Source: Rhodohalobacter mucosus
GTDB lineage: Bacteria > Bacteroidota > Rhodothermia > Balneolales > Balneolaceae
Direction: 5' to 3'
Assembly (NCBI RefSeq): GCF_003150675.1
Contig: NZ_QGGB01000007.1
Location: 310,001 to 374,000, forward strand
DNA: 64,000 bases
Both the position numbers and the translations under genes were made by a program. A model generated the notes under the pieces. The model saw nothing but the letters and a program-made list of their open reading frames with translations, ran no database searches and was not told where the DNA came from. Below, piece by piece: positions 1-64,000 of the stretch. Each line of letters opens with the position of its first letter. Position 1 is the stretch's first letter.

Positions 1-101
1 ATTAAGACGGTTAGCGAATTCAATGAGTGAAAACAGCAATCCGGTTTTAATGAGACTGGAATTTAAATAGAATTCCCGGTTCAATTCATGTCAGAGAAAT
101 T

Positions 102-1583
102 TCACTGAGCAGATAGCGCCATCACACTCCTGTACCGGTTGTACCTGGAAATCACCCGGTCTACATATTGTACGGTTTCCCTGCCGCGGACGTATCCGTG
201 CTCGGCGCGTTCGAAATGCCGTCTTTCCATCAGCATCAACAGGGCATTGGCCGTGGACGGCCAGTCGTTGGGATTGCGGTTTTGCTCCATCACCAGCCGG
301 CGGGCATCCACCAAGTGGCCGATGCCTGCATTGTAGGTGGCCAGCGCAAATTTCACCTGGTCCAGGCTGTCGAGGTAGGCGTAGTGGTTCAGGTGGCTCT
401 TCAGAATGGCCGCTCCCTCACGGATATTGGTTTCCGGGTCGTACAGTGTGGGGTAGTCATTTTCAGAGTAACGGGGAAGGATCTGCATCAGTCCCACGGC
501 GCCCGCAAAGCTTTTGGAACCCGGGTTAAAAGAAGACTCCTGTGCAATCACAGCCGTGAGCAGCAGCGGATCGATACCGATGGAGTCGGCTGCCGACTGT
601 ACAAGACCGGAGTACGGAGAAAAAAGCATGCCTCTCTCTATAGCTGCAGTCGTCGTGTCATAGTAGGCGGAGAGCTGCGGGCTCTCCTCAAAGTAGTGCC
701 TCTTCAGAATATTCAGAAATGCGGAACTGTATCCCGCCTCTCCGGTGTCGGAAATCCGAAAATGTTTCTGCAGATAACGGCTCAGTTCCTGTTCAAGTTC
801 CGGTGCATTCGGCCGGACCGCCCACGCGATAGAGTCACTTTCTGCAATCACAGGGCCCCTGGACAGACCCGGATGAAGCCCGGCTGCTTTTTGGAAGGAG
901 TAGCTGTTTGAAACGGCAGCCAGTGCGCGTCCGTCGGCCAGCATGCGGTAGATCATATCCTGGTCTGCATTGCCGGAAAGGGGATCCAGATTCAGGCTGA
1001 TTCCGTTTCCCCGGATCTTTTCCAGATGGTAAGCGGCATCGCTGCCGGACAGCACGGTAATTGGAATGCCTTCTTCAGCCAGTGCAGCCAGAGAATCCGG
1101 TTGCTCCTCCAGGTGCGGAGAGTAGACCAGAAAGCGGTCGGTCAGAAGATACGGGTGTGTGAAAATTGCACCGTTGGTCCGGTGCGGAGAAGCGGCCAGT
1201 CCCATGGCAATCACGTCACCCTGTCCGCTCTTGAGAATAGTTATGGGGTCATCATCCTGACTCATAATCTCAACTTCAAGCAGCAAATTGTGTTCGCGAG
1301 CAAAGGCGTGAAGCAGTTCAAATTCGAAGCCCGCGTCCATTCCCCGGTTGAGAAAGTAGGTATCCGGGCCGTAGCGGGTAATCATACGCAGCACACCGCT
1401 ATTGGAGATCTCCGGAAAGTCGCGCTGAACGGTAGCAGCCGGCATGGCTTTTTCGGCCTGCATCTGCTCTATAAATTGATCGACGTCCTCGAAAGTGATG
1501 CAGGAGGGGAATATCAGTGCGCAAAAGCAGACCGCCATTGCTGCAGGAAGACCCGTTCTGACATTGAAAGGGGGTGTTTTCAT
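102..1583 (-). CDS. mltF: MltF-like membrane-bound lytic murein transglycosylase (lipoprotein)
   Basis: A 493-residue protein that should cleave the glycan strands of peptidoglycan from the periplasmic side of the membrane. It starts with a lipoprotein signal (lipobox FPSC, Cys28). A solute-binding-protein-3-like domain follows at about residues 60-290. The C-terminal SLT domain contains AVIAQESSFNP, with catalytic Glu349, then GAVGLMQILP. This order (SBP3 then SLT) and the length match MltF. The SBP domain is known to regulate the catalytic domain by muropeptide binding in studied MltF proteins; that role is assumed here. The gene stands alone, with repeat-rich DNA upstream. The assignment is firm at family level. 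Confidence 0.92.
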   Translation of the reverse strand: MKTPPFNVRTGLPAAMAVCFCALIFPSCITFEDVDQFIEQMQAEKAMPAATVQRDFPEISNSGVLRMITRYGPDTYFLNRGMDAGFEFELLHAFAREHNLLLEVEIMSQDDDPITILKSGQGDVIAMGLAASPHRTNGAIFTHPYLLTDRFLVYSPHLEEQPDSLAALAEEGIPITVLSGSDAAYHLEKIRGNGISLNLDPLSGNADQDMIYRMLADGRALAAVSNSYSFQKAAGLHPGLSRGPVIAESDSIAWAVRPNAPELEQELSRYLQKHFRISDTGEAGYSSAFLNILKRHYFEESPQLSAYYDTTTAAIERGMLFSPYSGLVQSAADSIGIDPLLLTAVIAQESSFNPGSKSFAGAVGLMQILPRYSENDYPTLYDPETNIREGAAILKSHLNHYAYLDSLDQVKFALATYNAGIGHLVDARRLVMEQNRNPNDWPSTANALLMLMERRHFERAEHGYVRGRETVQYVDRVISRYNRYRSVMALSAQ

Positions 1584-1659
1584 CAGATTCCGCTATTTAT
1601 GAGAACATTCCGGTACGAAAATGACCGGTTCAGGCTAAAAGGAAGTGGGCGGATGGGGT

Positions 1660-1757
1660 TTGTGACAGGATTTAATGTTTGTAAAGTGTTTTTTAGCTAT
1701 CAGCTATCAGCTATCAGCTATCAGCTGTCAGTGGTCAGTTGTTGGTTGTTTGTGGTT
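1660..1757. repeat. Dispersed repeat, copy 1, with CAGCTAT heptamer array
   Basis: The segment begins TTGTGACAGGATTTAAT, continues through AAAGTGTTT and contains about five CAGCTAT heptamers at 1695-1731, ending in a degenerate TCAGT/TTGGT tail. The same order of elements recurs at 14031-14132, so this is a dispersed repeat and not only a local slippage array. It lies just upstream of the mltF-like gene. No coding role is visible. Confidence 0.8.
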
Positions 1758-1790
1758 TTGAGAATTGGATAGAGATAAGAAATTTATTTT

Positions 1791-1820
1791 TGGTGCTTGG
1801 TGCTTGGTGCTTGGTGCTTG
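1791..1820. repeat. Heptamer array (TTGGTGC, about 4 copies)
   Basis: Four consecutive copies of a TTGGTGC heptamer lie in the gap between two minus-strand genes. It is one of at least five different 7-nt tandem arrays in this window, all intergenic. Confidence 0.75.
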
Positions 1821-1850
1821 CAATCTATACGCAATAAAATTTACCTTCAA

Positions 1851-1927
1851 GACTCAAGACTCAAGACTCAAGACTCAAGACTCAAGACTCAAGACTCAAG
1901 ACTCAAGACTCAAGACTCAAGACTCAA
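1851..1927. repeat. Heptamer array (GACTCAA, 11 perfect copies)
   Basis: Eleven perfect tandem copies of GACTCAA (77 nt). The array ends one base before the stop codon of the minus-strand lipoprotein gene at 1929, so it forms that gene's immediate 3' trailer. Seven-base units would shift the frame if they expanded into coding sequence, yet none lies inside a gene. Perfect copies suggest recent slippage or turnover. Together with 1660-1820 this accounts for the whole 345-base gap. Confidence 0.95.
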
Positions 1928-1928
1928 G

Positions 1929-2303
1929 TCACTCTTCCAAACCGGTCGAGTCGGGCTCCAAATCCGTTAATATCCGCTTATCGGCAAATATCTGAACCAC
2001 CCCGTTTTTTCCTTTTTCACCATAGGCCTCAATCGCGGCTTCTTTATGCAGGATAACAATCGAGTCGATATAAGCCGGTTTCATGCGTTGAAGCGGGGAT
2101 TCGGTGATAATCTCTCCGTTGATAACCCATAATGGCTGGCTCTCGTAGTTGATTCCGGGGCTGCGCTTGTCAAGTGTAACGGTGAAACCCTCCAATTGTT
2201 CACCCGAAATACTGGTGACATCGGAGCAGGAGGGAAGTACCAGGAGGGAACCGAGGATGATAATCAGGTTAGATATTGCGATTGGTGCAGAATGATTTAA
2301 CAT
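1929..2303 (-). CDS. Small lipoprotein with TonB-receptor plug-like domain
   Basis: A 124-residue protein with a lipoprotein signal (lipobox LPSC, Cys27). The mature part resembles the plug-domain core seen in TonB-dependent receptors and in BlaR-type plug proteins: LWVINGEII, then IDSIVILHKEAAIEAYGEKG and NGVVQIFADK. No beta-barrel follows, so it is not a receptor. The function is unknown; it may be an envelope protein using the plug fold for protein contact. The stop codon directly abuts an 11-copy heptamer array. Confidence 0.7.
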   Translation of the reverse strand: MLNHSAPIAISNLIIILGSLLVLPSCSDVTSISGEQLEGFTVTLDKRSPGINYESQPLWVINGEIITESPLQRMKPAYIDSIVILHKEAAIEAYGEKGKNGVVQIFADKRILTDLEPDSTGLEE

Positions 2304-2430
2304 CAGTTCAGGTATATTGTGATTGAATTACGCCCTTATAATTCAGGAGTTGCCAAACAGATTCGGTAATTACAACAAGGTATGCAACTGATAATGCTTG
2401 CTGTGCCCGGAATCCATCTGACTTACCGTA

Positions 2431-3465
2431 TTAGTGATGATGAACTCTCTCGCCATAACGGACGTGCTCCGACAAGTTGACTGAAAACCTTTTTCGGTAA
2501 TCCGAGGGGTTCAGTCCGGTGATTCGCCTGAACAGCTTGCGGAAGAAACCGATATCTTCGTAGCCGACTTCAAGGCATACCTGCCGAACGGATTTCAGGT
2601 CATTTTCAAGCAGGTGCCTGGCCGCGTTGATACGAACTCTCTGTACATAGACGATGGGTGTTACCCCGGTAGCCTTTTTGAACCGGCGCATAAAGGTGCG
2701 TGGACTCATACAGGCTCTTTCAGCGAGCTTGTTAACGGTGATTGGCCGGCTGAAATGTTTGAACAGCCACTCCTGCAGGCTTCGGATTTGCTTGTCATCA
2801 TGATGAATCTTCGGTGTTTCCGGTGAGTAACCGGCTTGCCATACCCTCGGGGTTCTCACAAGCAGCGCTTTAGCGGTCTTCATTGCCGACTGATGACCGC
2901 AATATTTTTCAATCAGGTAGAGACATAAATCTACCCCGCTGTATACGCCGCCGCTGCAGAAAACCCCATCAGATTCCGTGACATATCGCTCTGGCTGCCA
3001 GTCAACCTCCGGATACCGTTCCCTGCAGTCATCCGAAAGTGCCCAGTGGGTGGTGGCAGGTCGGCCGTCCAGTATCCCTGCCTCTGCAAGCTGCACAACG
3101 CCCGAACAGATGCCTGCGATTGCAGTGCCATGATCATAGGCCCTGCGCAGGAAGGAGGGAAGACCTTGATTTCGCCTGCATTCAACGTCCAGGTCTCCTC
3201 CTCCCGCGGAAACCACCAACAGGTCGGCCGCCTGAATTTCATCAATGGAACCATCCGGATAAAGCGAAAGTGCCGACAGGGTTTGAACTCTTTTGCCGCT
3301 CAGGGATGCTGTTTTTACATCAAACATTCGTTCACCTTCCAATCCCTGAAGAGTTTGATAAAGGTATCCCGCGCTGCCCAGTATCTCTACCGGCGTTACA
3401 GCCGTGGATGGCGTTCCTCCTTCAAGAAAAATAACGGTGACATCAATCGTTTCCATAGATGGCAA
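2431..3465 (-). CDS. GlxA/FtrA-type AraC family transcriptional regulator
   Basis: A 344-residue regulator. The N-terminal half (about 5-190) has a DJ-1/PfpI class I glutamine-amidotransferase-like fold with the nucleophile-elbow pattern GICSGVVQLAEAG. The C-terminal half (about 225-330) is an AraC double helix-turn-helix: ITVNKLAERACMSPRTFMRR and then VGYEDIGFFRKLFRR. A GGGGGA purine tract about 12 bases upstream supports the start at 3465. A DUF4242 gene is divergently transcribed 116 bases away and is a plausible target. The ligand is unknown. Confidence 0.88.
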   Translation of the reverse strand: MPSMETIDVTVIFLEGGTPSTAVTPVEILGSAGYLYQTLQGLEGERMFDVKTASLSGKRVQTLSALSLYPDGSIDEIQAADLLVVSAGGGDLDVECRRNQGLPSFLRRAYDHGTAIAGICSGVVQLAEAGILDGRPATTHWALSDDCRERYPEVDWQPERYVTESDGVFCSGGVYSGVDLCLYLIEKYCGHQSAMKTAKALLVRTPRVWQAGYSPETPKIHHDDKQIRSLQEWLFKHFSRPITVNKLAERACMSPRTFMRRFKKATGVTPIVYVQRVRINAARHLLENDLKSVRQVCLEVGYEDIGFFRKLFRRITGLNPSDYRKRFSVNLSEHVRYGERVHHH

Positions 3466-3581
3466 GATTCCCCCGTTCCTCTGTCGCTATAGCCTCTTCA
3501 AAAAATGTCGATATGAAGTCATATTCATACCGTGCACTTGACGCAAACATTAGAAATAATAATAAAACAAAAGGTTAGGTT

Positions 3582-3857
3582 ATGCCAAAATATGTCATTA
3601 AACGGTCCATACCGGGTATAGGCAAGATGTCTGATGATGAGCAGAGAAAAGTTGCAGAACAGTCAAACCGCGTACTGAACAGTCTTGGACCCGATATCCA
3701 GTGGCTGCACAGTTATGTGAGGGAAGAAGGCACGCACTGTGTCTATATCGCCAAAAACGAAGAGATCATACATAAACACGCCGAAATCAGCGGGGCCTCC
3801 GTGTTGGAAATTACCAGGGTGGAGACGATCATCGACCCCACTACCGCAGAAGGTTAG
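3582..3857 (+). CDS. DUF4242 family protein
   Basis: A 91-residue cytosolic protein matching the DUF4242 pattern: a start of MPKYVIKRSIPG, a middle of IQWLHSYVREEGTHCVYIA, and an end of HAEISGASVLEITRVETIID. Some relatives bind nickel, but no function can be claimed here. It is divergent from the AraC-type regulator at 2431-3465, and the shared 116-base intergenic region could hold its operator. Confidence 0.85.
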   Translation: MPKYVIKRSIPGIGKMSDDEQRKVAEQSNRVLNSLGPDIQWLHSYVREEGTHCVYIAKNEEIIHKHAEISGASVLEITRVETIIDPTTAEG

Positions 3858-3884
3858 GAAAACATTGTTTCAAAGGCTGATATT

Positions 3885-4436
3885 TTATCTGCCCAACCGG
3901 ATTCCGACTCTTACGGCCGGAGCACCCGATATGTTCGAACGTGACTGTATTCGGGCAAAAAAAGCATTGAGTCCCACGTTCAGTTGCAAAACGTCTGAGA
4001 ACTTGTAGCGGATACCCATTTCAGGCCTGAACCCGATTAAAAAACCACCGGTAATGGCTGTACCGAATTCGGCCTCTGTGTAGTTTGTTGAACCCAGACC
4101 TACCGTTCCTCCGCCAAACCATGAAAGTTGATTAGAGAACTGAGAACTGTATTGCAGCCTTGGACCCGCATACCATAATGAAGAAACACTCTCCTCAAAA
4201 TTGGCCGAGGATCTGTTGACACTGTTGACTAAAAAGTGAGCGGCTGCGCCGTACGAAAACCCTCCTGCAAGCTGTCTTCCGGCCTCAACCCCGATGAAGC
4301 TTGCGTTACCGCCAAACATTCGGGTTAGCTGGTATTCCGGCTCAAAGTAATTGTAGGAGGATGACTGGCTCAGGGCGTAATCCGGCATGCAAACTGCAAG
4401 AATGAATGCGAAACATGAAACAATGAGTGTTTTCAA
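3885..4436 (-). CDS. Outer-membrane beta-barrel-like protein
   Basis: A 183-residue protein with a signal peptide (hydrophobic stretch ending near ALSQS). Alternating polar and aromatic strands follow, such as FSYGAAAHFLVN, PRLQYSSQFSN and LQLNVGLNAFF, and the C-terminus is GIRLGR. This is the composition of small OmpA/OmpX-like barrels. It converges on the DUF4242 gene with a 27-base gap. No specific function is recognised. Confidence 0.7.
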   Translation of the reverse strand: MKTLIVSCFAFILAVCMPDYALSQSSSYNYFEPEYQLTRMFGGNASFIGVEAGRQLAGGFSYGAAAHFLVNSVNRSSANFEESVSSLWYAGPRLQYSSQFSNQLSWFGGGTVGLGSTNYTEAEFGTAITGGFLIGFRPEMGIRYKFSDVLQLNVGLNAFFARIQSRSNISGAPAVRVGIRLGR

Positions 4437-4571
4437 ACCTGATTACAATAATCTTTTCTTAGGACCCGCTTTTATTACCATTCCACAGGAAACCCTGTTT
4501 TTTAATGCGTTACATAGTAACTCAAATCCAGGTGACAGGCAAAAAAGTGCATATCTTGGCCTTTTCAACGG

Positions 4572-7500
4572 TTAATCTGCCTCCACCGGCAATTGCAGCG
4601 TATTGTCACGTCGTACCGGATCGGGACGGGTTCCGTAGGGATCGATCGAAGCGTAGCGGGGCAGTGAGTTCACCTTCAGCGTAATCTGCTGACTGCCGGA
4701 CCGGATCTCCAACGGATTGAGCCAGAGAATTTGATCACCTGACGCTCTGGAAGGGTGTTCGCTGAACAGCGCGATCGGTACGGGTTCATTCATTGAACCC
4801 GGCGACTCCACTCCGTCAACCGATTCCAGTTTTTCCGCTTCGATAGTGAGGGTGATGTCATAGGAACCGTCCGGGAGGCGATCATACTCTGCTCCTGTCA
4901 CCGATAAATCATAGGTTATAATCTTTTTGAACCAATCGTCGATCAGACTGTGATTCTCTTCCGGAGTGACCCGGTATAGTTCATCCAGAAAATCGGGAGC
5001 AGTGACGGTGGGATCGGTTTCGTCTTTATGACGTTCGACCAGCGTTCTGAGCACCCCGTTAAGTCTGGTTTCGCCAATCAGCTCTTTCAGAGCCATCATC
5101 ACAAAATAGCTTTTGCCGTACAGCATGTAGCCCTCGCCCTGTTCCAGGTAGAGCGGTTGCTCCGGTGTGGATGCGTATGATCTGCCGGTGAAATAGCGAT
5201 GGCCTGCCGATTCACCCAGCTGATAAAGAGACGGCATGCCGTAATGTTTTTCCATTACGACGCCTTCGGTGTATTTGGCGAATCCTTCCACGAAAATGGA
5301 TCCACCGCTGATATTCTGGGTTGCCAGCAAATGACCCCACCATTGATGTGCCACCTCATGTATTGTGCGTTTCGCCACCAGACTGAACGCCTCCGGATCC
5401 CGTTCGTCTACCAGATAAAGGCGGTCTTCGGTCATGCTGATGGTACCCGCGGGAGCATACCCGCCGAACCGCCAAACCGAGGGCACCTGCACGATGCGAA
5501 GATGATCATGCCGGTACTCTCCAAACTCCCGAAGGGCATAGTCAAGAGTGTGACGTGCACTCTCACTGATGGTACACATATTGTAGTCATGCCCGGGGTG
5601 GGTGTAGTATTCCATTCGGATGCCCCCATAGAATTCCATATCCACGTCATAGGCTGCCGATTGGTAGGTGATGGCGGGCATGACCGGAACGTCAGCCTTG
5701 TACCTGTAATAATTTCTACCGTTCTCGGTCCACTCCTCTTCCAGGCTGCCGACAGAGATGCCGCGCTGCGAAGCGGGAACGGAGAGTGTTGTCTCAAACT
5801 GTACCCGGCCGAACCCGGATTCAGGAACGTCAAAGTCGGCATCAGAAGGGATCTCCTCGATGCGATCAGGCAGGCCGCGTTTGCGGCGCTCGGATCTGTC
5901 CCTGATCTCCCGGCTGTCGGCGTAACCCAGGAATGGACTGAAATCGGCCAAATGCACCAGGCTTCCGTTATCTACAAGGTCATGTCCGGAAAAAAGGCCC
6001 AGGTGTGTACCGTCGGCGGTATAGCTGAATGCAACGGTATCGCCGGGCATGACAGGCGAGTGAAATTCGTATTCAAAAGTTCCGAGAGCGGCGTCCTGTC
6101 CGGTGAGAGCAGCGCCTTCGAGCCGGACATCCGAAGTCGGCTTTTTCTCTGTGATGAGCACGCGTTCAACCGGCATTTCACTCTTGTTGATGAGGAGATA
6201 CCGGGCATCCACCCGATAGCTTCGGTCAACAGGATAAAGATCCATATCGGTTGTGATCGATACAGGAAAGAGCTGCCCCAACGATTCATACGGCTTGTAC
6301 TTTTTTTCGTACTCTGCAAGCAGGTCAAGTCGTTTGGCGGTTGACAGGTAATCCACCTCAATATTTGTTTTGTAGAGGATCATCGAGGATGTGCCAAGAA
6401 AGGCCAAAATCAGCACAATCAGGATGATTGCGTGTTGGGCCGGCCAGCCGGTTACAATCTGTCTGACGCGATCCATGAATCGTTCCTCCACACCCCGGCG
6501 CCATCCGCGGAAGGCAAGAAGTGACAGGATGCAGCCCAATATCATCCAGTGTCCGGAAAGCAGATAAAATGCGTAAGCATTGTTATCAACTCCCGTCATG
6601 CCGGAGAAGGTGACATCGGGCATGGCTCCGATTCTCAAGAGAGGATGTTCAATCCCCAGGGTTCCGGACAGATTTGTGCCAAATGCAGCGGCCAGAAGTC
6701 CCGTGACGGCTATGGCCAGGTATTTGTTCGGCAAGAGAGATTGTAAGAACAGTGCGAGCAGGATATAGAAAAGAAGAGGGACCCCCTGGAAATAATAGAG
6801 GGCAAGATAGACGCCCGTATGGATCTGCGGGGCACCCAGCACCAATTGGAAAGCAATGGCAATCACGATCTCAAGGGTAATAAGGAGTATCGGAATGCAG
6901 ATGAGTACAGATACCTTCGACAGAAAGAAACCGGTGTTTGAGAAAGGGGTGGCATCCAGAATTTGGTGCATGTTAATGTTCCGTTCTTTCCACACCCACT
7001 CGCCGCTGAAAAAGATGATCAGCAGAAAGCCGAACAGGAATATGGCCATATTGTTCAGATCGGCCAGTACGGAAGTTAGCGGGTACAGGCTTTCAGAGTA
7101 GCTGCCGCCTTCCACCAGTGTGGAGTAAAATTCAGACCCCATTACAAATGCGGTACAGGCCAGTATTATCTGAAAGGGCAGACTTTTCAGCAGCTGTTTT
7201 ACTCCCAGTCTGCTTTGTGCAAAAAAGCCTGCCCAAAGGGCCCTTTTTGTTTTTAAAACAACGCTCCGCGGTTCATAGGTACTTTTCGATGCCGGAGCGT
7301 CGTCGGCTAAAGCTGAAGTTTTCTGATTTCTCTCCTGAAGGGTGCGAAATGAGAAGAGACGGTAGGTGATTCCGAGCAGGACAAATGAAATTGAAATCCA
7401 GAGGGTGCGGTTAAGCAGGAAGTACCCCTCCATGGAAACCCATACCGAGTTTTTTTGGACAGGGGTGAGGTACCGGCTCTGTTCCATAAAAGCGGATATG

Positions 7501-8150
7501 CCAAAAGGATCTCCCAGTGCTGCAGCCGTCAGGTCTTTGGAATGTGCAGGAGCGGAACCGGCCAGTATGGGTGATTCAAAATAGAACGAGCAGACAAAAT
7601 AGAGCACATACACGAGCACGGCCGATGCATAGATCGCCATCCGGTTTTTGGAGAGCAGGCCCACAGAAAAGATCAGGACGGTGCAGATAAATACATTCGG
7701 CACCACAAAAACCAGCCAGTTCCAGGCATAGAGCATCCCGCTGAAAGGGGCCATCCGGCCGGGATCATGATCGAAAAGGTGGGCTCCCGTCATCATTCCG
7801 AGCACGAGCGGACTCACGGCAATCAGGCTGAAGAGAAAGCCCCCGGAAAACCTGCTGATGAAAAAGTGATGCTTGCGAATTCCGGAACTGAATACAATCT
7901 CCTCAAACGTGTGGGTGCGGTCGCGCAGTACACCGCTGATTACAAAAAACATGATGGCGAATACAGCCCCCAGTGTAAAAATGGAGGTATAGTAACTGAT
8001 TTGGTACGGTGCGTTGTAGTTGATCAGGTCCGGTGCAAACCCCTGTCCGCCTATTTGAAGCCCCGTGACAAAGAAAAGCAGAATGGCTGCAAACAGCGCC
8101 CACTGTTTTCTTTGATAGAGCCATTCGAATGAGAATAACGAGATAATCAT
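4572..8150 (-). CDS. ABC transporter permease fused to M1 family aminopeptidase
   Basis: A 1192-residue fusion. The first ~580 residues hold two blocks of about six membrane segments each, in the ABC-2 style. A loop carries the conserved GEWVWKERN-type motif (about 385-395). After a final membrane segment near residue 580, the periplasmic part carries an M1 gluzincin domain with HEVAHQWWGH (zinc ligands His931 and His935, Glu932 catalytic) and the downstream FVEGFAKY glutamate (Glu955), spaced one residue wider than the textbook HExxH-x18-E. The start overlaps the stop of the ATPase gene by four bases, so the two are translationally coupled. A role in exporting and processing peptides is inferred. 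Confidence 0.88.
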   Translation of the reverse strand: MIISLFSFEWLYQRKQWALFAAILLFFVTGLQIGGQGFAPDLINYNAPYQISYYTSIFTLGAVFAIMFFVISGVLRDRTHTFEEIVFSSGIRKHHFFISRFSGGFLFSLIAVSPLVLGMMTGAHLFDHDPGRMAPFSGMLYAWNWLVFVVPNVFICTVLIFSVGLLSKNRMAIYASAVLVYVLYFVCSFYFESPILAGSAPAHSKDLTAAALGDPFGISAFMEQSRYLTPVQKNSVWVSMEGYFLLNRTLWISISFVLLGITYRLFSFRTLQERNQKTSALADDAPASKSTYEPRSVVLKTKRALWAGFFAQSRLGVKQLLKSLPFQIILACTAFVMGSEFYSTLVEGGSYSESLYPLTSVLADLNNMAIFLFGFLLIIFFSGEWVWKERNINMHQILDATPFSNTGFFLSKVSVLICIPILLITLEIVIAIAFQLVLGAPQIHTGVYLALYYFQGVPLLFYILLALFLQSLLPNKYLAIAVTGLLAAAFGTNLSGTLGIEHPLLRIGAMPDVTFSGMTGVDNNAYAFYLLSGHWMILGCILSLLAFRGWRRGVEERFMDRVRQIVTGWPAQHAIILIVLILAFLGTSSMILYKTNIEVDYLSTAKRLDLLAEYEKKYKPYESLGQLFPVSITTDMDLYPVDRSYRVDARYLLINKSEMPVERVLITEKKPTSDVRLEGAALTGQDAALGTFEYEFHSPVMPGDTVAFSYTADGTHLGLFSGHDLVDNGSLVHLADFSPFLGYADSREIRDRSERRKRGLPDRIEEIPSDADFDVPESGFGRVQFETTLSVPASQRGISVGSLEEEWTENGRNYYRYKADVPVMPAITYQSAAYDVDMEFYGGIRMEYYTHPGHDYNMCTISESARHTLDYALREFGEYRHDHLRIVQVPSVWRFGGYAPAGTISMTEDRLYLVDERDPEAFSLVAKRTIHEVAHQWWGHLLATQNISGGSIFVEGFAKYTEGVVMEKHYGMPSLYQLGESAGHRYFTGRSYASTPEQPLYLEQGEGYMLYGKSYFVMMALKELIGETRLNGVLRTLVERHKDETDPTVTAPDFLDELYRVTPEENHSLIDDWFKKIITYDLSVTGAEYDRLPDGSYDITLTIEAEKLESVDGVESPGSMNEPVPIALFSEHPSRASGDQILWLNPLEIRSGSQQITLKVNSLPRYASIDPYGTRPDPVRRDNTLQLPVEAD

Positions 8151-9049
8151 AGTACAGGATTTTCATTTGCGGGTTGCTTTGATGAGGTCACGGAGAAGTA
8201 GAAATCCTCAAGCGTGGGATCCACCTCCTTAAATCCGCCCCCGGGGGAGGATTCCGCCTTCACGTGAACCTGTTTCTTTCCGGCTACCAGCCGGGTGGAT
8301 ATCACATGATGCTCCCTGAGAAGGCGGGTCAGTTCATCGTTGGTTACGGTTTTGCTCCAGATCGTGCCTTTAAGCGTGCCAACCAGATCGGAAGGTGTGC
8401 CGTGTTCGATAATTCGTCCCCGGCTCATCACTGCCATTCGGGTGCAGAGATTATAGATGTCGGCCACGATGTGGGTGGAGAGGATCACGATCTGTTTCTC
8501 ACCGATGCTGCTGAGCAGGTTCAGAAACCTGTGCCGCTCTTCGGGATCAAGCCCGGCAGTGGGTTCATCCACAATGATGATCCGCGGCGACCCCAACAGG
8601 GCCTGCGCAATCCCGAAACGCCGGCGCATTCCGCCCGAAAAGGTGTGCACATGCTTTTTGCGGTGTTCCCACAGATTGGTCTGTTCCAGCAGGCTTTCCA
8701 CCTGCAGGCTCCGGGATGCTTTGTCCGTCAGCCCCTTCAGCACTCCGATGTGGTGTAGCAGTTCCTCGGCTGACACACCCGGATAGACCCCGAACTCCTG
8801 CGGCAGGTATCCCAGGCAGGAGCGTACGGAGTTGGGGTGTTTCCCAATATCGTCGCCGTTAAAGAAAATTCTGCCTGAAGTAGGTGTCTGCAGCGTGGCG
8901 ATGGTCCGCATCAGGGAGGATTTACCGGCCCCGTTCGCTCCCAGCAAGCCAAACATGCCATTCGACAGGGTGAGGCTGATGTCATCCAGAGCCTTCACGC
9001 CGTTGGAGTAGGTTTTGGAAATATTTTGAATCTGCAATGTATTTTTCAT
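8147..9049 (-). CDS. ABC transporter ATP-binding protein
   Basis: A 300-residue nucleotide-binding subunit partnering the permease-peptidase at 4572-8150. Walker A is GANGAGKS (residues 37-44), the signature is FSGGMRRRFG, Walker B is IIIVDEPTAGLDP, and the switch is the His in LSTHIV. I chose the ATG at 9049, where the standard MKNTLQIQNISKTY start lies, over an upstream start at 9088. The stop overlaps the permease start. The divergently placed sensor kinase/LytTR pair could control the operon. Confidence 0.9.
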   Translation of the reverse strand: MKNTLQIQNISKTYSNGVKALDDISLTLSNGMFGLLGANGAGKSSLMRTIATLQTPTSGRIFFNGDDIGKHPNSVRSCLGYLPQEFGVYPGVSAEELLHHIGVLKGLTDKASRSLQVESLLEQTNLWEHRKKHVHTFSGGMRRRFGIAQALLGSPRIIIVDEPTAGLDPEERHRFLNLLSSIGEKQIVILSTHIVADIYNLCTRMAVMSRGRIIEHGTPSDLVGTLKGTIWSKTVTNDELTRLLREHHVISTRLVAGKKQVHVKAESSPGGGFKEVDPTLEDFYFSVTSSKQPANENPVL

Positions 9050-9267
9050 GGCCCGGATTGATTGATTACTTGAAAGTTTTGACCCCAACTTACGCGGACG
9101 ATACCGGCTTGTTTAAGGAATTGGACGAACAACAGGTTTTTGAATGCAGATCAAGTCAAATCCATCATCAAGGCAAATGGTGCGGAAAATGGGCTGATCC
9201 AAAAGGAAAATGATACTGTTCGTCATTGAACCGGGAATGAGTGTGCGAATTCCTCTATTTTGAGGCC

Positions 9268-10392
9268 ATGAAAAGCACCCTTTTCAGATACCGGGCCTTT
9301 CCTGTGGGTTTTGCGGTCACGTACCTGCTGATTCTCTTTATGGAGTATATCGGCCTCATCCGGATACCGCCCGATAGCTGGATCTCCAATTTCCTTGGAT
9401 TTTTCTTCTATGCGTTCTTTATCTCCCTTGCCATGCACAAGTACCTGCAGAAAGGCGGAACTCTGCTCAGAGTAGGCGCCGGTCTGCTGATCCTGGTGAT
9501 CGTTATCTTTACTACCGGTTACTATACCGGCCACCTGCGTGACAATCCGCTGGTGATACTGCTTCTGGTCTTTTTCTGGCTGATGCTCTTCTACTTCATA
9601 CTGCCGGACTTTTTCAGAAAGTACAGTATCCTGATCCTGATCTTGTATTGTGGGTCCGCGATCTTTTTTCTCTACGCGAGGCTATTTACCGGGAGTTTTG
9701 AAATCTATGAGAGCGAGTACAAAATGTGGGCGCTGACGCTCTTCGTACTGCCTGTTCCCATTTTAGTGATCCTCTGGATCTATGAGCAATGGAAGTGGTT
9801 CCGAACGCTTAAGGCTGAGAAATCAAAGGCGGAACTGGCATTACTGAGAAGCCAGGTAAATCCGCATTTTTTCTTCAACACTCTGAACAACCTCTATTCC
9901 CTGGTGGTGCAAAAGTCGGATAAAGCGCCTGATGTGATCCTGAAATTATCGGATATGATGCGCTACACAATTTATGAAGGAGACAAGGAAAGTGTGAGGC
10001 TGGAGGATGAAATCGGCTATCTTCAACAATATATTGACTTGCACAAAATTCGCTATAACAAAAAAGTGGATGTCCGTTTTAATGCACCGGATGCGGCTGA
10101 TACTTTTGTGGCACCGCTGCTGTTTATTGTGCTCCTTGAAAATGCGTTCAAACACGGGGTGGAAACGATGCGCGAAGGGGCGTACATCCACATCACACTG
10201 GAGAACGAAGGCGGCAACGTGCGTTTTGAGATTCGTAACAATTTTAATGAATTCACTGTAGAAGAAACAAGCGGGATTGGTCTGGAGAACCTGAAGAAAC
10301 GCCTGAGACTCCTCTATCCCGGCCGGCACTCACTGGATATTGTGAAGGAGAATAATAACTTCACGGTCACGCTTGAACTGAATACCCTATGA
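9268..10392 (+). CDS. LytS/YehU-type sensor histidine kinase
   Basis: A 374-residue membrane kinase. The first ~165 residues contain about five hydrophobic segments (for example AVTYLLILFMEYIGLI). The His_kinase domain has SQVNPHFFFNTLNNLYS with phospho-acceptor His200, and the C-terminal ATPase domain has the N-box LLENAFKHGV and the glycine-rich GIGLENLKKRL. A GTG start at 9241 is possible, but the ATG at 9268 begins a normal kinase N-terminus. Its stop overlaps the next gene's ATG by four bases. The signal sensed is unknown. Confidence 0.88.
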   Translation: MKSTLFRYRAFPVGFAVTYLLILFMEYIGLIRIPPDSWISNFLGFFFYAFFISLAMHKYLQKGGTLLRVGAGLLILVIVIFTTGYYTGHLRDNPLVILLLVFFWLMLFYFILPDFFRKYSILILILYCGSAIFFLYARLFTGSFEIYESEYKMWALTLFVLPVPILVILWIYEQWKWFRTLKAEKSKAELALLRSQVNPHFFFNTLNNLYSLVVQKSDKAPDVILKLSDMMRYTIYEGDKESVRLEDEIGYLQQYIDLHKIRYNKKVDVRFNAPDAADTFVAPLLFIVLLENAFKHGVETMREGAYIHITLENEGGNVRFEIRNNFNEFTVEETSGIGLENLKKRLRLLYPGRHSLDIVKENNNFTVTLELNTL

Positions 10393-11099
10393 TCCGATGT
10401 ATCCTTGTTGATGATGAACCGCTGGCTCACGAGCTGCTGAATACGTACTGCGACCGCCTGCCGCATTTGGAGGTAGTGGCTGACTGCTATGATGCCATGG
10501 AAGCCCTGGAGTGGCTGAGTTCCAACCGTGCAGACCTGATGTTTCTGGATCTGAACATGCCAAAGCTTAAAGGGTTTGATTTTTTACGGACCCTTCAGAA
10601 TCCGCCTAAGGTGATTGTCACAACTGCCTATAATGAGCACGCTTTGGAAGGTTTTGAACTGGCTGTGGCCGACTACCTGGTAAAGCCCTTCAGTTTTGAG
10701 CGATTCCTTAAGGCGGTGAACCGGGCGGTTTCAGCTGTGCCTGATCCGCGTCCGGTCGTGAATGATAATCATGAATCTGGACCGAACACGGGTTTCTTTA
10801 TAAAGGGGGATAACGGGTATTACCGGATTGATATGCGAGAGCTTTTATATGTGGAAGCCAGTGGCAATTACTGTAAAGTGAATCTCACGGATGGACAGAT
10901 CGTAGTGCATGAAAAAATCTCGGATCTGGAGGAGCAGCTGCCGGCGGACCGTTTTATCCGGATCCACCGGTCATTCATCGTTGCACTCGATAAGATCAAA
11001 ACCCTGCACAGTGACACGGTCACCGTTGGTGAGACGGAGATCTCGATCGGCCAAACCTACAGCAAGGCAGTAAGGGACGTGATTTTGAAGAGGGAATAG
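10389..11099 (+). CDS. LytTR family response regulator
   Basis: A 236-residue regulator. The receiver domain (1-120) has phospho-acceptor Asp54 in MFLDLNMPKLKGFD, the switch Thr/Ala in VTTAYNEHA and Lys in DYLVKPF. The C-terminal LytTR DNA-binding domain (about 135-236) has ELLYVEASGNYCKV and RFIRIHRSFIVA. It overlaps the kinase gene (ATGA) and is its cognate partner. Likely targets, by position only, are the adjacent serine hydrolase or the divergent ABC-peptidase operon. Confidence 0.92.
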   Translation: MIRCILVDDEPLAHELLNTYCDRLPHLEVVADCYDAMEALEWLSSNRADLMFLDLNMPKLKGFDFLRTLQNPPKVIVTTAYNEHALEGFELAVADYLVKPFSFERFLKAVNRAVSAVPDPRPVVNDNHESGPNTGFFIKGDNGYYRIDMRELLYVEASGNYCKVNLTDGQIVVHEKISDLEEQLPADRFIRIHRSFIVALDKIKTLHSDTVTVGETEISIGQTYSKAVRDVILKRE

Positions 11100-11211
11100 A
11101 TAATTCAGTGAATTAATTGTGCGAACCATTTTTCCATGGTTCCCGTAATATGCGTTGATAGGTCTGTCTGATTTGACTATTTAGAATCAATACCCAACAA
11201 ATCCTACCCAA

Positions 11212-12867
11212 ATGACCACACGAAACTCGTTTCTGATAATCTTTATCGGCCTGCTAATTGCGGGCACGGCTTGTACTAATCAAAGCCAATGGTCCGGCCT
11301 TGAACGGGAAATCGATGAATTGATCCCTTCAGCCGTCAACGATACGACACCCGGACTGATCATTGGTGTGGTACAAAATGGGGAGATCATCTTTCAAAAA
11401 GGGTACGGACTTGCCAATCTGAACTACAGCATCCCCAATGATCCGGAAATGGTCTACAACATCGGTTCGGTGGCCAAACAATTTTTGGGGTATGCCTTTG
11501 CCATGCAGCACGATGCCGGAACGCTGAATATTGATGATCCGGTCAGTGATTATTTAGATGACTGGCCTGAATTTGAGGAGACAGTGACGATTCGGCATCT
11601 TCTGAATCATAGCAGCGGGTACCGTGAGGCGTACACCATGTCGAGCCTCGCGGGGAGAGAGATCGGGGTGGATCGTATGGCGGCTTCTGAAGCGATGGAG
11701 GTGGTTAGGAGGCAGCCGGTACTGGAGTTTTCGCCCGACTCAAGGTATACCTACAACAGCACGGCATGGGTAATTCTGTCCGAAATCTTTAAAGAAGCGA
11801 CGGGAATACATGCAGCAGCATGGGTTGAGGAAAATATCCTGGACGCACTCAGAATGAACGACACGCAGATTGAAACACACGTGGGTCAGGTGATTGAGAA
11901 CGCAGCCGAGTCATACTCCTTCAGTGATGAGACCGGTTACACCAATGAGAAGAGCAATCGTGCCATTTTTGGCGCAGCCGACGTTTTCATGAATGTGCCG
12001 GATGCGGCAAAGTGGATCAACAATATGAAAACCGGCGAACTCGGCGGGCAGGAGGTGCTCGACCTGTTCCTGGAACCTAACGAACTCACCAACGGCATCA
12101 ACTCGGGTTATGCCATGGGGATTGGCGTGGGTGAGTACAGAGGACTCAGGCGCTATCGCCATACCGGCGGACACGCCGCCTTCGGAACCCAGCTGAGCTA
12201 CTATCCCGATTATGACCTGGGAATTTTTATCGTCTCAAATTACAGCCGCGGCTGGCTGCCGTCGGAAGATATAGCAGAATTGATCCTGGGAGATCAGATG
12301 GATCCGGAAGCCAGCTACGAGGAAGAACGGATTGCACTAAGCGATGACCTGCAGGCAGCTCTTCCCGGAAGGTACATTAATGAAGACCGCAACGACATGG
12401 TGGAATTGCAGGTGGACGAAGGGAAATTGCTGGCGGACGGAAGAACGGAAATGATTCCCATAGGTGGCGGCATGTTTCGTGTGAATGGCAGCACGAACCG
12501 CTATGACATTGAAGCCGGTAATGAAGGTACCGGACCTTCTCGGATTATCGCCAGCGGAACCAACGGCATAAGAATCTTTACGAAGGTGGATGCCTGGGAG
12601 CCGGTTGAAAACGAACTCAGAATGTATTCAGGCGAATACAGGAGCGATGAGATTGATTCCATCATGCGCCTCAGCGTGAATGAAGAAGGCTCGCTGCAGG
12701 TGAATCATCGCTGGCTGGGAACGGCGCCTTTGCGTCCTCTGGCAAGAGATATTTTCCAGGCCGGTAACGGCATGATGCTCGAGTTTGATCGCGATAGTTC
12801 CGGCAGGGTGACCGGATTTTATATTAACTCCGGCCGGACCCTGGATGTGTGGTTTGAACGGGAATAG
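11212..12867 (+). CDS. Serine hydrolase, class C beta-lactamase fold (lipoprotein)
   Basis: A 551-residue lipoprotein (lipobox AGTAC, Cys21). The beta-lactamase/DD-peptidase fold has SVAK (Ser86, Lys89) as the SxxK motif and a HTGG box in RRYRHTGGHAAFGT. The second motif, usually YxN, reads YTYNSTAW, so the Asn is displaced by one residue from the usual pattern. About 190 extra C-terminal residues after the catalytic fold look like the lipocalin-type extension seen in many such esterases. The substrate is unknown. It follows the LytTR pair after 112 bases. Confidence 0.85.
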   Translation: MTTRNSFLIIFIGLLIAGTACTNQSQWSGLEREIDELIPSAVNDTTPGLIIGVVQNGEIIFQKGYGLANLNYSIPNDPEMVYNIGSVAKQFLGYAFAMQHDAGTLNIDDPVSDYLDDWPEFEETVTIRHLLNHSSGYREAYTMSSLAGREIGVDRMAASEAMEVVRRQPVLEFSPDSRYTYNSTAWVILSEIFKEATGIHAAAWVEENILDALRMNDTQIETHVGQVIENAAESYSFSDETGYTNEKSNRAIFGAADVFMNVPDAAKWINNMKTGELGGQEVLDLFLEPNELTNGINSGYAMGIGVGEYRGLRRYRHTGGHAAFGTQLSYYPDYDLGIFIVSNYSRGWLPSEDIAELILGDQMDPEASYEEERIALSDDLQAALPGRYINEDRNDMVELQVDEGKLLADGRTEMIPIGGGMFRVNGSTNRYDIEAGNEGTGPSRIIASGTNGIRIFTKVDAWEPVENELRMYSGEYRSDEIDSIMRLSVNEEGSLQVNHRWLGTAPLRPLARDIFQAGNGMMLEFDRDSSGRVTGFYINSGRTLDVWFERE

Positions 12868-12894
12868 GCTGGTTCGCTGTTTCGGTACGCTCGA

Positions 12895-13929
12895 CTATTG
12901 CCTTTTCAGAATACTCACAATACGATCATACAGGATCTCCGAGAGCGACCAGTTATATCCTTCAAAATCCGTTGTGTTCGTGAACTGAATGACAACCGTA
13001 TCGATATCCCGGTGGTATTTGGCAATGCTCTGATAGCCGGGGATGAGTCCGGTGTGATCATAAGCATAGATCGATGAATAGATCTCCTGCTCACCTTCTT
13101 CAAACAGTGAACCGTCGTTAAGTGCTCTCAGGAAGATGCCCACATCCTCTGCCGTGGCAATCATGGAGCCGTAATCGGCTGTTTTGATATCCTCCTCAAC
13201 CCCCACGTAATACCCGCTCATCAATCTGTTGATATCCACCTCTTGGAGTGAGCCAAAAGTATTGTTTAGTCCCAGCGGGTTCAGAATCTCTTCTTTGATA
13301 AACTGAAATTTGCTCATTCCCGTCACCTGCTCAATGAGTTCGGTGAGAATAACATAGTTGGTGTTCGAATAGGAATAGTCTGTGTCGGGCTCAAAATCTG
13401 CGGGCAGGTCCAGTACCCGTTCAAGGGCTTCCTCGTTGGTTTCAGGCGGGTCTGTCCAGAAATTTGGCGTATCCGTTACATTGGGAATGCCGCTGCGGTG
13501 CTGCACCAGCATTCGCAATGTGATAACATCGGCATTTTCAATTCTTCCCTGAAGTCCCGGAAAGGTTTCGGCGACGGTATCGTCCAGAGAGAGACGGTTA
13601 TCATGGATCAGCTTGGTGATCGCAACGGCGTCATACAGCTTCCGGATACTGGCAATTTTGAAAAGGGCCTGCGGATCGGCGGGAATCATCTGTTCGCTGT
13701 TGTGCCAGCCGGCGGCATACGATGCGGGTTCTTTTCCGCCCTGATTCACATAGACGATGATTCCGTCAAAACCAAGATCCGTCGCATTTTCGACCTGTTC
13801 CTGAACCGTATCGGGCAGTGGCGTGATCCAGGCCCATAGCAGGGTCCAGGGTACGAAGTAGAGGGAAATGATGGTACCAAGAGCGAGTGCTGCTCTGATA
13901 CTATTTTTAATGTTTTTCTTATCAGACAT
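12895..13929 (-). CDS. Serine hydrolase, class C beta-lactamase fold (membrane-anchored)
   Basis: A 344-residue enzyme with one N-terminal membrane segment (AALALGTIISLYFVPWTLLW) and no cleavage site, so it is probably anchored in the inner membrane and faces the periplasm. The active-site motifs are intact: SIRK (Ser94, Lys97), YSNTNY and DHTGLIPGY. I chose the ATG at 13929 over a TTG three bases earlier. It converges with the 551-residue hydrolase across only 27 bases. The substrate is unknown; D-Ala peptidase, esterase and beta-lactamase are all possible. Confidence 0.85.
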   Translation of the reverse strand: MSDKKNIKNSIRAALALGTIISLYFVPWTLLWAWITPLPDTVQEQVENATDLGFDGIIVYVNQGGKEPASYAAGWHNSEQMIPADPQALFKIASIRKLYDAVAITKLIHDNRLSLDDTVAETFPGLQGRIENADVITLRMLVQHRSGIPNVTDTPNFWTDPPETNEEALERVLDLPADFEPDTDYSYSNTNYVILTELIEQVTGMSKFQFIKEEILNPLGLNNTFGSLQEVDINRLMSGYYVGVEEDIKTADYGSMIATAEDVGIFLRALNDGSLFEEGEQEIYSSIYAYDHTGLIPGYQSIAKYHRDIDTVVIQFTNTTDFEGYNWSLSEILYDRIVSILKRQ

Positions 13930-14030
13930 CAAAAGACTAAGCCCCCCTGCTCACTCGTTCTCTGGTTCGGTTTAGGATTCATTATTTCCCTGATTATCCT
14001 GTTCAATGATCCGGTAGACCCGGCGAAGAG

Positions 14031-14132
14031 TTGTGACAGGATTTAATCCTTTTAAAGTGTTTCTTTTGCTATCAGCTATCAGCTATCAGCTATCAGCTGT
14101 CAGTTGTTAGTTGTCAGTGGTTGGTGGTTTGT
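14031..14132. repeat. Dispersed repeat, copy 2, with CAGCTAT heptamer array
   Basis: This repeats the element at 1660-1757: it begins TTGTGACAGGATTTAAT, passes through AAAGTGTTT, then has about five CAGCTAT heptamers at 14068-14102 and a degenerate TTAGT/TTGGT tail. The rest of the 368-base gap from 13930 to 14297 shows no gene. Confidence 0.8.
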
Positions 14133-14230
14133 GATTCACGGTCAACACATCTACGTTTTTACGAATATATGTGTTTCAATATTTCCGTTTACGGTTGCAG
14201 TTCATGATCTGTGCAAGCACCTTGTACCGG

Positions 14231-14278
14231 TCATTCGGTCATTCGGTCATTCGGTCATTCGGTCATTCGATCGTTCGG
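14231..14278. repeat. Octamer array (TCATTCGG, 6 units)
   Basis: Four perfect TCATTCGG units, then TCATTCGA and TCGTTCGG. The following CTCTGTTCTTCCGTTCTT continues in a similar pyrimidine-rich rhythm up to the stop codon of the ATPase gene at 14298. It is the only clear 8-nt unit here; the other arrays use 7 nt. Confidence 0.85.
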
Positions 14279-14297
14279 ATCCTCTGTTCTTCCGTTC

Positions 14298-17018
14298 TTA
14301 CACTTCACCTTTTGCCTTGAATGACCTGACCAGCTGTCCCCAAATAAACGGAATGAGACTCATCCCCAGCAGCAGATACCAGCCGGTTTTGCCGGGATCG
14401 GCTGTCTGAAGTACATCCGACAGTACGGGCAGATAAACGGTGGCCAGGAGCAGGAATATGCAGACAACAATGGCACCGGCCACATAGGGGTTTCGTACGA
14501 TCTCATTGGAAAAAAATGTAGACTGCGGACTCCTCAGGTTGTAGGTGAACCACAGTTTACTGAAGCCCAGTGTGAGAAAGGATATGGTTACAGCCTGATC
14601 GGTTTCGAATCCAAATTGATAGATGGCTACTGTGAGCGCTGCCAACACGGATGCGGAGATGATCAGCGACCAGCCGCCGATTGCTTGCCAGTGATCGGCA
14701 GTCAGTACCGGCTCATTTTTGGGGCGCGGTTTCTCTTCCATTATGTGTTCCTCACCCTTGCCAAATCCCAGCGCCAGTGCGGGCAATACATCGGTTACCA
14801 CATTCAGATAGAGTATCTGAAGGGGGAGGAGCGGCAGCGGGAAGAAGTAAAAACCTCCGATTACCGTAGCGATGGTTACGGCAAGTACCTCGGCTACATT
14901 GGTGCAGAGCATAAACATCACCGATTTGCGGATATTCCCAAAGATCACCCGTCCGTATTTAACCGCGGAAACAATCGATTTGAATGCATCGTCGAGCAGC
15001 ACCATGTCCGCAATCTGCCTGGCGGCATCGGTGCCCCGCTGCCCCATTGCAACCCCGATATCGGCTTTTTTCAGTGCGGGGGCATCATTAATTCCATCGC
15101 CGATCATCGCAACCGTATAACCGTTTTTCTGCATCAGGGTGATCAGCTGAAGCTTCTGCTCGGGGCTCACCCTTGCAAAGATATCCGTCTCAAGGATTTT
15201 TTTCTTCTCCTCATCGTTCAGCTCTTCCGGAGCCCTAAAGTCCTCACTATGGATATAGTCGGGGTTTTCTTCTTCCGCAATGCCGGTTTCAAATGCGATC
15301 GCCGATGCGGTCGGACCCTGGTCGCCCGTAACCATAATCACACGAATTCCGGCTGAATGACACTGTTCAATGGCATTTTTCACATCGCTCCGGGCAGGAT
15401 CGAGCAAGCCTGCAAGACCCAGAAACCGTAACTCCTTGTAGGGCTCTTCATCTTTATCGCTGAGGTATTTATCTGCCACCGCCAAAAGCCTTAACCCCTT
15501 TTTTGCAAGCTCTTCTGACCTTTTCAGCCACTGTTCAGTCTCTTCCTCTGTCAGCTCCGCTTCAGAATCATCCTCTCTGAAACGTACAGTGCAGGCCCGC
15601 AATACTTTCTCGGGAGCCCCTTTTACGGCTGCATAATAACGGTCTTCCGATTCATGGATGGTTGCCATCATCATGGTGTCGGAGTCGAATGCGATTTCCC
15701 GGACTTCCGGATACTCCGATAGCAATTCCTGGCGGTTCATGCCAAACCTGAGTCCGGCCCGTAAAAGCGCTGTTTCGGTGGGATCGCCCTGTTCGTCCTC
15801 GGCAATCAGGTCGTTATCGACGTCTGTGACGGATGCATTATTGCACAGAACAGTGGTTTTAAGCAGCTGATTGAGGGCGGGTGATTTGATTTCCGGGTCT
15901 GACGGTCTTTCGGATTTTTCCTCTTCATAGTCATCATCGTCTTTAAGGCGAAACTCTTCTTCATCGGCAGTATGTACCGCCCGTACCGTCATTCTGTTTT
16001 CAGTAAGGGTGCCTGTTTTATCGGTAAAAATGACGCCGGTAGCCCCGAGTGTTTCCACAGCCTGCAGTTTGTTGATCAGTACATTCTTTTTTGCCATGAT
16101 GTACATGCCGCGGGCAAGGGCAATGGTTGCCACAATCGGCAGACCCTCGGGTATGGCCGCAACGCCCAGCGCGATGGCTGTTTCAACCATTTCCATCGTA
16201 TCCCGGCCTACCATCAAACCGGTTACTGCAATCAGAATGGCAATGGAAATGGTTATCCATGCCAGCCGCCGGCCCAGCTGATCCAGCTTTTTCTGGAGCG
16301 GTGTTGTGTCTTTCTCAGCCTCTTCCGCGAGATCGGAAATGTGGCCCAGTTCGGTATTCATGCCCGTTCCGGTTACAACGCCTTTCGCAGAACCATCCGT
16401 AACCACGGTTCCCTTGAACAGCATGGATGTTCGGTCGGACAGTGCGGTCTCTTCTCCCGTTGCATCGGGTGATTTTAAGACGGGCACCGATTCTCCGGTG
16501 AGTGCAGACTCGTTTACCCTCACATTGTTGGCCTCCAAGATGCGTACATCGGCAGGAATCAGGTCTCCGCTTTCTATGATAATAATGTCACCCGGAACCA
16601 GGAATCTGGAATCTATCTCTTTTTCTTCTCCATCACGCCTCACCCTGATTTTGTCCACGTTCATTTCATGCAGCGCTTCCATCGAACGAACAGCTTTCCA
16701 CTCCGTATAGAAACCGATAATGGTATTTACAATGATGACGGCGCTGATTGCGATTCCCTCGGTCCAGTGGCGAAATGAAAAAGCAGCGATAGCTGCAAGG
16801 AGAAGAACGAGGATCACTACGCTGAGAAACTGCTCCAGAAGGATTTTCCAGGGGTTTTTCTTCTTTCTCTCCCTTAGCCGGTTTTCACCGTATTTTTCAC
16901 TTCTCTTCTTTGATTCCTTGTCAGTTAACCCCGATTCCTCAGATGTTTCAAAATGCCTGAGAACCTCTTCCGGCGTTGAAGCATGAAAATGAAGATTGTC
17001 ATGGTTTTGACTGTTCAT
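14298..17018 (-). CDS. Calcium-transporting P-type ATPase (SERCA/PMR1-like, type IIA)
   Basis: A 906-residue cation pump, normal length for the family. It has an N-terminal cation-ATPase domain, an actuator loop with LTGESVPV, PEGLP in TM4 (the Ca2+ site of type IIA pumps), phosphorylation loop DKTGTLTEN with Asp333, the hinge GDGINDAPALKKADIG, and TM5/TM6 residues in LCTNVAEVLA and LYLNVVTD. PEGLP and the NxxTD pattern favour Ca2+ or Mn2+ over Na+/K+. It should expel Ca2+ across the inner membrane. It is a single gene with a 3' octamer array. Confidence 0.9.
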   Translation of the reverse strand: MNSQNHDNLHFHASTPEEVLRHFETSEESGLTDKESKKRSEKYGENRLRERKKKNPWKILLEQFLSVVILVLLLAAIAAFSFRHWTEGIAISAVIIVNTIIGFYTEWKAVRSMEALHEMNVDKIRVRRDGEEKEIDSRFLVPGDIIIIESGDLIPADVRILEANNVRVNESALTGESVPVLKSPDATGEETALSDRTSMLFKGTVVTDGSAKGVVTGTGMNTELGHISDLAEEAEKDTTPLQKKLDQLGRRLAWITISIAILIAVTGLMVGRDTMEMVETAIALGVAAIPEGLPIVATIALARGMYIMAKKNVLINKLQAVETLGATGVIFTDKTGTLTENRMTVRAVHTADEEEFRLKDDDDYEEEKSERPSDPEIKSPALNQLLKTTVLCNNASVTDVDNDLIAEDEQGDPTETALLRAGLRFGMNRQELLSEYPEVREIAFDSDTMMMATIHESEDRYYAAVKGAPEKVLRACTVRFREDDSEAELTEEETEQWLKRSEELAKKGLRLLAVADKYLSDKDEEPYKELRFLGLAGLLDPARSDVKNAIEQCHSAGIRVIMVTGDQGPTASAIAFETGIAEEENPDYIHSEDFRAPEELNDEEKKKILETDIFARVSPEQKLQLITLMQKNGYTVAMIGDGINDAPALKKADIGVAMGQRGTDAARQIADMVLLDDAFKSIVSAVKYGRVIFGNIRKSVMFMLCTNVAEVLAVTIATVIGGFYFFPLPLLPLQILYLNVVTDVLPALALGFGKGEEHIMEEKPRPKNEPVLTADHWQAIGGWSLIISASVLAALTVAIYQFGFETDQAVTISFLTLGFSKLWFTYNLRSPQSTFFSNEIVRNPYVAGAIVVCIFLLLATVYLPVLSDVLQTADPGKTGWYLLLGMSLIPFIWGQLVRSFKAKGEV

Positions 17019-17349
17019 GGATAGGCCTTTGATCTTTCATCGTAAGTAAATGATCTGTCTGAAAACACAAAAAGCAGGTATGCTGCTTTTTATTTTTGTT
17101 TTTTCAGTCTGATGATTCATTATCGGGGCTTCAGCCTTAACAGGCTCTATGGAAAATTCGATGCTTTTAGCCCGATATGCAAATTTATTACCAACAGGAT
17201 AGATCGCATACGCATGCCGGAAAAATGCATTCTGAAGTTTGAACCTCATTTTTAACATCAAATGTGTTTATTAAAGTCTCTTTTTAGTATCCTTGTGGGT
17301 GTTTAAGCATAAACCGGAACCATTTCCTGCTGCCTCAAACCGATATTCT

Positions 17350-18567
17350 GTGAATCGTATTTTTTCCGCGCTTTTATTACCCATCGTGATTCTTGCCTCG
17401 TACCTGGCATTTGCAAGTCCGGGTACCGAACCGCCGGCAAACGATCCCGAATCGGATGAGTGGGTGATGGATGATGAGCTGGCCGCATACCTAAACCAGT
17501 TTGAAAAGGATTTTAAAGAGGGGCTGGATGGCAAACGCATACCGGGGGCAGCGGTAGCGATTGTGAAAGACGGCCGCGTGGTGTTTCAAAAGGGATTTGG
17601 GGTGAAGGATACCGGATCGGAGGAACCGGTAAACGAGCATACCGTCTTCCGGCTGGGCAGCGTTTCCAAGGGCTTTGCATCGGTACTGACGGGTGTACTG
17701 GTGGAAGAGGGGCTGGTAGACTGGGATGATTCCGTATCGGATTATCTGGATGAATTCAGGCTGAACGACCCGGAGCAGACCGAGCGCGTTCAGGTCCGCC
17801 ATCTGCTGTCTCATACCTCCGGACTGCCGCGCCATGCCTATACCAACCTTGTGGAAGACGGACTGTCGCTCGAGCGCATTATTCCCCGGTTCGAGTCGGT
17901 TCCGTTAATTTCAAGGGAGGGCGAACAAATTGCTTACCAGAATGCAGCCTACTCAACGATTGAGAAAGTCCTGGAAGGACAAACCGGATCGGATTTTAAC
18001 ACGCTGCTGGAGCAAAAGCTGTTTGGTCCCTTAGGGATGGATTTTGCATCGGCTACCCGGGAAGGCATTCAGTCTTCGGAGAACCGCACACTGCCGCACA
18101 TATACCACTCCCGCAGACGCGGATACGTGCCAGTCTCAATCACCGGAAAATATTATAACGCGGTTTCATCAGGAGGCATCAACGCGTCCGCCTCCGATAT
18201 GGGCAAATGGATGCTACTGTTAACCGGGAATGCTCCCGATGTGATTTCTAATGAGACGCTTGATGAAATATTTAATCCGCTGGCCGATATCAACAACCGG
18301 CGGTTCAGCAGGCATTGGAACGGTGTGAACCGGTCGCACTACGCAATGGGCTGGAGAGTTCTGGATAACCATGGACAGAAAGTGGTTTACCACGGCGGAT
18401 ACGTAAACGGGTACCGCAGTGAAATTGCATTCGCGCCCGCGGATGGGGTGGGGATCTGCATCCTGATTAATACCAGTTCCAGCTATCCGCTGGAGGTGAT
18501 TCCGGACTTTTTTAATTATTTCAGGAATGAAGATATTCCTGATTACCGAAAGGGACAGGCCGGTTAG
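17350..18567 (+). CDS. Secreted serine hydrolase, class C beta-lactamase fold
   Basis: A 405-residue periplasmic enzyme. The GTG at 17350 gives a clean signal peptide (NRIFSALLLPIVILASYLAF). Upstream in-frame starts (TTG 17293, GTG 17299) would add a polar leader of up to 19 residues. Motifs are SVSK (Ser104, Lys107), YQNAAY as YxN, and YHGGYVNGY as the third box. All three are intact, so it is probably active as an esterase or D,D-peptidase-like enzyme. It is the third such hydrolase within 7.4 kb. Confidence 0.85.
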   Translation: MNRIFSALLLPIVILASYLAFASPGTEPPANDPESDEWVMDDELAAYLNQFEKDFKEGLDGKRIPGAAVAIVKDGRVVFQKGFGVKDTGSEEPVNEHTVFRLGSVSKGFASVLTGVLVEEGLVDWDDSVSDYLDEFRLNDPEQTERVQVRHLLSHTSGLPRHAYTNLVEDGLSLERIIPRFESVPLISREGEQIAYQNAAYSTIEKVLEGQTGSDFNTLLEQKLFGPLGMDFASATREGIQSSENRTLPHIYHSRRRGYVPVSITGKYYNAVSSGGINASASDMGKWMLLLTGNAPDVISNETLDEIFNPLADINNRRFSRHWNGVNRSHYAMGWRVLDNHGQKVVYHGGYVNGYRSEIAFAPADGVGICILINTSSSYPLEVIPDFFNYFRNEDIPDYRKGQAG

Positions 18568-18634
18568 ATCTCAGGGCAGAAATCTGCCGGATTGAACGTC
18601 AGGCAGAAGAGAATTCGCAAACCAAAGGCTGGGC

Positions 18635-19429
18635 ATGCAACTGTTTATCAATAAAAATTGCTTAAGCAAAATAAAGGTACTGTTCATTTTCGTTTACTTA
18701 TCTCCTTTAACTCTGTTTGCCCAGTTCAATGAAAGTGATACTCTCAGGACCAAAGCCAGCCTCTCCCTGACAGGGTTTTTCCAGGAGGGAAATGTGGAAA
18801 CCTTAATTTTCAGGGCACAATCGGATTTCAGTTTTCATCCGTGGAAAAGCACCGTTTTTAAGACAAGCAACTCGTATGTGTACCAGGAGTTTGGTAATCA
18901 AAAAGCGGATGAAGATATCCTGAGCCGAAATTTTCTCTATATCAAGGAGGAGAATAGAATACATCCGCTGGTGCTGGGATTTGTAAGCACCAACTTTCGA
19001 AGGAAAATCAATCTCAGATATCTGCTGGGTGCAGGGTTGACATTCGGGGTCCTGAAAAGAGAACACCAATGGCTTGAGTTTTCAATATCCAGCGAGATAG
19101 AGCGGACGGAATTTGCTACAGCCGATTTCAACCGGCCACAGTATTACGGTGATAAAACACTGAGAACGATCCGGGGTACTTTATGGATCAGCGGGAAACA
19201 TCACGTGGTACGCGACAGGTTAATACTTAATCATCAAAGCTATATCCAGCCCTCCCTTGAGAAAAGAAACAACTTTCGCTGGAGAACAGATATTGGATTG
19301 GAGTTTCCCGTATGGGAATTTTTGAATTTAACTGTGAACTATCTGCAGTCTTTCGAGAGTATCGTTGTTGCAAATGAAAAACAACAGGACAGATTTTTAA
19401 CCTTTGGTTTTACACTGAAAAGTTATTGA
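18635..19429 (+). CDS. DUF481 family outer-membrane protein
   Basis: A 264-residue protein with a signal peptide ending in LTLFAQF. The body fits DUF481 barrels: LSLTGFFQEGNVETLIFRAQ, then WKSTVFKTSNSYVY and YLLGAGLTFG, closing with RFLTFGFTLKSY. DUF481 proteins are salt- or stress-induced outer-membrane proteins in some bacteria, and no transport substrate is known. The following 326 bases to 19755 contain no gene or clear repeat. Confidence 0.8.
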   Translation: MQLFINKNCLSKIKVLFIFVYLSPLTLFAQFNESDTLRTKASLSLTGFFQEGNVETLIFRAQSDFSFHPWKSTVFKTSNSYVYQEFGNQKADEDILSRNFLYIKEENRIHPLVLGFVSTNFRRKINLRYLLGAGLTFGVLKREHQWLEFSISSEIERTEFATADFNRPQYYGDKTLRTIRGTLWISGKHHVVRDRLILNHQSYIQPSLEKRNNFRWRTDIGLEFPVWEFLNLTVNYLQSFESIVVANEKQQDRFLTFGFTLKSY

Positions 19430-19755
19430 ATAGAGAACTGACCGGGATTGAGCCACGAGACGGGATTCTGAACAATTTTTCGATTTGTATCCGGGAATTC
19501 TGAAGTTTCCTGCATAGAAATCCTTACAAGGATGGTCTATGATCTTTCTCTTGTAGGTTTTTAATGATCTTACCGATGATTCGGGGCTAAAATCACAGGC
19601 GAAAAGATTCTCAGGCGGATACATCCGGTGCAAGACGGGAAAGAATCGATGGTGCATCAAGATCGACTTGTTAAATAATATCTCACCGGTATGATTTTAC
19701 AGAAAAGTCTTGCAGCATGTTGCATGCAGCTTATGGCCAGCAATATGAGCGCTCG

Positions 19756-20307
19756 TCACTCCACCGGTTTTACTTTGTATCGTTTCTGAATCGTCCCGCC
19801 GGGTGACGCAACCACGTCAAGGAGTTCGAGCTTCTGCTCCACAGTTTCGTTGCCAAACAACGGGATGCCGTTGCCCAGCAGGATTGGTATTTCGGTGATG
19901 GTCAGTTCATGAATCAATCCTGCATCCAGAAATCGCTGAATGGTGATTCCGCCGTCAATATAGAGATGCTTTTTTCCCTCTTCCGAAAGCATCGCCGTGA
20001 TTGCATCCGGGGACCCGGACTTGAACCGCACCCTGGCCTTGCCGGCAAGTGTTTCGGGCAATCTCAGATCGCGTGTGGTCAGTACAATGACTTCCGTATA
20101 CCCGTAATGCCACTCATCAAAAGAGAGTACCTTTTCGAAGGTATGCCTTCCCATCACGATGGCATCCACGGTGGAGATAAAATCATTGTACGTCAGGCCG
20201 AGACGGGCTGCATCCTGGTATTCCGGCCGGGTCAGCCATTCAATATTCCCGTCGGTTTTGGCGATAAAACCGTCTGTGCTGGTGGCTATGTAAACGGAGC
20301 ATTTCAT
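19756..20307 (-). CDS. Dihydrofolate reductase family / RibD C-terminal-like protein
   Basis: A 183-residue cytosolic protein with the DHFR/RibD_C fold signature: MKCSVYIATSTDGFIA at the start, AIVMGRHTFEKVLSF in the nucleotide-binding region, and LYIDGGITIQRFLDAGLI with ITEIPILLGNGIPLF near the end. It resembles the YyaP-type small reductases found in many genomes, not housekeeping FolA. It presumably reduces a pterin- or pyrimidinone-like substrate with NADPH; the substrate is unknown. Confidence 0.85.
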   Translation of the reverse strand: MKCSVYIATSTDGFIAKTDGNIEWLTRPEYQDAARLGLTYNDFISTVDAIVMGRHTFEKVLSFDEWHYGYTEVIVLTTRDLRLPETLAGKARVRFKSGSPDAITAMLSEEGKKHLYIDGGITIQRFLDAGLIHELTITEIPILLGNGIPLFGNETVEQKLELLDVVASPGGTIQKRYKVKPVE

Positions 20308-20400
20308 GGGCGGTTGAGTAGGTTGCCAGATAATGACCTTCAGGATAAGCGGTGCGATGCACTCAAAATTAATTTGGCTATCCTTCTTTTCTTTTCCGGA

Positions 20401-20994
20401 TTATTCGGGTTTAGAATATTCAATGAGCTCCTCTACATAATTAAAATCCCCTTGAGACTGAGTCAGTTTAATAAAGGTTTTTACCGCCGGAGCATACAGC
20501 CAAATTTCCTCTTCATCTGCATTATAGCCTCGTGAATTCGTAGTATTACCGGAGTATTTAATGGTATAAGCCATGAAAGTTCCGGCTTCTACCGTTTCCT
20601 CCTGATAGGATAACACCTCCGCAATTTGATTTTGTGTTCCGGTAGTACCATCCTGACTGGTCCAGTTGTTTTCGTATCTCCATGTTTTACCAACTTCCAA
20701 TGGCCAGTCGTACTTAGGCGTTTCACTTACATCCGGTTTTACGATATCAGCGAGGGGAATGGTGTCATTGCCTACGGTCATTCCCAATCCTTCATTCATT
20801 TGTACGATCATTCGTGTGTCGGTGCCATCCGAACGGACTTCTCCTTCCGTAGTTACACCCCTATATTTCCAAACCCATTTTTCTCCAACTTGATAATCAG
20901 CTAAGGTGGGTTGTTGGGTAAGGTCAGGTTTTTTTGGGCTGGCGCAAGCACCTAATATAATCAAGGATAAGAGTGCTATAAGTTGAGTTTTCAT
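20401..20994 (-). CDS. Hypothetical lipoprotein
   Basis: A 197-residue protein starting at the ATG at 20994, which gives a standard lipoprotein signal (MKTQLIALLSLIILGACASP). An earlier start at 21033 would add 13 polar residues and spoil it. The mature part is rich in Trp and Tyr, with repeated W-K/W-P-x-x-V-G-K-x-W patterns (YQVGEKWVWKYRG, WPLEVGKTWRYENNW), as in secreted beta-sandwich proteins. No family is recognised and the function is unknown. Confidence 0.75.
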   Translation of the reverse strand: MKTQLIALLSLIILGACASPKKPDLTQQPTLADYQVGEKWVWKYRGVTTEGEVRSDGTDTRMIVQMNEGLGMTVGNDTIPLADIVKPDVSETPKYDWPLEVGKTWRYENNWTSQDGTTGTQNQIAEVLSYQEETVEAGTFMAYTIKYSGNTTNSRGYNADEEEIWLYAPAVKTFIKLTQSQGDFNYVEELIEYSKPE

Positions 20995-21061
20995 CTTTGG
21001 TTTATTTGATAATGATTTAAGTGTTGAATTCAAGGTTGTTTATATTTTTTAATCAGATATG

Positions 21062-22003
21062 TCAAAGGGAAACACGTATGATAACATTGCCTCGCTTATG
21101 CCCGAGTTCAACATAATCGTGGGCCTCGGCCATTTTTTCTAATGGGTAGACTCGATCAATGACCGGTTTGATTTTCCCTGCTGCGAGGTAGTTTTTCAAT
21201 TGTATAAAAGCACTTCTTGGGGTTTTGGGTACGCCGGTATCAATGGATATGTATTTACCATTTACAGTTAACGCCTTTTTGCTTATTTCTTTAAGTAGTG
21301 AAGACTTTGAGTTTCCGACTGCGTCTATTACATATGTATAAGTTGATAACTGTTTTTCAGCGCCTTGCAGGGTGTAATCAATCACCCGATCACTACCCAG
21401 CGATTTGACCAGGTCAACGTTTTTGCCGCTGCAAACAGCGGTTACCTTTGCGCCGGCAATTTTGGCTAATTGCACCGCCATTGTCCCAATACTGCCTGAA
21501 GCCCCGTAGATCAGGACTTCATCACCTTTCTGAATGGAGGTTTTGCTTAGCAGATGCATAGCCAGTAAGCCGCCATAGGGAGTCGCGGCAGCCTCATTAT
21601 GACTGATGTTGGCCGGTTTCAGGGCGATACTCCAGTCTTCGGGCAGACATATATACTCTGCATAAGACCCAAAACGGTGATTTGTAGCCGAAACAGAACC
21701 GTAGGCAAATACTTCTTCACCAATCTGAAAGGAGGTTGCGTTTTCGCCCTTCGCTACCACCACTCCGGATGATACCATCCCCAAAATGGGGTTGCGTGGT
21801 TTCCCAAAACCGAAGACGATTTGGAGTATAAATTTTGGAATAAGCGGCTCATCCAATCTTCGTATCAGTACATCACTGGCGGTGACTGATGTAGCTTTTA
21901 TTTCTATCAGCACCTCATTGTTTTTCGGGTTTGGCTTTTCAACATCTGCCAACACCAGGTTTTCAGAACCTCCGTATTTCAAACATTTAATCGCTTTCAT
22001 CAT
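21062..22003 (-). CDS. Zinc-independent NAD(P)-dependent alcohol dehydrogenase / quinone oxidoreductase (MDR family)
   Basis: A 313-residue medium-chain reductase. The GroES-like N-terminus contains GMVSSGVVVAKGENATSFQIG, the Rossmann motif is IYGASGSIGTMAVQLAKIAGA, and the C-terminus is VYPLEKMAEAHDYVELGHKR followed by NVIIRV. The zinc ligands of true alcohol dehydrogenases are missing, which points to the quinone-oxidoreductase branch. Its start overlaps the end of the frameshifted hydrolase by 17 bases, so they formed one operon. A decayed relative lies at 24932-25174. Confidence 0.88.
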   Translation of the reverse strand: MMKAIKCLKYGGSENLVLADVEKPNPKNNEVLIEIKATSVTASDVLIRRLDEPLIPKFILQIVFGFGKPRNPILGMVSSGVVVAKGENATSFQIGEEVFAYGSVSATNHRFGSYAEYICLPEDWSIALKPANISHNEAAATPYGGLLAMHLLSKTSIQKGDEVLIYGASGSIGTMAVQLAKIAGAKVTAVCSGKNVDLVKSLGSDRVIDYTLQGAEKQLSTYTYVIDAVGNSKSSLLKEISKKALTVNGKYISIDTGVPKTPRSAFIQLKNYLAAGKIKPVIDRVYPLEKMAEAHDYVELGHKRGNVIIRVSL

Positions 22004-22948
22004 TTTTTGTTTTATCGAGCCAGTTTAGAATATGCTGAGTTGTCTTTTCGGGTGCTTCCTGTTGAATCCAGTGTCCACAATCAATACTTACTTCTTCCAC
22101 ATTGGGCACGAAATCTGATAGTCTTTCAGATTTTGGAATCATATCCCGATCCCCATAGATCATGAGTGTGGGTTGTTGAATGACCGGATCTACGTCCGCT
22201 AAGACACGCCAGTTGCGATCGAGGTTTCTGTACCAGTTTATGCTACTGGTAAACCCGGTTGACTGAAAAGAAGAAACAAAAACGGCTAATTCCCGGTCAC
22301 TCATAATCGGTTCCCCTTGTGGCTCGTATGCCCTGGCAAGATTGATCATCAACATTCCAGGCTCAGGCGGAGACGGAGGAACATTTTTTCGGAAAAGATT
22401 ACGCATAAAACGGGATACATTCTCATCCAGAATTGCATCGGCTACACCCGGCTGTCTGTTGAAGTGAACAAAATAGTTGTCACTCCCCATATATTTTTCC
22501 ATAAGCTCAATCCAGGGAATTTCACCTCTCTCCTGATACGGTAAAGCCAGGTTTATAATTTATTTACCCGTTCCGGATGTAGCTGTGCCAGGCTCCAAAC
22601 GACATTTGCTCCCCAGTCATGACCTACAAAGGTGGCATCCTCATATCCATAATGATCAAGCAATCCGATCAGATCATCGGTCAGGTGTACAATATCATAA
22701 TCGGTAACTTCTGCCGGACGTGAAGAGTACCCATAACCTCTCTGATTTGGTGCGATCACATGATAGCCTGCATTAACTAAAGAAGGAATCTGATGCCGCC
22801 AGGTAAAGGCGTGTTCGGGCCAGCCATGACAGAGAACAATCGGTTTTCCTGCATTTTGCTCACCTGCTTCAAAGACTTCCAGTTTGATGCCATTTACATG
22901 AATAATACGTGGCTTTGGGAATCCTTTAGTACTTGACAGTGATTTCAT
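21987..22948 (-). pseudogene. Epoxide-hydrolase-like alpha/beta hydrolase broken by a single frameshift
   Basis: Two frames together encode one hydrolase. Residues 1-131 (22948-22553) carry the oxyanion HGWPEHAFTWR and the nucleophile elbow VGHDWGANVVW with Asp. The remainder (to 21987) carries YGDRDMIPK and DCGHWIQQEAP, the acid and the His. Near 22556 the first frame ends in VNKL-stop while the other frame reads INLALPYQERG, the normal continuation. Loss of one base there explains it. Asp as nucleophile suggests epoxide or haloalkane hydrolysis. It could be a recent inactivation or a sequencing error. Confidence 0.85.
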
Positions 22949-22980
22949 AACTCATATTGATTTTTGGTTATCGTGACTCG

Positions 22981-23808
22981 TTAAGAGTATGGTGAGCCGA
23001 TTACATGAAAAACCAAGTCGAATACAATATGCGACAGTATCGCTACCAACAGACCTCGTTTCCAGAATATCCAGCCAAATGTTGAACCCGTGATTAAATT
23101 TCCAATCATTGTTACGGAAATTGTAAAAGGGGTCAGATCTACAAAATTATTGGATAATGGAAGATGCATCAGGCCAAAAAACAGGGCTGAAATAATGATG
23201 GCTGCCCAAACCGTTCCATTACCTGGGTTATCTGCACTTTTAAATGAATGGATTACTGTCACTATAAACGACATTAACCCCAATCTAAACATGATTTCTT
23301 CAGTAATGCCGGCAGAGAACGCCACGATTAAATAATACATTTTGGATGGACGCGGTAGCTTATTTGGAACAGGATAAACTTCGCTTTGAATTTCAAACAA
23401 TACCAAAAGTATTAAAGCAATTATTACAGACAGGAAAATACTCGACAGGATAGCCTTTCTGTCAATTATCTCACTCATCGGTTTATTCGAGAAGTACCTG
23501 GCAATAAGCGGGGCTCCCAAATTGGCATTTGACGAAACCCATAGACCGATGAACACAAGTATAGATCCAAGGATGAGACCACTGATACCAATTGTTAATA
23601 ACTCGCTAAAAATAGATTCATTTAAGGTGATGTCCTTCTTACCGGCTTCAATAGCTAAGTTTTTTACCTCTCTGCTGAATGGCAGATTAATTATCGCGCC
23701 AAAAATAAATAGGAGAAGAACCGTGAAGGACACCTTCCATCGGTACTTTTTCTTTTCATCTTGGTTCTGAACAACTGATGAGGCAAACATGCTTATTATC
23801 CGGGACAT
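22981..23808 (-). CDS. CPBP family intramembrane glutamic endopeptidase
   Basis: A 275-residue membrane protein with about seven hydrophobic segments. The three family motifs are present: ITEEIMFRLG (paired Glu, motif 1), FFGLMHLP (motif 2 His) and LSHIVFDLVFHV (motif 3). CPBP (Abi/CAAX) proteases cleave within membranes and are linked to bacteriocin self-immunity in some bacteria. The substrate is unknown. It sits in a minus-strand run of accessory genes, with seven bases between it and the upstream hydrolase. Confidence 0.85.
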   Translation of the reverse strand: MSRIISMFASSVVQNQDEKKKYRWKVSFTVLLLFIFGAIINLPFSREVKNLAIEAGKKDITLNESIFSELLTIGISGLILGSILVFIGLWVSSNANLGAPLIARYFSNKPMSEIIDRKAILSSIFLSVIIALILLVLFEIQSEVYPVPNKLPRPSKMYYLIVAFSAGITEEIMFRLGLMSFIVTVIHSFKSADNPGNGTVWAAIIISALFFGLMHLPLSNNFVDLTPFTISVTMIGNLITGSTFGWIFWKRGLLVAILSHIVFDLVFHVIGSPYS

Positions 23809-23815
23809 GATTTTT

Positions 23816-24709
23816 TCATTGAATAGTAATGGCTGAAATTTGTGCCGCCTTTGCTTGGTTCATAATTTCTTTTTCAATCACCTTATTCTGGGCTCTGTTT
23901 TGCACATGTTTAGAATGTTCTAAAAGGCTGCTTTCATTGAGTGAAGGGAATATTTTCTTCGCTCTTTTCAACATTTTCTGCCCGGGAAATAAAATGTCAT
24001 GTTTGGCGGCGAAAATGGTGATAGGGGTATTTATTGCCTGAGCTTTTTTGGTGTCGATTACCGGAACCGGAGTAAAGTCCATTTTAAATTCTAAAAAGAC
24101 TTTAGAAAGAAATTCGATAGCAAATTCATCCCGGTCAGTGAACAGGTGGGACAGAAACTTCTCAACATACTTTACTTTTTTAGTCTTCATGTACCTCTTC
24201 ATCGGGATGAACACTTTGAAAATGGCTTTCAATGGATTTCCATTTACGATATAAGCCGGTGCTGATAAGTACACTTCTTTGATCCTGGTCTCATCATTTT
24301 CCAGTGTTTTCAGAATGATCAATCCGCCAAAAGAGAATCCTGCCATCGTTACGGACTCAATCTTCAGGTCAGTGATGATTTCATTCATCCATTTTCCATA
24401 GGAATCATCTTTCATACTCAGGCGAGTCTCGGCACTTTTATTGGGTTGAGCCAATACATCAATAGCATAAACTCTATACTCTTTATGCAGATTAGCATAG
24501 GTCTCAAGTGCAATAGGTGCACACCCATTAGAACCATGAACAAGTATGACCGGCGGATTCGCAGGATCTCCCGCAGCTATGATATGGGTGTGTCCAAAAC
24601 TGGTTTGTACCGTTATGTATTCATAGTCAATGTTTAGACTTTCCAGTTTTGCATCGTATAGCTGGAGAATTTCACTCTTTCCCTGTTCGGATTTAAATAA
24701 TGAGCTCAT
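23816..24709 (-). CDS. Alpha/beta hydrolase
   Basis: A 297-residue cytosolic hydrolase. It has the oxyanion-hole strand ILVHGSNGCAPIALETYA, the nucleophile elbow MAGFSFGGLIIL with the catalytic Ser, the acid region AAKHDILFPGQ, and the likely His in EHSKHVQ. The fold is clear but the substrate is not. It is followed by the CPBP protease after seven bases, so the two are likely cotranscribed. Confidence 0.85.
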   Translation of the reverse strand: MSSLFKSEQGKSEILQLYDAKLESLNIDYEYITVQTSFGHTHIIAAGDPANPPVILVHGSNGCAPIALETYANLHKEYRVYAIDVLAQPNKSAETRLSMKDDSYGKWMNEIITDLKIESVTMAGFSFGGLIILKTLENDETRIKEVYLSAPAYIVNGNPLKAIFKVFIPMKRYMKTKKVKYVEKFLSHLFTDRDEFAIEFLSKVFLEFKMDFTPVPVIDTKKAQAINTPITIFAAKHDILFPGQKMLKRAKKIFPSLNESSLLEHSKHVQNRAQNKVIEKEIMNQAKAAQISAITIQ

Positions 24710-24726
24710 ATTTTTGAGATGTTTAA

Positions 24727-24912
24727 CTATGATTCACTATTCTGATTTGTTGCGACATCTTTTTGTTTTCCATATCCGATAAAAGCACCGATAGCAATCC
24801 CGACAGATATTCCAATACCAGGGTTTTCTATACCAATTCCTATTGCTGCGCCGATGGCTGTTCCAATTGCCATTCCTGCGGCTATATAATTTGTCTGCTT
24901 ATTTTTCTTCAT
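24727..24912 (-). CDS. Small glycine-zipper membrane protein
   Basis: A 61-residue protein with a basic N-terminus (MKKNKQTN) and one long hydrophobic stretch rich in spaced Gly and Ala (AAGMAIGTAIGAAIGIGIEN), the glycine-zipper pattern that drives helix packing in membranes. The tail is polar. Such proteins can be cryptic pore formers, toxins or structural proteolipids. It lies 17 bases upstream of the hydrolase start, in the same orientation. The function is unknown. Confidence 0.65.
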   Translation of the reverse strand: MKKNKQTNYIAAGMAIGTAIGAAIGIGIENPGIGISVGIAIGAFIGYGKQKDVATNQNSES

Positions 24913-24931
24913 CTTGCTGGATTTATTAAGA

Positions 24932-25174
24932 TTACAGAATTGGATTTAAAACTACATACCCTTTTTTGCGGCCTGTATCCACGTATTTATAAGCCTGTGC
25001 AAACTGCTCCAGCGGATACGTTCGGCAGAGAATTCCTCTCAGCTTTCCGGCTTCAATGATCTCAAGAAGCATGTGCAATAAACGCCTGGTTTCCTTTACC
25101 GGCAAAGCTCCGTTTGCTGAGAACTTTGCTTTCGTCTTTCCTGATACGCAAGTCACCAGCATATATCTGTGTAA
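24932..25174 (-). pseudogene. 3' remnant of an MDR-family alcohol dehydrogenase
   Basis: About 80 codons match the C-terminus of zinc-type/MDR dehydrogenases: LLEIIEAGKLRGILCRTYPL and then EQFAQAYKYVDTGRKKGYVV. The catalytic and cofactor parts are absent. The same frame runs upstream to 25384, but that stretch is antisense-like noise over the barrel gene at 25182, which is itself intact. A deletion therefore removed the 5' two thirds of a dehydrogenase. The intact relative at 21062-22003 has a similar end but is not identical. Confidence 0.75.
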
Positions 25175-25181
25175 CCATACT

Positions 25182-25832
25182 TCAGAAATTAATCCCAACG
25201 TAAATATTGGGCTCAAAGAGGAAGTAATTTCTCCATTTGTCATCCAGTGCTTTAAATTCATCCGGTGTGTTGGTATCGAATACCCAGAATTGGGAATGGA
25301 CCTGTGGTTCGATGAAGAATCGTTTTTTCTTACCAAGTGAAATATGATAGCCGAGATGGAAGGAATTATACAGCTTAAAGCCATTAGCGATTTTATTATT
25401 GTCTAAATCCAGATAGGTTTTATACTGCGGCAAGACTTCAACCGACGTAAACAGACCTTTCCATAACATGCGCTGATAAGACATACCTATTCCTGTATGT
25501 CGCACATAGCCGGGGTAGAATTCGCTTTTAGTGTCTAATTTATCCAAAAGTCCGTCCCACCATACAATGCCCATAGGTTGAAATAACCGCCACGTAGCCA
25601 GCTTCAACCCAATAATGTTCTTATCATCTACATTGCGCTTGATATGAAATTCGATGTGCTGTGTATGCATCCTGTCATTCCATGAGTCCATCGCCAGCTG
25701 AGGTAAAATGATTACGGGTAAGCTGACACTGTATTTTTGGGCTACGTCAGTTTCTTTACCCAAAGGAGAGATTTCTTGAGCAAAAGCGCTAAATGAGGCT
25801 AGAGTAAAAACAATTAATATCAGGTATTTCAT
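25182..25832 (-). CDS. Outer-membrane beta-barrel-like protein
   Basis: A 216-residue protein with a signal peptide (LILIVFTLASFSAFAQ) and a body of aromatic-rich strands (HIEFHIKRNVDDKNIIGLKL, GIGMSYQRMLWKGLFTSVEV), ending in IYVGINF. A C-terminal Phe is the usual BAM recognition residue. The length fits an eight-stranded barrel. No substrate or family name can be given. Confidence 0.7.
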   Translation of the reverse strand: MKYLILIVFTLASFSAFAQEISPLGKETDVAQKYSVSLPVIILPQLAMDSWNDRMHTQHIEFHIKRNVDDKNIIGLKLATWRLFQPMGIVWWDGLLDKLDTKSEFYPGYVRHTGIGMSYQRMLWKGLFTSVEVLPQYKTYLDLDNNKIANGFKLYNSFHLGYHISLGKKKRFFIEPQVHSQFWVFDTNTPDEFKALDDKWRNYFLFEPNIYVGINF

Positions 25833-26449
25833 GGTTCTGAATTTTTATGATCAAAGATCGGTTTGATGTTTGTCGATAAATTCAGTCTTAAAAAACCACT
25901 TTATCGAATCGACAGATCAATGATCGTAAGAAATAGCAGGGCAAACGTCCTGATATGAAATTGCGGACGTATTGGTGAGATTTAGGACTTTTGGGGGTGT
26001 ATGGAGAAAAATTAAACCAATGGTTGCATTTTTTCACTTGTCCCCGAACCGGAGCTCTGTTCCCGGATGCTCAATTGAGGCTGTGCATCATTTTCAATGT
26101 CTGTTGCTTGATTCCCATGATTTTATATCTTCGTCCTTTATAAATGAATAACGGCTAGCACTCAAACACCTTTATATTTTTGATTGATAACACATCCATA
26201 GCTATTCTGCCTTTTCTGAACCCCAGTTCAGATCCCGGAAATGAATATTTCAGTTATGGCATCATCGATTCAGCATGAGTACCCAGAAAACGGATGAAAA
26301 CTTGTCCGTAGTCATACGGCCTTGCGCAATAGCTGCACAGGCGTGAATGCTGAATTAGCAATTAACGAAAGTAGAAACTCAAACCCGAGAGAGGCAAAGA
26401 CTTGACGAGGCGTGTCCGCTTAATGCGCTGGTTATGCGGCACAAGGTTT
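25833..26449. other. Gene-free 617-base region with imperfect palindrome and attC-like half-site
   Basis: No plausible gene was seen. Near 25876-25908 there is an imperfect inverted pair, TGTCGATAAA and TTTATCGAATCGACA, upstream of the barrel gene. At about 26407-26437 the sequence GTCCGCTTAATGCGC followed by GGTTATGC resembles one arm of an integron attC site (core GTTATGC). It directly follows the 3' end of the minus-strand serine hydrolase gene, where a cassette recombination site would be expected. The matching second arm was not found. Confidence 0.4.
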
Positions 26450-27583
26450 TTATTTAGTGTCGAAGACGAAATGACTAAGAAATAACTGAGCAAAGAGTGA
26501 TCCTTCAACTTTTGCTTCATTTAGTGGATTACCCCACCATATTCCTTCACTGTTTGCCAGCAAAATTAGCGTCAGATTTCTTTCAGGTACTTTCAAATAA
26601 AGAGCAGAAAATCCGGCTTTTTCATCCCAGCCAGAATGCCAGATCAGTTTTTCACCTTTGTAATATTGAACATACCAGCCAAAAGCATAGGGAAGATTAG
26701 ACCCATCTGGAGCTACGGCGGGAGTGAATAGCTTTTCCATTACTTGGTCTGAAGCAAGTGTACCGTTATCAAGGGCAATGTCATATTTGGCAAGGTCATT
26801 GACTGTTGAAACGATACCCGCGCCTCCTGCAAAATGTCGTTCGAGGTGCTTTTTTCGACTATAACCTCCCTCTGTATATTCAAATCCCTGTGCCATATCA
26901 AAAAATACCAATGCCTTTTCGCGCTGCCACATGCCGGCCATCGTCCGATCCATTCCGGCAGGACCAAGAATGTTCTCCTGAGTCAATTGTGCCATGGTAT
27001 TATGACGGCCTTCAGCGGTTGAAATAGGGTTGCTGTAAACATATTCAATGTATCGCGAAAGCCGGGAATACATGATGGGATTGTATAAAAACTCGGTTCC
27101 CGGTTCTCCATTGACGGTGTGGTTAAGGACGTTTCGGATGGTGATTGGCTTATCACAGTGAAGATTCTGGCCAAAAATAATGTTGGAATTTGAAAGCCAA
27201 CCGCAAAAATTTTCCCAGCCAGGCATATCGTTGATCTTACTGTTTAGGTCAATTTTGCTTTGTTCTTCGAGCTGAAGAAATAGTAGTCCCAGAAATGTTT
27301 TTGTTACCGATGCAATCCAGAATGGAGTATCAGGCGTTACGGCTTTAAATGTGGCGCCATCACCGGTATCAAAATGGGAGCTTCCATAACTTTTTGACCA
27401 TGCGAGCTCCTGATCTGTTACCACGGCAGCAGCAAGTCCGGGAATATGATTCGCTTTTCGCAATGAATCTAATTCTACAGAGAATGTCTTAAACAGCTGC
27501 TCAGTATCTTTTTGTTGACTAACATTTTGAGAAATTGCTACGTATGGAAAGGATAAAAGTACCGCTAAAATTATATATCGCAA
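26450..27583 (-). CDS. Secreted serine hydrolase, class C beta-lactamase fold (atypical)
   Basis: A 377-residue protein with a signal peptide (YIILAVLLSFPYVAIS). SxxK is intact in ASVTKTFLG (Ser92, Lys95) and the third box reads WHSGWDEKAGF. The second motif is unusual: where relatives read Y-x-N, this one reads LYNPIMYSRL, with Pro in the Asn position. The preceding HTSG-type loop is altered to HTVNGEPG. Activity may be lost or shifted. It is the fourth member of this family in 16 kb. Confidence 0.82.
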   Translation of the reverse strand: MRYIILAVLLSFPYVAISQNVSQQKDTEQLFKTFSVELDSLRKANHIPGLAAAVVTDQELAWSKSYGSSHFDTGDGATFKAVTPDTPFWIASVTKTFLGLLFLQLEEQSKIDLNSKINDMPGWENFCGWLSNSNIIFGQNLHCDKPITIRNVLNHTVNGEPGTEFLYNPIMYSRLSRYIEYVYSNPISTAEGRHNTMAQLTQENILGPAGMDRTMAGMWQREKALVFFDMAQGFEYTEGGYSRKKHLERHFAGGAGIVSTVNDLAKYDIALDNGTLASDQVMEKLFTPAVAPDGSNLPYAFGWYVQYYKGEKLIWHSGWDEKAGFSALYLKVPERNLTLILLANSEGIWWGNPLNEAKVEGSLFAQLFLSHFVFDTK

Positions 27584-27683
27584 GGGGGGGTAATTGCTTG
27601 TTTGAAATTCTGTGTACTAAACGAAGAGTTGAAGGTTTAGTTGCAGTTTTTATAGTGCCGGATAACGGTATATTATGCCTGTC

Positions 27684-27962
27684 TCATTCTACGAGTTCAA
27701 CTTTGAGCTTTTTCCCAAATGCCTGGGCATATTTTTCAAGAGTTGATAGCCGAATATCTTCGGCATGGTTCTCGATTCGTGAGATGGCGGTTTTTTTCGT
27801 GTTTAATTGTTTGGCGAGTTCATCCTGCGTCAGTCCCGCTTCTTCACGGGCTTGCTTCAGTAGCACACCAATTTTAAAACTTCGGAATCCTTCATCATAC
27901 CCCTCGGCAAATTCAGGGTCACGTTTCTTTCTGTCGCTGATATATGCTTGAAGATCACTCAT
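27684..27962 (-). CDS. XRE-family antitoxin (HigA-like)
   Basis: A 92-residue DNA-binding protein. The helix-turn-helix covers about residues 32-86 ([20 protein letters not shown], then [20 protein letters not shown]). It starts within the stop of the toxin gene (four-base overlap), in the toxin-first order typical of higBA. It should neutralise the toxin and repress the operon, probably through the palindrome at 28325. Confidence 0.88.
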
Positions 27963-28315
27963 TGTTTACCTCCTTTTCGGGACAGATAATCAGCTTTACG
28001 CTGCTCTGCCAGTTTAATTTCCTTTTTTGGTGTTTTCTGTGATTTTTTGGGAAAACCATTTGTAAGGATGATAAACTCATCCCCATCAATAAAACCAAGA
28101 ATCCTGAAACTGTTCGATCCGATTCTTGCTCGAACCTCCCAGATGTCATCTGTGCTTTTCAATTTCTTAAAGTAATGAACAGGGACCTGATCCAGTCTTT
28201 CAACCAATTCAAGAACCCAAACAACCTTTTGGGCATGTTTCGAACTCAAAGAATCTAAAAACTCTTTGACCGGGACTTTGCCAGATGCAGTTTTATAGAA
28301 CTTGATTTCTTTCAC
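27959..28315 (-). CDS. RelE/HigB-type toxin (phage Gp49-like family)
   Basis: A 118-residue protein with the Gp49-like/RelE pattern: [38 protein letters not shown] and [20 protein letters not shown], followed by [11 protein letters not shown]. Members are ribosome-dependent mRNA endonucleases. Toxin gene first and antitoxin gene second, with a four-base overlap, is the higBA arrangement. The toxin start lies 10 bases from a perfect palindrome. Confidence 0.87.
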
Positions 28316-28324
28316 AGACTAAAT

Positions 28325-28342
28325 GTTAACATTAATGTTAAC
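28325..28342. promoter_or_regulatory. 18-bp perfect palindrome, probable HigA operator
   Basis: GTTAACATTAATGTTAAC is a perfect 18-bp palindrome, 10 bases upstream of the toxin start codon. XRE antitoxins usually bind such sites to repress their own operon, so this is the obvious operator. Binding itself is inferred from position and symmetry. Confidence 0.7.
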
Positions 28343-28633
28343 TTAATCAAGTAGGTTTCTATTGTAGAAGTGAGGAGGCATAACATGTATTTATTTACAG
28401 CATCCGAGTTGCCGGATATATTTTATAATAGGTTTCAGGTGCTAACAAAGCAATAAAAAACATCATTATGTCCGGATATAATTTATCAGGTCGTAATGAA
28501 TGTCCGGATAAAGCGCCGAATAAATTTTATTTTTTTATGTGGCTTTATGATGCGTTCTATGGAGCATGAATGTGCCGCTATAAAATGCACGCTACAAAGA
28601 TCCGCTAATAGCAGAAAAAAAGTACCGTCTTGC
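28343..28633. other. Gene-free region with three degenerate TCCGGATA repeats
   Basis: No gene is supported. The motif CCGGATATA/TCCGGATAA occurs three times (near 28414, 28471 and 28502), each followed by an AT-rich TTTAT/AATTTAT stretch. This may be a decayed repeat family or a regulator binding array between the toxin-antitoxin promoter and the 3' end of the permease gene. Confidence 0.4.
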
Positions 28634-30343
28634 CTACTTCCCTTCTCCCTCGGTCTTCCGCGACCGGGTGATGGATCGGCTAAGAATGATGACCGGAACA
28701 AGACCCACCAGGATGATAGCAAGGGCGGCCCCTGAAGACTCGGCCAGCCGCTCGTCGGATGCCAGACGGTACACCTGCACCGCAAGGGTGTCGAAATTAA
28801 ATGGACGAACAATAAGAGTGGCCGGCAGCTCCTTGATTACGTCAACAACCACAAGCATGATTGCCGCAAACAGACTTCCCGACATCATCGGGATGTGGAT
28901 TTTGCGCAAAATCTTCCCGAAACCATAACCCATGCCCTCGGCGGCTTCATCCATATTCTGTGTGATTTTGCCCAGGCTGGCCTCCACCGTGTTATAGGCC
29001 ACCGCAAGAAACCGCACCACATAGGCGAAGATGAGTGCAAAGATGGTTCCGCTCAGAATCAATCCGGAAGAAAAACCGAAGGTGTCCCGAAGCCAGCCGT
29101 CGATGGTGTTATCGGCCCAGCCGAAGGGGATCAGGATACCCACCGCAATCACGGAGCCCGGTATGGCATATCCCATCGCTCCGATGCGGGTGGCTGTTCG
29201 GGTGAGCAAATTGGGGTTCAGGCGTACGCCGTAAGCCATGATCAGGGCAGTGATCAGTGCCACAAAACCCGCAAGCAGAGCCACCAAAATGGTATTGAAG
29301 CTGAATTGAAAGAAACGGGCGTCAACGGCCGCACTGAAGTTGGAGATCATCATTTCGGCCAGTATCAGCGTGGGAATCAGGAAACCAATCAGAACCGGCA
29401 GGGCGCAAAACAGGGTTGCTCCCCAGGCTTTCCAGCCCTTCAGTTGATAGACGCTGAGGCGGCGAAACCGTCCGGTTCCCTGCGGACGCACGTTCATACG
29501 GCTGCGGCTCCAGCGCTCCATAAGGATGAGGATCAGGATAAAAAGCAGCAAAAAAGCGGAAAGCTGTGCCGCCGCGGCGCGTTCGCCCAGGCCGAACCAG
29601 GTACGATAGATGCCTGTGGTGAAGGTCTGAACGCCAAAATAATCAACGGTTCCGAAGTCGTTCAGCGTCTCCATCAGTGCCAGGGCCATACCTGCGGCTA
29701 TCGAGGGACGCGCCAGCGGCAGGGCGATCTTGTAAAAGCTTTGAAGGGGAGTAGCGCCCAGGCTGCGGCTCGCCTCCAGGAGGGAGGACGACTGCTCCAA
29801 AAAAGCAGTACGGGTGAGCAGATAGACGTAGGGAAAAAAGACAAACGACATCATCAGGATGGCCCCGCCGAGTGAGCGCACGTCCGGGAACCAGTAGTCT
29901 CCGAGTCCCCAGCCGGTAATATCGCGCAGAAGGCTCTGAAAGGTGCCGGTGTAGGCAAGAAAATCAGTATAGGTATAGGCCATCAGGTAGGCGGGCACGG
30001 CCATGGGCAGAATCAGCATCCAGTTGAACCAGCGGCTGCCGGGAAAACGGCACATGGTTACCAGCCAGGCGGTGCCCACGCCCAGAATAAATACACCGCT
30101 GCCAACCCCGATCATCAGCCAGAACGAATTTTTGATATAGCCGGGTAAAACCGTGGAGGCAAGGTGCTGCCAGATATCCCCGCTGGGCACAAAAATGTTC
30201 GCCGCAACCGTCAGCACCGGTATGGAAACCAACAGGGCTACCGTAACGGTTAGGATATTCCAGAGCCCGGAGCCGGGTTTTGAAACGGAGGGCTGCAGCC
30301 TGTTCAGGTTGTCGCGGGTGAATTCAAGAAGATTCTGGATCAT
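28634..30343 (-). CDS. Iron(III)-type ABC transporter permease (FbpB/ThiP-like, two fused permease domains)
   Basis: A 569-residue inner-membrane protein with roughly 12 membrane segments in two homologous halves. Each half has the EAA-type cytoplasmic loop: EASRSLGATPLQSFYKIALP and DEAAEGMGYGFGKILRKIHI, followed by P. This is the FbpB/ThiP architecture for ferric iron or thiamine import. The ATG at 30343 overlaps the TGA of the upstream oxidoreductase, so the start at 30418 is rejected. Neither the ATPase nor the binding protein is adjacent. Confidence 0.88.
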   Translation of the reverse strand: MIQNLLEFTRDNLNRLQPSVSKPGSGLWNILTVTVALLVSIPVLTVAANIFVPSGDIWQHLASTVLPGYIKNSFWLMIGVGSGVFILGVGTAWLVTMCRFPGSRWFNWMLILPMAVPAYLMAYTYTDFLAYTGTFQSLLRDITGWGLGDYWFPDVRSLGGAILMMSFVFFPYVYLLTRTAFLEQSSSLLEASRSLGATPLQSFYKIALPLARPSIAAGMALALMETLNDFGTVDYFGVQTFTTGIYRTWFGLGERAAAAQLSAFLLLFILILILMERWSRSRMNVRPQGTGRFRRLSVYQLKGWKAWGATLFCALPVLIGFLIPTLILAEMMISNFSAAVDARFFQFSFNTILVALLAGFVALITALIMAYGVRLNPNLLTRTATRIGAMGYAIPGSVIAVGILIPFGWADNTIDGWLRDTFGFSSGLILSGTIFALIFAYVVRFLAVAYNTVEASLGKITQNMDEAAEGMGYGFGKILRKIHIPMMSGSLFAAIMLVVVDVIKELPATLIVRPFNFDTLAVQVYRLASDERLAESSGAALAIILVGLVPVIILSRSITRSRKTEGEGK

Positions 30344-31806
30344 ATCGTAAACTTCAGATCGGATCCGGCGATGCCGAACTCCTGTTTCAGTGCATGGGTG
30401 GCTGCATGGTAGCCGCACATTCCGTGAACGCCTCCCCCGGGTGGGGTGGAGGATGAGCAGAAGTAGATGCCGTTTGCCGGCGTGGCATAAGGGCTGGTGA
30501 AGGATACGGGCCGTGAAAAGAGCTGCCTCACATCCTGGCTTCCCCCGTTGATGTCGCCGCCTACATAATTTGAATTGTAAAGCTGAAAATCGAGCGTATT
30601 CATGATGCGTCGTTTTTCAATCACATCCCGGAAACCCGGAGCGAACCGCTCAATTTGCCGCTCGATGGCAGCAGTCATATTTACGGTTGAGGCGTTGGGA
30701 ACGTGGCAGTAGGCCCAGAGCGTATGGCGGTTGTCGGGAGTGCGGCTCTTGTCGAAGATGCTCTGTTGCGCCACCAGAACAAAGGGTTTATCGGGGTGCC
30801 CGCCGCCGGCCATCTGTTTCTCCGATTCAGCAACTTCATCAAAAGTTCCGCCCAGATGCACGGTGCCGGCTTTTTTGCATTCGGGATCTCTCCACGGTAC
30901 AGGCTCTTTCAGGATATAGTCGATCTTGAATGCACCCGGACCATACCGGAATTTCTTCAGTTTTCTAACATAAGATGCCGGGAATGCATCTCCCACAATA
31001 TCCATCACCTGAAAGGGAGTCAGATCAAAGAGCACTGCTTTGGACTCTGGGAGCTGGTCAAGTCGCTCAATTTTCATATCCGTCTCAATCTCACCCCCAA
31101 GGTTTTTGAGGTAGGAGGCCATTGCACCGGCAATAGACTGCGAGCCGCCTTCCGGAAGAGGCCATCCGCCCGTGTGTGCCGTTCCAAAGAAAACCAGTCC
31201 GATTGCGCTCGTGGCAAAGGATGAAAGCGGGAGCATGCTGTGGGCCGCAAGGCCTGCAAAAAGAGCCTGAGCGCGCTCAGTTTTAAATCTTTTTCTGTAA
31301 AGAGATGCAGGCTGCAGGCCTTTAAAACCAAAAGAGGCCATTTTGAGCGGGTTTTTCGGCAACCCGAGCGGCCCCAGGAAATCTTTGGTCAGCTCATCCC
31401 AATTCTCAACCAGCGGAGTCACGATCGATTTATACCTTTTTTCATCCTTTTCCAGCTTGAAAGCCGTTTCATGTAAGTCGTGCGACAGGATGGCCGCGGG
31501 CTCATCATCGAGCGGGTGTGCTGCGGCGTAGTCCGGATGGATCCATCGCAGTCCGTACTGGTCGAGAGGCAGTTTTTTCAGGAACGGGGAGGATATGGCC
31601 ATGGGATGAATGGCCGAACAGACATCGTGGTGAAATCCCGCTTGTATGAGTTCTTTGGTGCGCATGCCTCCGCCTATCGTATCGGAGGCTTCAAACACCT
31701 TCACATGCAGCCCTTCAAGGGCTAGCCGGATCGCAGCAGAAAGTCCATTGGGGCCTGAACCCACGATAACTGCGTCGTAAGCATCTGTTACTGATGTTAA
31801 ACTCAA
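30340..31806 (-). CDS. FAD-dependent oxidoreductase, phytoene desaturase-like (CrtI/PYROXD2 type)
   Basis: A 488-residue flavoprotein. The N-terminal dinucleotide fold is AVIVGSGPNGLSAAIRLALE, followed by VFEASDTIGGGMRTKEL, typical of the amine-oxidase/phytoene-desaturase superfamily. The C-terminus has NGIYFCSSSTPPGGGVHGMC, the FAD-contact motif of the CrtI/PYROXD2 branch. A carotenoid substrate is not shown, because no crt genes are nearby. Its stop overlaps the start of the iron-type permease gene. Confidence 0.85.
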   Translation of the reverse strand: MSLTSVTDAYDAVIVGSGPNGLSAAIRLALEGLHVKVFEASDTIGGGMRTKELIQAGFHHDVCSAIHPMAISSPFLKKLPLDQYGLRWIHPDYAAAHPLDDEPAAILSHDLHETAFKLEKDEKRYKSIVTPLVENWDELTKDFLGPLGLPKNPLKMASFGFKGLQPASLYRKRFKTERAQALFAGLAAHSMLPLSSFATSAIGLVFFGTAHTGGWPLPEGGSQSIAGAMASYLKNLGGEIETDMKIERLDQLPESKAVLFDLTPFQVMDIVGDAFPASYVRKLKKFRYGPGAFKIDYILKEPVPWRDPECKKAGTVHLGGTFDEVAESEKQMAGGGHPDKPFVLVAQQSIFDKSRTPDNRHTLWAYCHVPNASTVNMTAAIERQIERFAPGFRDVIEKRRIMNTLDFQLYNSNYVGGDINGGSQDVRQLFSRPVSFTSPYATPANGIYFCSSSTPPGGGVHGMCGYHAATHALKQEFGIAGSDLKFTI

Positions 31807-31913
31807 AGGTGTAAAAAGATGAATTTGAACCTGTTTTCAAATGTGAGTGAAAGGTACGGAAACTGCCGCCAAACCTGAAAAAGAGAGGGGGATTTAAAAC
31901 AGTGAAAAAAGGG

Positions 31914-32151
31914 AACCGCAGAGGCGCTGAGTGCGTGGAGGATGGCAGTGGAGGTTTTAGATAAGAATAGAGTACAAACCGGGGAGCCACGGAAACACAG
32001 AGGGTTGTATGGGGAAGGAGCGTGAAGGAATCGGGTACCCGGGACAGACTGTTCAGAAATGCGTGTCAAAAAATCTGCGAAAATCAGCGGTAACATCCGC
32101 GTTTATCTGCGAGAAATTGTAAGGGTATGACCTAACCGCAGAGGCGCGGAG
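31914..32151. repeat. Degenerate AACCGCAGAGGCGC-type dispersed repeats
   Basis: AACCGCAGAGGCGCTGAG at 31914 and AACCGCAGAGGCGCGGAG at 32134 are two copies of one motif. Between them lie GGAGCCACGGAAACACAGAG and, at about 32070-32115, AATCTGCGAAAATCAGCGG and TTTATCTGCGAGAAAT. Such strings recur in the intergenic DNA of many FCB-group genomes, from memory. No gene was seen between 31807 and 32254. Confidence 0.65.
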
Positions 32152-32254
32152 GAGTTTGGATGAAAGTTATAGCCGAATTTTTTTCAAACGATAGCGGATT
32201 CATTGCGTCTAAATGAACAGAAGCAACCCACAACCCCAAACAAACAAGGTGAGA

Positions 32255-32950
32255 ATGATGTTTAAAAAAATTGGATTAGGAATAGCAACTGTATTGATAC
32301 TCGGAACAGGCCTCTTTGCAACAGCAGCGGCACAGGGCCAGAGAGGCGGAGGCCAGTTTATTCTGACATACGGCGAAGAGCTTGAGCTGACCGATGCACA
32401 GAAAATGCAGATCATGGAACTGCGGCTTGACCGGCGCGCTGAAATGCAGGAACGCCGGCGGGACAATCGCGGGCGCGCAGCACAGCAGGGTCAAAGGAAC
32501 CGGCCCGACAGGCCTCAAATGCGACAGAATATGATGGAAAACAGAATGGAGCTGCGCAGTGAACTCCTTGATATCCTCAATGATGAACAAGAGGCCAGGC
32601 TGAAGGATATCCTCGTAGCCGAAGTGGACGAGCGTGTAGAACTGGTGCGTCTGCGTCATGAGGTGATGGTCGAAAAAGCGGGCATCGAAGGCGAGAAAGC
32701 ACGCAGTGTGCTTGAAGTGATGAATGCACAGCATGCGATCATGGCTGGACTGCAGAAGGAGAGAATCCTGAGCGGCGAACCGTTCACTTCCGATGAGATG
32801 GAAGACATTCGCGAACGCAGACAAGAGACCCGGGAACGGATTAAAAATTTGCTTACGGCAGCTGAATACGAGAAACTTCAGGAACAGATGAGGTCCAATA
32901 TGCCGCAGCGGCCAGCAGAGCGTATGCAAAACCGCAGGAACAACAGGTAG
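32255..32950 (+). CDS. Spy/CpxP-like periplasmic protein (LTxxQ)
   Basis: A 231-residue protein with a signal peptide (GIATVLILGTGLFATAAA) and a mature part that is almost all charged helix, rich in Arg, Glu, Met and Gln. It contains LELTDAQKMQIMELRLDRR, the LTxxQ signature of CpxP/Spy chaperones and of heavy-metal-resistance sensors. I chose the ATG at 32255, which follows an AAGGTGAG ribosome-binding site, over 32213. It sits just upstream of the ECF sigma operon. Confidence 0.82.
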   Translation: MMFKKIGLGIATVLILGTGLFATAAAQGQRGGGQFILTYGEELELTDAQKMQIMELRLDRRAEMQERRRDNRGRAAQQGQRNRPDRPQMRQNMMENRMELRSELLDILNDEQEARLKDILVAEVDERVELVRLRHEVMVEKAGIEGEKARSVLEVMNAQHAIMAGLQKERILSGEPFTSDEMEDIRERRQETRERIKNLLTAAEYEKLQEQMRSNMPQRPAERMQNRRNNR

Positions 32951-33062
32951 TTCAGACGGAAGACACACCGGCAGGTACAGATCGTTGAAACCGATTGTTG
33001 CCTGCCCGTGTCCACGCCTGCCGATCCGTATTTGTGCCAGGCAGTTATACGATGAAACGTCT

Positions 33063-33584
33063 ATGGAAGATGTCCGGAAAGAGCAATTCAGGCGAAACGT
33101 GGGTGAAATTTACCCGCGTCTTCATCGTGCCATGCGGGCCTACCTGGCCGGATCATCGGTTGACGCTGAAGACCTGGTACAGGAAGCGTTTTTGAAAGCA
33201 TATAAAAACCTGGACTCATTTGAAGGAGATTCCGGATTTTATACATGGGTTTATGCCATCGCACGGAACCTGGCCATTGATGAATTCAGGAAGCGAAAAT
33301 ATGAAAAGATGAGGGTAAGCACTCCCTCCGATGAGCTCAGTATTGAATCAAGCGTATCGGATGACGAGCGGGATAGGGAGGAGATCCTGTTGCTGCGCAA
33401 AGCGGTGGCCATGCTGCCCGAACTGCTTCGATCCGTTGTAGTGATGAAACTGATTGACGGCCTTACCTATCCGGAAATTGCTGAGGTAACCGGTCTGAAT
33501 GAAGAAACAGTGAAGAACAGAATGTTCAGGGCCAGGAAAGAGCTGGCCATACTGATGAAGCGAATGGGCGTCCATCAGCCCTGA
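33063..33584 (+). CDS. ECF RNA polymerase sigma factor (RpoE-like)
   Basis: A 173-residue sigma factor. Region 2 has SSVDAEDLVQEAFLKAYKNL and FYTWVYAIARNLAIDEFRKR. Region 4 has MLPELLRSVVVMKLIDGLTY, then IAEVTGLNEETVKNRMFRAR. The length fits ECF factors if translation starts at 33063; an upstream ATG at 32985 would add an unlikely Pro/Cys-rich leader. It is followed by a probable anti-sigma factor 32 bases later. Confidence 0.92.
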   Translation: MEDVRKEQFRRNVGEIYPRLHRAMRAYLAGSSVDAEDLVQEAFLKAYKNLDSFEGDSGFYTWVYAIARNLAIDEFRKRKYEKMRVSTPSDELSIESSVSDDERDREEILLLRKAVAMLPELLRSVVVMKLIDGLTYPEIAEVTGLNEETVKNRMFRARKELAILMKRMGVHQP

Positions 33585-33616
33585 ATAAATAGTATTCACA
33601 ACTGACAGTGATAGAT

Positions 33617-34111
33617 ATGAAACGCAATGAACTTGAGAACAGAATAAACGATGCCGCCGACGGGCTTCTCACCGATGCTGAACGGGTGGTTCTTGAGCGG
33701 GAACTGGAGCAGTATCCTGACCTGATGCAGGATTACCGTGACATTATGGCCTTGCCGGATATATCAGGTATCTACGGAACCGAGGATGAGCACAGAGATG
33801 CATCCTCGATCAGAAGCATCCGGGAACGCCTTATCGAACACGAACCGTTTTCAATGGCGTCCGTTTTCTGGTTCAAAAAGTTTGCGCTTGCCGCATCACT
33901 GCTCATTCTGACGGCCTCATCCCTTGCAGGTTTTTTGACGGGTGCATTTTCCGGGGCAGCGTATACCGATGCGATAACCGCGGATGAATTGATCTATCCG
34001 CAAGATCCCAGCTTTGCGGATGAGTATGTAAGCTACATCTCCGACTGGCCCGGTGAAGGTGGAATTGAAGACACTCAGGGCGAAGAAACCAATACAACAG
34101 GAGCTCAATGA
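33617..34111 (+). CDS. Probable membrane anti-sigma factor
   Basis: A 164-residue protein starting at the ATG at 33617. The N-terminal ~75 residues (LENRINDAADGLLTDAERVV, LEQYPDLMQDYRDIM) match the short helical anti-sigma domain without the zinc Cys/His motif. One membrane segment follows (FALAASLLILTASSLAGFLT) and then an acidic periplasmic tail. Its place directly after the ECF sigma gene supports the role. The stop overlaps the next gene's start by four bases. Confidence 0.78.
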   Translation: MKRNELENRINDAADGLLTDAERVVLERELEQYPDLMQDYRDIMALPDISGIYGTEDEHRDASSIRSIRERLIEHEPFSMASVFWFKKFALAASLLILTASSLAGFLTGAFSGAAYTDAITADELIYPQDPSFADEYVSYISDWPGEGGIEDTQGEETNTTGAQ

Positions 34112-34551
34112 AATCAAAAACAAAAGCCATACTGGCTTATACAGCCATCTTTGTGATCGCATTTATATCGGGTTTTCTGGCAAGCCGCTCAATTGGCGGA
34201 TGGGGACCGGAGCATCGCGGTGAACCGCGGGGCTGGGAGCGTGGCGGCGGACCCGGACCTGAAATGCGAGAGAGGATGGAGCAAAGATTATCACGGTACC
34301 TGGAACTTGAAGAAGCTCAGGAGGAGCCGTTCTTTGAATCGATGGAAGAATACAGGGTGGATGTAGGGCAGGCGATGCGTGAACGCAGGATGGCCGAACA
34401 TCAGCTGATCAGAGAGTACTATGAATCATTTCGTTCAGATCTGACCGGCATCCTCGACAGTGTTCAGCTTCAAAAAATGGACAGCCGGTTTCATCCCGAT
34501 TCGGTTCGACAGCATCGCAGCCCGAACCGTTACGGAGAACGGGGTCGCTGA
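34108..34551 (+). CDS. Membrane-anchored Spy/heavy-metal-sensor-like protein
   Basis: A 147-residue protein with an N-terminal anchor (ILAYTAIFVIAFISGFLASR) and a helical, Arg/Glu/Met-rich periplasmic part (MRERMEQRLSRYLELEEAQ, RRMAEHQLIREYYESFRSD). It resembles the CnrX/Spy group of periplasmic sensors. Overlap with the anti-sigma gene suggests the three-part arrangement sensor, anti-sigma and sigma known from metal-stress systems. The inducer is unknown. Confidence 0.75.
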   Translation: MKSKTKAILAYTAIFVIAFISGFLASRSIGGWGPEHRGEPRGWERGGGPGPEMRERMEQRLSRYLELEEAQEEPFFESMEEYRVDVGQAMRERRMAEHQLIREYYESFRSDLTGILDSVQLQKMDSRFHPDSVRQHRSPNRYGERGR

Positions 34552-34708
34552 GCAGATAATGCGTTTTACCAATGCAGTTTTCAACCCTCAGCAGAAGAGT
34601 CTTAGAGAGAGCGCAATTTTGGCCGGATTGCTCACCGCAAAGGCGTTTATAGGCGGTTTTTCAATTTTTTTCACATCAAAATGTAAGCCCTTACAAAAAA
34701 TTGAGCGG

Positions 34709-34724
34709 TTCATTTATAAATGAA
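34709..34724. promoter_or_regulatory. 16-bp perfect palindrome upstream of the sugar-oxidation operon
   Basis: TTCATTTATAAATGAA is a perfect 16-bp palindrome 69 bases before the first gene of the operon at 34793. Position and symmetry fit an operator for a dimeric regulator. No regulator gene is adjacent, so the binding partner is unknown. Confidence 0.45.
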
Positions 34725-34792
34725 GTTCATTTTTTCTACTTTCACAGACAGTTCTGAAAAAACAGATAATCAATAAAGAGTTTAAAGGCTGC

Positions 34793-36193
34793 ATGAGCAA
34801 CAAAGAAAAACCGGAATTGTCGCGTAAATCATTTCTTAAAAAGGCCGGTTTCGGAGCTGCTGCACTGATGGGTTTGCCGGTTTTCACTGAAAAGTCCCAT
34901 GGCAATCATTTTTTGCTGAGCCGTAGTAAACGAAAGGCTGAAAAGTTTTCAGCAAATGATCAAGTGAATCTGGCACTGATCGGAGCAGGCGGTATGGGCC
35001 AGGGTAATACCTTCACGGCTCTCAATGTCGATGGAACCCGCCTGGTTGCAGCCTGCGACCTCTACGACAGCCGGCTGAATCGCTGCCGTGAGCATTGGGG
35101 AGATGATCTTTTTATCAGCCGTGATTATCGCGAGATTCTGAACAGGAGCGACGTGGATGCGGTGATCGTGGCAACCACCGACCATTGGCATGAAAGAATT
35201 ACCGTTGCCGCACTTGAGGCGGGTAAACCGGTCTATCTTGAAAAGCCGATGACCCAGACCGTGGAAGAGGGACACCGACTGATTGAGGCCGAACGCCGAA
35301 CCGGTGTTCCGCTGATTGTCGGGAGCCAGCGTACCAGCTCTATACTGTATGAAAAAGCGCGCGACCTCATTGATGATGGGGAGATCGGCGAACTTAACTT
35401 TGTGGAGGCGTACTGGGACCGGCGCTCAGCGATAGGCGCCTGGCAATACTCTATTCCTCCGGGCGCAAATTCGCGTAACGTAGACTGGGAGCGCTTCCGC
35501 CAAGGACTGCCGCCCATGGATTTTAATGCCACCCACTTTTTCAGATGGAGAAATTACGATGATTATGGTACCGGGGTTGCGGGTGATCTTTTTGTACACC
35601 TTTTTTCAGGCCTGCATCTGATTACGGGTTCTGTGGGACCCAACCGGGTGATGGGTACCGGCGGGCTTCGCTACTGGGAAGATGGCCGCGACGCTGAGGA
35701 TATGGTTCTGGGCCTGTTCGACTACCCGGAAACGGAGAAGCATCCTGCATTCAACCTCGCACTGAGAGTTAATTTTGCGGATGGCTCAGGCGGCGGGTCC
35801 AGCATTAAACTGGTGGGTTCCGACGGGGTGATTGAGATCGGATGGAATACCGTGACGCTTCGGAAATGGAGGGAACCTGACGCACCCGGAATGAGCATCG
35901 GTGATTTTGACGCGAGTACCCGCGAGGAGTTCCAGGAGTATTATGCGGAACGGTATCCGGAAACACGTGCCAAAATTATTGAACCGAACGAGTTTGTATA
36001 CCGCGCACCCGATGGCTATAACGATCGGTACGATCATTTTGTGAACTGGATGAGTGCCATACGCGACGGGGCGTCCGTGGTTCAGGACAGTACATTCGGA
36101 CTTCGGGCAGCGGGTCCGGCACTTCTTACCAGCGTCAGCCTCAGAGAGAAGAGATCCATCGATTGGGATCCGACAGCCATGAGGGCCGGTTAA
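34793..36193 (+). CDS. Gfo/Idh/MocA family oxidoreductase with Tat-like signal
   Basis: A 466-residue exported oxidoreductase. The start carries a Tat-like SRKSFLKKAGFGAAALMG, with RK in place of the twin Arg. The Rossmann domain is LALIGAGGMGQGN. The substrate domain includes VYLEKPMTQTVEEG (the conserved EKP motif) and DHWHERITVAALEAGKP. Such proteins interconvert 3-keto and hydroxy sugars using a tightly held NAD. It is the first gene of a five-gene operon with DUF1080, GMC and MFS genes, consistent with glycoside 3-oxidation. Confidence 0.9.
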   Translation: MSNKEKPELSRKSFLKKAGFGAAALMGLPVFTEKSHGNHFLLSRSKRKAEKFSANDQVNLALIGAGGMGQGNTFTALNVDGTRLVAACDLYDSRLNRCREHWGDDLFISRDYREILNRSDVDAVIVATTDHWHERITVAALEAGKPVYLEKPMTQTVEEGHRLIEAERRTGVPLIVGSQRTSSILYEKARDLIDDGEIGELNFVEAYWDRRSAIGAWQYSIPPGANSRNVDWERFRQGLPPMDFNATHFFRWRNYDDYGTGVAGDLFVHLFSGLHLITGSVGPNRVMGTGGLRYWEDGRDAEDMVLGLFDYPETEKHPAFNLALRVNFADGSGGGSSIKLVGSDGVIEIGWNTVTLRKWREPDAPGMSIGDFDASTREEFQEYYAERYPETRAKIIEPNEFVYRAPDGYNDRYDHFVNWMSAIRDGASVVQDSTFGLRAAGPALLTSVSLREKRSIDWDPTAMRAG

Positions 36194-36209
36194 ACATAAA
36201 CCAAGTTGA

Positions 36210-36953
36210 ATGATAACGATGAAGAGTAAAAGACGATCCATTTTTTTCACCCTGATACTGATCACACTGACAGGCACTATGGCATATGCTCAGCACAATA
36301 CCCTTACGGAAGAGGAGAAGGCGGACGGATGGATGCTGCTTTTTGACGGCGAAAGCACAGAGCACTGGCGCGGGTACAACATGGATGAGTTTCCCGACAG
36401 GGGATGGCATGTGGAGGATGGTGCACTGGTCTATCGTCCCCCGCAGACCGATACCTGGAGCTCAGCACTTGATATCATCACGCGGGAGAAATTCAGTGAC
36501 TTTATGTTCAAAATTGAGTGGATGATTGAAGAGGCCGGAAACAGCGGCATCTTTTATCATGTGCTGGAACAGCCAACCCAGGCGATCTACTGGTCCGGAC
36601 TGGAGATGCAGATTCTTGACAATATCAATCATCCCGATGCAGACCAGGGAATTGCGGGCAACAGAAAAGCGGGGTCCCTCTATGACCTGATCCCCGCCGA
36701 TCCGCAGAACACGCGCCCCCATAACCAATGGAACTCCGTTACCATCGTATCGGACGGACCCAGGGTAGAGCACTGGCAGAACGGAGAAAAGATACTTGAA
36801 TATGAGCGCTGGACCCCGGAATGGTTCGAGATGATCCGGAACAGCAAGTTTAACGGTCACCCCGAATTCGGTGCGATGCGGGAAGGGCATCTTGGCCTTC
36901 AGGATCACGGGGATGTGGTAAAATTTCGCAACATCAAGATCAAGGAACTTTAG
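36210..36953 (+). CDS. DUF1080 (3-keto-disaccharide hydrolase/lyase) protein
   Basis: A 247-residue secreted protein with a signal peptide (FFTLILITLTGTMAYAQ). DUF1080 landmarks are DGWMLLFDGESTEHWRGYN, WHVEDGALVYRPPQ, EWMIEEAGNSGIFYHVLE and HLGLQDHGDVVKFRNIKIK. Characterised members cleave the glycosidic bond of 3-keto-glycosides. It begins 17 bases after the Gfo/Idh gene and precedes the GMC dehydrogenase, which would make its 3-keto substrate. The neighbourhood and the family agree well. Confidence 0.9.
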   Translation: MITMKSKRRSIFFTLILITLTGTMAYAQHNTLTEEEKADGWMLLFDGESTEHWRGYNMDEFPDRGWHVEDGALVYRPPQTDTWSSALDIITREKFSDFMFKIEWMIEEAGNSGIFYHVLEQPTQAIYWSGLEMQILDNINHPDADQGIAGNRKAGSLYDLIPADPQNTRPHNQWNSVTIVSDGPRVEHWQNGEKILEYERWTPEWFEMIRNSKFNGHPEFGAMREGHLGLQDHGDVVKFRNIKIKEL

Positions 36954-37001
36954 AAGTACGTAATTAGCAACAGAATCAGAACATAAGTAAGTACGTGTAT
37001 T

Positions 37002-38699
37002 ATGAACCTAAACCTGAAAGCCAGACAGAACAATACCTACGACGCTATCGTGGTGGGTACGGGAATTAGCGGCGGCTGGGCTGCAAAGGAACTGACTGAA
37101 AACGGATTAAACACCCTGGTGCTGGAGCGGGGACGTAATGTGCGCCACGTTGAAGACTATCCGACAATGCTGATGAAGCCCTGGGAAATACCGTACAATA
37201 ACCAGGTTCCGCCGGAAGAGGCGAAACACTATCAGAAGCAGATGCGAACCGGCTATACAATCCGGCAGACCACGAAACACTGGTGGGTCCGCGATACGGA
37301 TCAGCCCTATGAAGAGGTCAAGCGATTCGACTGGATACGTGGATATCACGTGGGCGGCCGATCCATTATGTGGGGCCGCCAAAGCTACCGGCTGGCCCCG
37401 ATGGATTTTGAAGCCAACGCAAAAGATGGCATTGGAGTGGACTGGCCGATTCGGTATGACGACCTGGCACCGTGGTACACGCATGTGGAGAAGTTTGCGG
37501 GCATCAGCGGAGAGGCTCTGGGACTGCCTCAGCTGCCCGACAGTGATTTTCTGCCTCCATGGGAGCTGAACTGTCTGGAGGAGGTGCTGAAAGAGACCAT
37601 GGCCGAACGATTTAACCGCGTGCTCACAATCGGCCGGACAGCAAATATGACGCAACCGCACAACGGCCGCGGAAAGTGCATGTCGCGAAACCTCTGCAGC
37701 CGGGGTTGTCCCTATGGCGGATATTTCAGCAGTAATGCATCTACGCTTCCGGCTGCTGCCGCGACAGGAAATATGACCCTGAGGCCTCATTCCATCGTCG
37801 ATTCAGTGATTTACGATGAAGAGCTGGGTAAAGCAACCGGTGTAAGGGTGATTGATGCCGAAACACTGGAAACGACTGAATACTATGCAAATGTCATCTT
37901 TCTGAACGCATCCTGCATGAATACGACCCTCATCATGATGAACTCCATTTCCGACCGTTTTCCGAATGGACTTGGAAATGATTCCGGTGAGCTGGGGCAC
38001 AACGTAATGGACCATCACTTCAGGGTAGGTGCAAACGGCGAGTACGACGGGTTTGAAGACAGATATTATTGGGGCCGCCGGCCAACCGGATTTTATATCC
38101 CCCGTTACCGAAACCTGGAAAGAAATGACCGTCCTTACCTCCGGGGGTTTGGCTACCAGGGAGGAGCCAGCCGGGAGGGATGGCAGCGGGGCGTACGTGA
38201 GCTTGCCATTGGCGAACCCCTGAAGGAGTTTGTTCAGGCCCCCGGAAGGTGGACCATGGGGATGACCGCATTTGGCGAAATGCTCCCCGATCACTCCAAC
38301 CGTGTGTACCTCGATCGCGATAAAACGGATAAGTGGGGTCAGCCTACACTGGTTTTCGATGTGGAATTCAAGGAAAATGAGTACAAGATGCGTGAGGACA
38401 TGAAAAATGACGCGGCTGAGATGCTTGAGGCGGCCGGGATGAAAAATGTGCGGACATTTGACGATCCGGGCGGACCCGGCCTTGGCATTCACGAGATGGG
38501 TACCGCCAGAATGGGGCGGGATCCGAAAACATCGGTGCTGAACGGATGGAACCAGGTTCACGCCTGTAAAAATGTATATGTGACGGACGGGGCCTGCATG
38601 ACCTCAGCCGCCTGCCAGAATCCATCACTGACCTACATGGCATTCGCTGCAAGAGCAGCCAACCATGCAGCTGAAGAACTCAAAAAAGGAAACCTGTAA
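37002..38699 (+). CDS. GMC oxidoreductase (glucoside 3-dehydrogenase/gluconate 2-dehydrogenase large-subunit type)
   Basis: A 565-residue flavoprotein. It has the FAD-binding AIVVGTGISGGWAAKELTEN and LVLERGRN, a Cys-rich stretch RGKCMSRNLCSRGCPYGGYF, and the C-terminal HEMGTARMGRDPKTSVL and CQNPSLTYMAFAARAA motifs with the active-site region. No signal peptide is seen; such subunits ride out of the cell with a Tat-exported small subunit. That partner follows four bases later. It likely oxidises the C3 hydroxyl of sugars. Confidence 0.9.
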   Translation: MNLNLKARQNNTYDAIVVGTGISGGWAAKELTENGLNTLVLERGRNVRHVEDYPTMLMKPWEIPYNNQVPPEEAKHYQKQMRTGYTIRQTTKHWWVRDTDQPYEEVKRFDWIRGYHVGGRSIMWGRQSYRLAPMDFEANAKDGIGVDWPIRYDDLAPWYTHVEKFAGISGEALGLPQLPDSDFLPPWELNCLEEVLKETMAERFNRVLTIGRTANMTQPHNGRGKCMSRNLCSRGCPYGGYFSSNASTLPAAAATGNMTLRPHSIVDSVIYDEELGKATGVRVIDAETLETTEYYANVIFLNASCMNTTLIMMNSISDRFPNGLGNDSGELGHNVMDHHFRVGANGEYDGFEDRYYWGRRPTGFYIPRYRNLERNDRPYLRGFGYQGGASREGWQRGVRELAIGEPLKEFVQAPGRWTMGMTAFGEMLPDHSNRVYLDRDKTDKWGQPTLVFDVEFKENEYKMREDMKNDAAEMLEAAGMKNVRTFDDPGGPGLGIHEMGTARMGRDPKTSVLNGWNQVHACKNVYVTDGACMTSAACQNPSLTYMAFAARAANHAAEELKKGNL

Positions 38700-38703
38700 G
38701 ATC

Positions 38704-39264
38704 ATGGAAAAAATCGACAGAAAAGAAGCGATCAAACGAGCCGCGGCACTGATGGGGGGCGTGGTTTTTGCTCCCAGCATCCTGGGTGTTCTGAAAGGAT
38801 GTACCGCATCGCCCGGGCCCTGGCAGCCTGAACTGTTCAGTTCGCGACAGGCGGCGTTTACTACAGCCATGGCCAACACCATTCTACCCGGCGCCGCCGA
38901 GCAGGGCGTCCCTGCATTTATCGAAAGCATGGTGAAGGATATCTATACCGAAGAGCAGCGTGAGATGTATATTGACGCCATGGACACACTTATCGAGAAA
39001 TGCGTTGTTGAAACCGGCAGCGACTTTGCGGAGCTTGATGAGCAGGCACAATTTGATTTTGCAACGATTGAAAACACAAATGCAGTTGAAGCCGGATATG
39101 CGGAAGGCCCGCAGTTTTTCCTGATTCTGAAGGAACTCACCATGGTAGGATTCTTTACATCGGAATACGGGGCTACGCAGGTGCTCAGGTATCAGGAAAT
39201 ACCGGGTGTTTACCAGGGGTGCATACCGTTTGAGGATGTGGGTAAAACCTGGGCCACAAGCTGA
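38704..39264 (+). CDS. Gluconate 2-dehydrogenase subunit 3 family protein
   Basis: A 186-residue small subunit. The N-terminus has a Tat-like signal (DRKEAIKRAAALMGGVVFAP). The body contains TTAMANTILPGAAEQGVPAF and FLILKELTMVGFFTSEYGAT, landmarks of the family. I chose the ATG at 38704 over 38665, because AAAGGAAAC lies upstream and the GMC gene ends at 38699. It should escort the GMC subunit to the periplasm. The cytochrome c partner known from other systems is not in the window. Confidence 0.88.
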   Translation: MEKIDRKEAIKRAAALMGGVVFAPSILGVLKGCTASPGPWQPELFSSRQAAFTTAMANTILPGAAEQGVPAFIESMVKDIYTEEQREMYIDAMDTLIEKCVVETGSDFAELDEQAQFDFATIENTNAVEAGYAEGPQFFLILKELTMVGFFTSEYGATQVLRYQEIPGVYQGCIPFEDVGKTWATS

Positions 39265-39360
39265 AACTGACTTAACTTATGTCGGGTTGCCACCGGGGCA
39301 TGGAAGCATGAGTTGTGATCTTGTTCCGCAACCGCGATAATCAATTCATTACCTAACGAT

Positions 39361-40899
39361 ATGAGCATCTCTCCTCAGCCGCGTCCCAAACTTGGTTTCT
39401 GGGAAATATGGAACATGAGTTTCGGATTTCTGGGTATTCAGTTTGGGTTTGCACTCCAGAATGCAAACGTGAGCCGTATTTTTGAAACGCTTGGTGCCAA
39501 TGTAGACCTGATTCCGCTTCTATGGCTCGCGGCTCCGGTTACCGGCCTTGTCATTCAGCCGATTGTCGGATATTTCAGCGACCGGACCTGGACCCGTCTT
39601 GGTCGCAGGCGACCCTATTTTCTATGGGGAGCCATTTTTGCCTCTGCGGCGCTTATTGTGATGCCCAATTCTCCCGTTCTCTGGGTGGCTGCGGGGATGC
39701 TCTGGATCCTGGATGCATCCATCAACATCTCCATGGAACCGTTTCGTGCATTTGTGGGCGATACGCTGCCGTCCGAACAGCGCACCAAGGGTTTTGCCAT
39801 GCAAAGTTTTTTTATCGGAACCGGTGCCGTGGTCGCATCCGCGCTTCCCTGGATGATGACCAACTGGTTCAATGTGGCCAACACCGCTCCGGAAGGGGTG
39901 ATACCGCCGTCCGTGAAGTGGTCGTTCTACATTGGAGGTGTGGTCTTTCTGCTGGCGGTTATGTGGACCGTTTTTCGCTCCCACGAATACTCACCGGATG
40001 AGCTGGAAGCTTTTGAAGCGTACGATGATTTACAAATAAGCGGAGCTGATGAAGCAAAACGGGATATCCCGATCGAAGCCGGGGAAGGGAAAAAGAAAGT
40101 GACGTTTGGAAACATCGCACTCCTTGCGGGATTGTTGCTCTCGTACTGGGTCTGGTCGGGGAGTTACGACAGTGAGCTCTACATCCTCACCGTGGGCACG
40201 GCCGTGCTGGGGCTGGTATCTCTGATGGCAGGGTTCCTTCAGAAATCCGGCAATACAAGCCAGGGTTTGGTGGTTGTGGTTCACGATTTTCTGACCATGC
40301 CCAAAACCATGGTGCAGCTCGCGGTGGTACAGTTCTTCTCCTGGTTTGCACTTTTTGCAATGTGGATCTATACAACCGCAGCCGTTACATCCCACATCTA
40401 TGGAACCAGCGACACCACATCCATTCTATACAACGAGGGAGCCGACTGGGTGGGAATTCTATTCGCTGTTTACAACGGTTTCGCGGCCGTCATTGCCTTT
40501 GCGCTGGCGCCTATGGCAAAAGCAACCAGCCGCAAGATTGTTCATGCCATTGCGCTGATTGCGGGCGGACTCAGCCTGATATCGATCTACTTCATGCCGA
40601 ACCCAAATCTTCTCATCATTCCGATGATCGGAATCGGCCTTGCCTGGGCCAGCATCCTTGCTATGCCCTACGCCATCCTGGCCGGGTCACTCCCCGCGAG
40701 TAAAATGGGACTCTACATGGGAATTTTTAACTTCTTCATCGTGATCCCGCAAATTATCGCGGCCAGCATGCTGGGTTATATCACGCGCAACTGGTTTGAA
40801 GGGGAGGCGATCTACTCCCTGATGCTGGGAGGTGGCGCCATGATCATTGCCGCTGCATCGATGTATTTTGTAGATGATGTGGATAACCCGGATGCGTGA
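39361..40899 (+). CDS. MFS sugar transporter (SLC45/GPH-like)
   Basis: A 512-residue permease with about 12 membrane segments. Motif A is clear in YFSDRTWTRLGRRRPYFLWG and the N-terminus (GFWEIWNMSFGFLGIQFGFA) is that of the SLC45/sucrose-type group. It carries a long central loop (about 210-255) between the two halves. As the last gene of the sugar-oxidation operon it probably imports the oxidised or cleaved sugar. The substrate cannot be told from sequence. Confidence 0.88.
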   Translation: MSISPQPRPKLGFWEIWNMSFGFLGIQFGFALQNANVSRIFETLGANVDLIPLLWLAAPVTGLVIQPIVGYFSDRTWTRLGRRRPYFLWGAIFASAALIVMPNSPVLWVAAGMLWILDASINISMEPFRAFVGDTLPSEQRTKGFAMQSFFIGTGAVVASALPWMMTNWFNVANTAPEGVIPPSVKWSFYIGGVVFLLAVMWTVFRSHEYSPDELEAFEAYDDLQISGADEAKRDIPIEAGEGKKKVTFGNIALLAGLLLSYWVWSGSYDSELYILTVGTAVLGLVSLMAGFLQKSGNTSQGLVVVVHDFLTMPKTMVQLAVVQFFSWFALFAMWIYTTAAVTSHIYGTSDTTSILYNEGADWVGILFAVYNGFAAVIAFALAPMAKATSRKIVHAIALIAGGLSLISIYFMPNPNLLIIPMIGIGLAWASILAMPYAILAGSLPASKMGLYMGIFNFFIVIPQIIAASMLGYITRNWFEGEAIYSLMLGGGAMIIAAASMYFVDDVDNPDA

Positions 40900-40937
40900 T
40901 TGGTTTGGTGTTTTCTCTTAATAGTTCTTCCCAGAAA

Positions 40938-41555
40938 CCCCTCGAAAGTGATTCGGGCGTTGATGAATATCCAGCCTCGGGGTTCAGATGGGTGCTTCAT
41001 CCAACCCCGGGTTGCACCCGGGGCTACTGAGATTCAACGCCTCCGGCGTTGGAGGCAAGAAGGCATATCTGGCGGCGCGGTAAGGAGCTTCCTGCATTTT
41101 GGATTCTTATGCGCCGCCCCTGTCAACTCCGCTACCTGTCATCCCGACTAAGTGATCCGTCCCGATTTTTTGCGGGGCGGAGCCCGCATGGAGGGAACCC
41201 CCAAGCGTCTCATTTGGATAATCCTTACTGTAAGCCCCTCGACAAAAATCCGGGCGTTGATCAAAATCCGGCCTCGGGGTTCAGATGGGTGCTTCATCCA
41301 ACCCCGGGTTGCACCCGGGGCTATTGAGATTTAACGCCTTCGGCGTTGGAGGCAAGAAGGCATATCTGGCGGCGCGGGAAAAGAACTTTTATCAATTTAG
41401 AATTCTTATGCGCCGCCGCTGTCCACACGAGGACTGTCATCCCGAGTGAGTGAAGCGATCAAATCGAGGGATCTCCCAGCGTCTCAATTGGATAATCCTT
41501 CCCATTAACCCCTCGACATGAAACCGGCATTGAGAACAGGCCTCAGGTTTGATTT
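40938..41555. repeat. Two-and-a-bit tandem copies of a ~285-bp structured repeat
   Basis: Copy 1 is 40938-41234, copy 2 is 41235-41508, and a partial third starts at 41509; each begins CCCCTCGA. Each full copy contains a stem CCCCGGG-TTGCA-CCCGGGG (41005-41023 in copy 1), a small stem AACGCC/GGCGTT, and an outer stem GGCGGCGC (41071) with GCGCCGCC (41111). Parts such as GTCATCCCGAGTGAGTGAAG and GGTTGCACCCGGGGCTA are known as common dispersed strings in FCB genomes, from memory. The 817-base gap holds no credible gene. Confidence 0.88.
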
Positions 41556-41586
41556 AAGAAAAAATATTACTTCAGGAAACTTCATA

Positions 41587-41639
41587 CATCGCTCATCGCT
41601 CATCGCTCATCGCTCATCGTCCATCGCCAGTCGCCAGTC
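41587..41639. repeat. Heptamer array (CATCGCT and variants)
   Basis: Four CATCGCT units are followed by decayed units CATCGTC, CATCGCC and AGTCGCC. It is another 7-nt array, lying between the structured repeats and the toxin-antitoxin promoter. Confidence 0.85.
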
Positions 41640-41668
41640 ATCCACTATTTTTCATGACTCTTTTCTTA

Positions 41669-41702
41669 GTTGCAACAGTTTTGTAAATTGGTTGCAACCA
41701 AT
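41669..41702. promoter_or_regulatory. Paired palindromes, probable antitoxin operator
   Basis: GTTGCAAC at 41669-41676 and ATTGGTTGCAACCAAT (a perfect 16-bp palindrome) at 41687-41702 share a GTTGCAAC core. Their centres are 22 bases apart, about two helical turns, and lie just upstream of the ATG at 41717. This is the expected layout for cooperative binding by a ribbon-helix-helix antitoxin. Confidence 0.65.
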
Positions 41703-41716
41703 ATAAGGGCCATCGA

Positions 41717-41992
41717 ATGTCTGAAAAGAAAAAAAATATCGTTTGGTTCGGGATGAAGCTCACTCCTGAAGAAAAGCGGAAGATTGAACTTCTTGCCGAT
41801 AAGAAGGGGATGTCTCAAAAAGAGATGATTCTGAGCCTCGTGGAAGAGGAAGTGCTGGAATACACCGTAACACTCCGTGAAGGTTCGCTGCTCGATCGTG
41901 CTCAAAGCCTAACAGGCGTTTTTGAGGGCCCTGATGATCTTTCTGTAAATCCAAAATATCTGGAAGGATTCGGTGAAAAGAATCTTCATTGA
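41717..41992 (+). CDS. Ribbon-helix-helix-like antitoxin
   Basis: A 91-residue protein. Residues about 8-50 (NIVWFGMKLTPEEKRKIELL, then ADKKGMSQKEMILSLVEEE) fit a ribbon-helix-helix DNA-binding fold. The C-terminal part would wrap the toxin. It overlaps the PIN toxin gene by 20 bases and has paired palindromes upstream, as expected for an autoregulated antitoxin. Confidence 0.75.
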   Translation: MSEKKKNIVWFGMKLTPEEKRKIELLADKKGMSQKEMILSLVEEEVLEYTVTLREGSLLDRAQSLTGVFEGPDDLSVNPKYLEGFGEKNLH

Positions 41993-42389
41993 TACAGGTC
42001 CCATGATATCTCTTTTGAATAAAAGAGATTCGCACCATCTCTGGGCCACCCAACGCCTGAATCAAATGGATGAACCCATGACCATTGTCACGGCATCCGT
42101 TACGGAAGTTCTTTTTATTCTTAAAAGAATGGGTGTTACGGCTGCGCATTTTTTTAACTGGGTAGATGAAGGCATCCTGGTTGTCGAAAATCCTTATCCG
42201 GAAAAGAAAGAGCTCATTCACAGACTTTACGGTAAGTACAGTGATATCCCTGTTTCTTTTGCGGATATTTGTCTGCTCGCCGCGGCTTATTCCAATTCAA
42301 ATGTATCTGTTTTTACACTCGACAGCGATTTTCTGTTATTCAGGAATTCAAAAGGAAAACCACTGGATCTCATTTCACCTTTTGCCTGA
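41973..42389 (+). CDS. vapC: PIN-domain toxin (VapC-like)
   Basis: A 138-residue PIN nuclease with a GTG start inside the antitoxin gene. The acidic residues are in place: IDTGPMISLLNKRDSHH (Asp), ASVTEVLFILKRMG (Glu), SFADICLLAAAYS (Asp) and FTLDSDFLLFR (Asp). VapC toxins cut tRNA or rRNA with Mg2+. The paired antitoxin is the preceding gene. Confidence 0.85.
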   Translation: MKRIFIDTGPMISLLNKRDSHHLWATQRLNQMDEPMTIVTASVTEVLFILKRMGVTAAHFFNWVDEGILVVENPYPEKKELIHRLYGKYSDIPVSFADICLLAAAYSNSNVSVFTLDSDFLLFRNSKGKPLDLISPFA

Positions 42390-42504
42390 TATCCGCCTGA
42401 AAAGTTCCTATCATTCAGGCTGAATAAATGCTTCGAAATTCACGAAGCAATAGTTTAACATTACAACTCATAAACTTGTATTAAGCAAAGTGAACCACCC
42501 CCGA

Positions 42505-42547
42505 CCCCTCCTTGCCCCATAGGGATCCCTGCGGGGAAAAGGAGGGG
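42505..42547. repeat. Inverted repeat hairpin of the CCCCTCCTTG type
   Basis: The left arm CCCCTCCTT (42505-42513) pairs with AAGGAGGGG (42539-42547). CCCC (42515-42518) pairs with GGGG (42533-42536), and the loop is the palindrome AGGGATCCCT. It could end transcription of the vapC-like gene, but it has no T-run and looks more like a dispersed REP-type element. Confidence 0.7.
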
Positions 42548-42597
42548 AGACTCTCTTCCAAAATTCGTATATAGAGTTCACGTTAAACAGATATTTA

Positions 42598-43134
42598 ATG
42601 CGACTGGACCCCAAATATTTCAACCTGTTTATTGCCATTTGCGCACTGCTCACGCTGATTGTGATCATCTATGGTACTATCAACTACAGCAACCAGCAGG
42701 CACTCGAATTTCGCGACAATCTGGAGGCCGTACAGCTCGATACGCTCTCATTCAACCGCTTCAACAGTGATGAAATCATATCCCTTACACAGTTTGAGGG
42801 CGAACCGGTGATTATCCAGTTCTGGTCCACATGGTCGGGCAAGTCGATTGGGGTGAACCGGTTTCTGGATGAGTATATTGATGTGCATCCCTCACTCAGG
42901 GTGGTCGCTGCCATTGTACGTGACGGCGATGAACAGGTAAGCCGCTATCTTTCAGAGAATAATCATGACTTTATCATCGTGCAGGGAACCGAATTTTTTC
43001 AGGAGATTCTCATTCCGGGCGTACCCTCGCAAATTCTGATCAGCCGGTCGGGAACGTTGTTCGACGCTCAGGTGGGTGACGATATCGACGCCCTTCGCAC
43101 AAAACTGGACAGCCTGTTGCGCGATGGCACTTAA
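42598..43134 (+). CDS. TlpA/thioredoxin-like protein lacking the CxxC cysteines
   Basis: A 178-residue membrane-anchored protein (LFIAICALLTLIVIIYGTI) with a periplasmic thioredoxin-like fold. The redox site reads IQFWSTWSGKSIGVNRFLDE, where relatives have WCxxC: Ser80 and Ser83 replace both Cys. The fold is otherwise complete (VPSQILISRSGTLF contains the cis-Pro strand). It cannot do thiol exchange and may act as a binding or chaperone protein. Its end overlaps the aminotransferase gene by 11 bases. Confidence 0.8.
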   Translation: MRLDPKYFNLFIAICALLTLIVIIYGTINYSNQQALEFRDNLEAVQLDTLSFNRFNSDEIISLTQFEGEPVIIQFWSTWSGKSIGVNRFLDEYIDVHPSLRVVAAIVRDGDEQVSRYLSENNHDFIIVQGTEFFQEILIPGVPSQILISRSGTLFDAQVGDDIDALRTKLDSLLRDGT

Positions 43135-44011
43135 TCCCCCTACAGACTCCGGATACGTAATGCTAAACGGGAAGATCCTGCCCAGAGACGGGGCGCGGAT
43201 ATCACCCGAAATGAACGGCATCTATCACGGAACGGGCGCATTCGAAACCATGCTATCCGATCGCGGGGCCATCTTCCGGTTCGAGGATCACGTACAGCGA
43301 CTGCAGCGGGGCCTGCAGTACCTCGAACTGCAATCGGACGCATTTCAAGATGCCGAATATTTGCGAGGTGATGTGGAGAAGCTGCTTGATGCAAACGGAC
43401 TGCAGGAGAAGCGCTCGCGGGTCAGAATTCAGGTATCGGAAGCCGGCGACGGCGGGTACTCGACACAGGCACCGCTCCCCGGCATCACCCTCATAACCGC
43501 AGATGAATTGCCTGATGCGGCCGTGAATCCTGTTCGCCTGGTAACCTCTCCGGTCCGCACCATACCGTCCGCATCCAGGCCAGCAGAACTGAAACTGAGC
43601 AACATGCTTCACTACCGTGACGCAATGCGCCGTGCCAAACGAAAGGGCGCGGATGATGCACTGCTGTTATCAACTGGCGGAAGGGTTGCCGAAACCGCCA
43701 TTGCAAATATTTTCTGGTTCAGGAAAGGCATAATCCGGACACCCTCACCGGCATGCGATATCCTGCCCGGAATCATGAGGGATGCGCTGAAACGGATGGT
43801 GAAGGAGTCTTTTGTGGAGCAGTTTGAAATGGAGGAAGGCGGTTTTCATCCGGAAGATCTTCATGGTGCAGAGTGCGCATGGATCACCAACAGCGTTAGG
43901 GGTATCACTCCCGTATCAAGTTTGGATGAAACAAATTTTGAAACAGAACATCCTTCATTTATGTACCTCAAAAAGAAGATGTCCGGCTACATAAAAGCGG
44001 GTTTGGAATGA
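43124..44011 (+). CDS. pabC: Aminotransferase class IV, probable aminodeoxychorismate lyase (PabC-like)
   Basis: A 295-residue PLP enzyme. MLNGKILPRDGARISPEMNG and GIYHGTGAFETML open the fold. LKLSNMLHYRDAMRRAKRKG carries the PLP lysine, and GGRVAETAIANIFWFRKG and SVRGITPVSSLDE close it. Branched-chain aminotransferases share the fold, but FolC directly downstream (one base gap) favours the folate enzyme that makes p-aminobenzoate. I chose the ATG at 43124 over 43076 because it starts the canonical N-terminus. Confidence 0.75.
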   Translation: MALNPPTDSGYVMLNGKILPRDGARISPEMNGIYHGTGAFETMLSDRGAIFRFEDHVQRLQRGLQYLELQSDAFQDAEYLRGDVEKLLDANGLQEKRSRVRIQVSEAGDGGYSTQAPLPGITLITADELPDAAVNPVRLVTSPVRTIPSASRPAELKLSNMLHYRDAMRRAKRKGADDALLLSTGGRVAETAIANIFWFRKGIIRTPSPACDILPGIMRDALKRMVKESFVEQFEMEEGGFHPEDLHGAECAWITNSVRGITPVSSLDETNFETEHPSFMYLKKKMSGYIKAGLE

Positions 44012-44012
44012 C

Positions 44013-45317
44013 ATGACGGATCAACCGATGCGATTTGAAACAATCGAACAGGTGGAGAAGTATCTGGAGTCCATTCCCAAATTCGGGTTAACAGGATCGG
44101 GAGCAGCCAATTTCAACCTCGACCGGATGATTCGTTTCTGCAGCCGTCTGGGGAATCCGCAGGATCGTTTTCCGTGCATTCATGTGGCAGGAACCAATGG
44201 CAAGGGAACCGTTTGCCAGATGCTGGCTGCAGTCTATCAGACGGCAGGTTATCGAACAGGTCTTTACACCTCACCCCATCTGCTGGATGTGAAGGAGAGG
44301 TTCCGGATCAATGCAGAGGAGATCGATGACAGCTCACTTCTTGCATTTTTCCGGGAGAACGATGCCCTTATCGCGGAAGAGAAGCTGACTTATTTTGAAC
44401 TGACCACCGTGATCGCATTCTGGTATTTCAGCCGCGAGAAGGTGGATATCGCCATCCTTGAAACGGGACTCGGCGGGAGGCTGGATGCGACAAATGTAGT
44501 GAATCCGCTCGTGTCGGTCATAACCTCCATTGGTATGGATCATGCGGATATTCTTGGAGATTCGATCGAAAAAATCGCCGCAGAAAAAGCCGGAATCATC
44601 AAGCCCGGCAAACCGTTCGTGATTGGAAATTTGAAGAAGAAGGCGCGTGAGGTGATCTGCAGGATCGCTGCTGAAAAAGGGGCTGAGTGTCTCGAAGCGG
44701 ATACGGCGCGCCCTGTAGTGGAGGATGACACGTTTCAGTTCGAAGGAACAGGACGGTACAAAGGTGTCCGGTTTCACAGCAGCGCTGAGGGCAGAAAGCG
44801 GATCGATGCGATCAATGCAGCCATGACGATGATGGCAACAGAAAGAGCCTGTGAACGTTTAATGGTAAAGCCGGAAGCAATAACAGAGGGAATTGAGCGT
44901 CTCAATTCACTTTTTCCCCGTCATGCACACTTTGAGCGGCTTCTGCCGGATGTAGAATGGTACTTTGACGGAGCCCATAATGCAGAGTCCGTAGAGATAT
45001 TGATTGATGAACTGCTTTCAAGGGCACCGGCGCATGAATGGACAGTTGTTTTGAGCTTCATGAGCGACAAACTGACCGGGGAGGTCGCATCGCTGTGGAA
45101 CAGATTCCCCCGGATCCTGTATTATGTGCAGGATCGTGAGCGGGCGGCGAGGGAGGAACAGATGAAACGCCATTTTCCGGAAGGAGAGCAGATAACAGAC
45201 CTGAAGGAGGTTTTCAGCAGAGAACAGGAGCTCTCAAAATCAGAATTAGTAATTTTTAGCGGAAGTTTTTACTTTTATGAAAAGATACGGCGCTGGATGG
45301 GAACCATGTCCGCCTGA
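44013..45317 (+). CDS. folC: Folylpolyglutamate synthase / dihydrofolate synthase
   Basis: A 434-residue Mur-ligase-family enzyme adding glutamate to dihydropteroate or folates. It has the P-loop HVAGTNGKGTVCQML, the folate region LYTSPHLLDVKERFRIN, and ILETGLGGRLDATNVV, and the C-terminal domain has WYFDGAHNAESVE. Length and motif order are normal. It follows the PabC-like gene by one base, forming a folate operon. Confidence 0.93.
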   Translation: MTDQPMRFETIEQVEKYLESIPKFGLTGSGAANFNLDRMIRFCSRLGNPQDRFPCIHVAGTNGKGTVCQMLAAVYQTAGYRTGLYTSPHLLDVKERFRINAEEIDDSSLLAFFRENDALIAEEKLTYFELTTVIAFWYFSREKVDIAILETGLGGRLDATNVVNPLVSVITSIGMDHADILGDSIEKIAAEKAGIIKPGKPFVIGNLKKKAREVICRIAAEKGAECLEADTARPVVEDDTFQFEGTGRYKGVRFHSSAEGRKRIDAINAAMTMMATERACERLMVKPEAITEGIERLNSLFPRHAHFERLLPDVEWYFDGAHNAESVEILIDELLSRAPAHEWTVVLSFMSDKLTGEVASLWNRFPRILYYVQDRERAAREEQMKRHFPEGEQITDLKEVFSREQELSKSELVIFSGSFYFYEKIRRWMGTMSA

Positions 45318-45428
45318 CAAAAAAACTACTTTCCGCACTACGCAGAATTAAATCCCCTGAGCGTTCCGCTGCTTTCAAGTTGTACGCTATACCCTGGATG
45401 AATTTCACTCAAGAATCAAACTCTCATT

Positions 45429-46973
45429 ATGTCGGAGAATCAGACCGATCTCGATTCACGTATCGATTTCGATAATTTATATCAAAAAAAGCTACCTGAA
45501 CTGAAGGAAATTGCGAAAGCAATGGGGATCAAAGGCGTTTCCACCCTTCGAAAACAACCGCTTATTGACAGGATAAAGAATGCGGCCGGAGGTGACCAAA
45601 AATCATCAACGGGAGCCGGTTCAGGTGAAGAAAGCGGCCCGATGTCCGTACAGGATGCTGTTTACGGAGCACAGTCTCATATTCAGACCTACGATGAACC
45701 CGGTAAATCCGGCGGCGACAGAAAACGCAGAAACAAGGGCGGACAGGATAACCGCCATCAGAACAAGAAGCCGAATAAAAATCATGTAAGCAATGTGCTT
45801 CCGGAATCGGACGCGCCCACGCTTCAGGAGCGTCTGAACGATATCATACCGGAACTGGGCAAGTTTCTGCTGAACGAAGGTACCCTTGAAATTCTGCCTG
45901 ACGGATACGGTTTTCTGCGATCGGTGAACTATAACTACAAAGCCAGCCCTGACGATATTTACGTATCACCCTCACAGATCAAGCGATTCCGCCTCAAGCA
46001 GGGCGATTGCGTTATCGGGATTATTCGTCCGCCCAAAGTGGGTGAGCGTTATTTTGCGCTGCTTCGTGTGGAAGGCGTGAACGGTAAAATTCCGCGCGAT
46101 ATGGACAACCGCGGTGATTTTGAGGATCTGCTGCCCGTCTATCCCGATATGCGGTACAAGCTGGAGAACAAACCCTCTGAATACACCACGCGATTGATCG
46201 ACCTTTTTGCACCTATCGGCAAGGGACAGCGCGGGATTATTGTGGCTCAACCCAAGACCGGAAAGACAACCATACTGCGGAACATTGCCAATGCGGTAAA
46301 TGTGAACCACCCGGATACCAAGATTATGATCCTGCTGATCGATGAGCGCCCCGAAGAGGTGACCGAGATGCAGCGCACGGTAAAGGATGCGGAAGTGGTA
46401 GCCTCCACATTTGACGAGAAACCCGAAAACCACATTGGACTGTCCGAAATCGTCTTTGAAAAAGCGAAACGCCTGGTAGAGAGCGGTCAGGATGTGCTGC
46501 TGCTGATGGACTCCATTACGCGCCTTGCGCGAGCCTACAACGTGGCGGGAAGCACATCCGGACGAACCATGACCGGCGGTGTGGATTCCGAAGCGCTCAA
46601 GGCCCCGCGTCAGCTTTTCAGTTCCGCACGGAACATTGAGAACGGAGGCAGCCTCACCATCATCGCCACCGCCCTGGTGGAAACCGGCTCGCGAATGGAT
46701 GACGTGATTTTTGAGGAGTTTAAGGGTACGGGTAACATGGAGCTGGTTCTGGACCGGCGTTTGGCAGAACGGCGCATCTTTCCCGCTATCGACATCTTCA
46801 AAAGCGGTACCCGCCGCGAAGAGCTGATCGTCTCCGATGAGGAGAGAGAAAAAGTTGTCCTGCTTCGCCGCTACCTGAACAACCACAACCCGTTTGAGGC
46901 GATGGAGTTCCTGCTCGACAAGATGAAAGGAACCAGGAACAATGACGAGTTTCTGATTTCGATGAATAAGTAA
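45429..46973 (+). CDS. rho: Transcription termination factor Rho
   Basis: A 514-residue hexameric RNA helicase, longer than the 419-residue E. coli protein because of a basic low-complexity insert at about 50-125 ([20 protein letters not shown]). The Rho_N domain is at the N-terminus ([20 protein letters not shown]). The RNA-binding cold-shock domain follows ([20 protein letters not shown]). The ATPase has Walker [29 protein letters not shown] and the R-loop [20 protein letters not shown]. The insert type is common in FCB-group Rho proteins. Confidence 0.96.
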
Positions 46974-46977
46974 TTCA

Positions 46978-47027
46978 GGTACAGGGTACAGGGTACAGGG
47001 TACAGGGTACAGGGTACAGGGTACAGG
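46978..47027. repeat. Heptamer array (GGTACAG, 6 copies plus variant)
   Basis: Six perfect GGTACAG units and one GGTGCAG start four bases after the rho stop codon. Decayed hexamer-like strings (GACGTCAGACGTGAGACGAG, ACTACTCAATACTCAA) follow to about 47110. The position mirrors the 11-copy array behind the stop codon at 1929. Confidence 0.9.
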
Positions 47028-47199
47028 GTGCAGGCAGACGTCAGACGTGAGACGAGAAATTTGATAAATGATTGTCTTACTACTTGGATCTCACTACTCA
47101 ATACTCAATTTCGCCTTTTCACTTCGTGGGAATCGCCTTCGGCTCGGAGCTCTGTTGTTCGGTTGAATATTGCCTTCAGAATGGTTCATTGTTCAGAAT

Positions 47200-47278
47200 A
47201 GATCTGAGATCGTATATCGCCATTCTATCTTCTGAGATCACGCCCTGGCACTGTCCCGGAGGGACAACTGATCGGTAG
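47200..47278. repeat. Degenerate dispersed repeat, copy 1 (AGATCTGAGAxxxTATATCGCC)
   Basis: The segment runs AGATCTGAGA, TATATCGCC, CTGAGATCA, then a GTCCCGGAGGGAC hairpin and TGATCGGTAG. The same order of blocks recurs at 47751-47830 with drift. No gene is supported between 46974 and 48168; short open frames there have no recognisable start or family. Confidence 0.65.
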
Positions 47279-47750
47279 CCCCAATCGGGCGCAAAAGCCG
47301 CCTCCGGCACGGATTGTCGAAAAATCGGGAAGCAGAATCCGGAGGTAAATCAAAGTCATTTGGGAGAAGGTTCATGATGCATGGCGTATGGTTGTACGCT
47401 TCAGGTTACATTCTGCAATCTTCAGGCACCACAAAAACAAGCTGAAGGCTGAAAGCAGATTATTCCTCAAGTCCGCAAGACGGCATATGCGAGCAGGGAA
47501 TTTATTCCCCGGAAATGGGCAAAGGACAAAGAGTGCAGATTTCAGGGCGCGTGATACAAGCAGCAGTCTCCAAGCTTCAGCTAACCGTTTTAAAGTATAG
47601 TATGTTTACGTGGTAAATAGCACTTCTTCAGTTCTTCTGTTCATCCGTTCTTCCGGTCGCCTGTTTCTTTCACTTCTTCGGTTCCTCTGTTTGTCTGTTC
47701 CTCTGATTGTCGGTTGATCAGTTGTGCGGTTGCTCTCACTTTATCGGTAA

Positions 47751-47830
47751 AGATCTGAGAACATATATCGCCAATCTCCAATCTGAGATCATGCTTTTTC
47801 TGTCCCTGGGGGACTGCATGCAGATAATTT
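47751..47830. repeat. Degenerate dispersed repeat, copy 2
   Basis: This repeats the 47200 element: AGATCTGAGA, ATATATCGCCAATCT, CTGAGATCA, then GTCCCTGGGGGAC in the hairpin position. Just upstream (47630-47740) is a pyrimidine-rich stretch of imperfect GTTCTTC/GTTCCTCT repeats like that at 14279. Confidence 0.6.
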
Positions 47831-48086
47831 ATTCCTCTCCATTCGATTTTTTGCATTCCCATTTTTTTCCTTTGGGTCTCATGTTAATTGAGTTATTGGG
47901 TTTAGCTCCAATCAAGCCAAAAAGAAAAGAGTCCCATACACAGTTTCATCTTTTCAAAAACTGATAGGACAACCAAGCGCCCTGCTGATTACAGTCTTGC
48001 ACGAATAATTCTGAATAACTGCACTCATAATAATATCAAATGGAGAACAAGTGGTACACACAAAAAGGAGAGGTTCATTGAGAGGG

Positions 48087-48130
48087 AAGATGCAGAGTCA
48101 TGCATACTGAGGTATGCAGCTCTGCATCTT
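48087..48130. other. 44-base near-perfect hairpin upstream of the dnaB-like gene
   Basis: Outer arms AAGATGCAGAG (48087-48097) and CTCTGCATCTT (48120-48130) are perfectly complementary. Inside, TGCATAC and GTATGCA pair around a TGAG loop, giving an 18-bp stem with a small TCA/G interruption. It is followed by AATTTT, weak for a terminator, and lies 38 bases before the DnaB start. It could be a terminator, a structured leader, or a replication or recombination element of the island. Confidence 0.7.
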
Positions 48131-48168
48131 AATTTTCAGGAACTCTAACAAAGTAATAACTAACTGGA

Positions 48169-49530
48169 ATGACAAAAAAGCCGCATAAATATTCAGCACC
48201 AGCAGAGGCTTCGGATGTAGAAGAAATTATTTTGGCAACCATGCTGATGGACAATGGAATCATTCCGGAAGTTTCTGAACTACTGCAGGAAGAAGATTTT
48301 TATACTGAAAGACACCGGATTTATTTTAAGCAAATCGTCCATCTGCATGACTCCGGACGAGTTGTTGACCTTTTAACCCTTGAAAGCAGGTTAAAGCAAA
48401 TCAATCAGTTTAAAGGGGAAGAAGATTCAGCACGTCTTTCAGATATCTTGATAAGCGCAGGTTCCTCTTCCAACATCAAATATTATTGCCAGATTGTTAA
48501 GGAGAAATCAATTCTTAGAGATCTTTTTAGGTTCGGAACGGAGATATCTGCTCTTTCTGTGAATCCCGCAACTGATGCTTTTGATTTGATTGATCAAACA
48601 GAAAAGAAAGCGTTTGAACTCTCATCTCAAACCTATTCAAGAAAATCGTCAGAAGTTTCTTCAGAATTGGTGAGTGTAATTAAAAAGATCGACGAACTTA
48701 GAAGAAACCCAACGGATATTACGGGGGTTGTATCGAGTCTTGATACTGATAAGCTAACTGGTGGTTGGCAGCCGGGAGAGCTCATTATCATCGCTGCACG
48801 GCCTTCTATGGGGAAAACTGCTTTTATGCTGACATGCGCCAGAAATGCACTGGCAAGAAATGAAAGCAACATAAATGGGGTCGCAATTTTTAGTCTTGAG
48901 ATGAGTAACGAAGCGTTAACCAAGAGACTGTTAACGATGGAAGCCAGGGTTAACGCCCTAGATGCTACCAGAGGAAGGTTGGATGACATTCAAATGAAAT
49001 CTCTCTACCGTGCAGCCGAAAATCTGTCGAGCTTAAAAATCATTTTAGATGACACACCCTCCATCAGTATCAGTGAGCTCCGGTCAAAATGCAGACGGAT
49101 AAAATCCGAACATGATGTTGGTTTGATCGTGGTGGATTACTTACAGTTGATGCAGGCGGGATCTGACGAAGTCTATAACAGGGAACAGGAAATTGCTGCC
49201 ATAAGCAGGGGGTTAAAGTCTATAGCTAAAGAGCTGAATATTCCGGTCATTGTGCTTTCTCAGCTTAGCAGGGCAGTTGAGCAAAGGGGTGGTGATAAAA
49301 GGCCTCAACTAAGTGATTTACGGGAATCCGGTTCTATAGAGCAGGATGCTGACCTGGTAATCTTTTTGTACAGACCGGAATACTACGGCATTACTACGAC
49401 AAGTGAGGGGAGGCCAACGGAAGGACTGGCTGAAGCTATCATTGCAAAGCAACGAAATGGACCTACGGGTACCGTTACCGTGCGTTTTATTAAGGAGTAT
49501 GCGAGGTTTGAAAATTTGATAAATGAATAG
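48169..49530 (+). CDS. dnaB: Replicative DNA helicase, DnaB-type (probably accessory)
   Basis: A 453-residue RecA-fold helicase. The N-terminal DnaB domain is at 12-115 (EASDVEEIILATMLMDNGII). Walker A is AARPSMGKTAFMLTCAR, Walker B is LIVVDYLQLMQ, and the C-terminal motif has VIVLSQLSRAVEQRGGDKRP and SGSIEQDADLVIFLYRPEYY. All catalytic parts are present. It is shorter than chromosomal DnaB of related bacteria as I recall them, is AT-richer than rho, and opens the accessory stretch, so I suspect a second copy carried by the island. Confidence 0.85.
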   Translation: MTKKPHKYSAPAEASDVEEIILATMLMDNGIIPEVSELLQEEDFYTERHRIYFKQIVHLHDSGRVVDLLTLESRLKQINQFKGEEDSARLSDILISAGSSSNIKYYCQIVKEKSILRDLFRFGTEISALSVNPATDAFDLIDQTEKKAFELSSQTYSRKSSEVSSELVSVIKKIDELRRNPTDITGVVSSLDTDKLTGGWQPGELIIIAARPSMGKTAFMLTCARNALARNESNINGVAIFSLEMSNEALTKRLLTMEARVNALDATRGRLDDIQMKSLYRAAENLSSLKIILDDTPSISISELRSKCRRIKSEHDVGLIVVDYLQLMQAGSDEVYNREQEIAAISRGLKSIAKELNIPVIVLSQLSRAVEQRGGDKRPQLSDLRESGSIEQDADLVIFLYRPEYYGITTTSEGRPTEGLAEAIIAKQRNGPTGTVTVRFIKEYARFENLINE

Positions 49531-49615
49531 TCCTTGGAACTTAATTAGTCTTTAAAGCTCTATATCATATAAAAGACATGTCTTAGTTGGGTGCTATATA
49601 TGTTATTATTCTTGA

Positions 49616-50611
49616 TCAGTTGAAAAATACTTCTAAAATTGTCCTCACAAGTATGGGAAGGGCAGAAAAGAATATAACCGATAAAGTTGCAACGATGGAT
49701 TTAAATTTGAAAGGCCATACGTTTAGATTTTCGATTTTCTCTCTAAGTTCCAGCAGGCTTTTCATTCGTTCCAGCTCAATTGTGTCCCCGGAATTCAAAT
49801 CACTGTAAGAATTCGGAAGAAGATCATGGATGTGATCGTCAAGGTCATTGAGCATCTTAATTTTTTCTTCCTTCAATTTTTGAACAACGGGAGCGGGTGT
49901 GATGAATAATATGCTCAGGAGGATCATACCGGAAAAGATACCGTATGAGATCACGATACTGTTTATTGGGATCAATGAAAACAGGACACTGGTGAGGCTT
50001 AGAGCTATGTAAACACTTGCAAGTACAGCCATTTTGCGTGTCATACTCAACAAAAAGTCGGTTTTACCCGAATTGGCCTGCCATAAATCGATATTGATAA
50101 GTGGTGCAATTTTATAAGTTTGTTCTATATACTTCACCAGGCTGTATACTGCGGCGCCTGTCACAAAGTTTACAGCAAACAGGAATACTGCAAGGGTTAA
50201 TTTTAAAGAAAAATGTTCGGGCCAGATATCAAATAAAAATGGAGTCAGTGAGACTGCGGTACCATAAAGCAAACCGGCAATCATCATGCCAGGGAAATGT
50301 AATATTTTTGCGCAGTACTCTTGATACCTTCCAAAAATTTCTTTTTCCGCTTCAAGATCCATCGAACTTGAAAAAAAATTCAGTCCGCGATTAGTAACGT
50401 GTTTTGCCATGGATGAAAGTCCAAAAACAAGAATGACAGTTGAGCCAAACAAAAGCCCCACGAATATGGAATCAACAATGTTTTGGGTAACGAACCACTG
50501 CAATATGAGGTAAATAAGCCCTGTAAGAATTGTTGGGGCTATAAAGGAAACTTTTGCCTTCGGGTTCGTAAAAACTGCCCGATATTTATTCTCCGTGTCC
50601 ATGTTATTCAA
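49616..50611 (-). CDS. Hypothetical seven-TM membrane protein
   Basis: A 331-residue protein with about seven hydrophobic segments, such as PTILTGLIYLILQWFV, IFVGLLFGSTVILVFGL and LSVIFFSALPILVRTILEVF. Between TM6 and TM7 is a charged cytosolic helix region (LKEEKIKMLNDLDDHIHDLL), possibly a coiled coil. No family is recognised. Its start overlaps the end of the hydrolase gene by eight bases, so the two form one operon. Confidence 0.65.
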   Translation of the reverse strand: MNNMDTENKYRAVFTNPKAKVSFIAPTILTGLIYLILQWFVTQNIVDSIFVGLLFGSTVILVFGLSSMAKHVTNRGLNFFSSSMDLEAEKEIFGRYQEYCAKILHFPGMMIAGLLYGTAVSLTPFLFDIWPEHFSLKLTLAVFLFAVNFVTGAAVYSLVKYIEQTYKIAPLINIDLWQANSGKTDFLLSMTRKMAVLASVYIALSLTSVLFSLIPINSIVISYGIFSGMILLSILFITPAPVVQKLKEEKIKMLNDLDDHIHDLLPNSYSDLNSGDTIELERMKSLLELREKIENLNVWPFKFKSIVATLSVIFFSALPILVRTILEVFFN

Positions 50612-51416
50612 GATGGTTGCTTATGCATTCAATCAACTTTAACGGGTTCTCCAGCATCACACTATGACCTGAATCCGGTATTTCTATGATTGGGGCGTCG
50701 TTTAAATGAGCAGACAATTTCTCCAATGTTTTTGGTTTAGCCAAACGGTCATATTGACCTCTCAAGAGTGTAATTTTAGAAGTAGGGTAGTTGATTTCTG
50801 GACTGTAAGGCTCTAGCATGATAGCCAATAGGTTATGGGCGGATTGTGGGTCGACATTCTTTATGGAGTATATCAATGGGTTTGCATCGATTGAGCGATT
50901 CCAGAGTGTTATAACATTTAGATCCTTTACAAAGATCTTTAACACCCGATCCGGTAGGCCACGCAAAGCCCTTAGAATCCAGTTAAGTTGAATGAATTTT
51001 GATAATGCAGGAATGTAATTAGGCAGACCATCTGATGGACAACCCAACAAGAATAGGTGCCGAAACTTAAATTTATGATTTGATAGTATGTGAAGACAAA
51101 GAATGGCACTCAGCGAATCAGCGACAATGACCGGTTTTTGAGTGTGATTGGTTACTTCGTTTATAAAGTGATAAATATACTCAGCATAAGATGTCATGGT
51201 AACATTTTGAGGCTGAATAGGGGATGATTTCCCAAAACCCGGAAGGTCAACCTCAAATGTTGTAAATGCAGATGAAAAATGTTCTGCAATATCTTTCCAA
51301 ACCCGTCCGGAGTGGAGCCAGCCGTGAAGAAAAATCATTGGCGGACCCTGTCCTTTCTCTAAATAGTGAATGGATATGTTTCCAATTTGCTTGGATTTAG
51401 ATAATCTGTCTCTCAA
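50604..51416 (-). CDS. Alpha/beta hydrolase
   Basis: A 270-residue hydrolase. The oxyanion region is MIFLHGWLHSGRVWKDIAEH, the acid lies in LLRGQYDRLAKP and the His in IPDSGHSVMLENP. The nucleophile elbow is VIVADSLSAILCLH, where the usual G-x-S-x-G has become A-D-S-L-S, although the Ser is kept. The change around the elbow may alter activity. It is cotranscribed with the seven-TM protein. Confidence 0.78.
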   Translation of the reverse strand: MRDRLSKSKQIGNISIHYLEKGQGPPMIFLHGWLHSGRVWKDIAEHFSSAFTTFEVDLPGFGKSSPIQPQNVTMTSYAEYIYHFINEVTNHTQKPVIVADSLSAILCLHILSNHKFKFRHLFLLGCPSDGLPNYIPALSKFIQLNWILRALRGLPDRVLKIFVKDLNVITLWNRSIDANPLIYSIKNVDPQSAHNLLAIMLEPYSPEINYPTSKITLLRGQYDRLAKPKTLEKLSAHLNDAPIIEIPDSGHSVMLENPLKLIECISNHLE

Positions 51417-51546
51417 TAGCGAATGATATGAATGCAGGCAACTATTAGTCTAAGATCAAGTATCAGAAAATGAACTATTCACAATTAAAAGGCAAAAGCA
51501 GATCCTGTTAACAAGAAATCGATTCTTGATTCTATGTAATTAAGCT

Positions 51547-52086
51547 ATGACTGAATTGAAAAAACCAAAAATAACTTTTTGTGACAATAATCCGGATGTT
51601 GTGAACTCGTTAAGGGAGGCTTTTTCTGCAGAGTCTAATGTGTATTTTGTCGAAGGAAATATTCTGGACTATGCCCGTGATACAATCTTTTCGCCTGCAA
51701 ACAGCTTAGGTTTTATGGATGGCGGAGTAGATCATGATTATGTTCGATTTTTTGGGATTAAAATACAAAACAGCGTGAAAGAGGTATTCGCTGCCCGGCC
51801 AGAAGGATTTGTGCCCGTTGGGGCAGCCGAATTGGTACTCACAGGGCATGAAACGATTCCGAGACTTATTTTGGCACCCACGATGTTTGAACCTATGGTT
51901 ATACCGTCATATAACATTTTTCGTTCATTCCGTGCAGCTCTGAAAAAATACCGGAAACTAGGTTTAGAAGGGGAGATTTTTACACCCGGATTCGGGACCG
52001 GAATTGGCCACGTCTCAGCAGAGGATGCAGCAAAAATGATGCTTATGGCTTATCAGTCAGTATTTCAACACAATGAAGCTGAGTAA
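51547..52086 (+). CDS. Macro-domain protein (ADP-ribose binding)
   Basis: A 179-residue macro domain, nearly the whole protein. Key parts are VEGNILDY, then FSPANSLGFMDGGVDHDYVR (the ligand-binding Asn and glycine-rich loop), LILAPTMFEP and FTPGFGTGIGHVSAEDAAKM. Macro domains bind or remove ADP-ribose and occur in conflict systems and toxin-antidote pairs. No ADP-ribosyltransferase is adjacent. It lies alone, about 0.36 kb before the AAA ATPase gene. Confidence 0.85.
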   Translation: MTELKKPKITFCDNNPDVVNSLREAFSAESNVYFVEGNILDYARDTIFSPANSLGFMDGGVDHDYVRFFGIKIQNSVKEVFAARPEGFVPVGAAELVLTGHETIPRLILAPTMFEPMVIPSYNIFRSFRAALKKYRKLGLEGEIFTPGFGTGIGHVSAEDAAKMMLMAYQSVFQHNEAE

Positions 52087-52441
52087 AATATGGGTATGCT
52101 CATTTTCCAATCATGATTAATGTTGCATGGCATAGTAATTAATTCTTTATCGAGCGATGTTGGAAATTATTACATCCATATTTTCTCCATTTCAAAATAT
52201 CGCTTCTATCATTTGCGATTTTATAATCACATTTGAACTTTCAGGCATTGGTTATAAAAATTAAAAGACCCTTTGATAGGAGTATATATCTCCAATTGCA
52301 CCAATCTTCGATTTATTTACCGTTGCCCAGAGTCCAACCTTACTATAGAATGAATGGCGGGAAAATTACACACTGTAAGTGATACGCTATGGTATCTTAG
52401 TTCACTCATGAGAGTAAGACATATAGACAAACTAAAAACAA
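52087..52441. other. AT-rich intergenic region, no feature recognised
   Basis: 355 AT-rich bases between the macro-domain and ATPase genes. No gene, tandem repeat or strong palindrome was found. It probably holds the promoter of the ATPase gene, but no reliable promoter element can be named. Confidence 0.4.
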
Positions 52442-53461
52442 ATGAAGGGTCAAACTAGCATGGAAGAATCAAAAAGGAATTTTGTAAAAGACGGTGATAA
52501 ATATATATACGTTGGGGAGATTGAAACCACAAATCTTCCGCCTGGCATTTACGTGCCATTTGTTTCTGACAACGGATTTACACTTGAAGACACTTACCTA
52601 GGGGAAAGGGACAGAAGCTTGTACCGACATGAAGAGAATACAAAGAACGCAAAATTCATAGGTTATCATTTGAGAAATTCGGATAAATTCAAAATCAATA
52701 AAGCTGTAAACATTCAAATACCTAATAAGCAGATTCTTCCTTTAGAAAATTATAGTCCAAATTTTAAGGCAATTTCAGAGAGGATTGAAGTTTTTCTCAA
52801 AAAAATCAATTCAGATAAGACCAATAACCAGTTCAAAGAAGATAAATATCTGATTGCAGGTGAACCTGGAACAGGCAAATCTGAGTTCGTGAAGAGAGAA
52901 TGTAAAAAAATGGTCTTGCTATATGATGCTAGAGTCATTCTGATCCACAATCAAGATGACCTAAGGGCAATGTATAGCGCACATGGTTTCTCTACCATAG
53001 AAAAGAGTTTTAAAGATGAACTTATTGTTTATGTGTTTGAAGAATTTGATTCATTAATTGAAAGTTTTGGTGAAAATATATTCAAGGAATTACTGGATTC
53101 GAAGGTTCGTAATAGAAAGCAAATAACATTTATGATCACGAATTATCCGGACAAGTTACCTGTAGCTATTACTAGAAAAGGCCGGATTGATTACATTGAA
53201 ATGATTGGGCCTAAAAGCTTTTCTATAAACTTTATTTATGACTTATATGAAACGTTGATTGGCGAACAACTACCTAAAAAACATAGAAATAGTGATTGGC
53301 TTGAAGAAGTAAAAAACAGGTTGACACCGGCTGAGATCGTCAATCTAATCAAAGAATCATACTTCTATAACGAAGATATTGACGAGACCTGGAGAAGAAG
53401 AAAAGTGAAAACTGAAGAAGAAGAAATCATTTTAAAACGAAATGGTGTAACAGGCTTTTAA
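52442..53461 (+). CDS. AAA-family ATPase
   Basis: A 339-residue protein. A non-catalytic N-terminal domain (about 1-110) precedes an AAA core: Walker A YLIAGEPGTGKSEFVKREC, Walker B VYVFEEFDSLIES, sensor 1 Asn in ITFMITNYPDKLP, and an Arg finger in TRKGRIDYIEM. Such single-core AAA proteins remodel protein substrates. A second start at 52460 (MEESKRN) is possible. The gene converges on CHAT gene A with 19 bases between the ends, so it is close by but on the other strand. Confidence 0.82.
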   Translation: MKGQTSMEESKRNFVKDGDKYIYVGEIETTNLPPGIYVPFVSDNGFTLEDTYLGERDRSLYRHEENTKNAKFIGYHLRNSDKFKINKAVNIQIPNKQILPLENYSPNFKAISERIEVFLKKINSDKTNNQFKEDKYLIAGEPGTGKSEFVKRECKKMVLLYDARVILIHNQDDLRAMYSAHGFSTIEKSFKDELIVYVFEEFDSLIESFGENIFKELLDSKVRNRKQITFMITNYPDKLPVAITRKGRIDYIEMIGPKSFSINFIYDLYETLIGEQLPKKHRNSDWLEEVKNRLTPAEIVNLIKESYFYNEDIDETWRRRKVKTEEEEIILKRNGVTGF

Positions 53462-53480
53462 TGAATCACGAAACCATTTT

Positions 53481-56195
53481 TCACGATTTCCCATACTCCA
53501 CTGAAGCGTCCCCATGCATTATCCAGCCGGCGGCATCGTCTTGAAACCATGCCGGGTGGGTCTGTTGCAGCCATTGGAGTGTCTGCCCATACGCCTGTCC
53601 GGCGCTTTGGGGCCGGGTGAGCCACCTGCGGTAAAACTGTTCAGCTATGGCCCGGCTCCGGTTGTCATCAATGGGCCACAGGTAGCCAATCACGCAGCGC
53701 GCTCCGGCGGCCAGCAGCCCATAGACCAGTCCCATGACTTCATCGTTCAGGTCCCCCTCCCCGTAGGTCCCCTCACAGCTGCTCAGGTAAACCAGGTCGA
53801 CCCCTGTCAGGTCAAGTTCCCCATCGAGCAGCTGCCGGGCGGAGAGGGTCTGCCCGTCCAGCTGGATGTAGGAGGCTGCCGGGTCGCTGCCGTCGTAGAC
53901 CCCATGGGTAACCAGGTGCAGCACGCTGATAGTTTGGTCTTGAAGCTGCCGCCGCAGCCCCGGGAGCCTCATCTGTCGGCCTTGCAGCAGGATGGCCTCC
54001 GGTACCAGGGCGCTGAGCATGGTACACTCGTCCTCACCATGGTCTAGGCCGCTGTCCAGTGGTGGGCCGGCAATGAGCAAGCGTTTTGCTGAGGGAGTAT
54101 CTTGGGGCTGTTTACCCGACAAATGTACGGCCAGGGAGAGTGCAGGGGTAATCCTGGTTGGTACCTGGCTGGCCAGCGGGCCGGGCTGCGGCTGTCCATC
54201 GTACCAGTGCACCGGCGCGGATTGCAGCGGGAGTACATGGAGCATTCCGTGGGGTTCAATCAGGATCTCGGTGGGCAGTTCTTCTAGCTCGTTTAGCTCG
54301 TCAATCCAGGGCTGCAGGATCCTATCGGCAGTGGTCTGTACCGCCCAGTGGTGCATCTTTTTACGGGCCATGGCAAGAAACCGGCCGCGCTTGGCCCGCA
54401 GTGATAAGTCTTTTGTGGCGCGCACTGCCGGCCAGCTAAAACTGCCCTGGTCCCAGTCGTCGGTGATGTTCAGCTCATCGGCGGTTTTCCACAACTGGTA
54501 CTTGGCCTCTTCAAGCGTCTCATCCCACCAGGGTGGGTCGTCGCTTTGCTTGTCGCCAACAGGCGCATCGAAGTCCTGGTGGGTGAGGGGGCCTGCCTGC
54601 GTAAACGCATCCTGCCGGCTGCGGGTGCCCCACATAAAGGGCTCATCCTGGCTAGAGGTGGAACCACCGCGGGACATGTATTCTTCCAGCCACTGGGACC
54701 GGCTCAGGGCCAGGTAGAGCTGGCGGATGGTATCGTCGGGCAGGGAGAAGGATTTAACAGACAGAGGCAGCTCGCGGTCTTCTTGCACCTGCCACAGGGG
54801 TACCAGATAGACGACCAGCCGGTCGCGGCCGGTAAAGCTGTAGCTGACCAGCAGGGGGCGCCCGCCTAGATAGTTGCTCATCAGTGATCGTTTAAGCGAC
54901 AAGGCCAGCTGCACAGGCTCAGCCACGACAGGGCAGGGCAGGGGGTACTCGCCGGAGCCGGAGTGGCCAAACCTGATTTGTTCGCTCAGGGTTCGCCCTT
55001 TGTGGCAGTGCCAGTGGAAGGCCTGCCGGAAGTCGGCGACCTGTTCGTGCAGCAACACTTTTTGAACCTGCTCGAATAAAATTGCATACGTGTTTTGCAA
55101 GGCTAGCCGCTCACCGGCCGTTGGAAGGCCCGCCCGATGGGTGTTGAACTCCTGCAGGGCCCGTAAAATGGTCTCGTGCGCAAGCTCATACCTACCAATA
55201 ACAAGATATACATGACTTTGCACGCGTAAACTATTCCATTTCACCCCAAAAGCGTTCTGCGGATCCAGTTGCTCAGCCTGCTCAAGGCGCTGCAATGATT
55301 CAGACCATTTTTGAAGACCAGATAGGCAAGAACCGAGATTAAATGCTGCCACTGCAAAATTATTTGTGAAGCAACCCGGATTAATCGATTCAATTTTCTC
55401 ATGAAACTGCAACGCTTGGCGGCATGGATTTTCAGCTTTTATAAACTTGTTTTGTTTAATAAGACACTGCCCAAGATTTAATGTCGATCTTGCTAAACCT
55501 GTGGTATGCTTCCCTGGAGATAAATTCTCTAAGAGTTCGAACAGTCTATTCGCTAGCCTGAAGAATTTTTCAGACTGCTCATTCTTATATTGTCTGATTA
55601 AACTTAAACCCAAATTTAATGAGGTAATTGCCACCATATCATTGAATCTACCTGAGTTGGCAGTTTCAAGTTGCTTATATAGTTTGAGTGCTTTTTTGAA
55701 AGGCTCCTCAGCTAAGGACTCCTTTCTTTGATCCAGAAATATTTTTCCAAAATTAAACGCTGTTTGAGCTAGTTCGAGTGTATATCTCCCTGGATCTCTC
55801 GATTCTAGAACCAGATAAAGCTGATGTGAATAATTGATGACTTCTTGGGCATGTTTTAATTTATCTTGATTTTCAAGACTACTTCCAAGATTATTTGCTG
55901 ATGAAGCCAGAAGTGAGGTATGTCTTCCAGGTTCAATTAGTTCGAGTCGAATGTAGAGTGATAATGCTTTTTTGAAGAGTTTTTCGGCCTGTTTGTAATT
56001 ACTTAGATGTTGATGACAAAGCCCTAGAAGATCAACCACTAAGGCTAACCAATAGGTGTACTCCCCAGGACTCTTTGCTTCAAGAGCCCTGAATAGATGA
56101 CGAGCTTTCATGAGGGGATGCTTGGCCAGGTCCCACTCAGCCTTATTAATATGAATTTTAGCTTGTTGAACTAGCCTTTTAGCCTCTTCATCCAT
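53481..56195 (-). CDS. TPR-CHAT caspase-like protease, copy A
   Basis: A 904-residue protein. Residues about 1-330 are tandem TPRs of the LxxLxPGxYTxxLAxxxxNLG type. A linker follows, and the C-terminal CHAT peptidase has His764 (VLHLVTHGVYDGSDP) and Cys807 (VYLSSCEGTYGEGD), the clan CD catalytic dyad. A structural linker region occupies about 400-700. The TPR part is AT-rich (20 G+C of 60 in 55801-55860) while the CHAT part is GC-rich (37 of 60 in 54001-54060). From LQKWSESLQ onward it is nearly identical to copy B. It is the last gene of the array. Confidence 0.9.
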   Translation of the reverse strand: MDEEAKRLVQQAKIHINKAEWDLAKHPLMKARHLFRALEAKSPGEYTYWLALVVDLLGLCHQHLSNYKQAEKLFKKALSLYIRLELIEPGRHTSLLASSANNLGSSLENQDKLKHAQEVINYSHQLYLVLESRDPGRYTLELAQTAFNFGKIFLDQRKESLAEEPFKKALKLYKQLETANSGRFNDMVAITSLNLGLSLIRQYKNEQSEKFFRLANRLFELLENLSPGKHTTGLARSTLNLGQCLIKQNKFIKAENPCRQALQFHEKIESINPGCFTNNFAVAAFNLGSCLSGLQKWSESLQRLEQAEQLDPQNAFGVKWNSLRVQSHVYLVIGRYELAHETILRALQEFNTHRAGLPTAGERLALQNTYAILFEQVQKVLLHEQVADFRQAFHWHCHKGRTLSEQIRFGHSGSGEYPLPCPVVAEPVQLALSLKRSLMSNYLGGRPLLVSYSFTGRDRLVVYLVPLWQVQEDRELPLSVKSFSLPDDTIRQLYLALSRSQWLEEYMSRGGSTSSQDEPFMWGTRSRQDAFTQAGPLTHQDFDAPVGDKQSDDPPWWDETLEEAKYQLWKTADELNITDDWDQGSFSWPAVRATKDLSLRAKRGRFLAMARKKMHHWAVQTTADRILQPWIDELNELEELPTEILIEPHGMLHVLPLQSAPVHWYDGQPQPGPLASQVPTRITPALSLAVHLSGKQPQDTPSAKRLLIAGPPLDSGLDHGEDECTMLSALVPEAILLQGRQMRLPGLRRQLQDQTISVLHLVTHGVYDGSDPAASYIQLDGQTLSARQLLDGELDLTGVDLVYLSSCEGTYGEGDLNDEVMGLVYGLLAAGARCVIGYLWPIDDNRSRAIAEQFYRRWLTRPQSAGQAYGQTLQWLQQTHPAWFQDDAAGWIMHGDASVEYGKS
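53548..55317. repeat. 1.77-kb near-identical duplication, copy A (CHAT half-gene)
   Basis: This segment matches 61415-63184 at a constant offset of 7867 bases with no difference that I noticed. Identity stops sharply at TTTTTGAAGA (55317) on the TPR side. On the 3' side it fades over about 35 bases (CTTGAAACC against CTTGCAGCC). The edges fall within the last TPR and within the final codons of the gene, so the repeat is a swappable effector half. Confidence 0.93.
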
Positions 56196-56299
56196 TTTGC
56201 TTTCAAATGAATATCTTTGTATCTCGATTCAATATTTATATTGATGAATTAGAAATAATTAAGGGATAATTACTTGAAAAGAATATTGAAACGTAATGG

Positions 56300-57166
56300 C
56301 TATGAGAATAGAAACTCAGGTGTATACCCCTCTTTTATAAGTACAATCAGATCTTCTGATGGAATACGAATTTTGTCATTAACCATTTTGAAAGTTTTTC
56401 CCGAAGCTCCTTCTTTATGGAAGGTTATAGTTAGTGATTTCAGACTTTCATTCTCATCTTTTTTTATGGCAGAGAATTCTATTGATTTATCAACAGTATC
56501 AAAATGCATTTTAATCTCAAAGTCATTATTTGGTAAAATGAAAGATACAGGATAATTTTCTTCTTCGTTTAGTGCCTGCAGTACTATGTTAGTAAACAAA
56601 TTGCTTTGTTCGTCTTTGTTGCCTTCACCAATTTTAGAAATGTTACGCTTTAAAATGGGATTCCAAATACTCAATCCCCTTACGTACATAGCTGAAAGAA
56701 GCGTTACTAAAAGGATAAAAAGCTCATCTTGAGAATCGGCTTCAATTAGTTGATCACGATATTCTGGATCGAGTTCAAGATCAACAGATTCACCCTCATA
56801 TATCGAAGGTGATTTCTTTGCCATGAAGTTCTTCAATGCATCTTGACGCTCCTTTCGAAACTCTTCTCCGTAAAAATGTAGAAGGGTCTTTAGCTTGTTT
56901 TCTGTCAGTGAAATATTATGTTCACTTTGCAAAATACCAGAGAGATGTTCCAAACATGTGTCCCTAAGCTCAGTGGCTGCTTCACTGTTACTCACCTCAA
57001 ATGTGTCGATCAGTTCAGCATTATTCGAACCTTCAAAGTATAACTGATGAAGAAATTCTGTTTGTTGTTCTTCCAAACTGTACAAACTTCTCATTACAGG
57101 CTCTTTCAAATACTTGAGTATTTTATCAGTTTCTTCTATTGACTCGAGTAGATTTTTATTTTCCAT
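56300..57166 (-). CDS. Unknown protein with sigma-region-4-like HTH at the N-terminus
   Basis: A 288-residue protein of no recognised family. Residues about 28-78 (YSLEEQQTEFLHQLYFEGSN, then AELIDTFEVSNSEAATELRD) resemble the helix-turn-helix of sigma region 4. A hydrophobic stretch lies near 150-170 (ELFILLVTLLSAMYVRGLSI), perhaps a membrane helix. The C-terminal 90 residues look beta-rich. It sits between the sigma-like gene (25 bases) and CHAT gene A (105 bases). A regulatory role with the upstream gene is inferred only. Confidence 0.55.
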   Translation of the reverse strand: MENKNLLESIEETDKILKYLKEPVMRSLYSLEEQQTEFLHQLYFEGSNNAELIDTFEVSNSEAATELRDTCLEHLSGILQSEHNISLTENKLKTLLHFYGEEFRKERQDALKNFMAKKSPSIYEGESVDLELDPEYRDQLIEADSQDELFILLVTLLSAMYVRGLSIWNPILKRNISKIGEGNKDEQSNLFTNIVLQALNEEENYPVSFILPNNDFEIKMHFDTVDKSIEFSAIKKDENESLKSLTITFHKEGASGKTFKMVNDKIRIPSEDLIVLIKEGYTPEFLFS

Positions 57167-57190
57167 TTTTTTTTATAATTCTGGTTGAAT

Positions 57191-58114
57191 TTATATACCT
57201 GTTTCCAAAGCAAATACTTTGTAATAGGTTGGATAATTAGTACAAATATCTTCCCACCAATCTGGTTTTGTTTGGTTCAAATGATTCATGATCTCTCCTA
57301 ATTCGTTCAAACGTCTCTTTTTTTGTGCTCTTAAACTATTTTTATTTAAACCGGGGAATATAGTTTCGAACTCATCATAGTAAAATGTTGCAAGTTTTTT
57401 TTCATTCTTTTCTGTAGTGTACCTTTGTTGTTCTACAATTTTTAACTCCAGCCAAGAAAGCGTAATAAACCAATGAGGAACTTCGCTGCTCAGAGAATTT
57501 GATGGAATGTAAAAATCGTCTTGATATTTAATAACATAACTATAAAATCTTAGCACAGATTCTGGTCTGTTCTCAAGAATAGAAATGTCGAGATTATTAA
57601 ATAGGACAATGAATGTATTATCTCCTAATATATTAAGTATATCCTTTTTTGATATATCAATGAGAATGTTGTTCTCTCTGTTTGGTGTATTTAAATCATC
57701 TGGTGGAGCAGTTGATTTTGGAGATTTCATTTTTAAAGTTCTATTCCTGATGACTCGGTATAAATACCCCTCTATATTATCAGTATCATAGTTACTGAGT
57801 CCCTGCCATACGAATTGATGCTTATCTTTTAGATTACTTAGATTTAAGATCAAATTCCCGATCACATCGTGAACTGCAAAATCCGTACCCCGCACACTGT
57901 AGTAAGCTTTCTCGATTGTAGTGAAATTCTTATAAAAAAACAGAGAACCAGTACAAGTTGCTAATTCTTTAAAACCTTTTTTTGATAATAGTATCGTATT
58001 CTGGATATACTCCCTGTTAGTCCAGACAGCATATGCTTCCTTCAATCTACCTTTCTGAGTTAGTTGCTCAATTTTACTTGCTTCTTCAACTATTACATCG
58101 AAATCTTTTGCCAT
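57191..58114 (-). CDS. Unknown protein with sigma-region-2-like segment
   Basis: A 307-residue cytosolic protein. Residues about 100-130 (FVWQGLSNYDTDNIEGYLYR, then VIRNRTLKMK) fit the sigma region 2.3-2.4 pattern that recognises the -10 element. The rest is helical and highly charged, with a basic stretch near the end (KNSLRAQKKRRLNEL). It is much longer than an ECF factor and lacks an evident region 4, which might be supplied by the next gene. It is in the minus-strand array, 80 bases after the DUF4407-PBP gene. Confidence 0.5.
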   Translation of the reverse strand: MAKDFDVIVEEASKIEQLTQKGRLKEAYAVWTNREYIQNTILLSKKGFKELATCTGSLFFYKNFTTIEKAYYSVRGTDFAVHDVIGNLILNLSNLKDKHQFVWQGLSNYDTDNIEGYLYRVIRNRTLKMKSPKSTAPPDDLNTPNRENNILIDISKKDILNILGDNTFIVLFNNLDISILENRPESVLRFYSYVIKYQDDFYIPSNSLSSEVPHWFITLSWLELKIVEQQRYTTEKNEKKLATFYYDEFETIFPGLNKNSLRAQKKRRLNELGEIMNHLNQTKPDWWEDICTNYPTYYKVFALETGI

Positions 58115-58193
58115 AAAGAGAGATTTGCATTTACCTTAAATAAAATCAATTAAATATTTTAGTAAAATATTTAAGATCTTTCAAATTTAAAAT

Positions 58194-61100
58194 TTAGTCA
58201 TTAGAATCTAGACTTGCCAAAAAAGTGAGATTGTCTGTTAGTTCTTGTAAAGATTCGGACTTAAGGATTTCATCCATGTATCTAGCTATAAAGGAACCTG
58301 TAATGTTTGCATATTCAGGTTGAATTGATCGAAGAGGTTGCCCGCTACGGCTAAAAACCCCAGCCAGGATGGAAATTTCACCCGGAGTTGTAATAAATAA
58401 AGAAGCTGATCTATTTTGTTGAGTTGTGCCTGTTTTTCCAGCTATCATATCTCCTGACCAACCAATGGATTGAACTGTCGGGTGAAGTACTCCGGACGGA
58501 TGTTCTACACTCTGAGACATTCCAAATACGATGTCTCTGGCTATATCTTCTTCCCACAACTTTTTCATCTTGGTCTCCTGATTAAGCTTCATCTGAAGTT
58601 GATTTGGGATGCTGCCTAAAGGCGGTACGAATGCATGTAGTACATGGAATAGATCGATGGGTCGTACTGCTTTTGGGCCCAAAAATGAGGCAGGGTTATC
58701 ATCAAAATAACCCCTGAGAACCGTATCTGAAAGCTTGTTTCTCAATTCAGATGAAACCGGGCTAACTGCGATCTCTGCGACTGGCACATTTAAGGATGAA
58801 CTTAGTGCTTCCAACACTGTCACATCTTTTATGTCTTGGGATAGCACTTGTGAATTTTCTACGTGCCAATTTCCATTTCTTTCTGTCGCGAAGATCCGGG
58901 GTTGTACGGGAACTTTTGTATAGAGTGTATTGCCCTGATTTAAAAATTCGGAGTATATCAGGGGCTTAAGTACCGACCCCGGTGCCCATACAGAAACTTG
59001 TGTAGCTTGGTTTGTGCCAAAAGGGTCAACGGAACCAATCATGGCGATGAGCTTTTGATTGTGTGATATGAGTATGAAGCCATCTGCGTCCGTGACACCT
59101 GTAATTGACATAACATCATCTGTCATTCCGAGAAGGGTATTCCTGGCTATGGAGCTTATGTCTGCATCCAATGTCGTTTGAATAATCTTTCTATCGCCAA
59201 ACATTTGTGTCAGGTAAATATCAGCTTGTCTCATCGTCATACGCTGTTCAAATGCCCCATTGCTTACATGTATAGAAGGAATTTGAGCTGCTAATTGATT
59301 TATTTCAAAATCAGTGAAGATTCCGCTATCGGCAAGTCGGTTTACTACTGAGTTGTATCTTTGTTCAAATTTATCAGAGTTATTAATATAGGTGTTAGGG
59401 GCAGGAAGAATAGCGACCAGGGCAACCATCTGCTTAGTTGTTAGTTGGTTTAGTGATCGATTGAAGTATTCATAAGCTGCCTGGTGGAAGCCTTTCAGAT
59501 CTCGACCCAGAAAGACGCTGTATGCGTAGAACTCTATCAATTCTTCATCTGTGTATTTTTTTCGAAGACCTGTAGCTATCAGGAGTTCTTTGACCTTACG
59601 AAGCAAGTTCCGCTCATAGTTGTCTAGAATAACGCCCCTTGCAAGCTGCTGAGTGATACCGCTGGTTCCTTTGGGTATTCGTTTGTGAAATACTCGGTCG
59701 AACATCTCTCGAAGTGTTCGAAAGTAATCGATGACAAAAACCCGTTTGAATCTATGATTTTCGGTGTAAATAAGTATTTCACTAAATGTCGCAGGCAGTC
59801 CATTTGGCGGTGTACCGGCATAAATAAGATCCCCTTCAGCCGAGCGGATTTCAGGCTTTGATTGGTAAAGTGCCAACAGAGAGTCGGCGTTCATGAAATT
59901 TTCTGCCGCTTTTTCTCCAATTAAAAGTTGTAATGCAGGTTTGGGTACTGTCAACATTGCAGCTCCCATCATTTGTTGAACAGGAGCAATTGGTGTTAAA
60001 AGTTCTGCTAAAATGAAAAGAGTAATCCCTATGACAAGAATTGTTATTGGATTTAAAGGGATTTGACCATTTTGGTGGGCTTTAGACCGGGGTTTTCTTT
60101 TATGCCCGTTTTTATTCGTGGCAGCCTTATTCAATGAATTTGTAAATGCACTTGTTGAAGAATTCTTTTCCTTAAACAATCTATATGTATCTCTTGCATC
60201 GTCGATGCTAAATTTGGAAGAATCCTTATTATTAATAGACGTGTTTACGATGTCTTCATGGTCGGCAATAGCTGCCTTCATTTCATTTTTTATGATTTTT
60301 CGTTTTGCTTTTTTTTCAAATCTGTCTTTTTCATTATTTAGTCTGATACTCCTGCTGTAATAACTTTCATTAAGCGCTTTCATGAAAAGTGGACTGATTT
60401 CAAATAGGAGAAAGAGTATTTTAAGTCCCCAACCCACACGCCAAAGAATTTCATCTTCCTGTTTTAGAGACTCTAAAACCTTTATGTTTTTTGCTAATCC
60501 CTGGTTTACATCTTCTTTTTTTTCACGAAATGCTTGACTGATTTCAGCCAGCACTTCTCTCTCTTTTGCCTCTTGATTAACAAGTTCAATTTGCAATTCA
60601 TCTAGTTTAATCTGTACTGACTCAAGTCGTTTTTCGGCAGCATCGTATAAATCCCCTTTTCCTGGAATTCCGCTACCCCATCCTGCAACAATTTCTCCTG
60701 TTTCTTCAGCTTCCATACGGATTCTCTGGCGGTCTCTATCTTCTCTGTAGATGGATCGTATTTCTATAAGTTCTTCAATACGATCCTGGATGCGAGGAAG
60801 TCCGTATCGAATGGATAGACTTTCTCTGAGCTCTTCATTATAGATTCTTGTCTCTTCTTGAATGGCTTCATGGATGGGTTCTCGGTTGATTCTTAGCTCC
60901 AAAGGTATAGCGATAATAATGGCAAGTACCATTGCCAGTATAAGGCGTGGCAGAAGTGTCCATTTATTGAATTGACTTACAATAAAGCGGTCTAATGAAA
61001 AAACAAACGCAGAAAATAACAGACCTAGTGGAAGTGCAGAGTACACGCTTTCTGTAATGATGTAGGCTGCATATGTGCCAGAAATAAGGGCAAAGAAAGC

Positions 61101-61244
61101 GGTTAGAAAAACAAATATGCCAAGCTGCAACTGAATATTTCTTGAGGATTCGTAATGATCAGACGGCAGTTTTTCTAGTGCGGACTGATCAGTCATGCTG
61201 CACCATAGGAAAAAATCAGTAATGGGATTCATATCATCACTCAT
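58194..61244 (-). CDS. DUF4407 domain fused to a class A penicillin-binding protein (GT51 + transpeptidase)
   Basis: A 1016-residue fusion. Residues 1-295 are DUF4407: three membrane segments, a ~130-residue coiled coil, and a fourth segment. A basic linker and TM5 (about 400-420) follow. The GT51 domain has Glu495 in TENHRF, GTSGITQQLARG and RKVKELLIA. The transpeptidase has all three motifs: Ser757-VLK, Ser817-L-Asn819 and Lys937-TGTT. Topology works: the coil and both enzyme domains are periplasmic. The first GT motif lacks the usual HxG. Housekeeping PBP1 proteins have no DUF4407. It lies between the two CHAT genes. Confidence 0.88.
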   Translation of the reverse strand: MSDDMNPITDFFLWCSMTDQSALEKLPSDHYESSRNIQLQLGIFVFLTAFFALISGTYAAYIITESVYSALPLGLLFSAFVFSLDRFIVSQFNKWTLLPRLILAMVLAIIIAIPLELRINREPIHEAIQEETRIYNEELRESLSIRYGLPRIQDRIEELIEIRSIYREDRDRQRIRMEAEETGEIVAGWGSGIPGKGDLYDAAEKRLESVQIKLDELQIELVNQEAKEREVLAEISQAFREKKEDVNQGLAKNIKVLESLKQEDEILWRVGWGLKILFLLFEISPLFMKALNESYYSRSIRLNNEKDRFEKKAKRKIIKNEMKAAIADHEDIVNTSINNKDSSKFSIDDARDTYRLFKEKNSSTSAFTNSLNKAATNKNGHKRKPRSKAHQNGQIPLNPITILVIGITLFILAELLTPIAPVQQMMGAAMLTVPKPALQLLIGEKAAENFMNADSLLALYQSKPEIRSAEGDLIYAGTPPNGLPATFSEILIYTENHRFKRVFVIDYFRTLREMFDRVFHKRIPKGTSGITQQLARGVILDNYERNLLRKVKELLIATGLRKKYTDEELIEFYAYSVFLGRDLKGFHQAAYEYFNRSLNQLTTKQMVALVAILPAPNTYINNSDKFEQRYNSVVNRLADSGIFTDFEINQLAAQIPSIHVSNGAFEQRMTMRQADIYLTQMFGDRKIIQTTLDADISSIARNTLLGMTDDVMSITGVTDADGFILISHNQKLIAMIGSVDPFGTNQATQVSVWAPGSVLKPLIYSEFLNQGNTLYTKVPVQPRIFATERNGNWHVENSQVLSQDIKDVTVLEALSSSLNVPVAEIAVSPVSSELRNKLSDTVLRGYFDDNPASFLGPKAVRPIDLFHVLHAFVPPLGSIPNQLQMKLNQETKMKKLWEEDIARDIVFGMSQSVEHPSGVLHPTVQSIGWSGDMIAGKTGTTQQNRSASLFITTPGEISILAGVFSRSGQPLRSIQPEYANITGSFIARYMDEILKSESLQELTDNLTFLASLDSND

Positions 61245-61335
61245 TTGAGTTTGTCTATCAGTTGATATTCTATTATCAACTCCTTACCCACATAAGTGAT
61301 TAATCAATGGATACCGAATCAGTTGACCAGCATAA

Positions 61336-64000
61336 TTATCTATTATCATTGCTTTGGGCCCACCTCACACGAATGTCCCCATGCAGTATCCAGCCGGCGG
61401 CATCGTCTTGCAGCCATGCCGGGTGGGTCTGTTGCAGCCATTGGAGTGTCTGCCCATACGCCTGTCCGGCGCTTTGGGGCCGGGTGAGCCACCTGCGGTA
61501 AAACTGTTCAGCTATGGCCCGGCTCCGGTTGTCATCAATGGGCCACAGGTAGCCAATCACGCAGCGCGCTCCGGCGGCCAGCAGCCCATAGACCAGTCCC
61601 ATGACTTCATCGTTCAGGTCCCCCTCCCCGTAGGTCCCCTCACAGCTGCTCAGGTAAACCAGGTCGACCCCTGTCAGGTCAAGTTCCCCATCGAGCAGCT
61701 GCCGGGCGGAGAGGGTCTGCCCGTCCAGCTGGATGTAGGAGGCTGCCGGGTCGCTGCCGTCGTAGACCCCATGGGTAACCAGGTGCAGCACGCTGATAGT
61801 TTGGTCTTGAAGCTGCCGCCGCAGCCCCGGGAGCCTCATCTGTCGGCCTTGCAGCAGGATGGCCTCCGGTACCAGGGCGCTGAGCATGGTACACTCGTCC
61901 TCACCATGGTCTAGGCCGCTGTCCAGTGGTGGGCCGGCAATGAGCAAGCGTTTTGCTGAGGGAGTATCTTGGGGCTGTTTACCCGACAAATGTACGGCCA
62001 GGGAGAGTGCAGGGGTAATCCTGGTTGGTACCTGGCTGGCCAGCGGGCCGGGCTGCGGCTGTCCATCGTACCAGTGCACCGGCGCGGATTGCAGCGGGAG
62101 TACATGGAGCATTCCGTGGGGTTCAATCAGGATCTCGGTGGGCAGTTCTTCTAGCTCGTTTAGCTCGTCAATCCAGGGCTGCAGGATCCTATCGGCAGTG
62201 GTCTGTACCGCCCAGTGGTGCATCTTTTTACGGGCCATGGCAAGAAACCGGCCGCGCTTGGCCCGCAGTGATAAGTCTTTTGTGGCGCGCACTGCCGGCC
62301 AGCTAAAACTGCCCTGGTCCCAGTCGTCGGTGATGTTCAGCTCATCGGCGGTTTTCCACAACTGGTACTTGGCCTCTTCAAGCGTCTCATCCCACCAGGG
62401 TGGGTCGTCGCTTTGCTTGTCGCCAACAGGCGCATCGAAGTCCTGGTGGGTGAGGGGGCCTGCCTGCGTAAACGCATCCTGCCGGCTGCGGGTGCCCCAC
62501 ATAAAGGGCTCATCCTGGCTAGAGGTGGAACCACCGCGGGACATGTATTCTTCCAGCCACTGGGACCGGCTCAGGGCCAGGTAGAGCTGGCGGATGGTAT
62601 CGTCGGGCAGGGAGAAGGATTTAACAGACAGAGGCAGCTCGCGGTCTTCTTGCACCTGCCACAGGGGTACCAGATAGACGACCAGCCGGTCGCGGCCGGT
62701 AAAGCTGTAGCTGACCAGCAGGGGGCGCCCGCCTAGATAGTTGCTCATCAGTGATCGTTTAAGCGACAAGGCCAGCTGCACAGGCTCAGCCACGACAGGG
62801 CAGGGCAGGGGGTACTCGCCGGAGCCGGAGTGGCCAAACCTGATTTGTTCGCTCAGGGTTCGCCCTTTGTGGCAGTGCCAGTGGAAGGCCTGCCGGAAGT
62901 CGGCGACCTGTTCGTGCAGCAACACTTTTTGAACCTGCTCGAATAAAATTGCATACGTGTTTTGCAAGGCTAGCCGCTCACCGGCCGTTGGAAGGCCCGC
63001 CCGATGGGTGTTGAACTCCTGCAGGGCCCGTAAAATGGTCTCGTGCGCAAGCTCATACCTACCAATAACAAGATATACATGACTTTGCACGCGTAAACTA
63101 TTCCATTTCACCCCAAAAGCGTTCTGCGGATCCAGTTGCTCAGCCTGCTCAAGGCGCTGCAATGATTCAGACCATTTTTGAAGATTGGCAAGACACAAAC
63201 CAAGCAAAAACGATGCCTTGGACAGTTGAGTGGTATATTGATGCGGGTTCAACGTTTCGAGCTGCTGGTAAAGCTTTTGGGCGCGACGGCAGGGCTCTTC
63301 TGCCTGGCCCCACTTGTTCTGATATACAAGGCACGCTCCTAAATAATCGGCCGCATTGGCAAGTTCGGTAGTGTATTGTCCCGATTTTGAAGATTCGAGC
63401 TGCTCATAAAGCTCTACAGCCTGGATGAGGGGCTCTTCGGCTTGATCCCAATTTTGCCGATTGCCAAGGCACACTCCTAGATTGGAAGCTGAACAGGCTA
63501 GATCGGTGGTATATTGACTAGGCATTAAAGATTCAAGTTTTTTGAAGAGTAGATATGCTTTTAAATCATAACTTTCTGATTCTATTTGTTTATTCAGTTT
63601 ACTAAGATAAACTCCAAGTCTACCGTATGTATGAGCCAGTTTGCTAACAAATTCTCCAGGGTGTTTAAGTTCGAGTTTTTTATATAAAGTAGACGCCTTT
63701 AAAGTATAGATTACTGCCTTCTTATAAGTGCTTTTATAACCTAGATTCATGCCTAGACCGAAGTATGAATCAGCTAATTTATCGGTATACTTTCCATGAT
63801 GCACCAACTCTAACTTTTCATACATATTACAAGCTATTCGATGGTAGGTTATAGCTTCCTCATAGTTATAAAGATCAGTATTACACGAACCCAAATTGTA
63901 TGCGGTTCTTGCCAAATCAGAGGAAAATTGACCTGGCAAGGTCACCTCCAATTTTTTATAAAGTTTAAATGAAACAAGATTAAATCTGTTGGATTCTTTA
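61336..64000 (-). CDS. TPR-CHAT caspase-like protease, copy B (5' end beyond window)
   Basis: The frame stays open to base 64000, so the start lies outside; a TTG at 63951 inside the TPR region is not a convincing start. At least six TPRs (LESLMPSQYTTDLACSASNL, LESSKSGQYTTELANAADYL) precede the same CHAT half as copy A, with His in LHLVTHGVYD and Cys in LSSCEGTYGE. The TPR half shares only the repeat pattern with copy A. The last residues differ (IRVRWAQSNDNR). It is the first array gene visible here. Confidence 0.9.
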   Translation of the reverse strand, partial: KESNRFNLVSFKLYKKLEVTLPGQFSSDLARTAYNLGSCNTDLYNYEEAITYHRIACNMYEKLELVHHGKYTDKLADSYFGLGMNLGYKSTYKKAVIYTLKASTLYKKLELKHPGEFVSKLAHTYGRLGVYLSKLNKQIESESYDLKAYLLFKKLESLMPSQYTTDLACSASNLGVCLGNRQNWDQAEEPLIQAVELYEQLESSKSGQYTTELANAADYLGACLVYQNKWGQAEEPCRRAQKLYQQLETLNPHQYTTQLSKASFLLGLCLANLQKWSESLQRLEQAEQLDPQNAFGVKWNSLRVQSHVYLVIGRYELAHETILRALQEFNTHRAGLPTAGERLALQNTYAILFEQVQKVLLHEQVADFRQAFHWHCHKGRTLSEQIRFGHSGSGEYPLPCPVVAEPVQLALSLKRSLMSNYLGGRPLLVSYSFTGRDRLVVYLVPLWQVQEDRELPLSVKSFSLPDDTIRQLYLALSRSQWLEEYMSRGGSTSSQDEPFMWGTRSRQDAFTQAGPLTHQDFDAPVGDKQSDDPPWWDETLEEAKYQLWKTADELNITDDWDQGSFSWPAVRATKDLSLRAKRGRFLAMARKKMHHWAVQTTADRILQPWIDELNELEELPTEILIEPHGMLHVLPLQSAPVHWYDGQPQPGPLASQVPTRITPALSLAVHLSGKQPQDTPSAKRLLIAGPPLDSGLDHGEDECTMLSALVPEAILLQGRQMRLPGLRRQLQDQTISVLHLVTHGVYDGSDPAASYIQLDGQTLSARQLLDGELDLTGVDLVYLSSCEGTYGEGDLNDEVMGLVYGLLAAGARCVIGYLWPIDDNRSRAIAEQFYRRWLTRPQSAGQAYGQTLQWLQQTHPAWLQDDAAGWILHGDIRVRWAQSNDNR
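61415..63184. repeat. 1.77-kb near-identical duplication, copy B (CHAT half-gene)
   Basis: The counterpart of 53548-55317, in the same orientation 7867 bases away. Recombination between the two direct copies would delete the three genes between them and join the copy-B TPR half to the copy-A tail. The segment is GC-richer than its flanks. Confidence 0.93.

Follow-up and report, generated by a model that had tools for sequence, protein, structure and literature searches.

A DUF4407–Class A PBP Fusion Gene

The window, that is, the whole stretch of 64,000 nucleotides of Rhodohalobacter mucosus DNA analyzed here, carries on its minus strand a gene (58194..61244) in which a DUF4407 membrane module precedes a class A penicillin-binding protein (PBP). 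ORF analysis gives one ATG-start frame of 1016 aa without internal stop, and the assignment rests on Pfam, NCBIfam, and motif alignment. The fusion proposed in the initial annotation is real, with three Pfam domains scoring above their cut-offs in this single frame. The DUF4407 part, defined by Pfam, alignments, AF2, and hydropathy, spans residues 1–360 (60165..61244, minus strand). The match that had been expected over residues 1–295 was found at residues 32–292 (PF14362; 146.3 bits against a cut-off of 31.3, E 1.5e-42) and covers nearly the whole model (profile positions 8–284 of 297). In an alignment of 36 sequences, the fusion among them, invariant columns are kept at G42, T48, Y58, D85, R86, P114, E282, P285, K289, Y296, and others; because invariant residues of the TM region are retained, we ruled out that the match reflects mere coiled-coil similarity. 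We know of no function for DUF4407.

The PBP half contains a GT51 glycosyltransferase domain at residues 481–637 (59334..59804, minus strand), identified by Pfam (PF00912; 114.3 bits against a cut-off of 27, E 5.5e-33), by alignment, and by matches to solved structures, which are PBP1a, PBP1b, and monofunctional transferases (best E 4.2e-20). A transpeptidase domain follows at about residues 700–985, with limits set by eye (58290..59147, minus strand; Pfam, NCBIfam, and alignment); PF00905 scores 26.1 bits against a cut-off of 22.1 (E 6e-6), with its best stretch at 751–828. We aligned residues 440–1016 with eight class A PBPs of the same family, to which identity is 22–26%. Among these nine sequences, the GT51 residues E495, S528, Q533, R536, K550, E553, and E568 lie in invariant columns (motifs ENHRF at 495, GTSGITQQLAR at 526, RKVKE at 549, and ELIEFY at 568), as do the transpeptidase residues S757/K760, S817/N819, and K937–T940, so that the SVLK (757), SLN (817), and KTG (937, here KTGT) motifs are intact, as first described. 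In the same alignment GT51 motif 1 reads EN instead of ED, and the HxG behind it is absent; the NCBIfam model PBP_1a_fam matches residues 482–946 with an E-value of 3.4e-48, yet with 164.8 bits against a cut-off of 508.75. Judged by its sequence, the PBP half is divergent, being far under the NCBIfam cut-offs and carrying a variant motif 1, and the retained catalytic residues suggest that it would still be capable of catalysis.

Predicted Topology

The structure prediction envisaged for both halves succeeded for the DUF4407 and coil part, for which an AF2 model of residues 1–430, built with a 36-sequence alignment, reached a mean pLDDT of 83.8, and failed for the PBP half, whose single-sequence model (mean pLDDT 33.2) has no usable fold. 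Hydropathy and AF2 agree on four TM helices in the DUF4407 part. The model combines TM-type helices with a hairpin made of helices 121–146, 149–187, and 198–243, followed by a helix at 265–291. The coil between TM helices 3 and 4 is about 150 residues long, and not about 130 as initially estimated, and the helical hairpins it contains (residues 121–243) would be periplasmic according to the helix count. Two further helices, at 295–341 and 347–375, are predicted by AF2 and placed in the cytosol by the same reasoning on sidedness. They lead into a low-confidence and probably disordered linker, residues ~376–398 (60051..60119, minus strand; pLDDT <50 at 378–394), which is basic and rich in K/R/S/N/T, and then into a fifth TM helix at residues 402–420 (59985..60041, minus strand) supported by hydropathy and by an AF2 helix at 399–416, at the end of which confidence drops. 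This helix occupies the position of the usual PBP anchor.

By helix count, the linker would thus lie in the cytosol, and the hairpin and the PBP enzyme in the periplasm; since this count also places the PBP as a whole on the periplasmic side, the fusion would be topologically sound. The charges of the flanks (+1 to +2 on the predicted inner flanks, −1 before TM helix 1, and +1 after TM helix 5) back this arrangement only weakly. Both the topology and the DUF4407 fold are predictions. The DUF4407 profile has no sequence relative among solved structures at E ≤ 0.01, a Foldseek search with the DUF4407 model returned no match at E ≤ 0.001, and VIA-align yielded rows at Z 9.7–10.8, under the level that the tool gives for helical models.

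The Operon and Its Insertion Site

The fusion gene belongs to an operon with the order VWA, PP2C, kinase, TPR-CHAT 1, DUF4407-PBP, two orphan genes, and TPR-CHAT 2. The operon extends past the end of the window, beyond which the contig continues for 24.9 kb. Gaps along its nine junctions are 19, 302, 25, 23, −10, 91, 79, 24, and 104 bp, eight of them thus lying between −10 and +104 bp and one at 302 bp; the fusion gene is separated by 91 and 79 bp from its two neighbors, both on the same strand. Its location between two CHAT proteases, pointed out in the initial annotation, is true in terms of gene order, but two genes (56300–57166 and 57191–58114) intervene between the fusion and the second protease. 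The C-terminal part of TPR-CHAT protease 1 occupies 61336..64000 (minus strand; H1082/C1125), and the whole protein has 1226 aa and begins beyond the window, at L065:13016 (window-equivalent 65016); TPR-CHAT protease 2 is a protein of 904 aa (53481..56195, minus strand; H764/C807). Both were identified by Pfam (CHAT domain E 1.2e-35 and 6.5e-36, respectively) and by their THG and SSCE motifs, which we take to hold the catalytic His/Cys dyad. Weak matches to the first protease, mostly in the CHAT domain and at 24–41% identity, were found in 72 of 89 family genomes, indicating that CHAT proteins in general are frequent in the family.

The two orphan genes encode proteins of 307 aa (57191..58114, minus strand) and 288 aa (56300..57166, minus strand), neither of which has a plasmid match. 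The former shows a very weak resemblance to sigma-70 region 2 (Pfam E 0.11; 12.8 bits against a cut-off of 24) and is matched, among 244 genomes of the class, in its own genome only. The latter has a very weak ECF-sigma-like N-terminal stretch at residues 21–78 (NCBIfam E 0.065; 12.9 bits against a cut-off of 226). Neither score identifies a sigma factor.

Upstream of the first protease and on the same strand lie genes for a kinase (422 aa; Pkinase E 3.8e-15), a PP2C (284 aa; PP2C_2 E 2.3e-39), and a VWA protein (255 aa; VWA_2 E 4.6e-6, with a DTSSS motif), three adjacent genes that make up a putative TerY-P-like triad. Behind the kinase domain there is no Pfam domain, and the C-terminus holds only a HxxxCPWC cluster (322–329). 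The VWA protein matches 2309 plasmid records; in the five of these regions that were examined, VWA is followed by PP2C (named as such in four, unnamed in Calothrix) and then by a third gene of large size, which bears the name of a kinase in one of the five. Closer to home the VWA is rare, with matches in 3 of the 238 genomes of the class and in 18 of the 385 of the phylum, counting the own genome. A search of PADLOC-DB returned no family for the operon VWA or PP2C, and for the kinase only other kinase-containing families (mad6, PD-T4-6, MkoA, and PDC-M71A), so that no known TerY-P model was matched. Beyond the VWA gene lie two proteins of 235 and 227 aa which, when compared with each other alone, are 21% identical across 149 aa (E 1e-4) and seem to be distant paralogues. 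Promoter-like sites (44 vs 40.5 in shuffles, sd 5.7) and terminator-like sites (10 vs 15.4) were not in excess over chance.

These genes lie in an insert of ~24.5 kb, mostly AT-rich, between rho (window 45429–46973) and an MBL-fold gene (window-equivalent 71538). Ten same-genus regions were considered for synteny and two of them, L271 and L272, were left out as too short. In six of the remaining eight genomes the site is empty, rho and the MBL-fold gene being 10–362 bp apart (tblastn ends). One of the other two (G042) has an insert of 11.5 kb at this site, and the three of its proteins that were compared are no relatives of the module, and in the second (G063) no rho lies within 17 kb. From C7:358001, ten of twelve 2 kb steps have a G+C content of 0.32–0.46 and two of 0.51, against 0.48–0.53 in the flanks; the two halves of the fusion gene are at 0.38 and 0.42. 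Near their 3′ ends the two CHAT genes share 1810 bp at 99.8% identity; this stretch has no third copy in the genome and reaches a G+C content of 0.61 in the second gene, the N-terminal half of which is at 0.39. For one TPR stretch, identity between the two proteins is only 38%. Such a pattern is suggestive of gene conversion or cassette exchange, by which the catalytic halves would be kept similar and the sensing halves distinct. Together, the signalling and protease genes make up an acquired block.

Distribution of the Fusion

The R. mucosus genome contains one DUF4407 match and three GT51 genes, of which the two besides the fusion are ordinary genes (frames of 783 and 774 aa). Although 91 of the 92 family genomes (own included) match the fusion somewhere, a full-length match occurs only in its own genome; the others align, among the matches listed, within residues 425–825 only, and none of the 91 other family genomes shows a DUF4407-PBP fusion. 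This absence, together with the two ordinary GT51 genes, rules out that the fusion is the housekeeping PBP of the lineage, a possibility raised at the outset. PF14362 matched 27 of 244 class genomes at E ≤ 0.001 (2 over the cut-off, the second being a frame of 164 aa), 145 of 394 phylum genomes (120 over the cut-off), and 128 of 278 genomes of the order of G434 (114 over the cut-off), the first two sets including the own genome and the three Bacteroidota sets overlapping. Among the matches listed in these sets, where the same fusion had been proposed for search, there is no second one, and the longest other DUF4407 frame over the cut-off in the 394- and 278-genome sets is 543 aa.

Phyla beyond Bacteroidota were covered by a genome-contig search and a few single-query, plasmid, and phage scans only. 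Among the best 80 of 552 confirmed stretches of the contig search, none matches past fusion residue 363. The single-sequence scans found no relatives, PBP-profile scans of viral sequences gave no match, and the 419 plasmid and 52 phage records that match the fusion never span more than 80% of it; residues 1–300 have no plasmid match, and Lak phages of Prevotella match residues 6–294 only. Standalone DUF4407 ORFs, by BLAST, number 82 (315–453 aa, loci L118–L203), all without a PBP, in line with the earlier statement that DUF4407 proteins usually occur by themselves; a profile search adds four stretches of 87 aa on viral contigs. G327 carries a DUF4407 that shares 96% identity with the one in Algoriphagus limi (L193; Bacteroidota). 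Long frames with weak DUF4407 likeness under the cut-off (L036, L037, L044, L061, L111, and L112) have no PBP similarity. We also looked for a split version, with a DUF4407 gene adjoining a PBP gene, in the DUF4407 loci L098–L203, some of them short, and found neither a PBP gene nor a relative of the operon module, so no split ancestor backs the pairing. In 8 of 81 standalone loci, a BlaI-like/M56 pair lies upstream of the DUF4407 gene at a spacing of 16–197 bp, the naming being based on Pfam for one BlaI (E 4.7e-29) and for three of the M56 proteins (E between 4e-16 and 5e-12); these neighbors, which are an independent pointer to the wall, were seen only in Flavobacteriaceae-type records.

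A Proposed Controlled Synthase and Its Alternatives

The fusion is a genuine new combination of domains, rare in the sets searched and sound in its predicted topology, within an acquired operon of signalling and protease genes. We tentatively read it, with a probability of about 0.4, as a membrane peptidoglycan synthase under cytosolic control, the output of an acquired stress or defence module. The four TM helices of DUF4407 and the periplasmic hairpin would form a regulatory or docking module, tied by the cytosolic helical tail and the probably disordered, basic, Ser/Thr-rich linker to TM helix 5, on which the two enzyme domains would be held in the periplasm. The triad and the TPR domains would sense cytosolic stress, from phage or otherwise, and phosphorylation and/or CHAT cleavage in the tail or linker would switch the DUF4407-PBP, altering wall synthesis at the membrane toward emergency synthesis and repair or toward growth arrest. 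We infer who acts on whom in this scheme, as well as the place of the PBP as output rather than input. An output as synthase is favored because both domains retain their catalytic residues and because the linker is predicted to be cytosolic and probably disordered, and so within reach of kinase and protease. Occurrence in one genome is its main weakness. The more specific version, an alarm system driven by CHAT and kinase in which DUF4407 restrains the PBP until linker cleavage or phosphorylation switches wall synthesis, is unlikely on present evidence.

The main rival has the better experimental precedent, and we consider it doubtful rather than far-fetched: PBP and DUF4407 would read the state of the wall or β-lactams on the periplasmic side and relay this to the cytosol, where CHAT would cut an inhibitor and free one or two sigma-like proteins. 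According to the available part of one report, PbpP of Bacillus thuringiensis, encoded next to sigP-rsiP, is a β-lactam sensor needed for anti-sigma cleavage (PMC8092216), and the accessible portion of another describes the TPR-CHAT protein Csx29 as cleaving a sigma inhibitor (PMC10028731). The BlaI-like/M56 pairs of the eight standalone loci point the same way, but only in Flavobacteriaceae-type records, and what resemblance the two orphan genes have to sigma factors scores under any threshold (E 0.11 and 0.065). The conserved GT51 catalytic residues, superfluous for sensing, also argue against a pure ligand sensor. The gene might otherwise be a passenger, an alternative PBP acquired, for example, for β-lactam tolerance and present in a defence-type operon by chance. 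Its confinement to a single genome and a site that accepts other inserts (the 11.5 kb of G042; in G063, no rho within 17 kb) would fit, but a gene embedded in the operon on the same strand, with gaps of 91 and 79 bp, and fused to a module absent from every other PBP examined, makes such chance association distinctly unlikely.

Bacterial caspase-like proteases act with gasdermins, and by this parallel CHAT or the kinase might unleash the synthase on infection, so that growth would stop or the cell would die from disordered wall synthesis, much as CHAT-cleaved gasdermins act by forming pores. The linker is suitably placed for cytosolic cleavage according to AF2 and the inferred sidedness. Since a PBP would need growth to kill and would work slowly, and since a narrow literature search offered no precedent, we regard suicide as improbable. 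Finally, the fusion is known from one assembly only, which could raise the suspicion that two genes were joined artificially; the single open frame without stop, a predicted topology consistent across the junction, a G+C content in both halves (0.38/0.42) that fits the insert and not the flanks (0.48–0.53), and an identity of merely 22–26% to eight family PBPs leave this a negligible chance.

The fusion links DUF4407 to peptidoglycan synthesis and makes cleavage of the linker, phosphorylation, and synthase activity directly testable in a single protein. If it is a controlled synthase, it would be a cell-wall counterpart of CHAT-activated gasdermins, with a peptidoglycan synthase as the membrane arm, and DUF4407 in general would be a control module for envelope enzymes. 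The fusion hints at possible sensing or control of the cell wall by a caspase-like alarm system.

Comparison with Known Systems

The operon can be read as a TerY-P/CHAT-type system that includes a wall enzyme. TerY-P triads are reported to be anti-phage (PMC11090510, PMC7699616), and CHAT, VWA, and kinase domains occur in other conflict systems (PMC10907252), as stated in the available parts of these papers. With the TerY-P triad the operon shares three adjacent genes, in the order found where relatives of the VWA occur on plasmids, and a conserved VWA motif; it differs by the lack of a PADLOC match for VWA and PP2C, an uncertain zinc ribbon, and the linkage to CHAT and PBP. It resembles the type III-E CRISPR Craspase (Csx29, Csx30, and CASP-sigma) in having TPR-CHAT proteins beside possible sigma-like genes, but its CHATs score 30.3 and 29.9 bits against a Csx29 cut-off of 300, and the Pfam matches of ten operon proteins include no Cas family. 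With PbpP-SigP-RsiP it has in common a PBP gene beside regulator genes, whereas the Bacillus system comprises a demonstrated sigma/anti-sigma pair and, in the available text, no DUF4407 or CHAT part (PMC8092216).

The fusion itself has the domain order, the TM helix shortly before GT51, and the catalytic residues of class A PBPs of the PBP1A/PBP1B type, from which it departs by the DUF4407 part with its four extra TM helices in front and by a divergent sequence with a variant motif 1. It shares with DUF4407 proteins (PF14362) a near full-length match, the invariant residues, and a confident model of four TM helices and a hairpin, but those elsewhere, among the matches listed, are frames of at most 543 aa without a PBP, whereas it carries one. 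In agreement with the initial annotation, the partial literature consulted describes no such fusion, nor does it place a cell-wall synthase in any TerY-P or TPR-CHAT defence system, the HetF-FtsI pair of Anabaena being nearest. FtsI is a class B PBP, unlike the PBP considered here. HetF is a CHAT protein that binds FtsI, according to the accessible part of the report (PMC8406250), which shows that CHAT proteins are able to act by way of a PBP. Both systems would pair the two kinds of protein, as separate proteins in cell division in Anabaena and with one DUF4407-PBP fusion in the operon described here.

The insertion site and the genes around the operon

The operon lies in an insertion hotspot between rho and the MBL-fold gene (window about 47000-64000, on to about L065:19500, in the locus that follows the same contig past the window end). 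The site carries no insert in six of the eight relatives compared, while the same-genus relative G042 carries a different insert there and its congener G063 probably does too. Besides the operon, the insert contains a gene for a DnaB-type replicative helicase (window 48169-49530) and, adjoining the operon, genes for a macro-domain protein (window 51547-52086) and an AAA ATPase (window 52442-53461); a PcfJ-like gene sits at the operon's upstream border (L065:18324-19541). The catalytic halves of both CHAT genes have 1810 bp in common at 99.8% identity (window 53508-55317 and 61375-63184), and this shared stretch, whose G+C is 0.61 in CHAT2, adjoins an AT-rich TPR half.

DUF4407 genes in other genomic contexts

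At 8 of 81 loci (L152, L158, L173, L175, L190, L194, L196, and L197), a standalone DUF4407 gene is preceded on the same strand, 16-197 bp upstream, by a BlaI-like gene and an M56 (BlaR1-like) gene, names that are based on Pfam runs on 4 of the 16 proteins of these eight loci. Such neighbors of standalone genes hint at a wall or beta-lactam role for DUF4407. Several Bacteroidota genomes pair a full DUF4407 gene in tandem with a weaker or partial one (L098:8019-10743, L099:8251-10481, and further places in the Bacteroidota genome sets). Two class relatives encode long proteins of 1022 and 929 aa (L111:2478-5546 and L112:8421-11210, respectively), which contain a DUF4407-like stretch below the cut-off and in which PBP similarity is absent.

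DUF4407 also matches about 860 bases on four viral contigs (L118, L119, L202, and L203), where the ORFs that the match falls on are only 87 aa long under translation table 11. A recoded stop, as used by Lak phages, would explain such short ORFs beneath so long a match.
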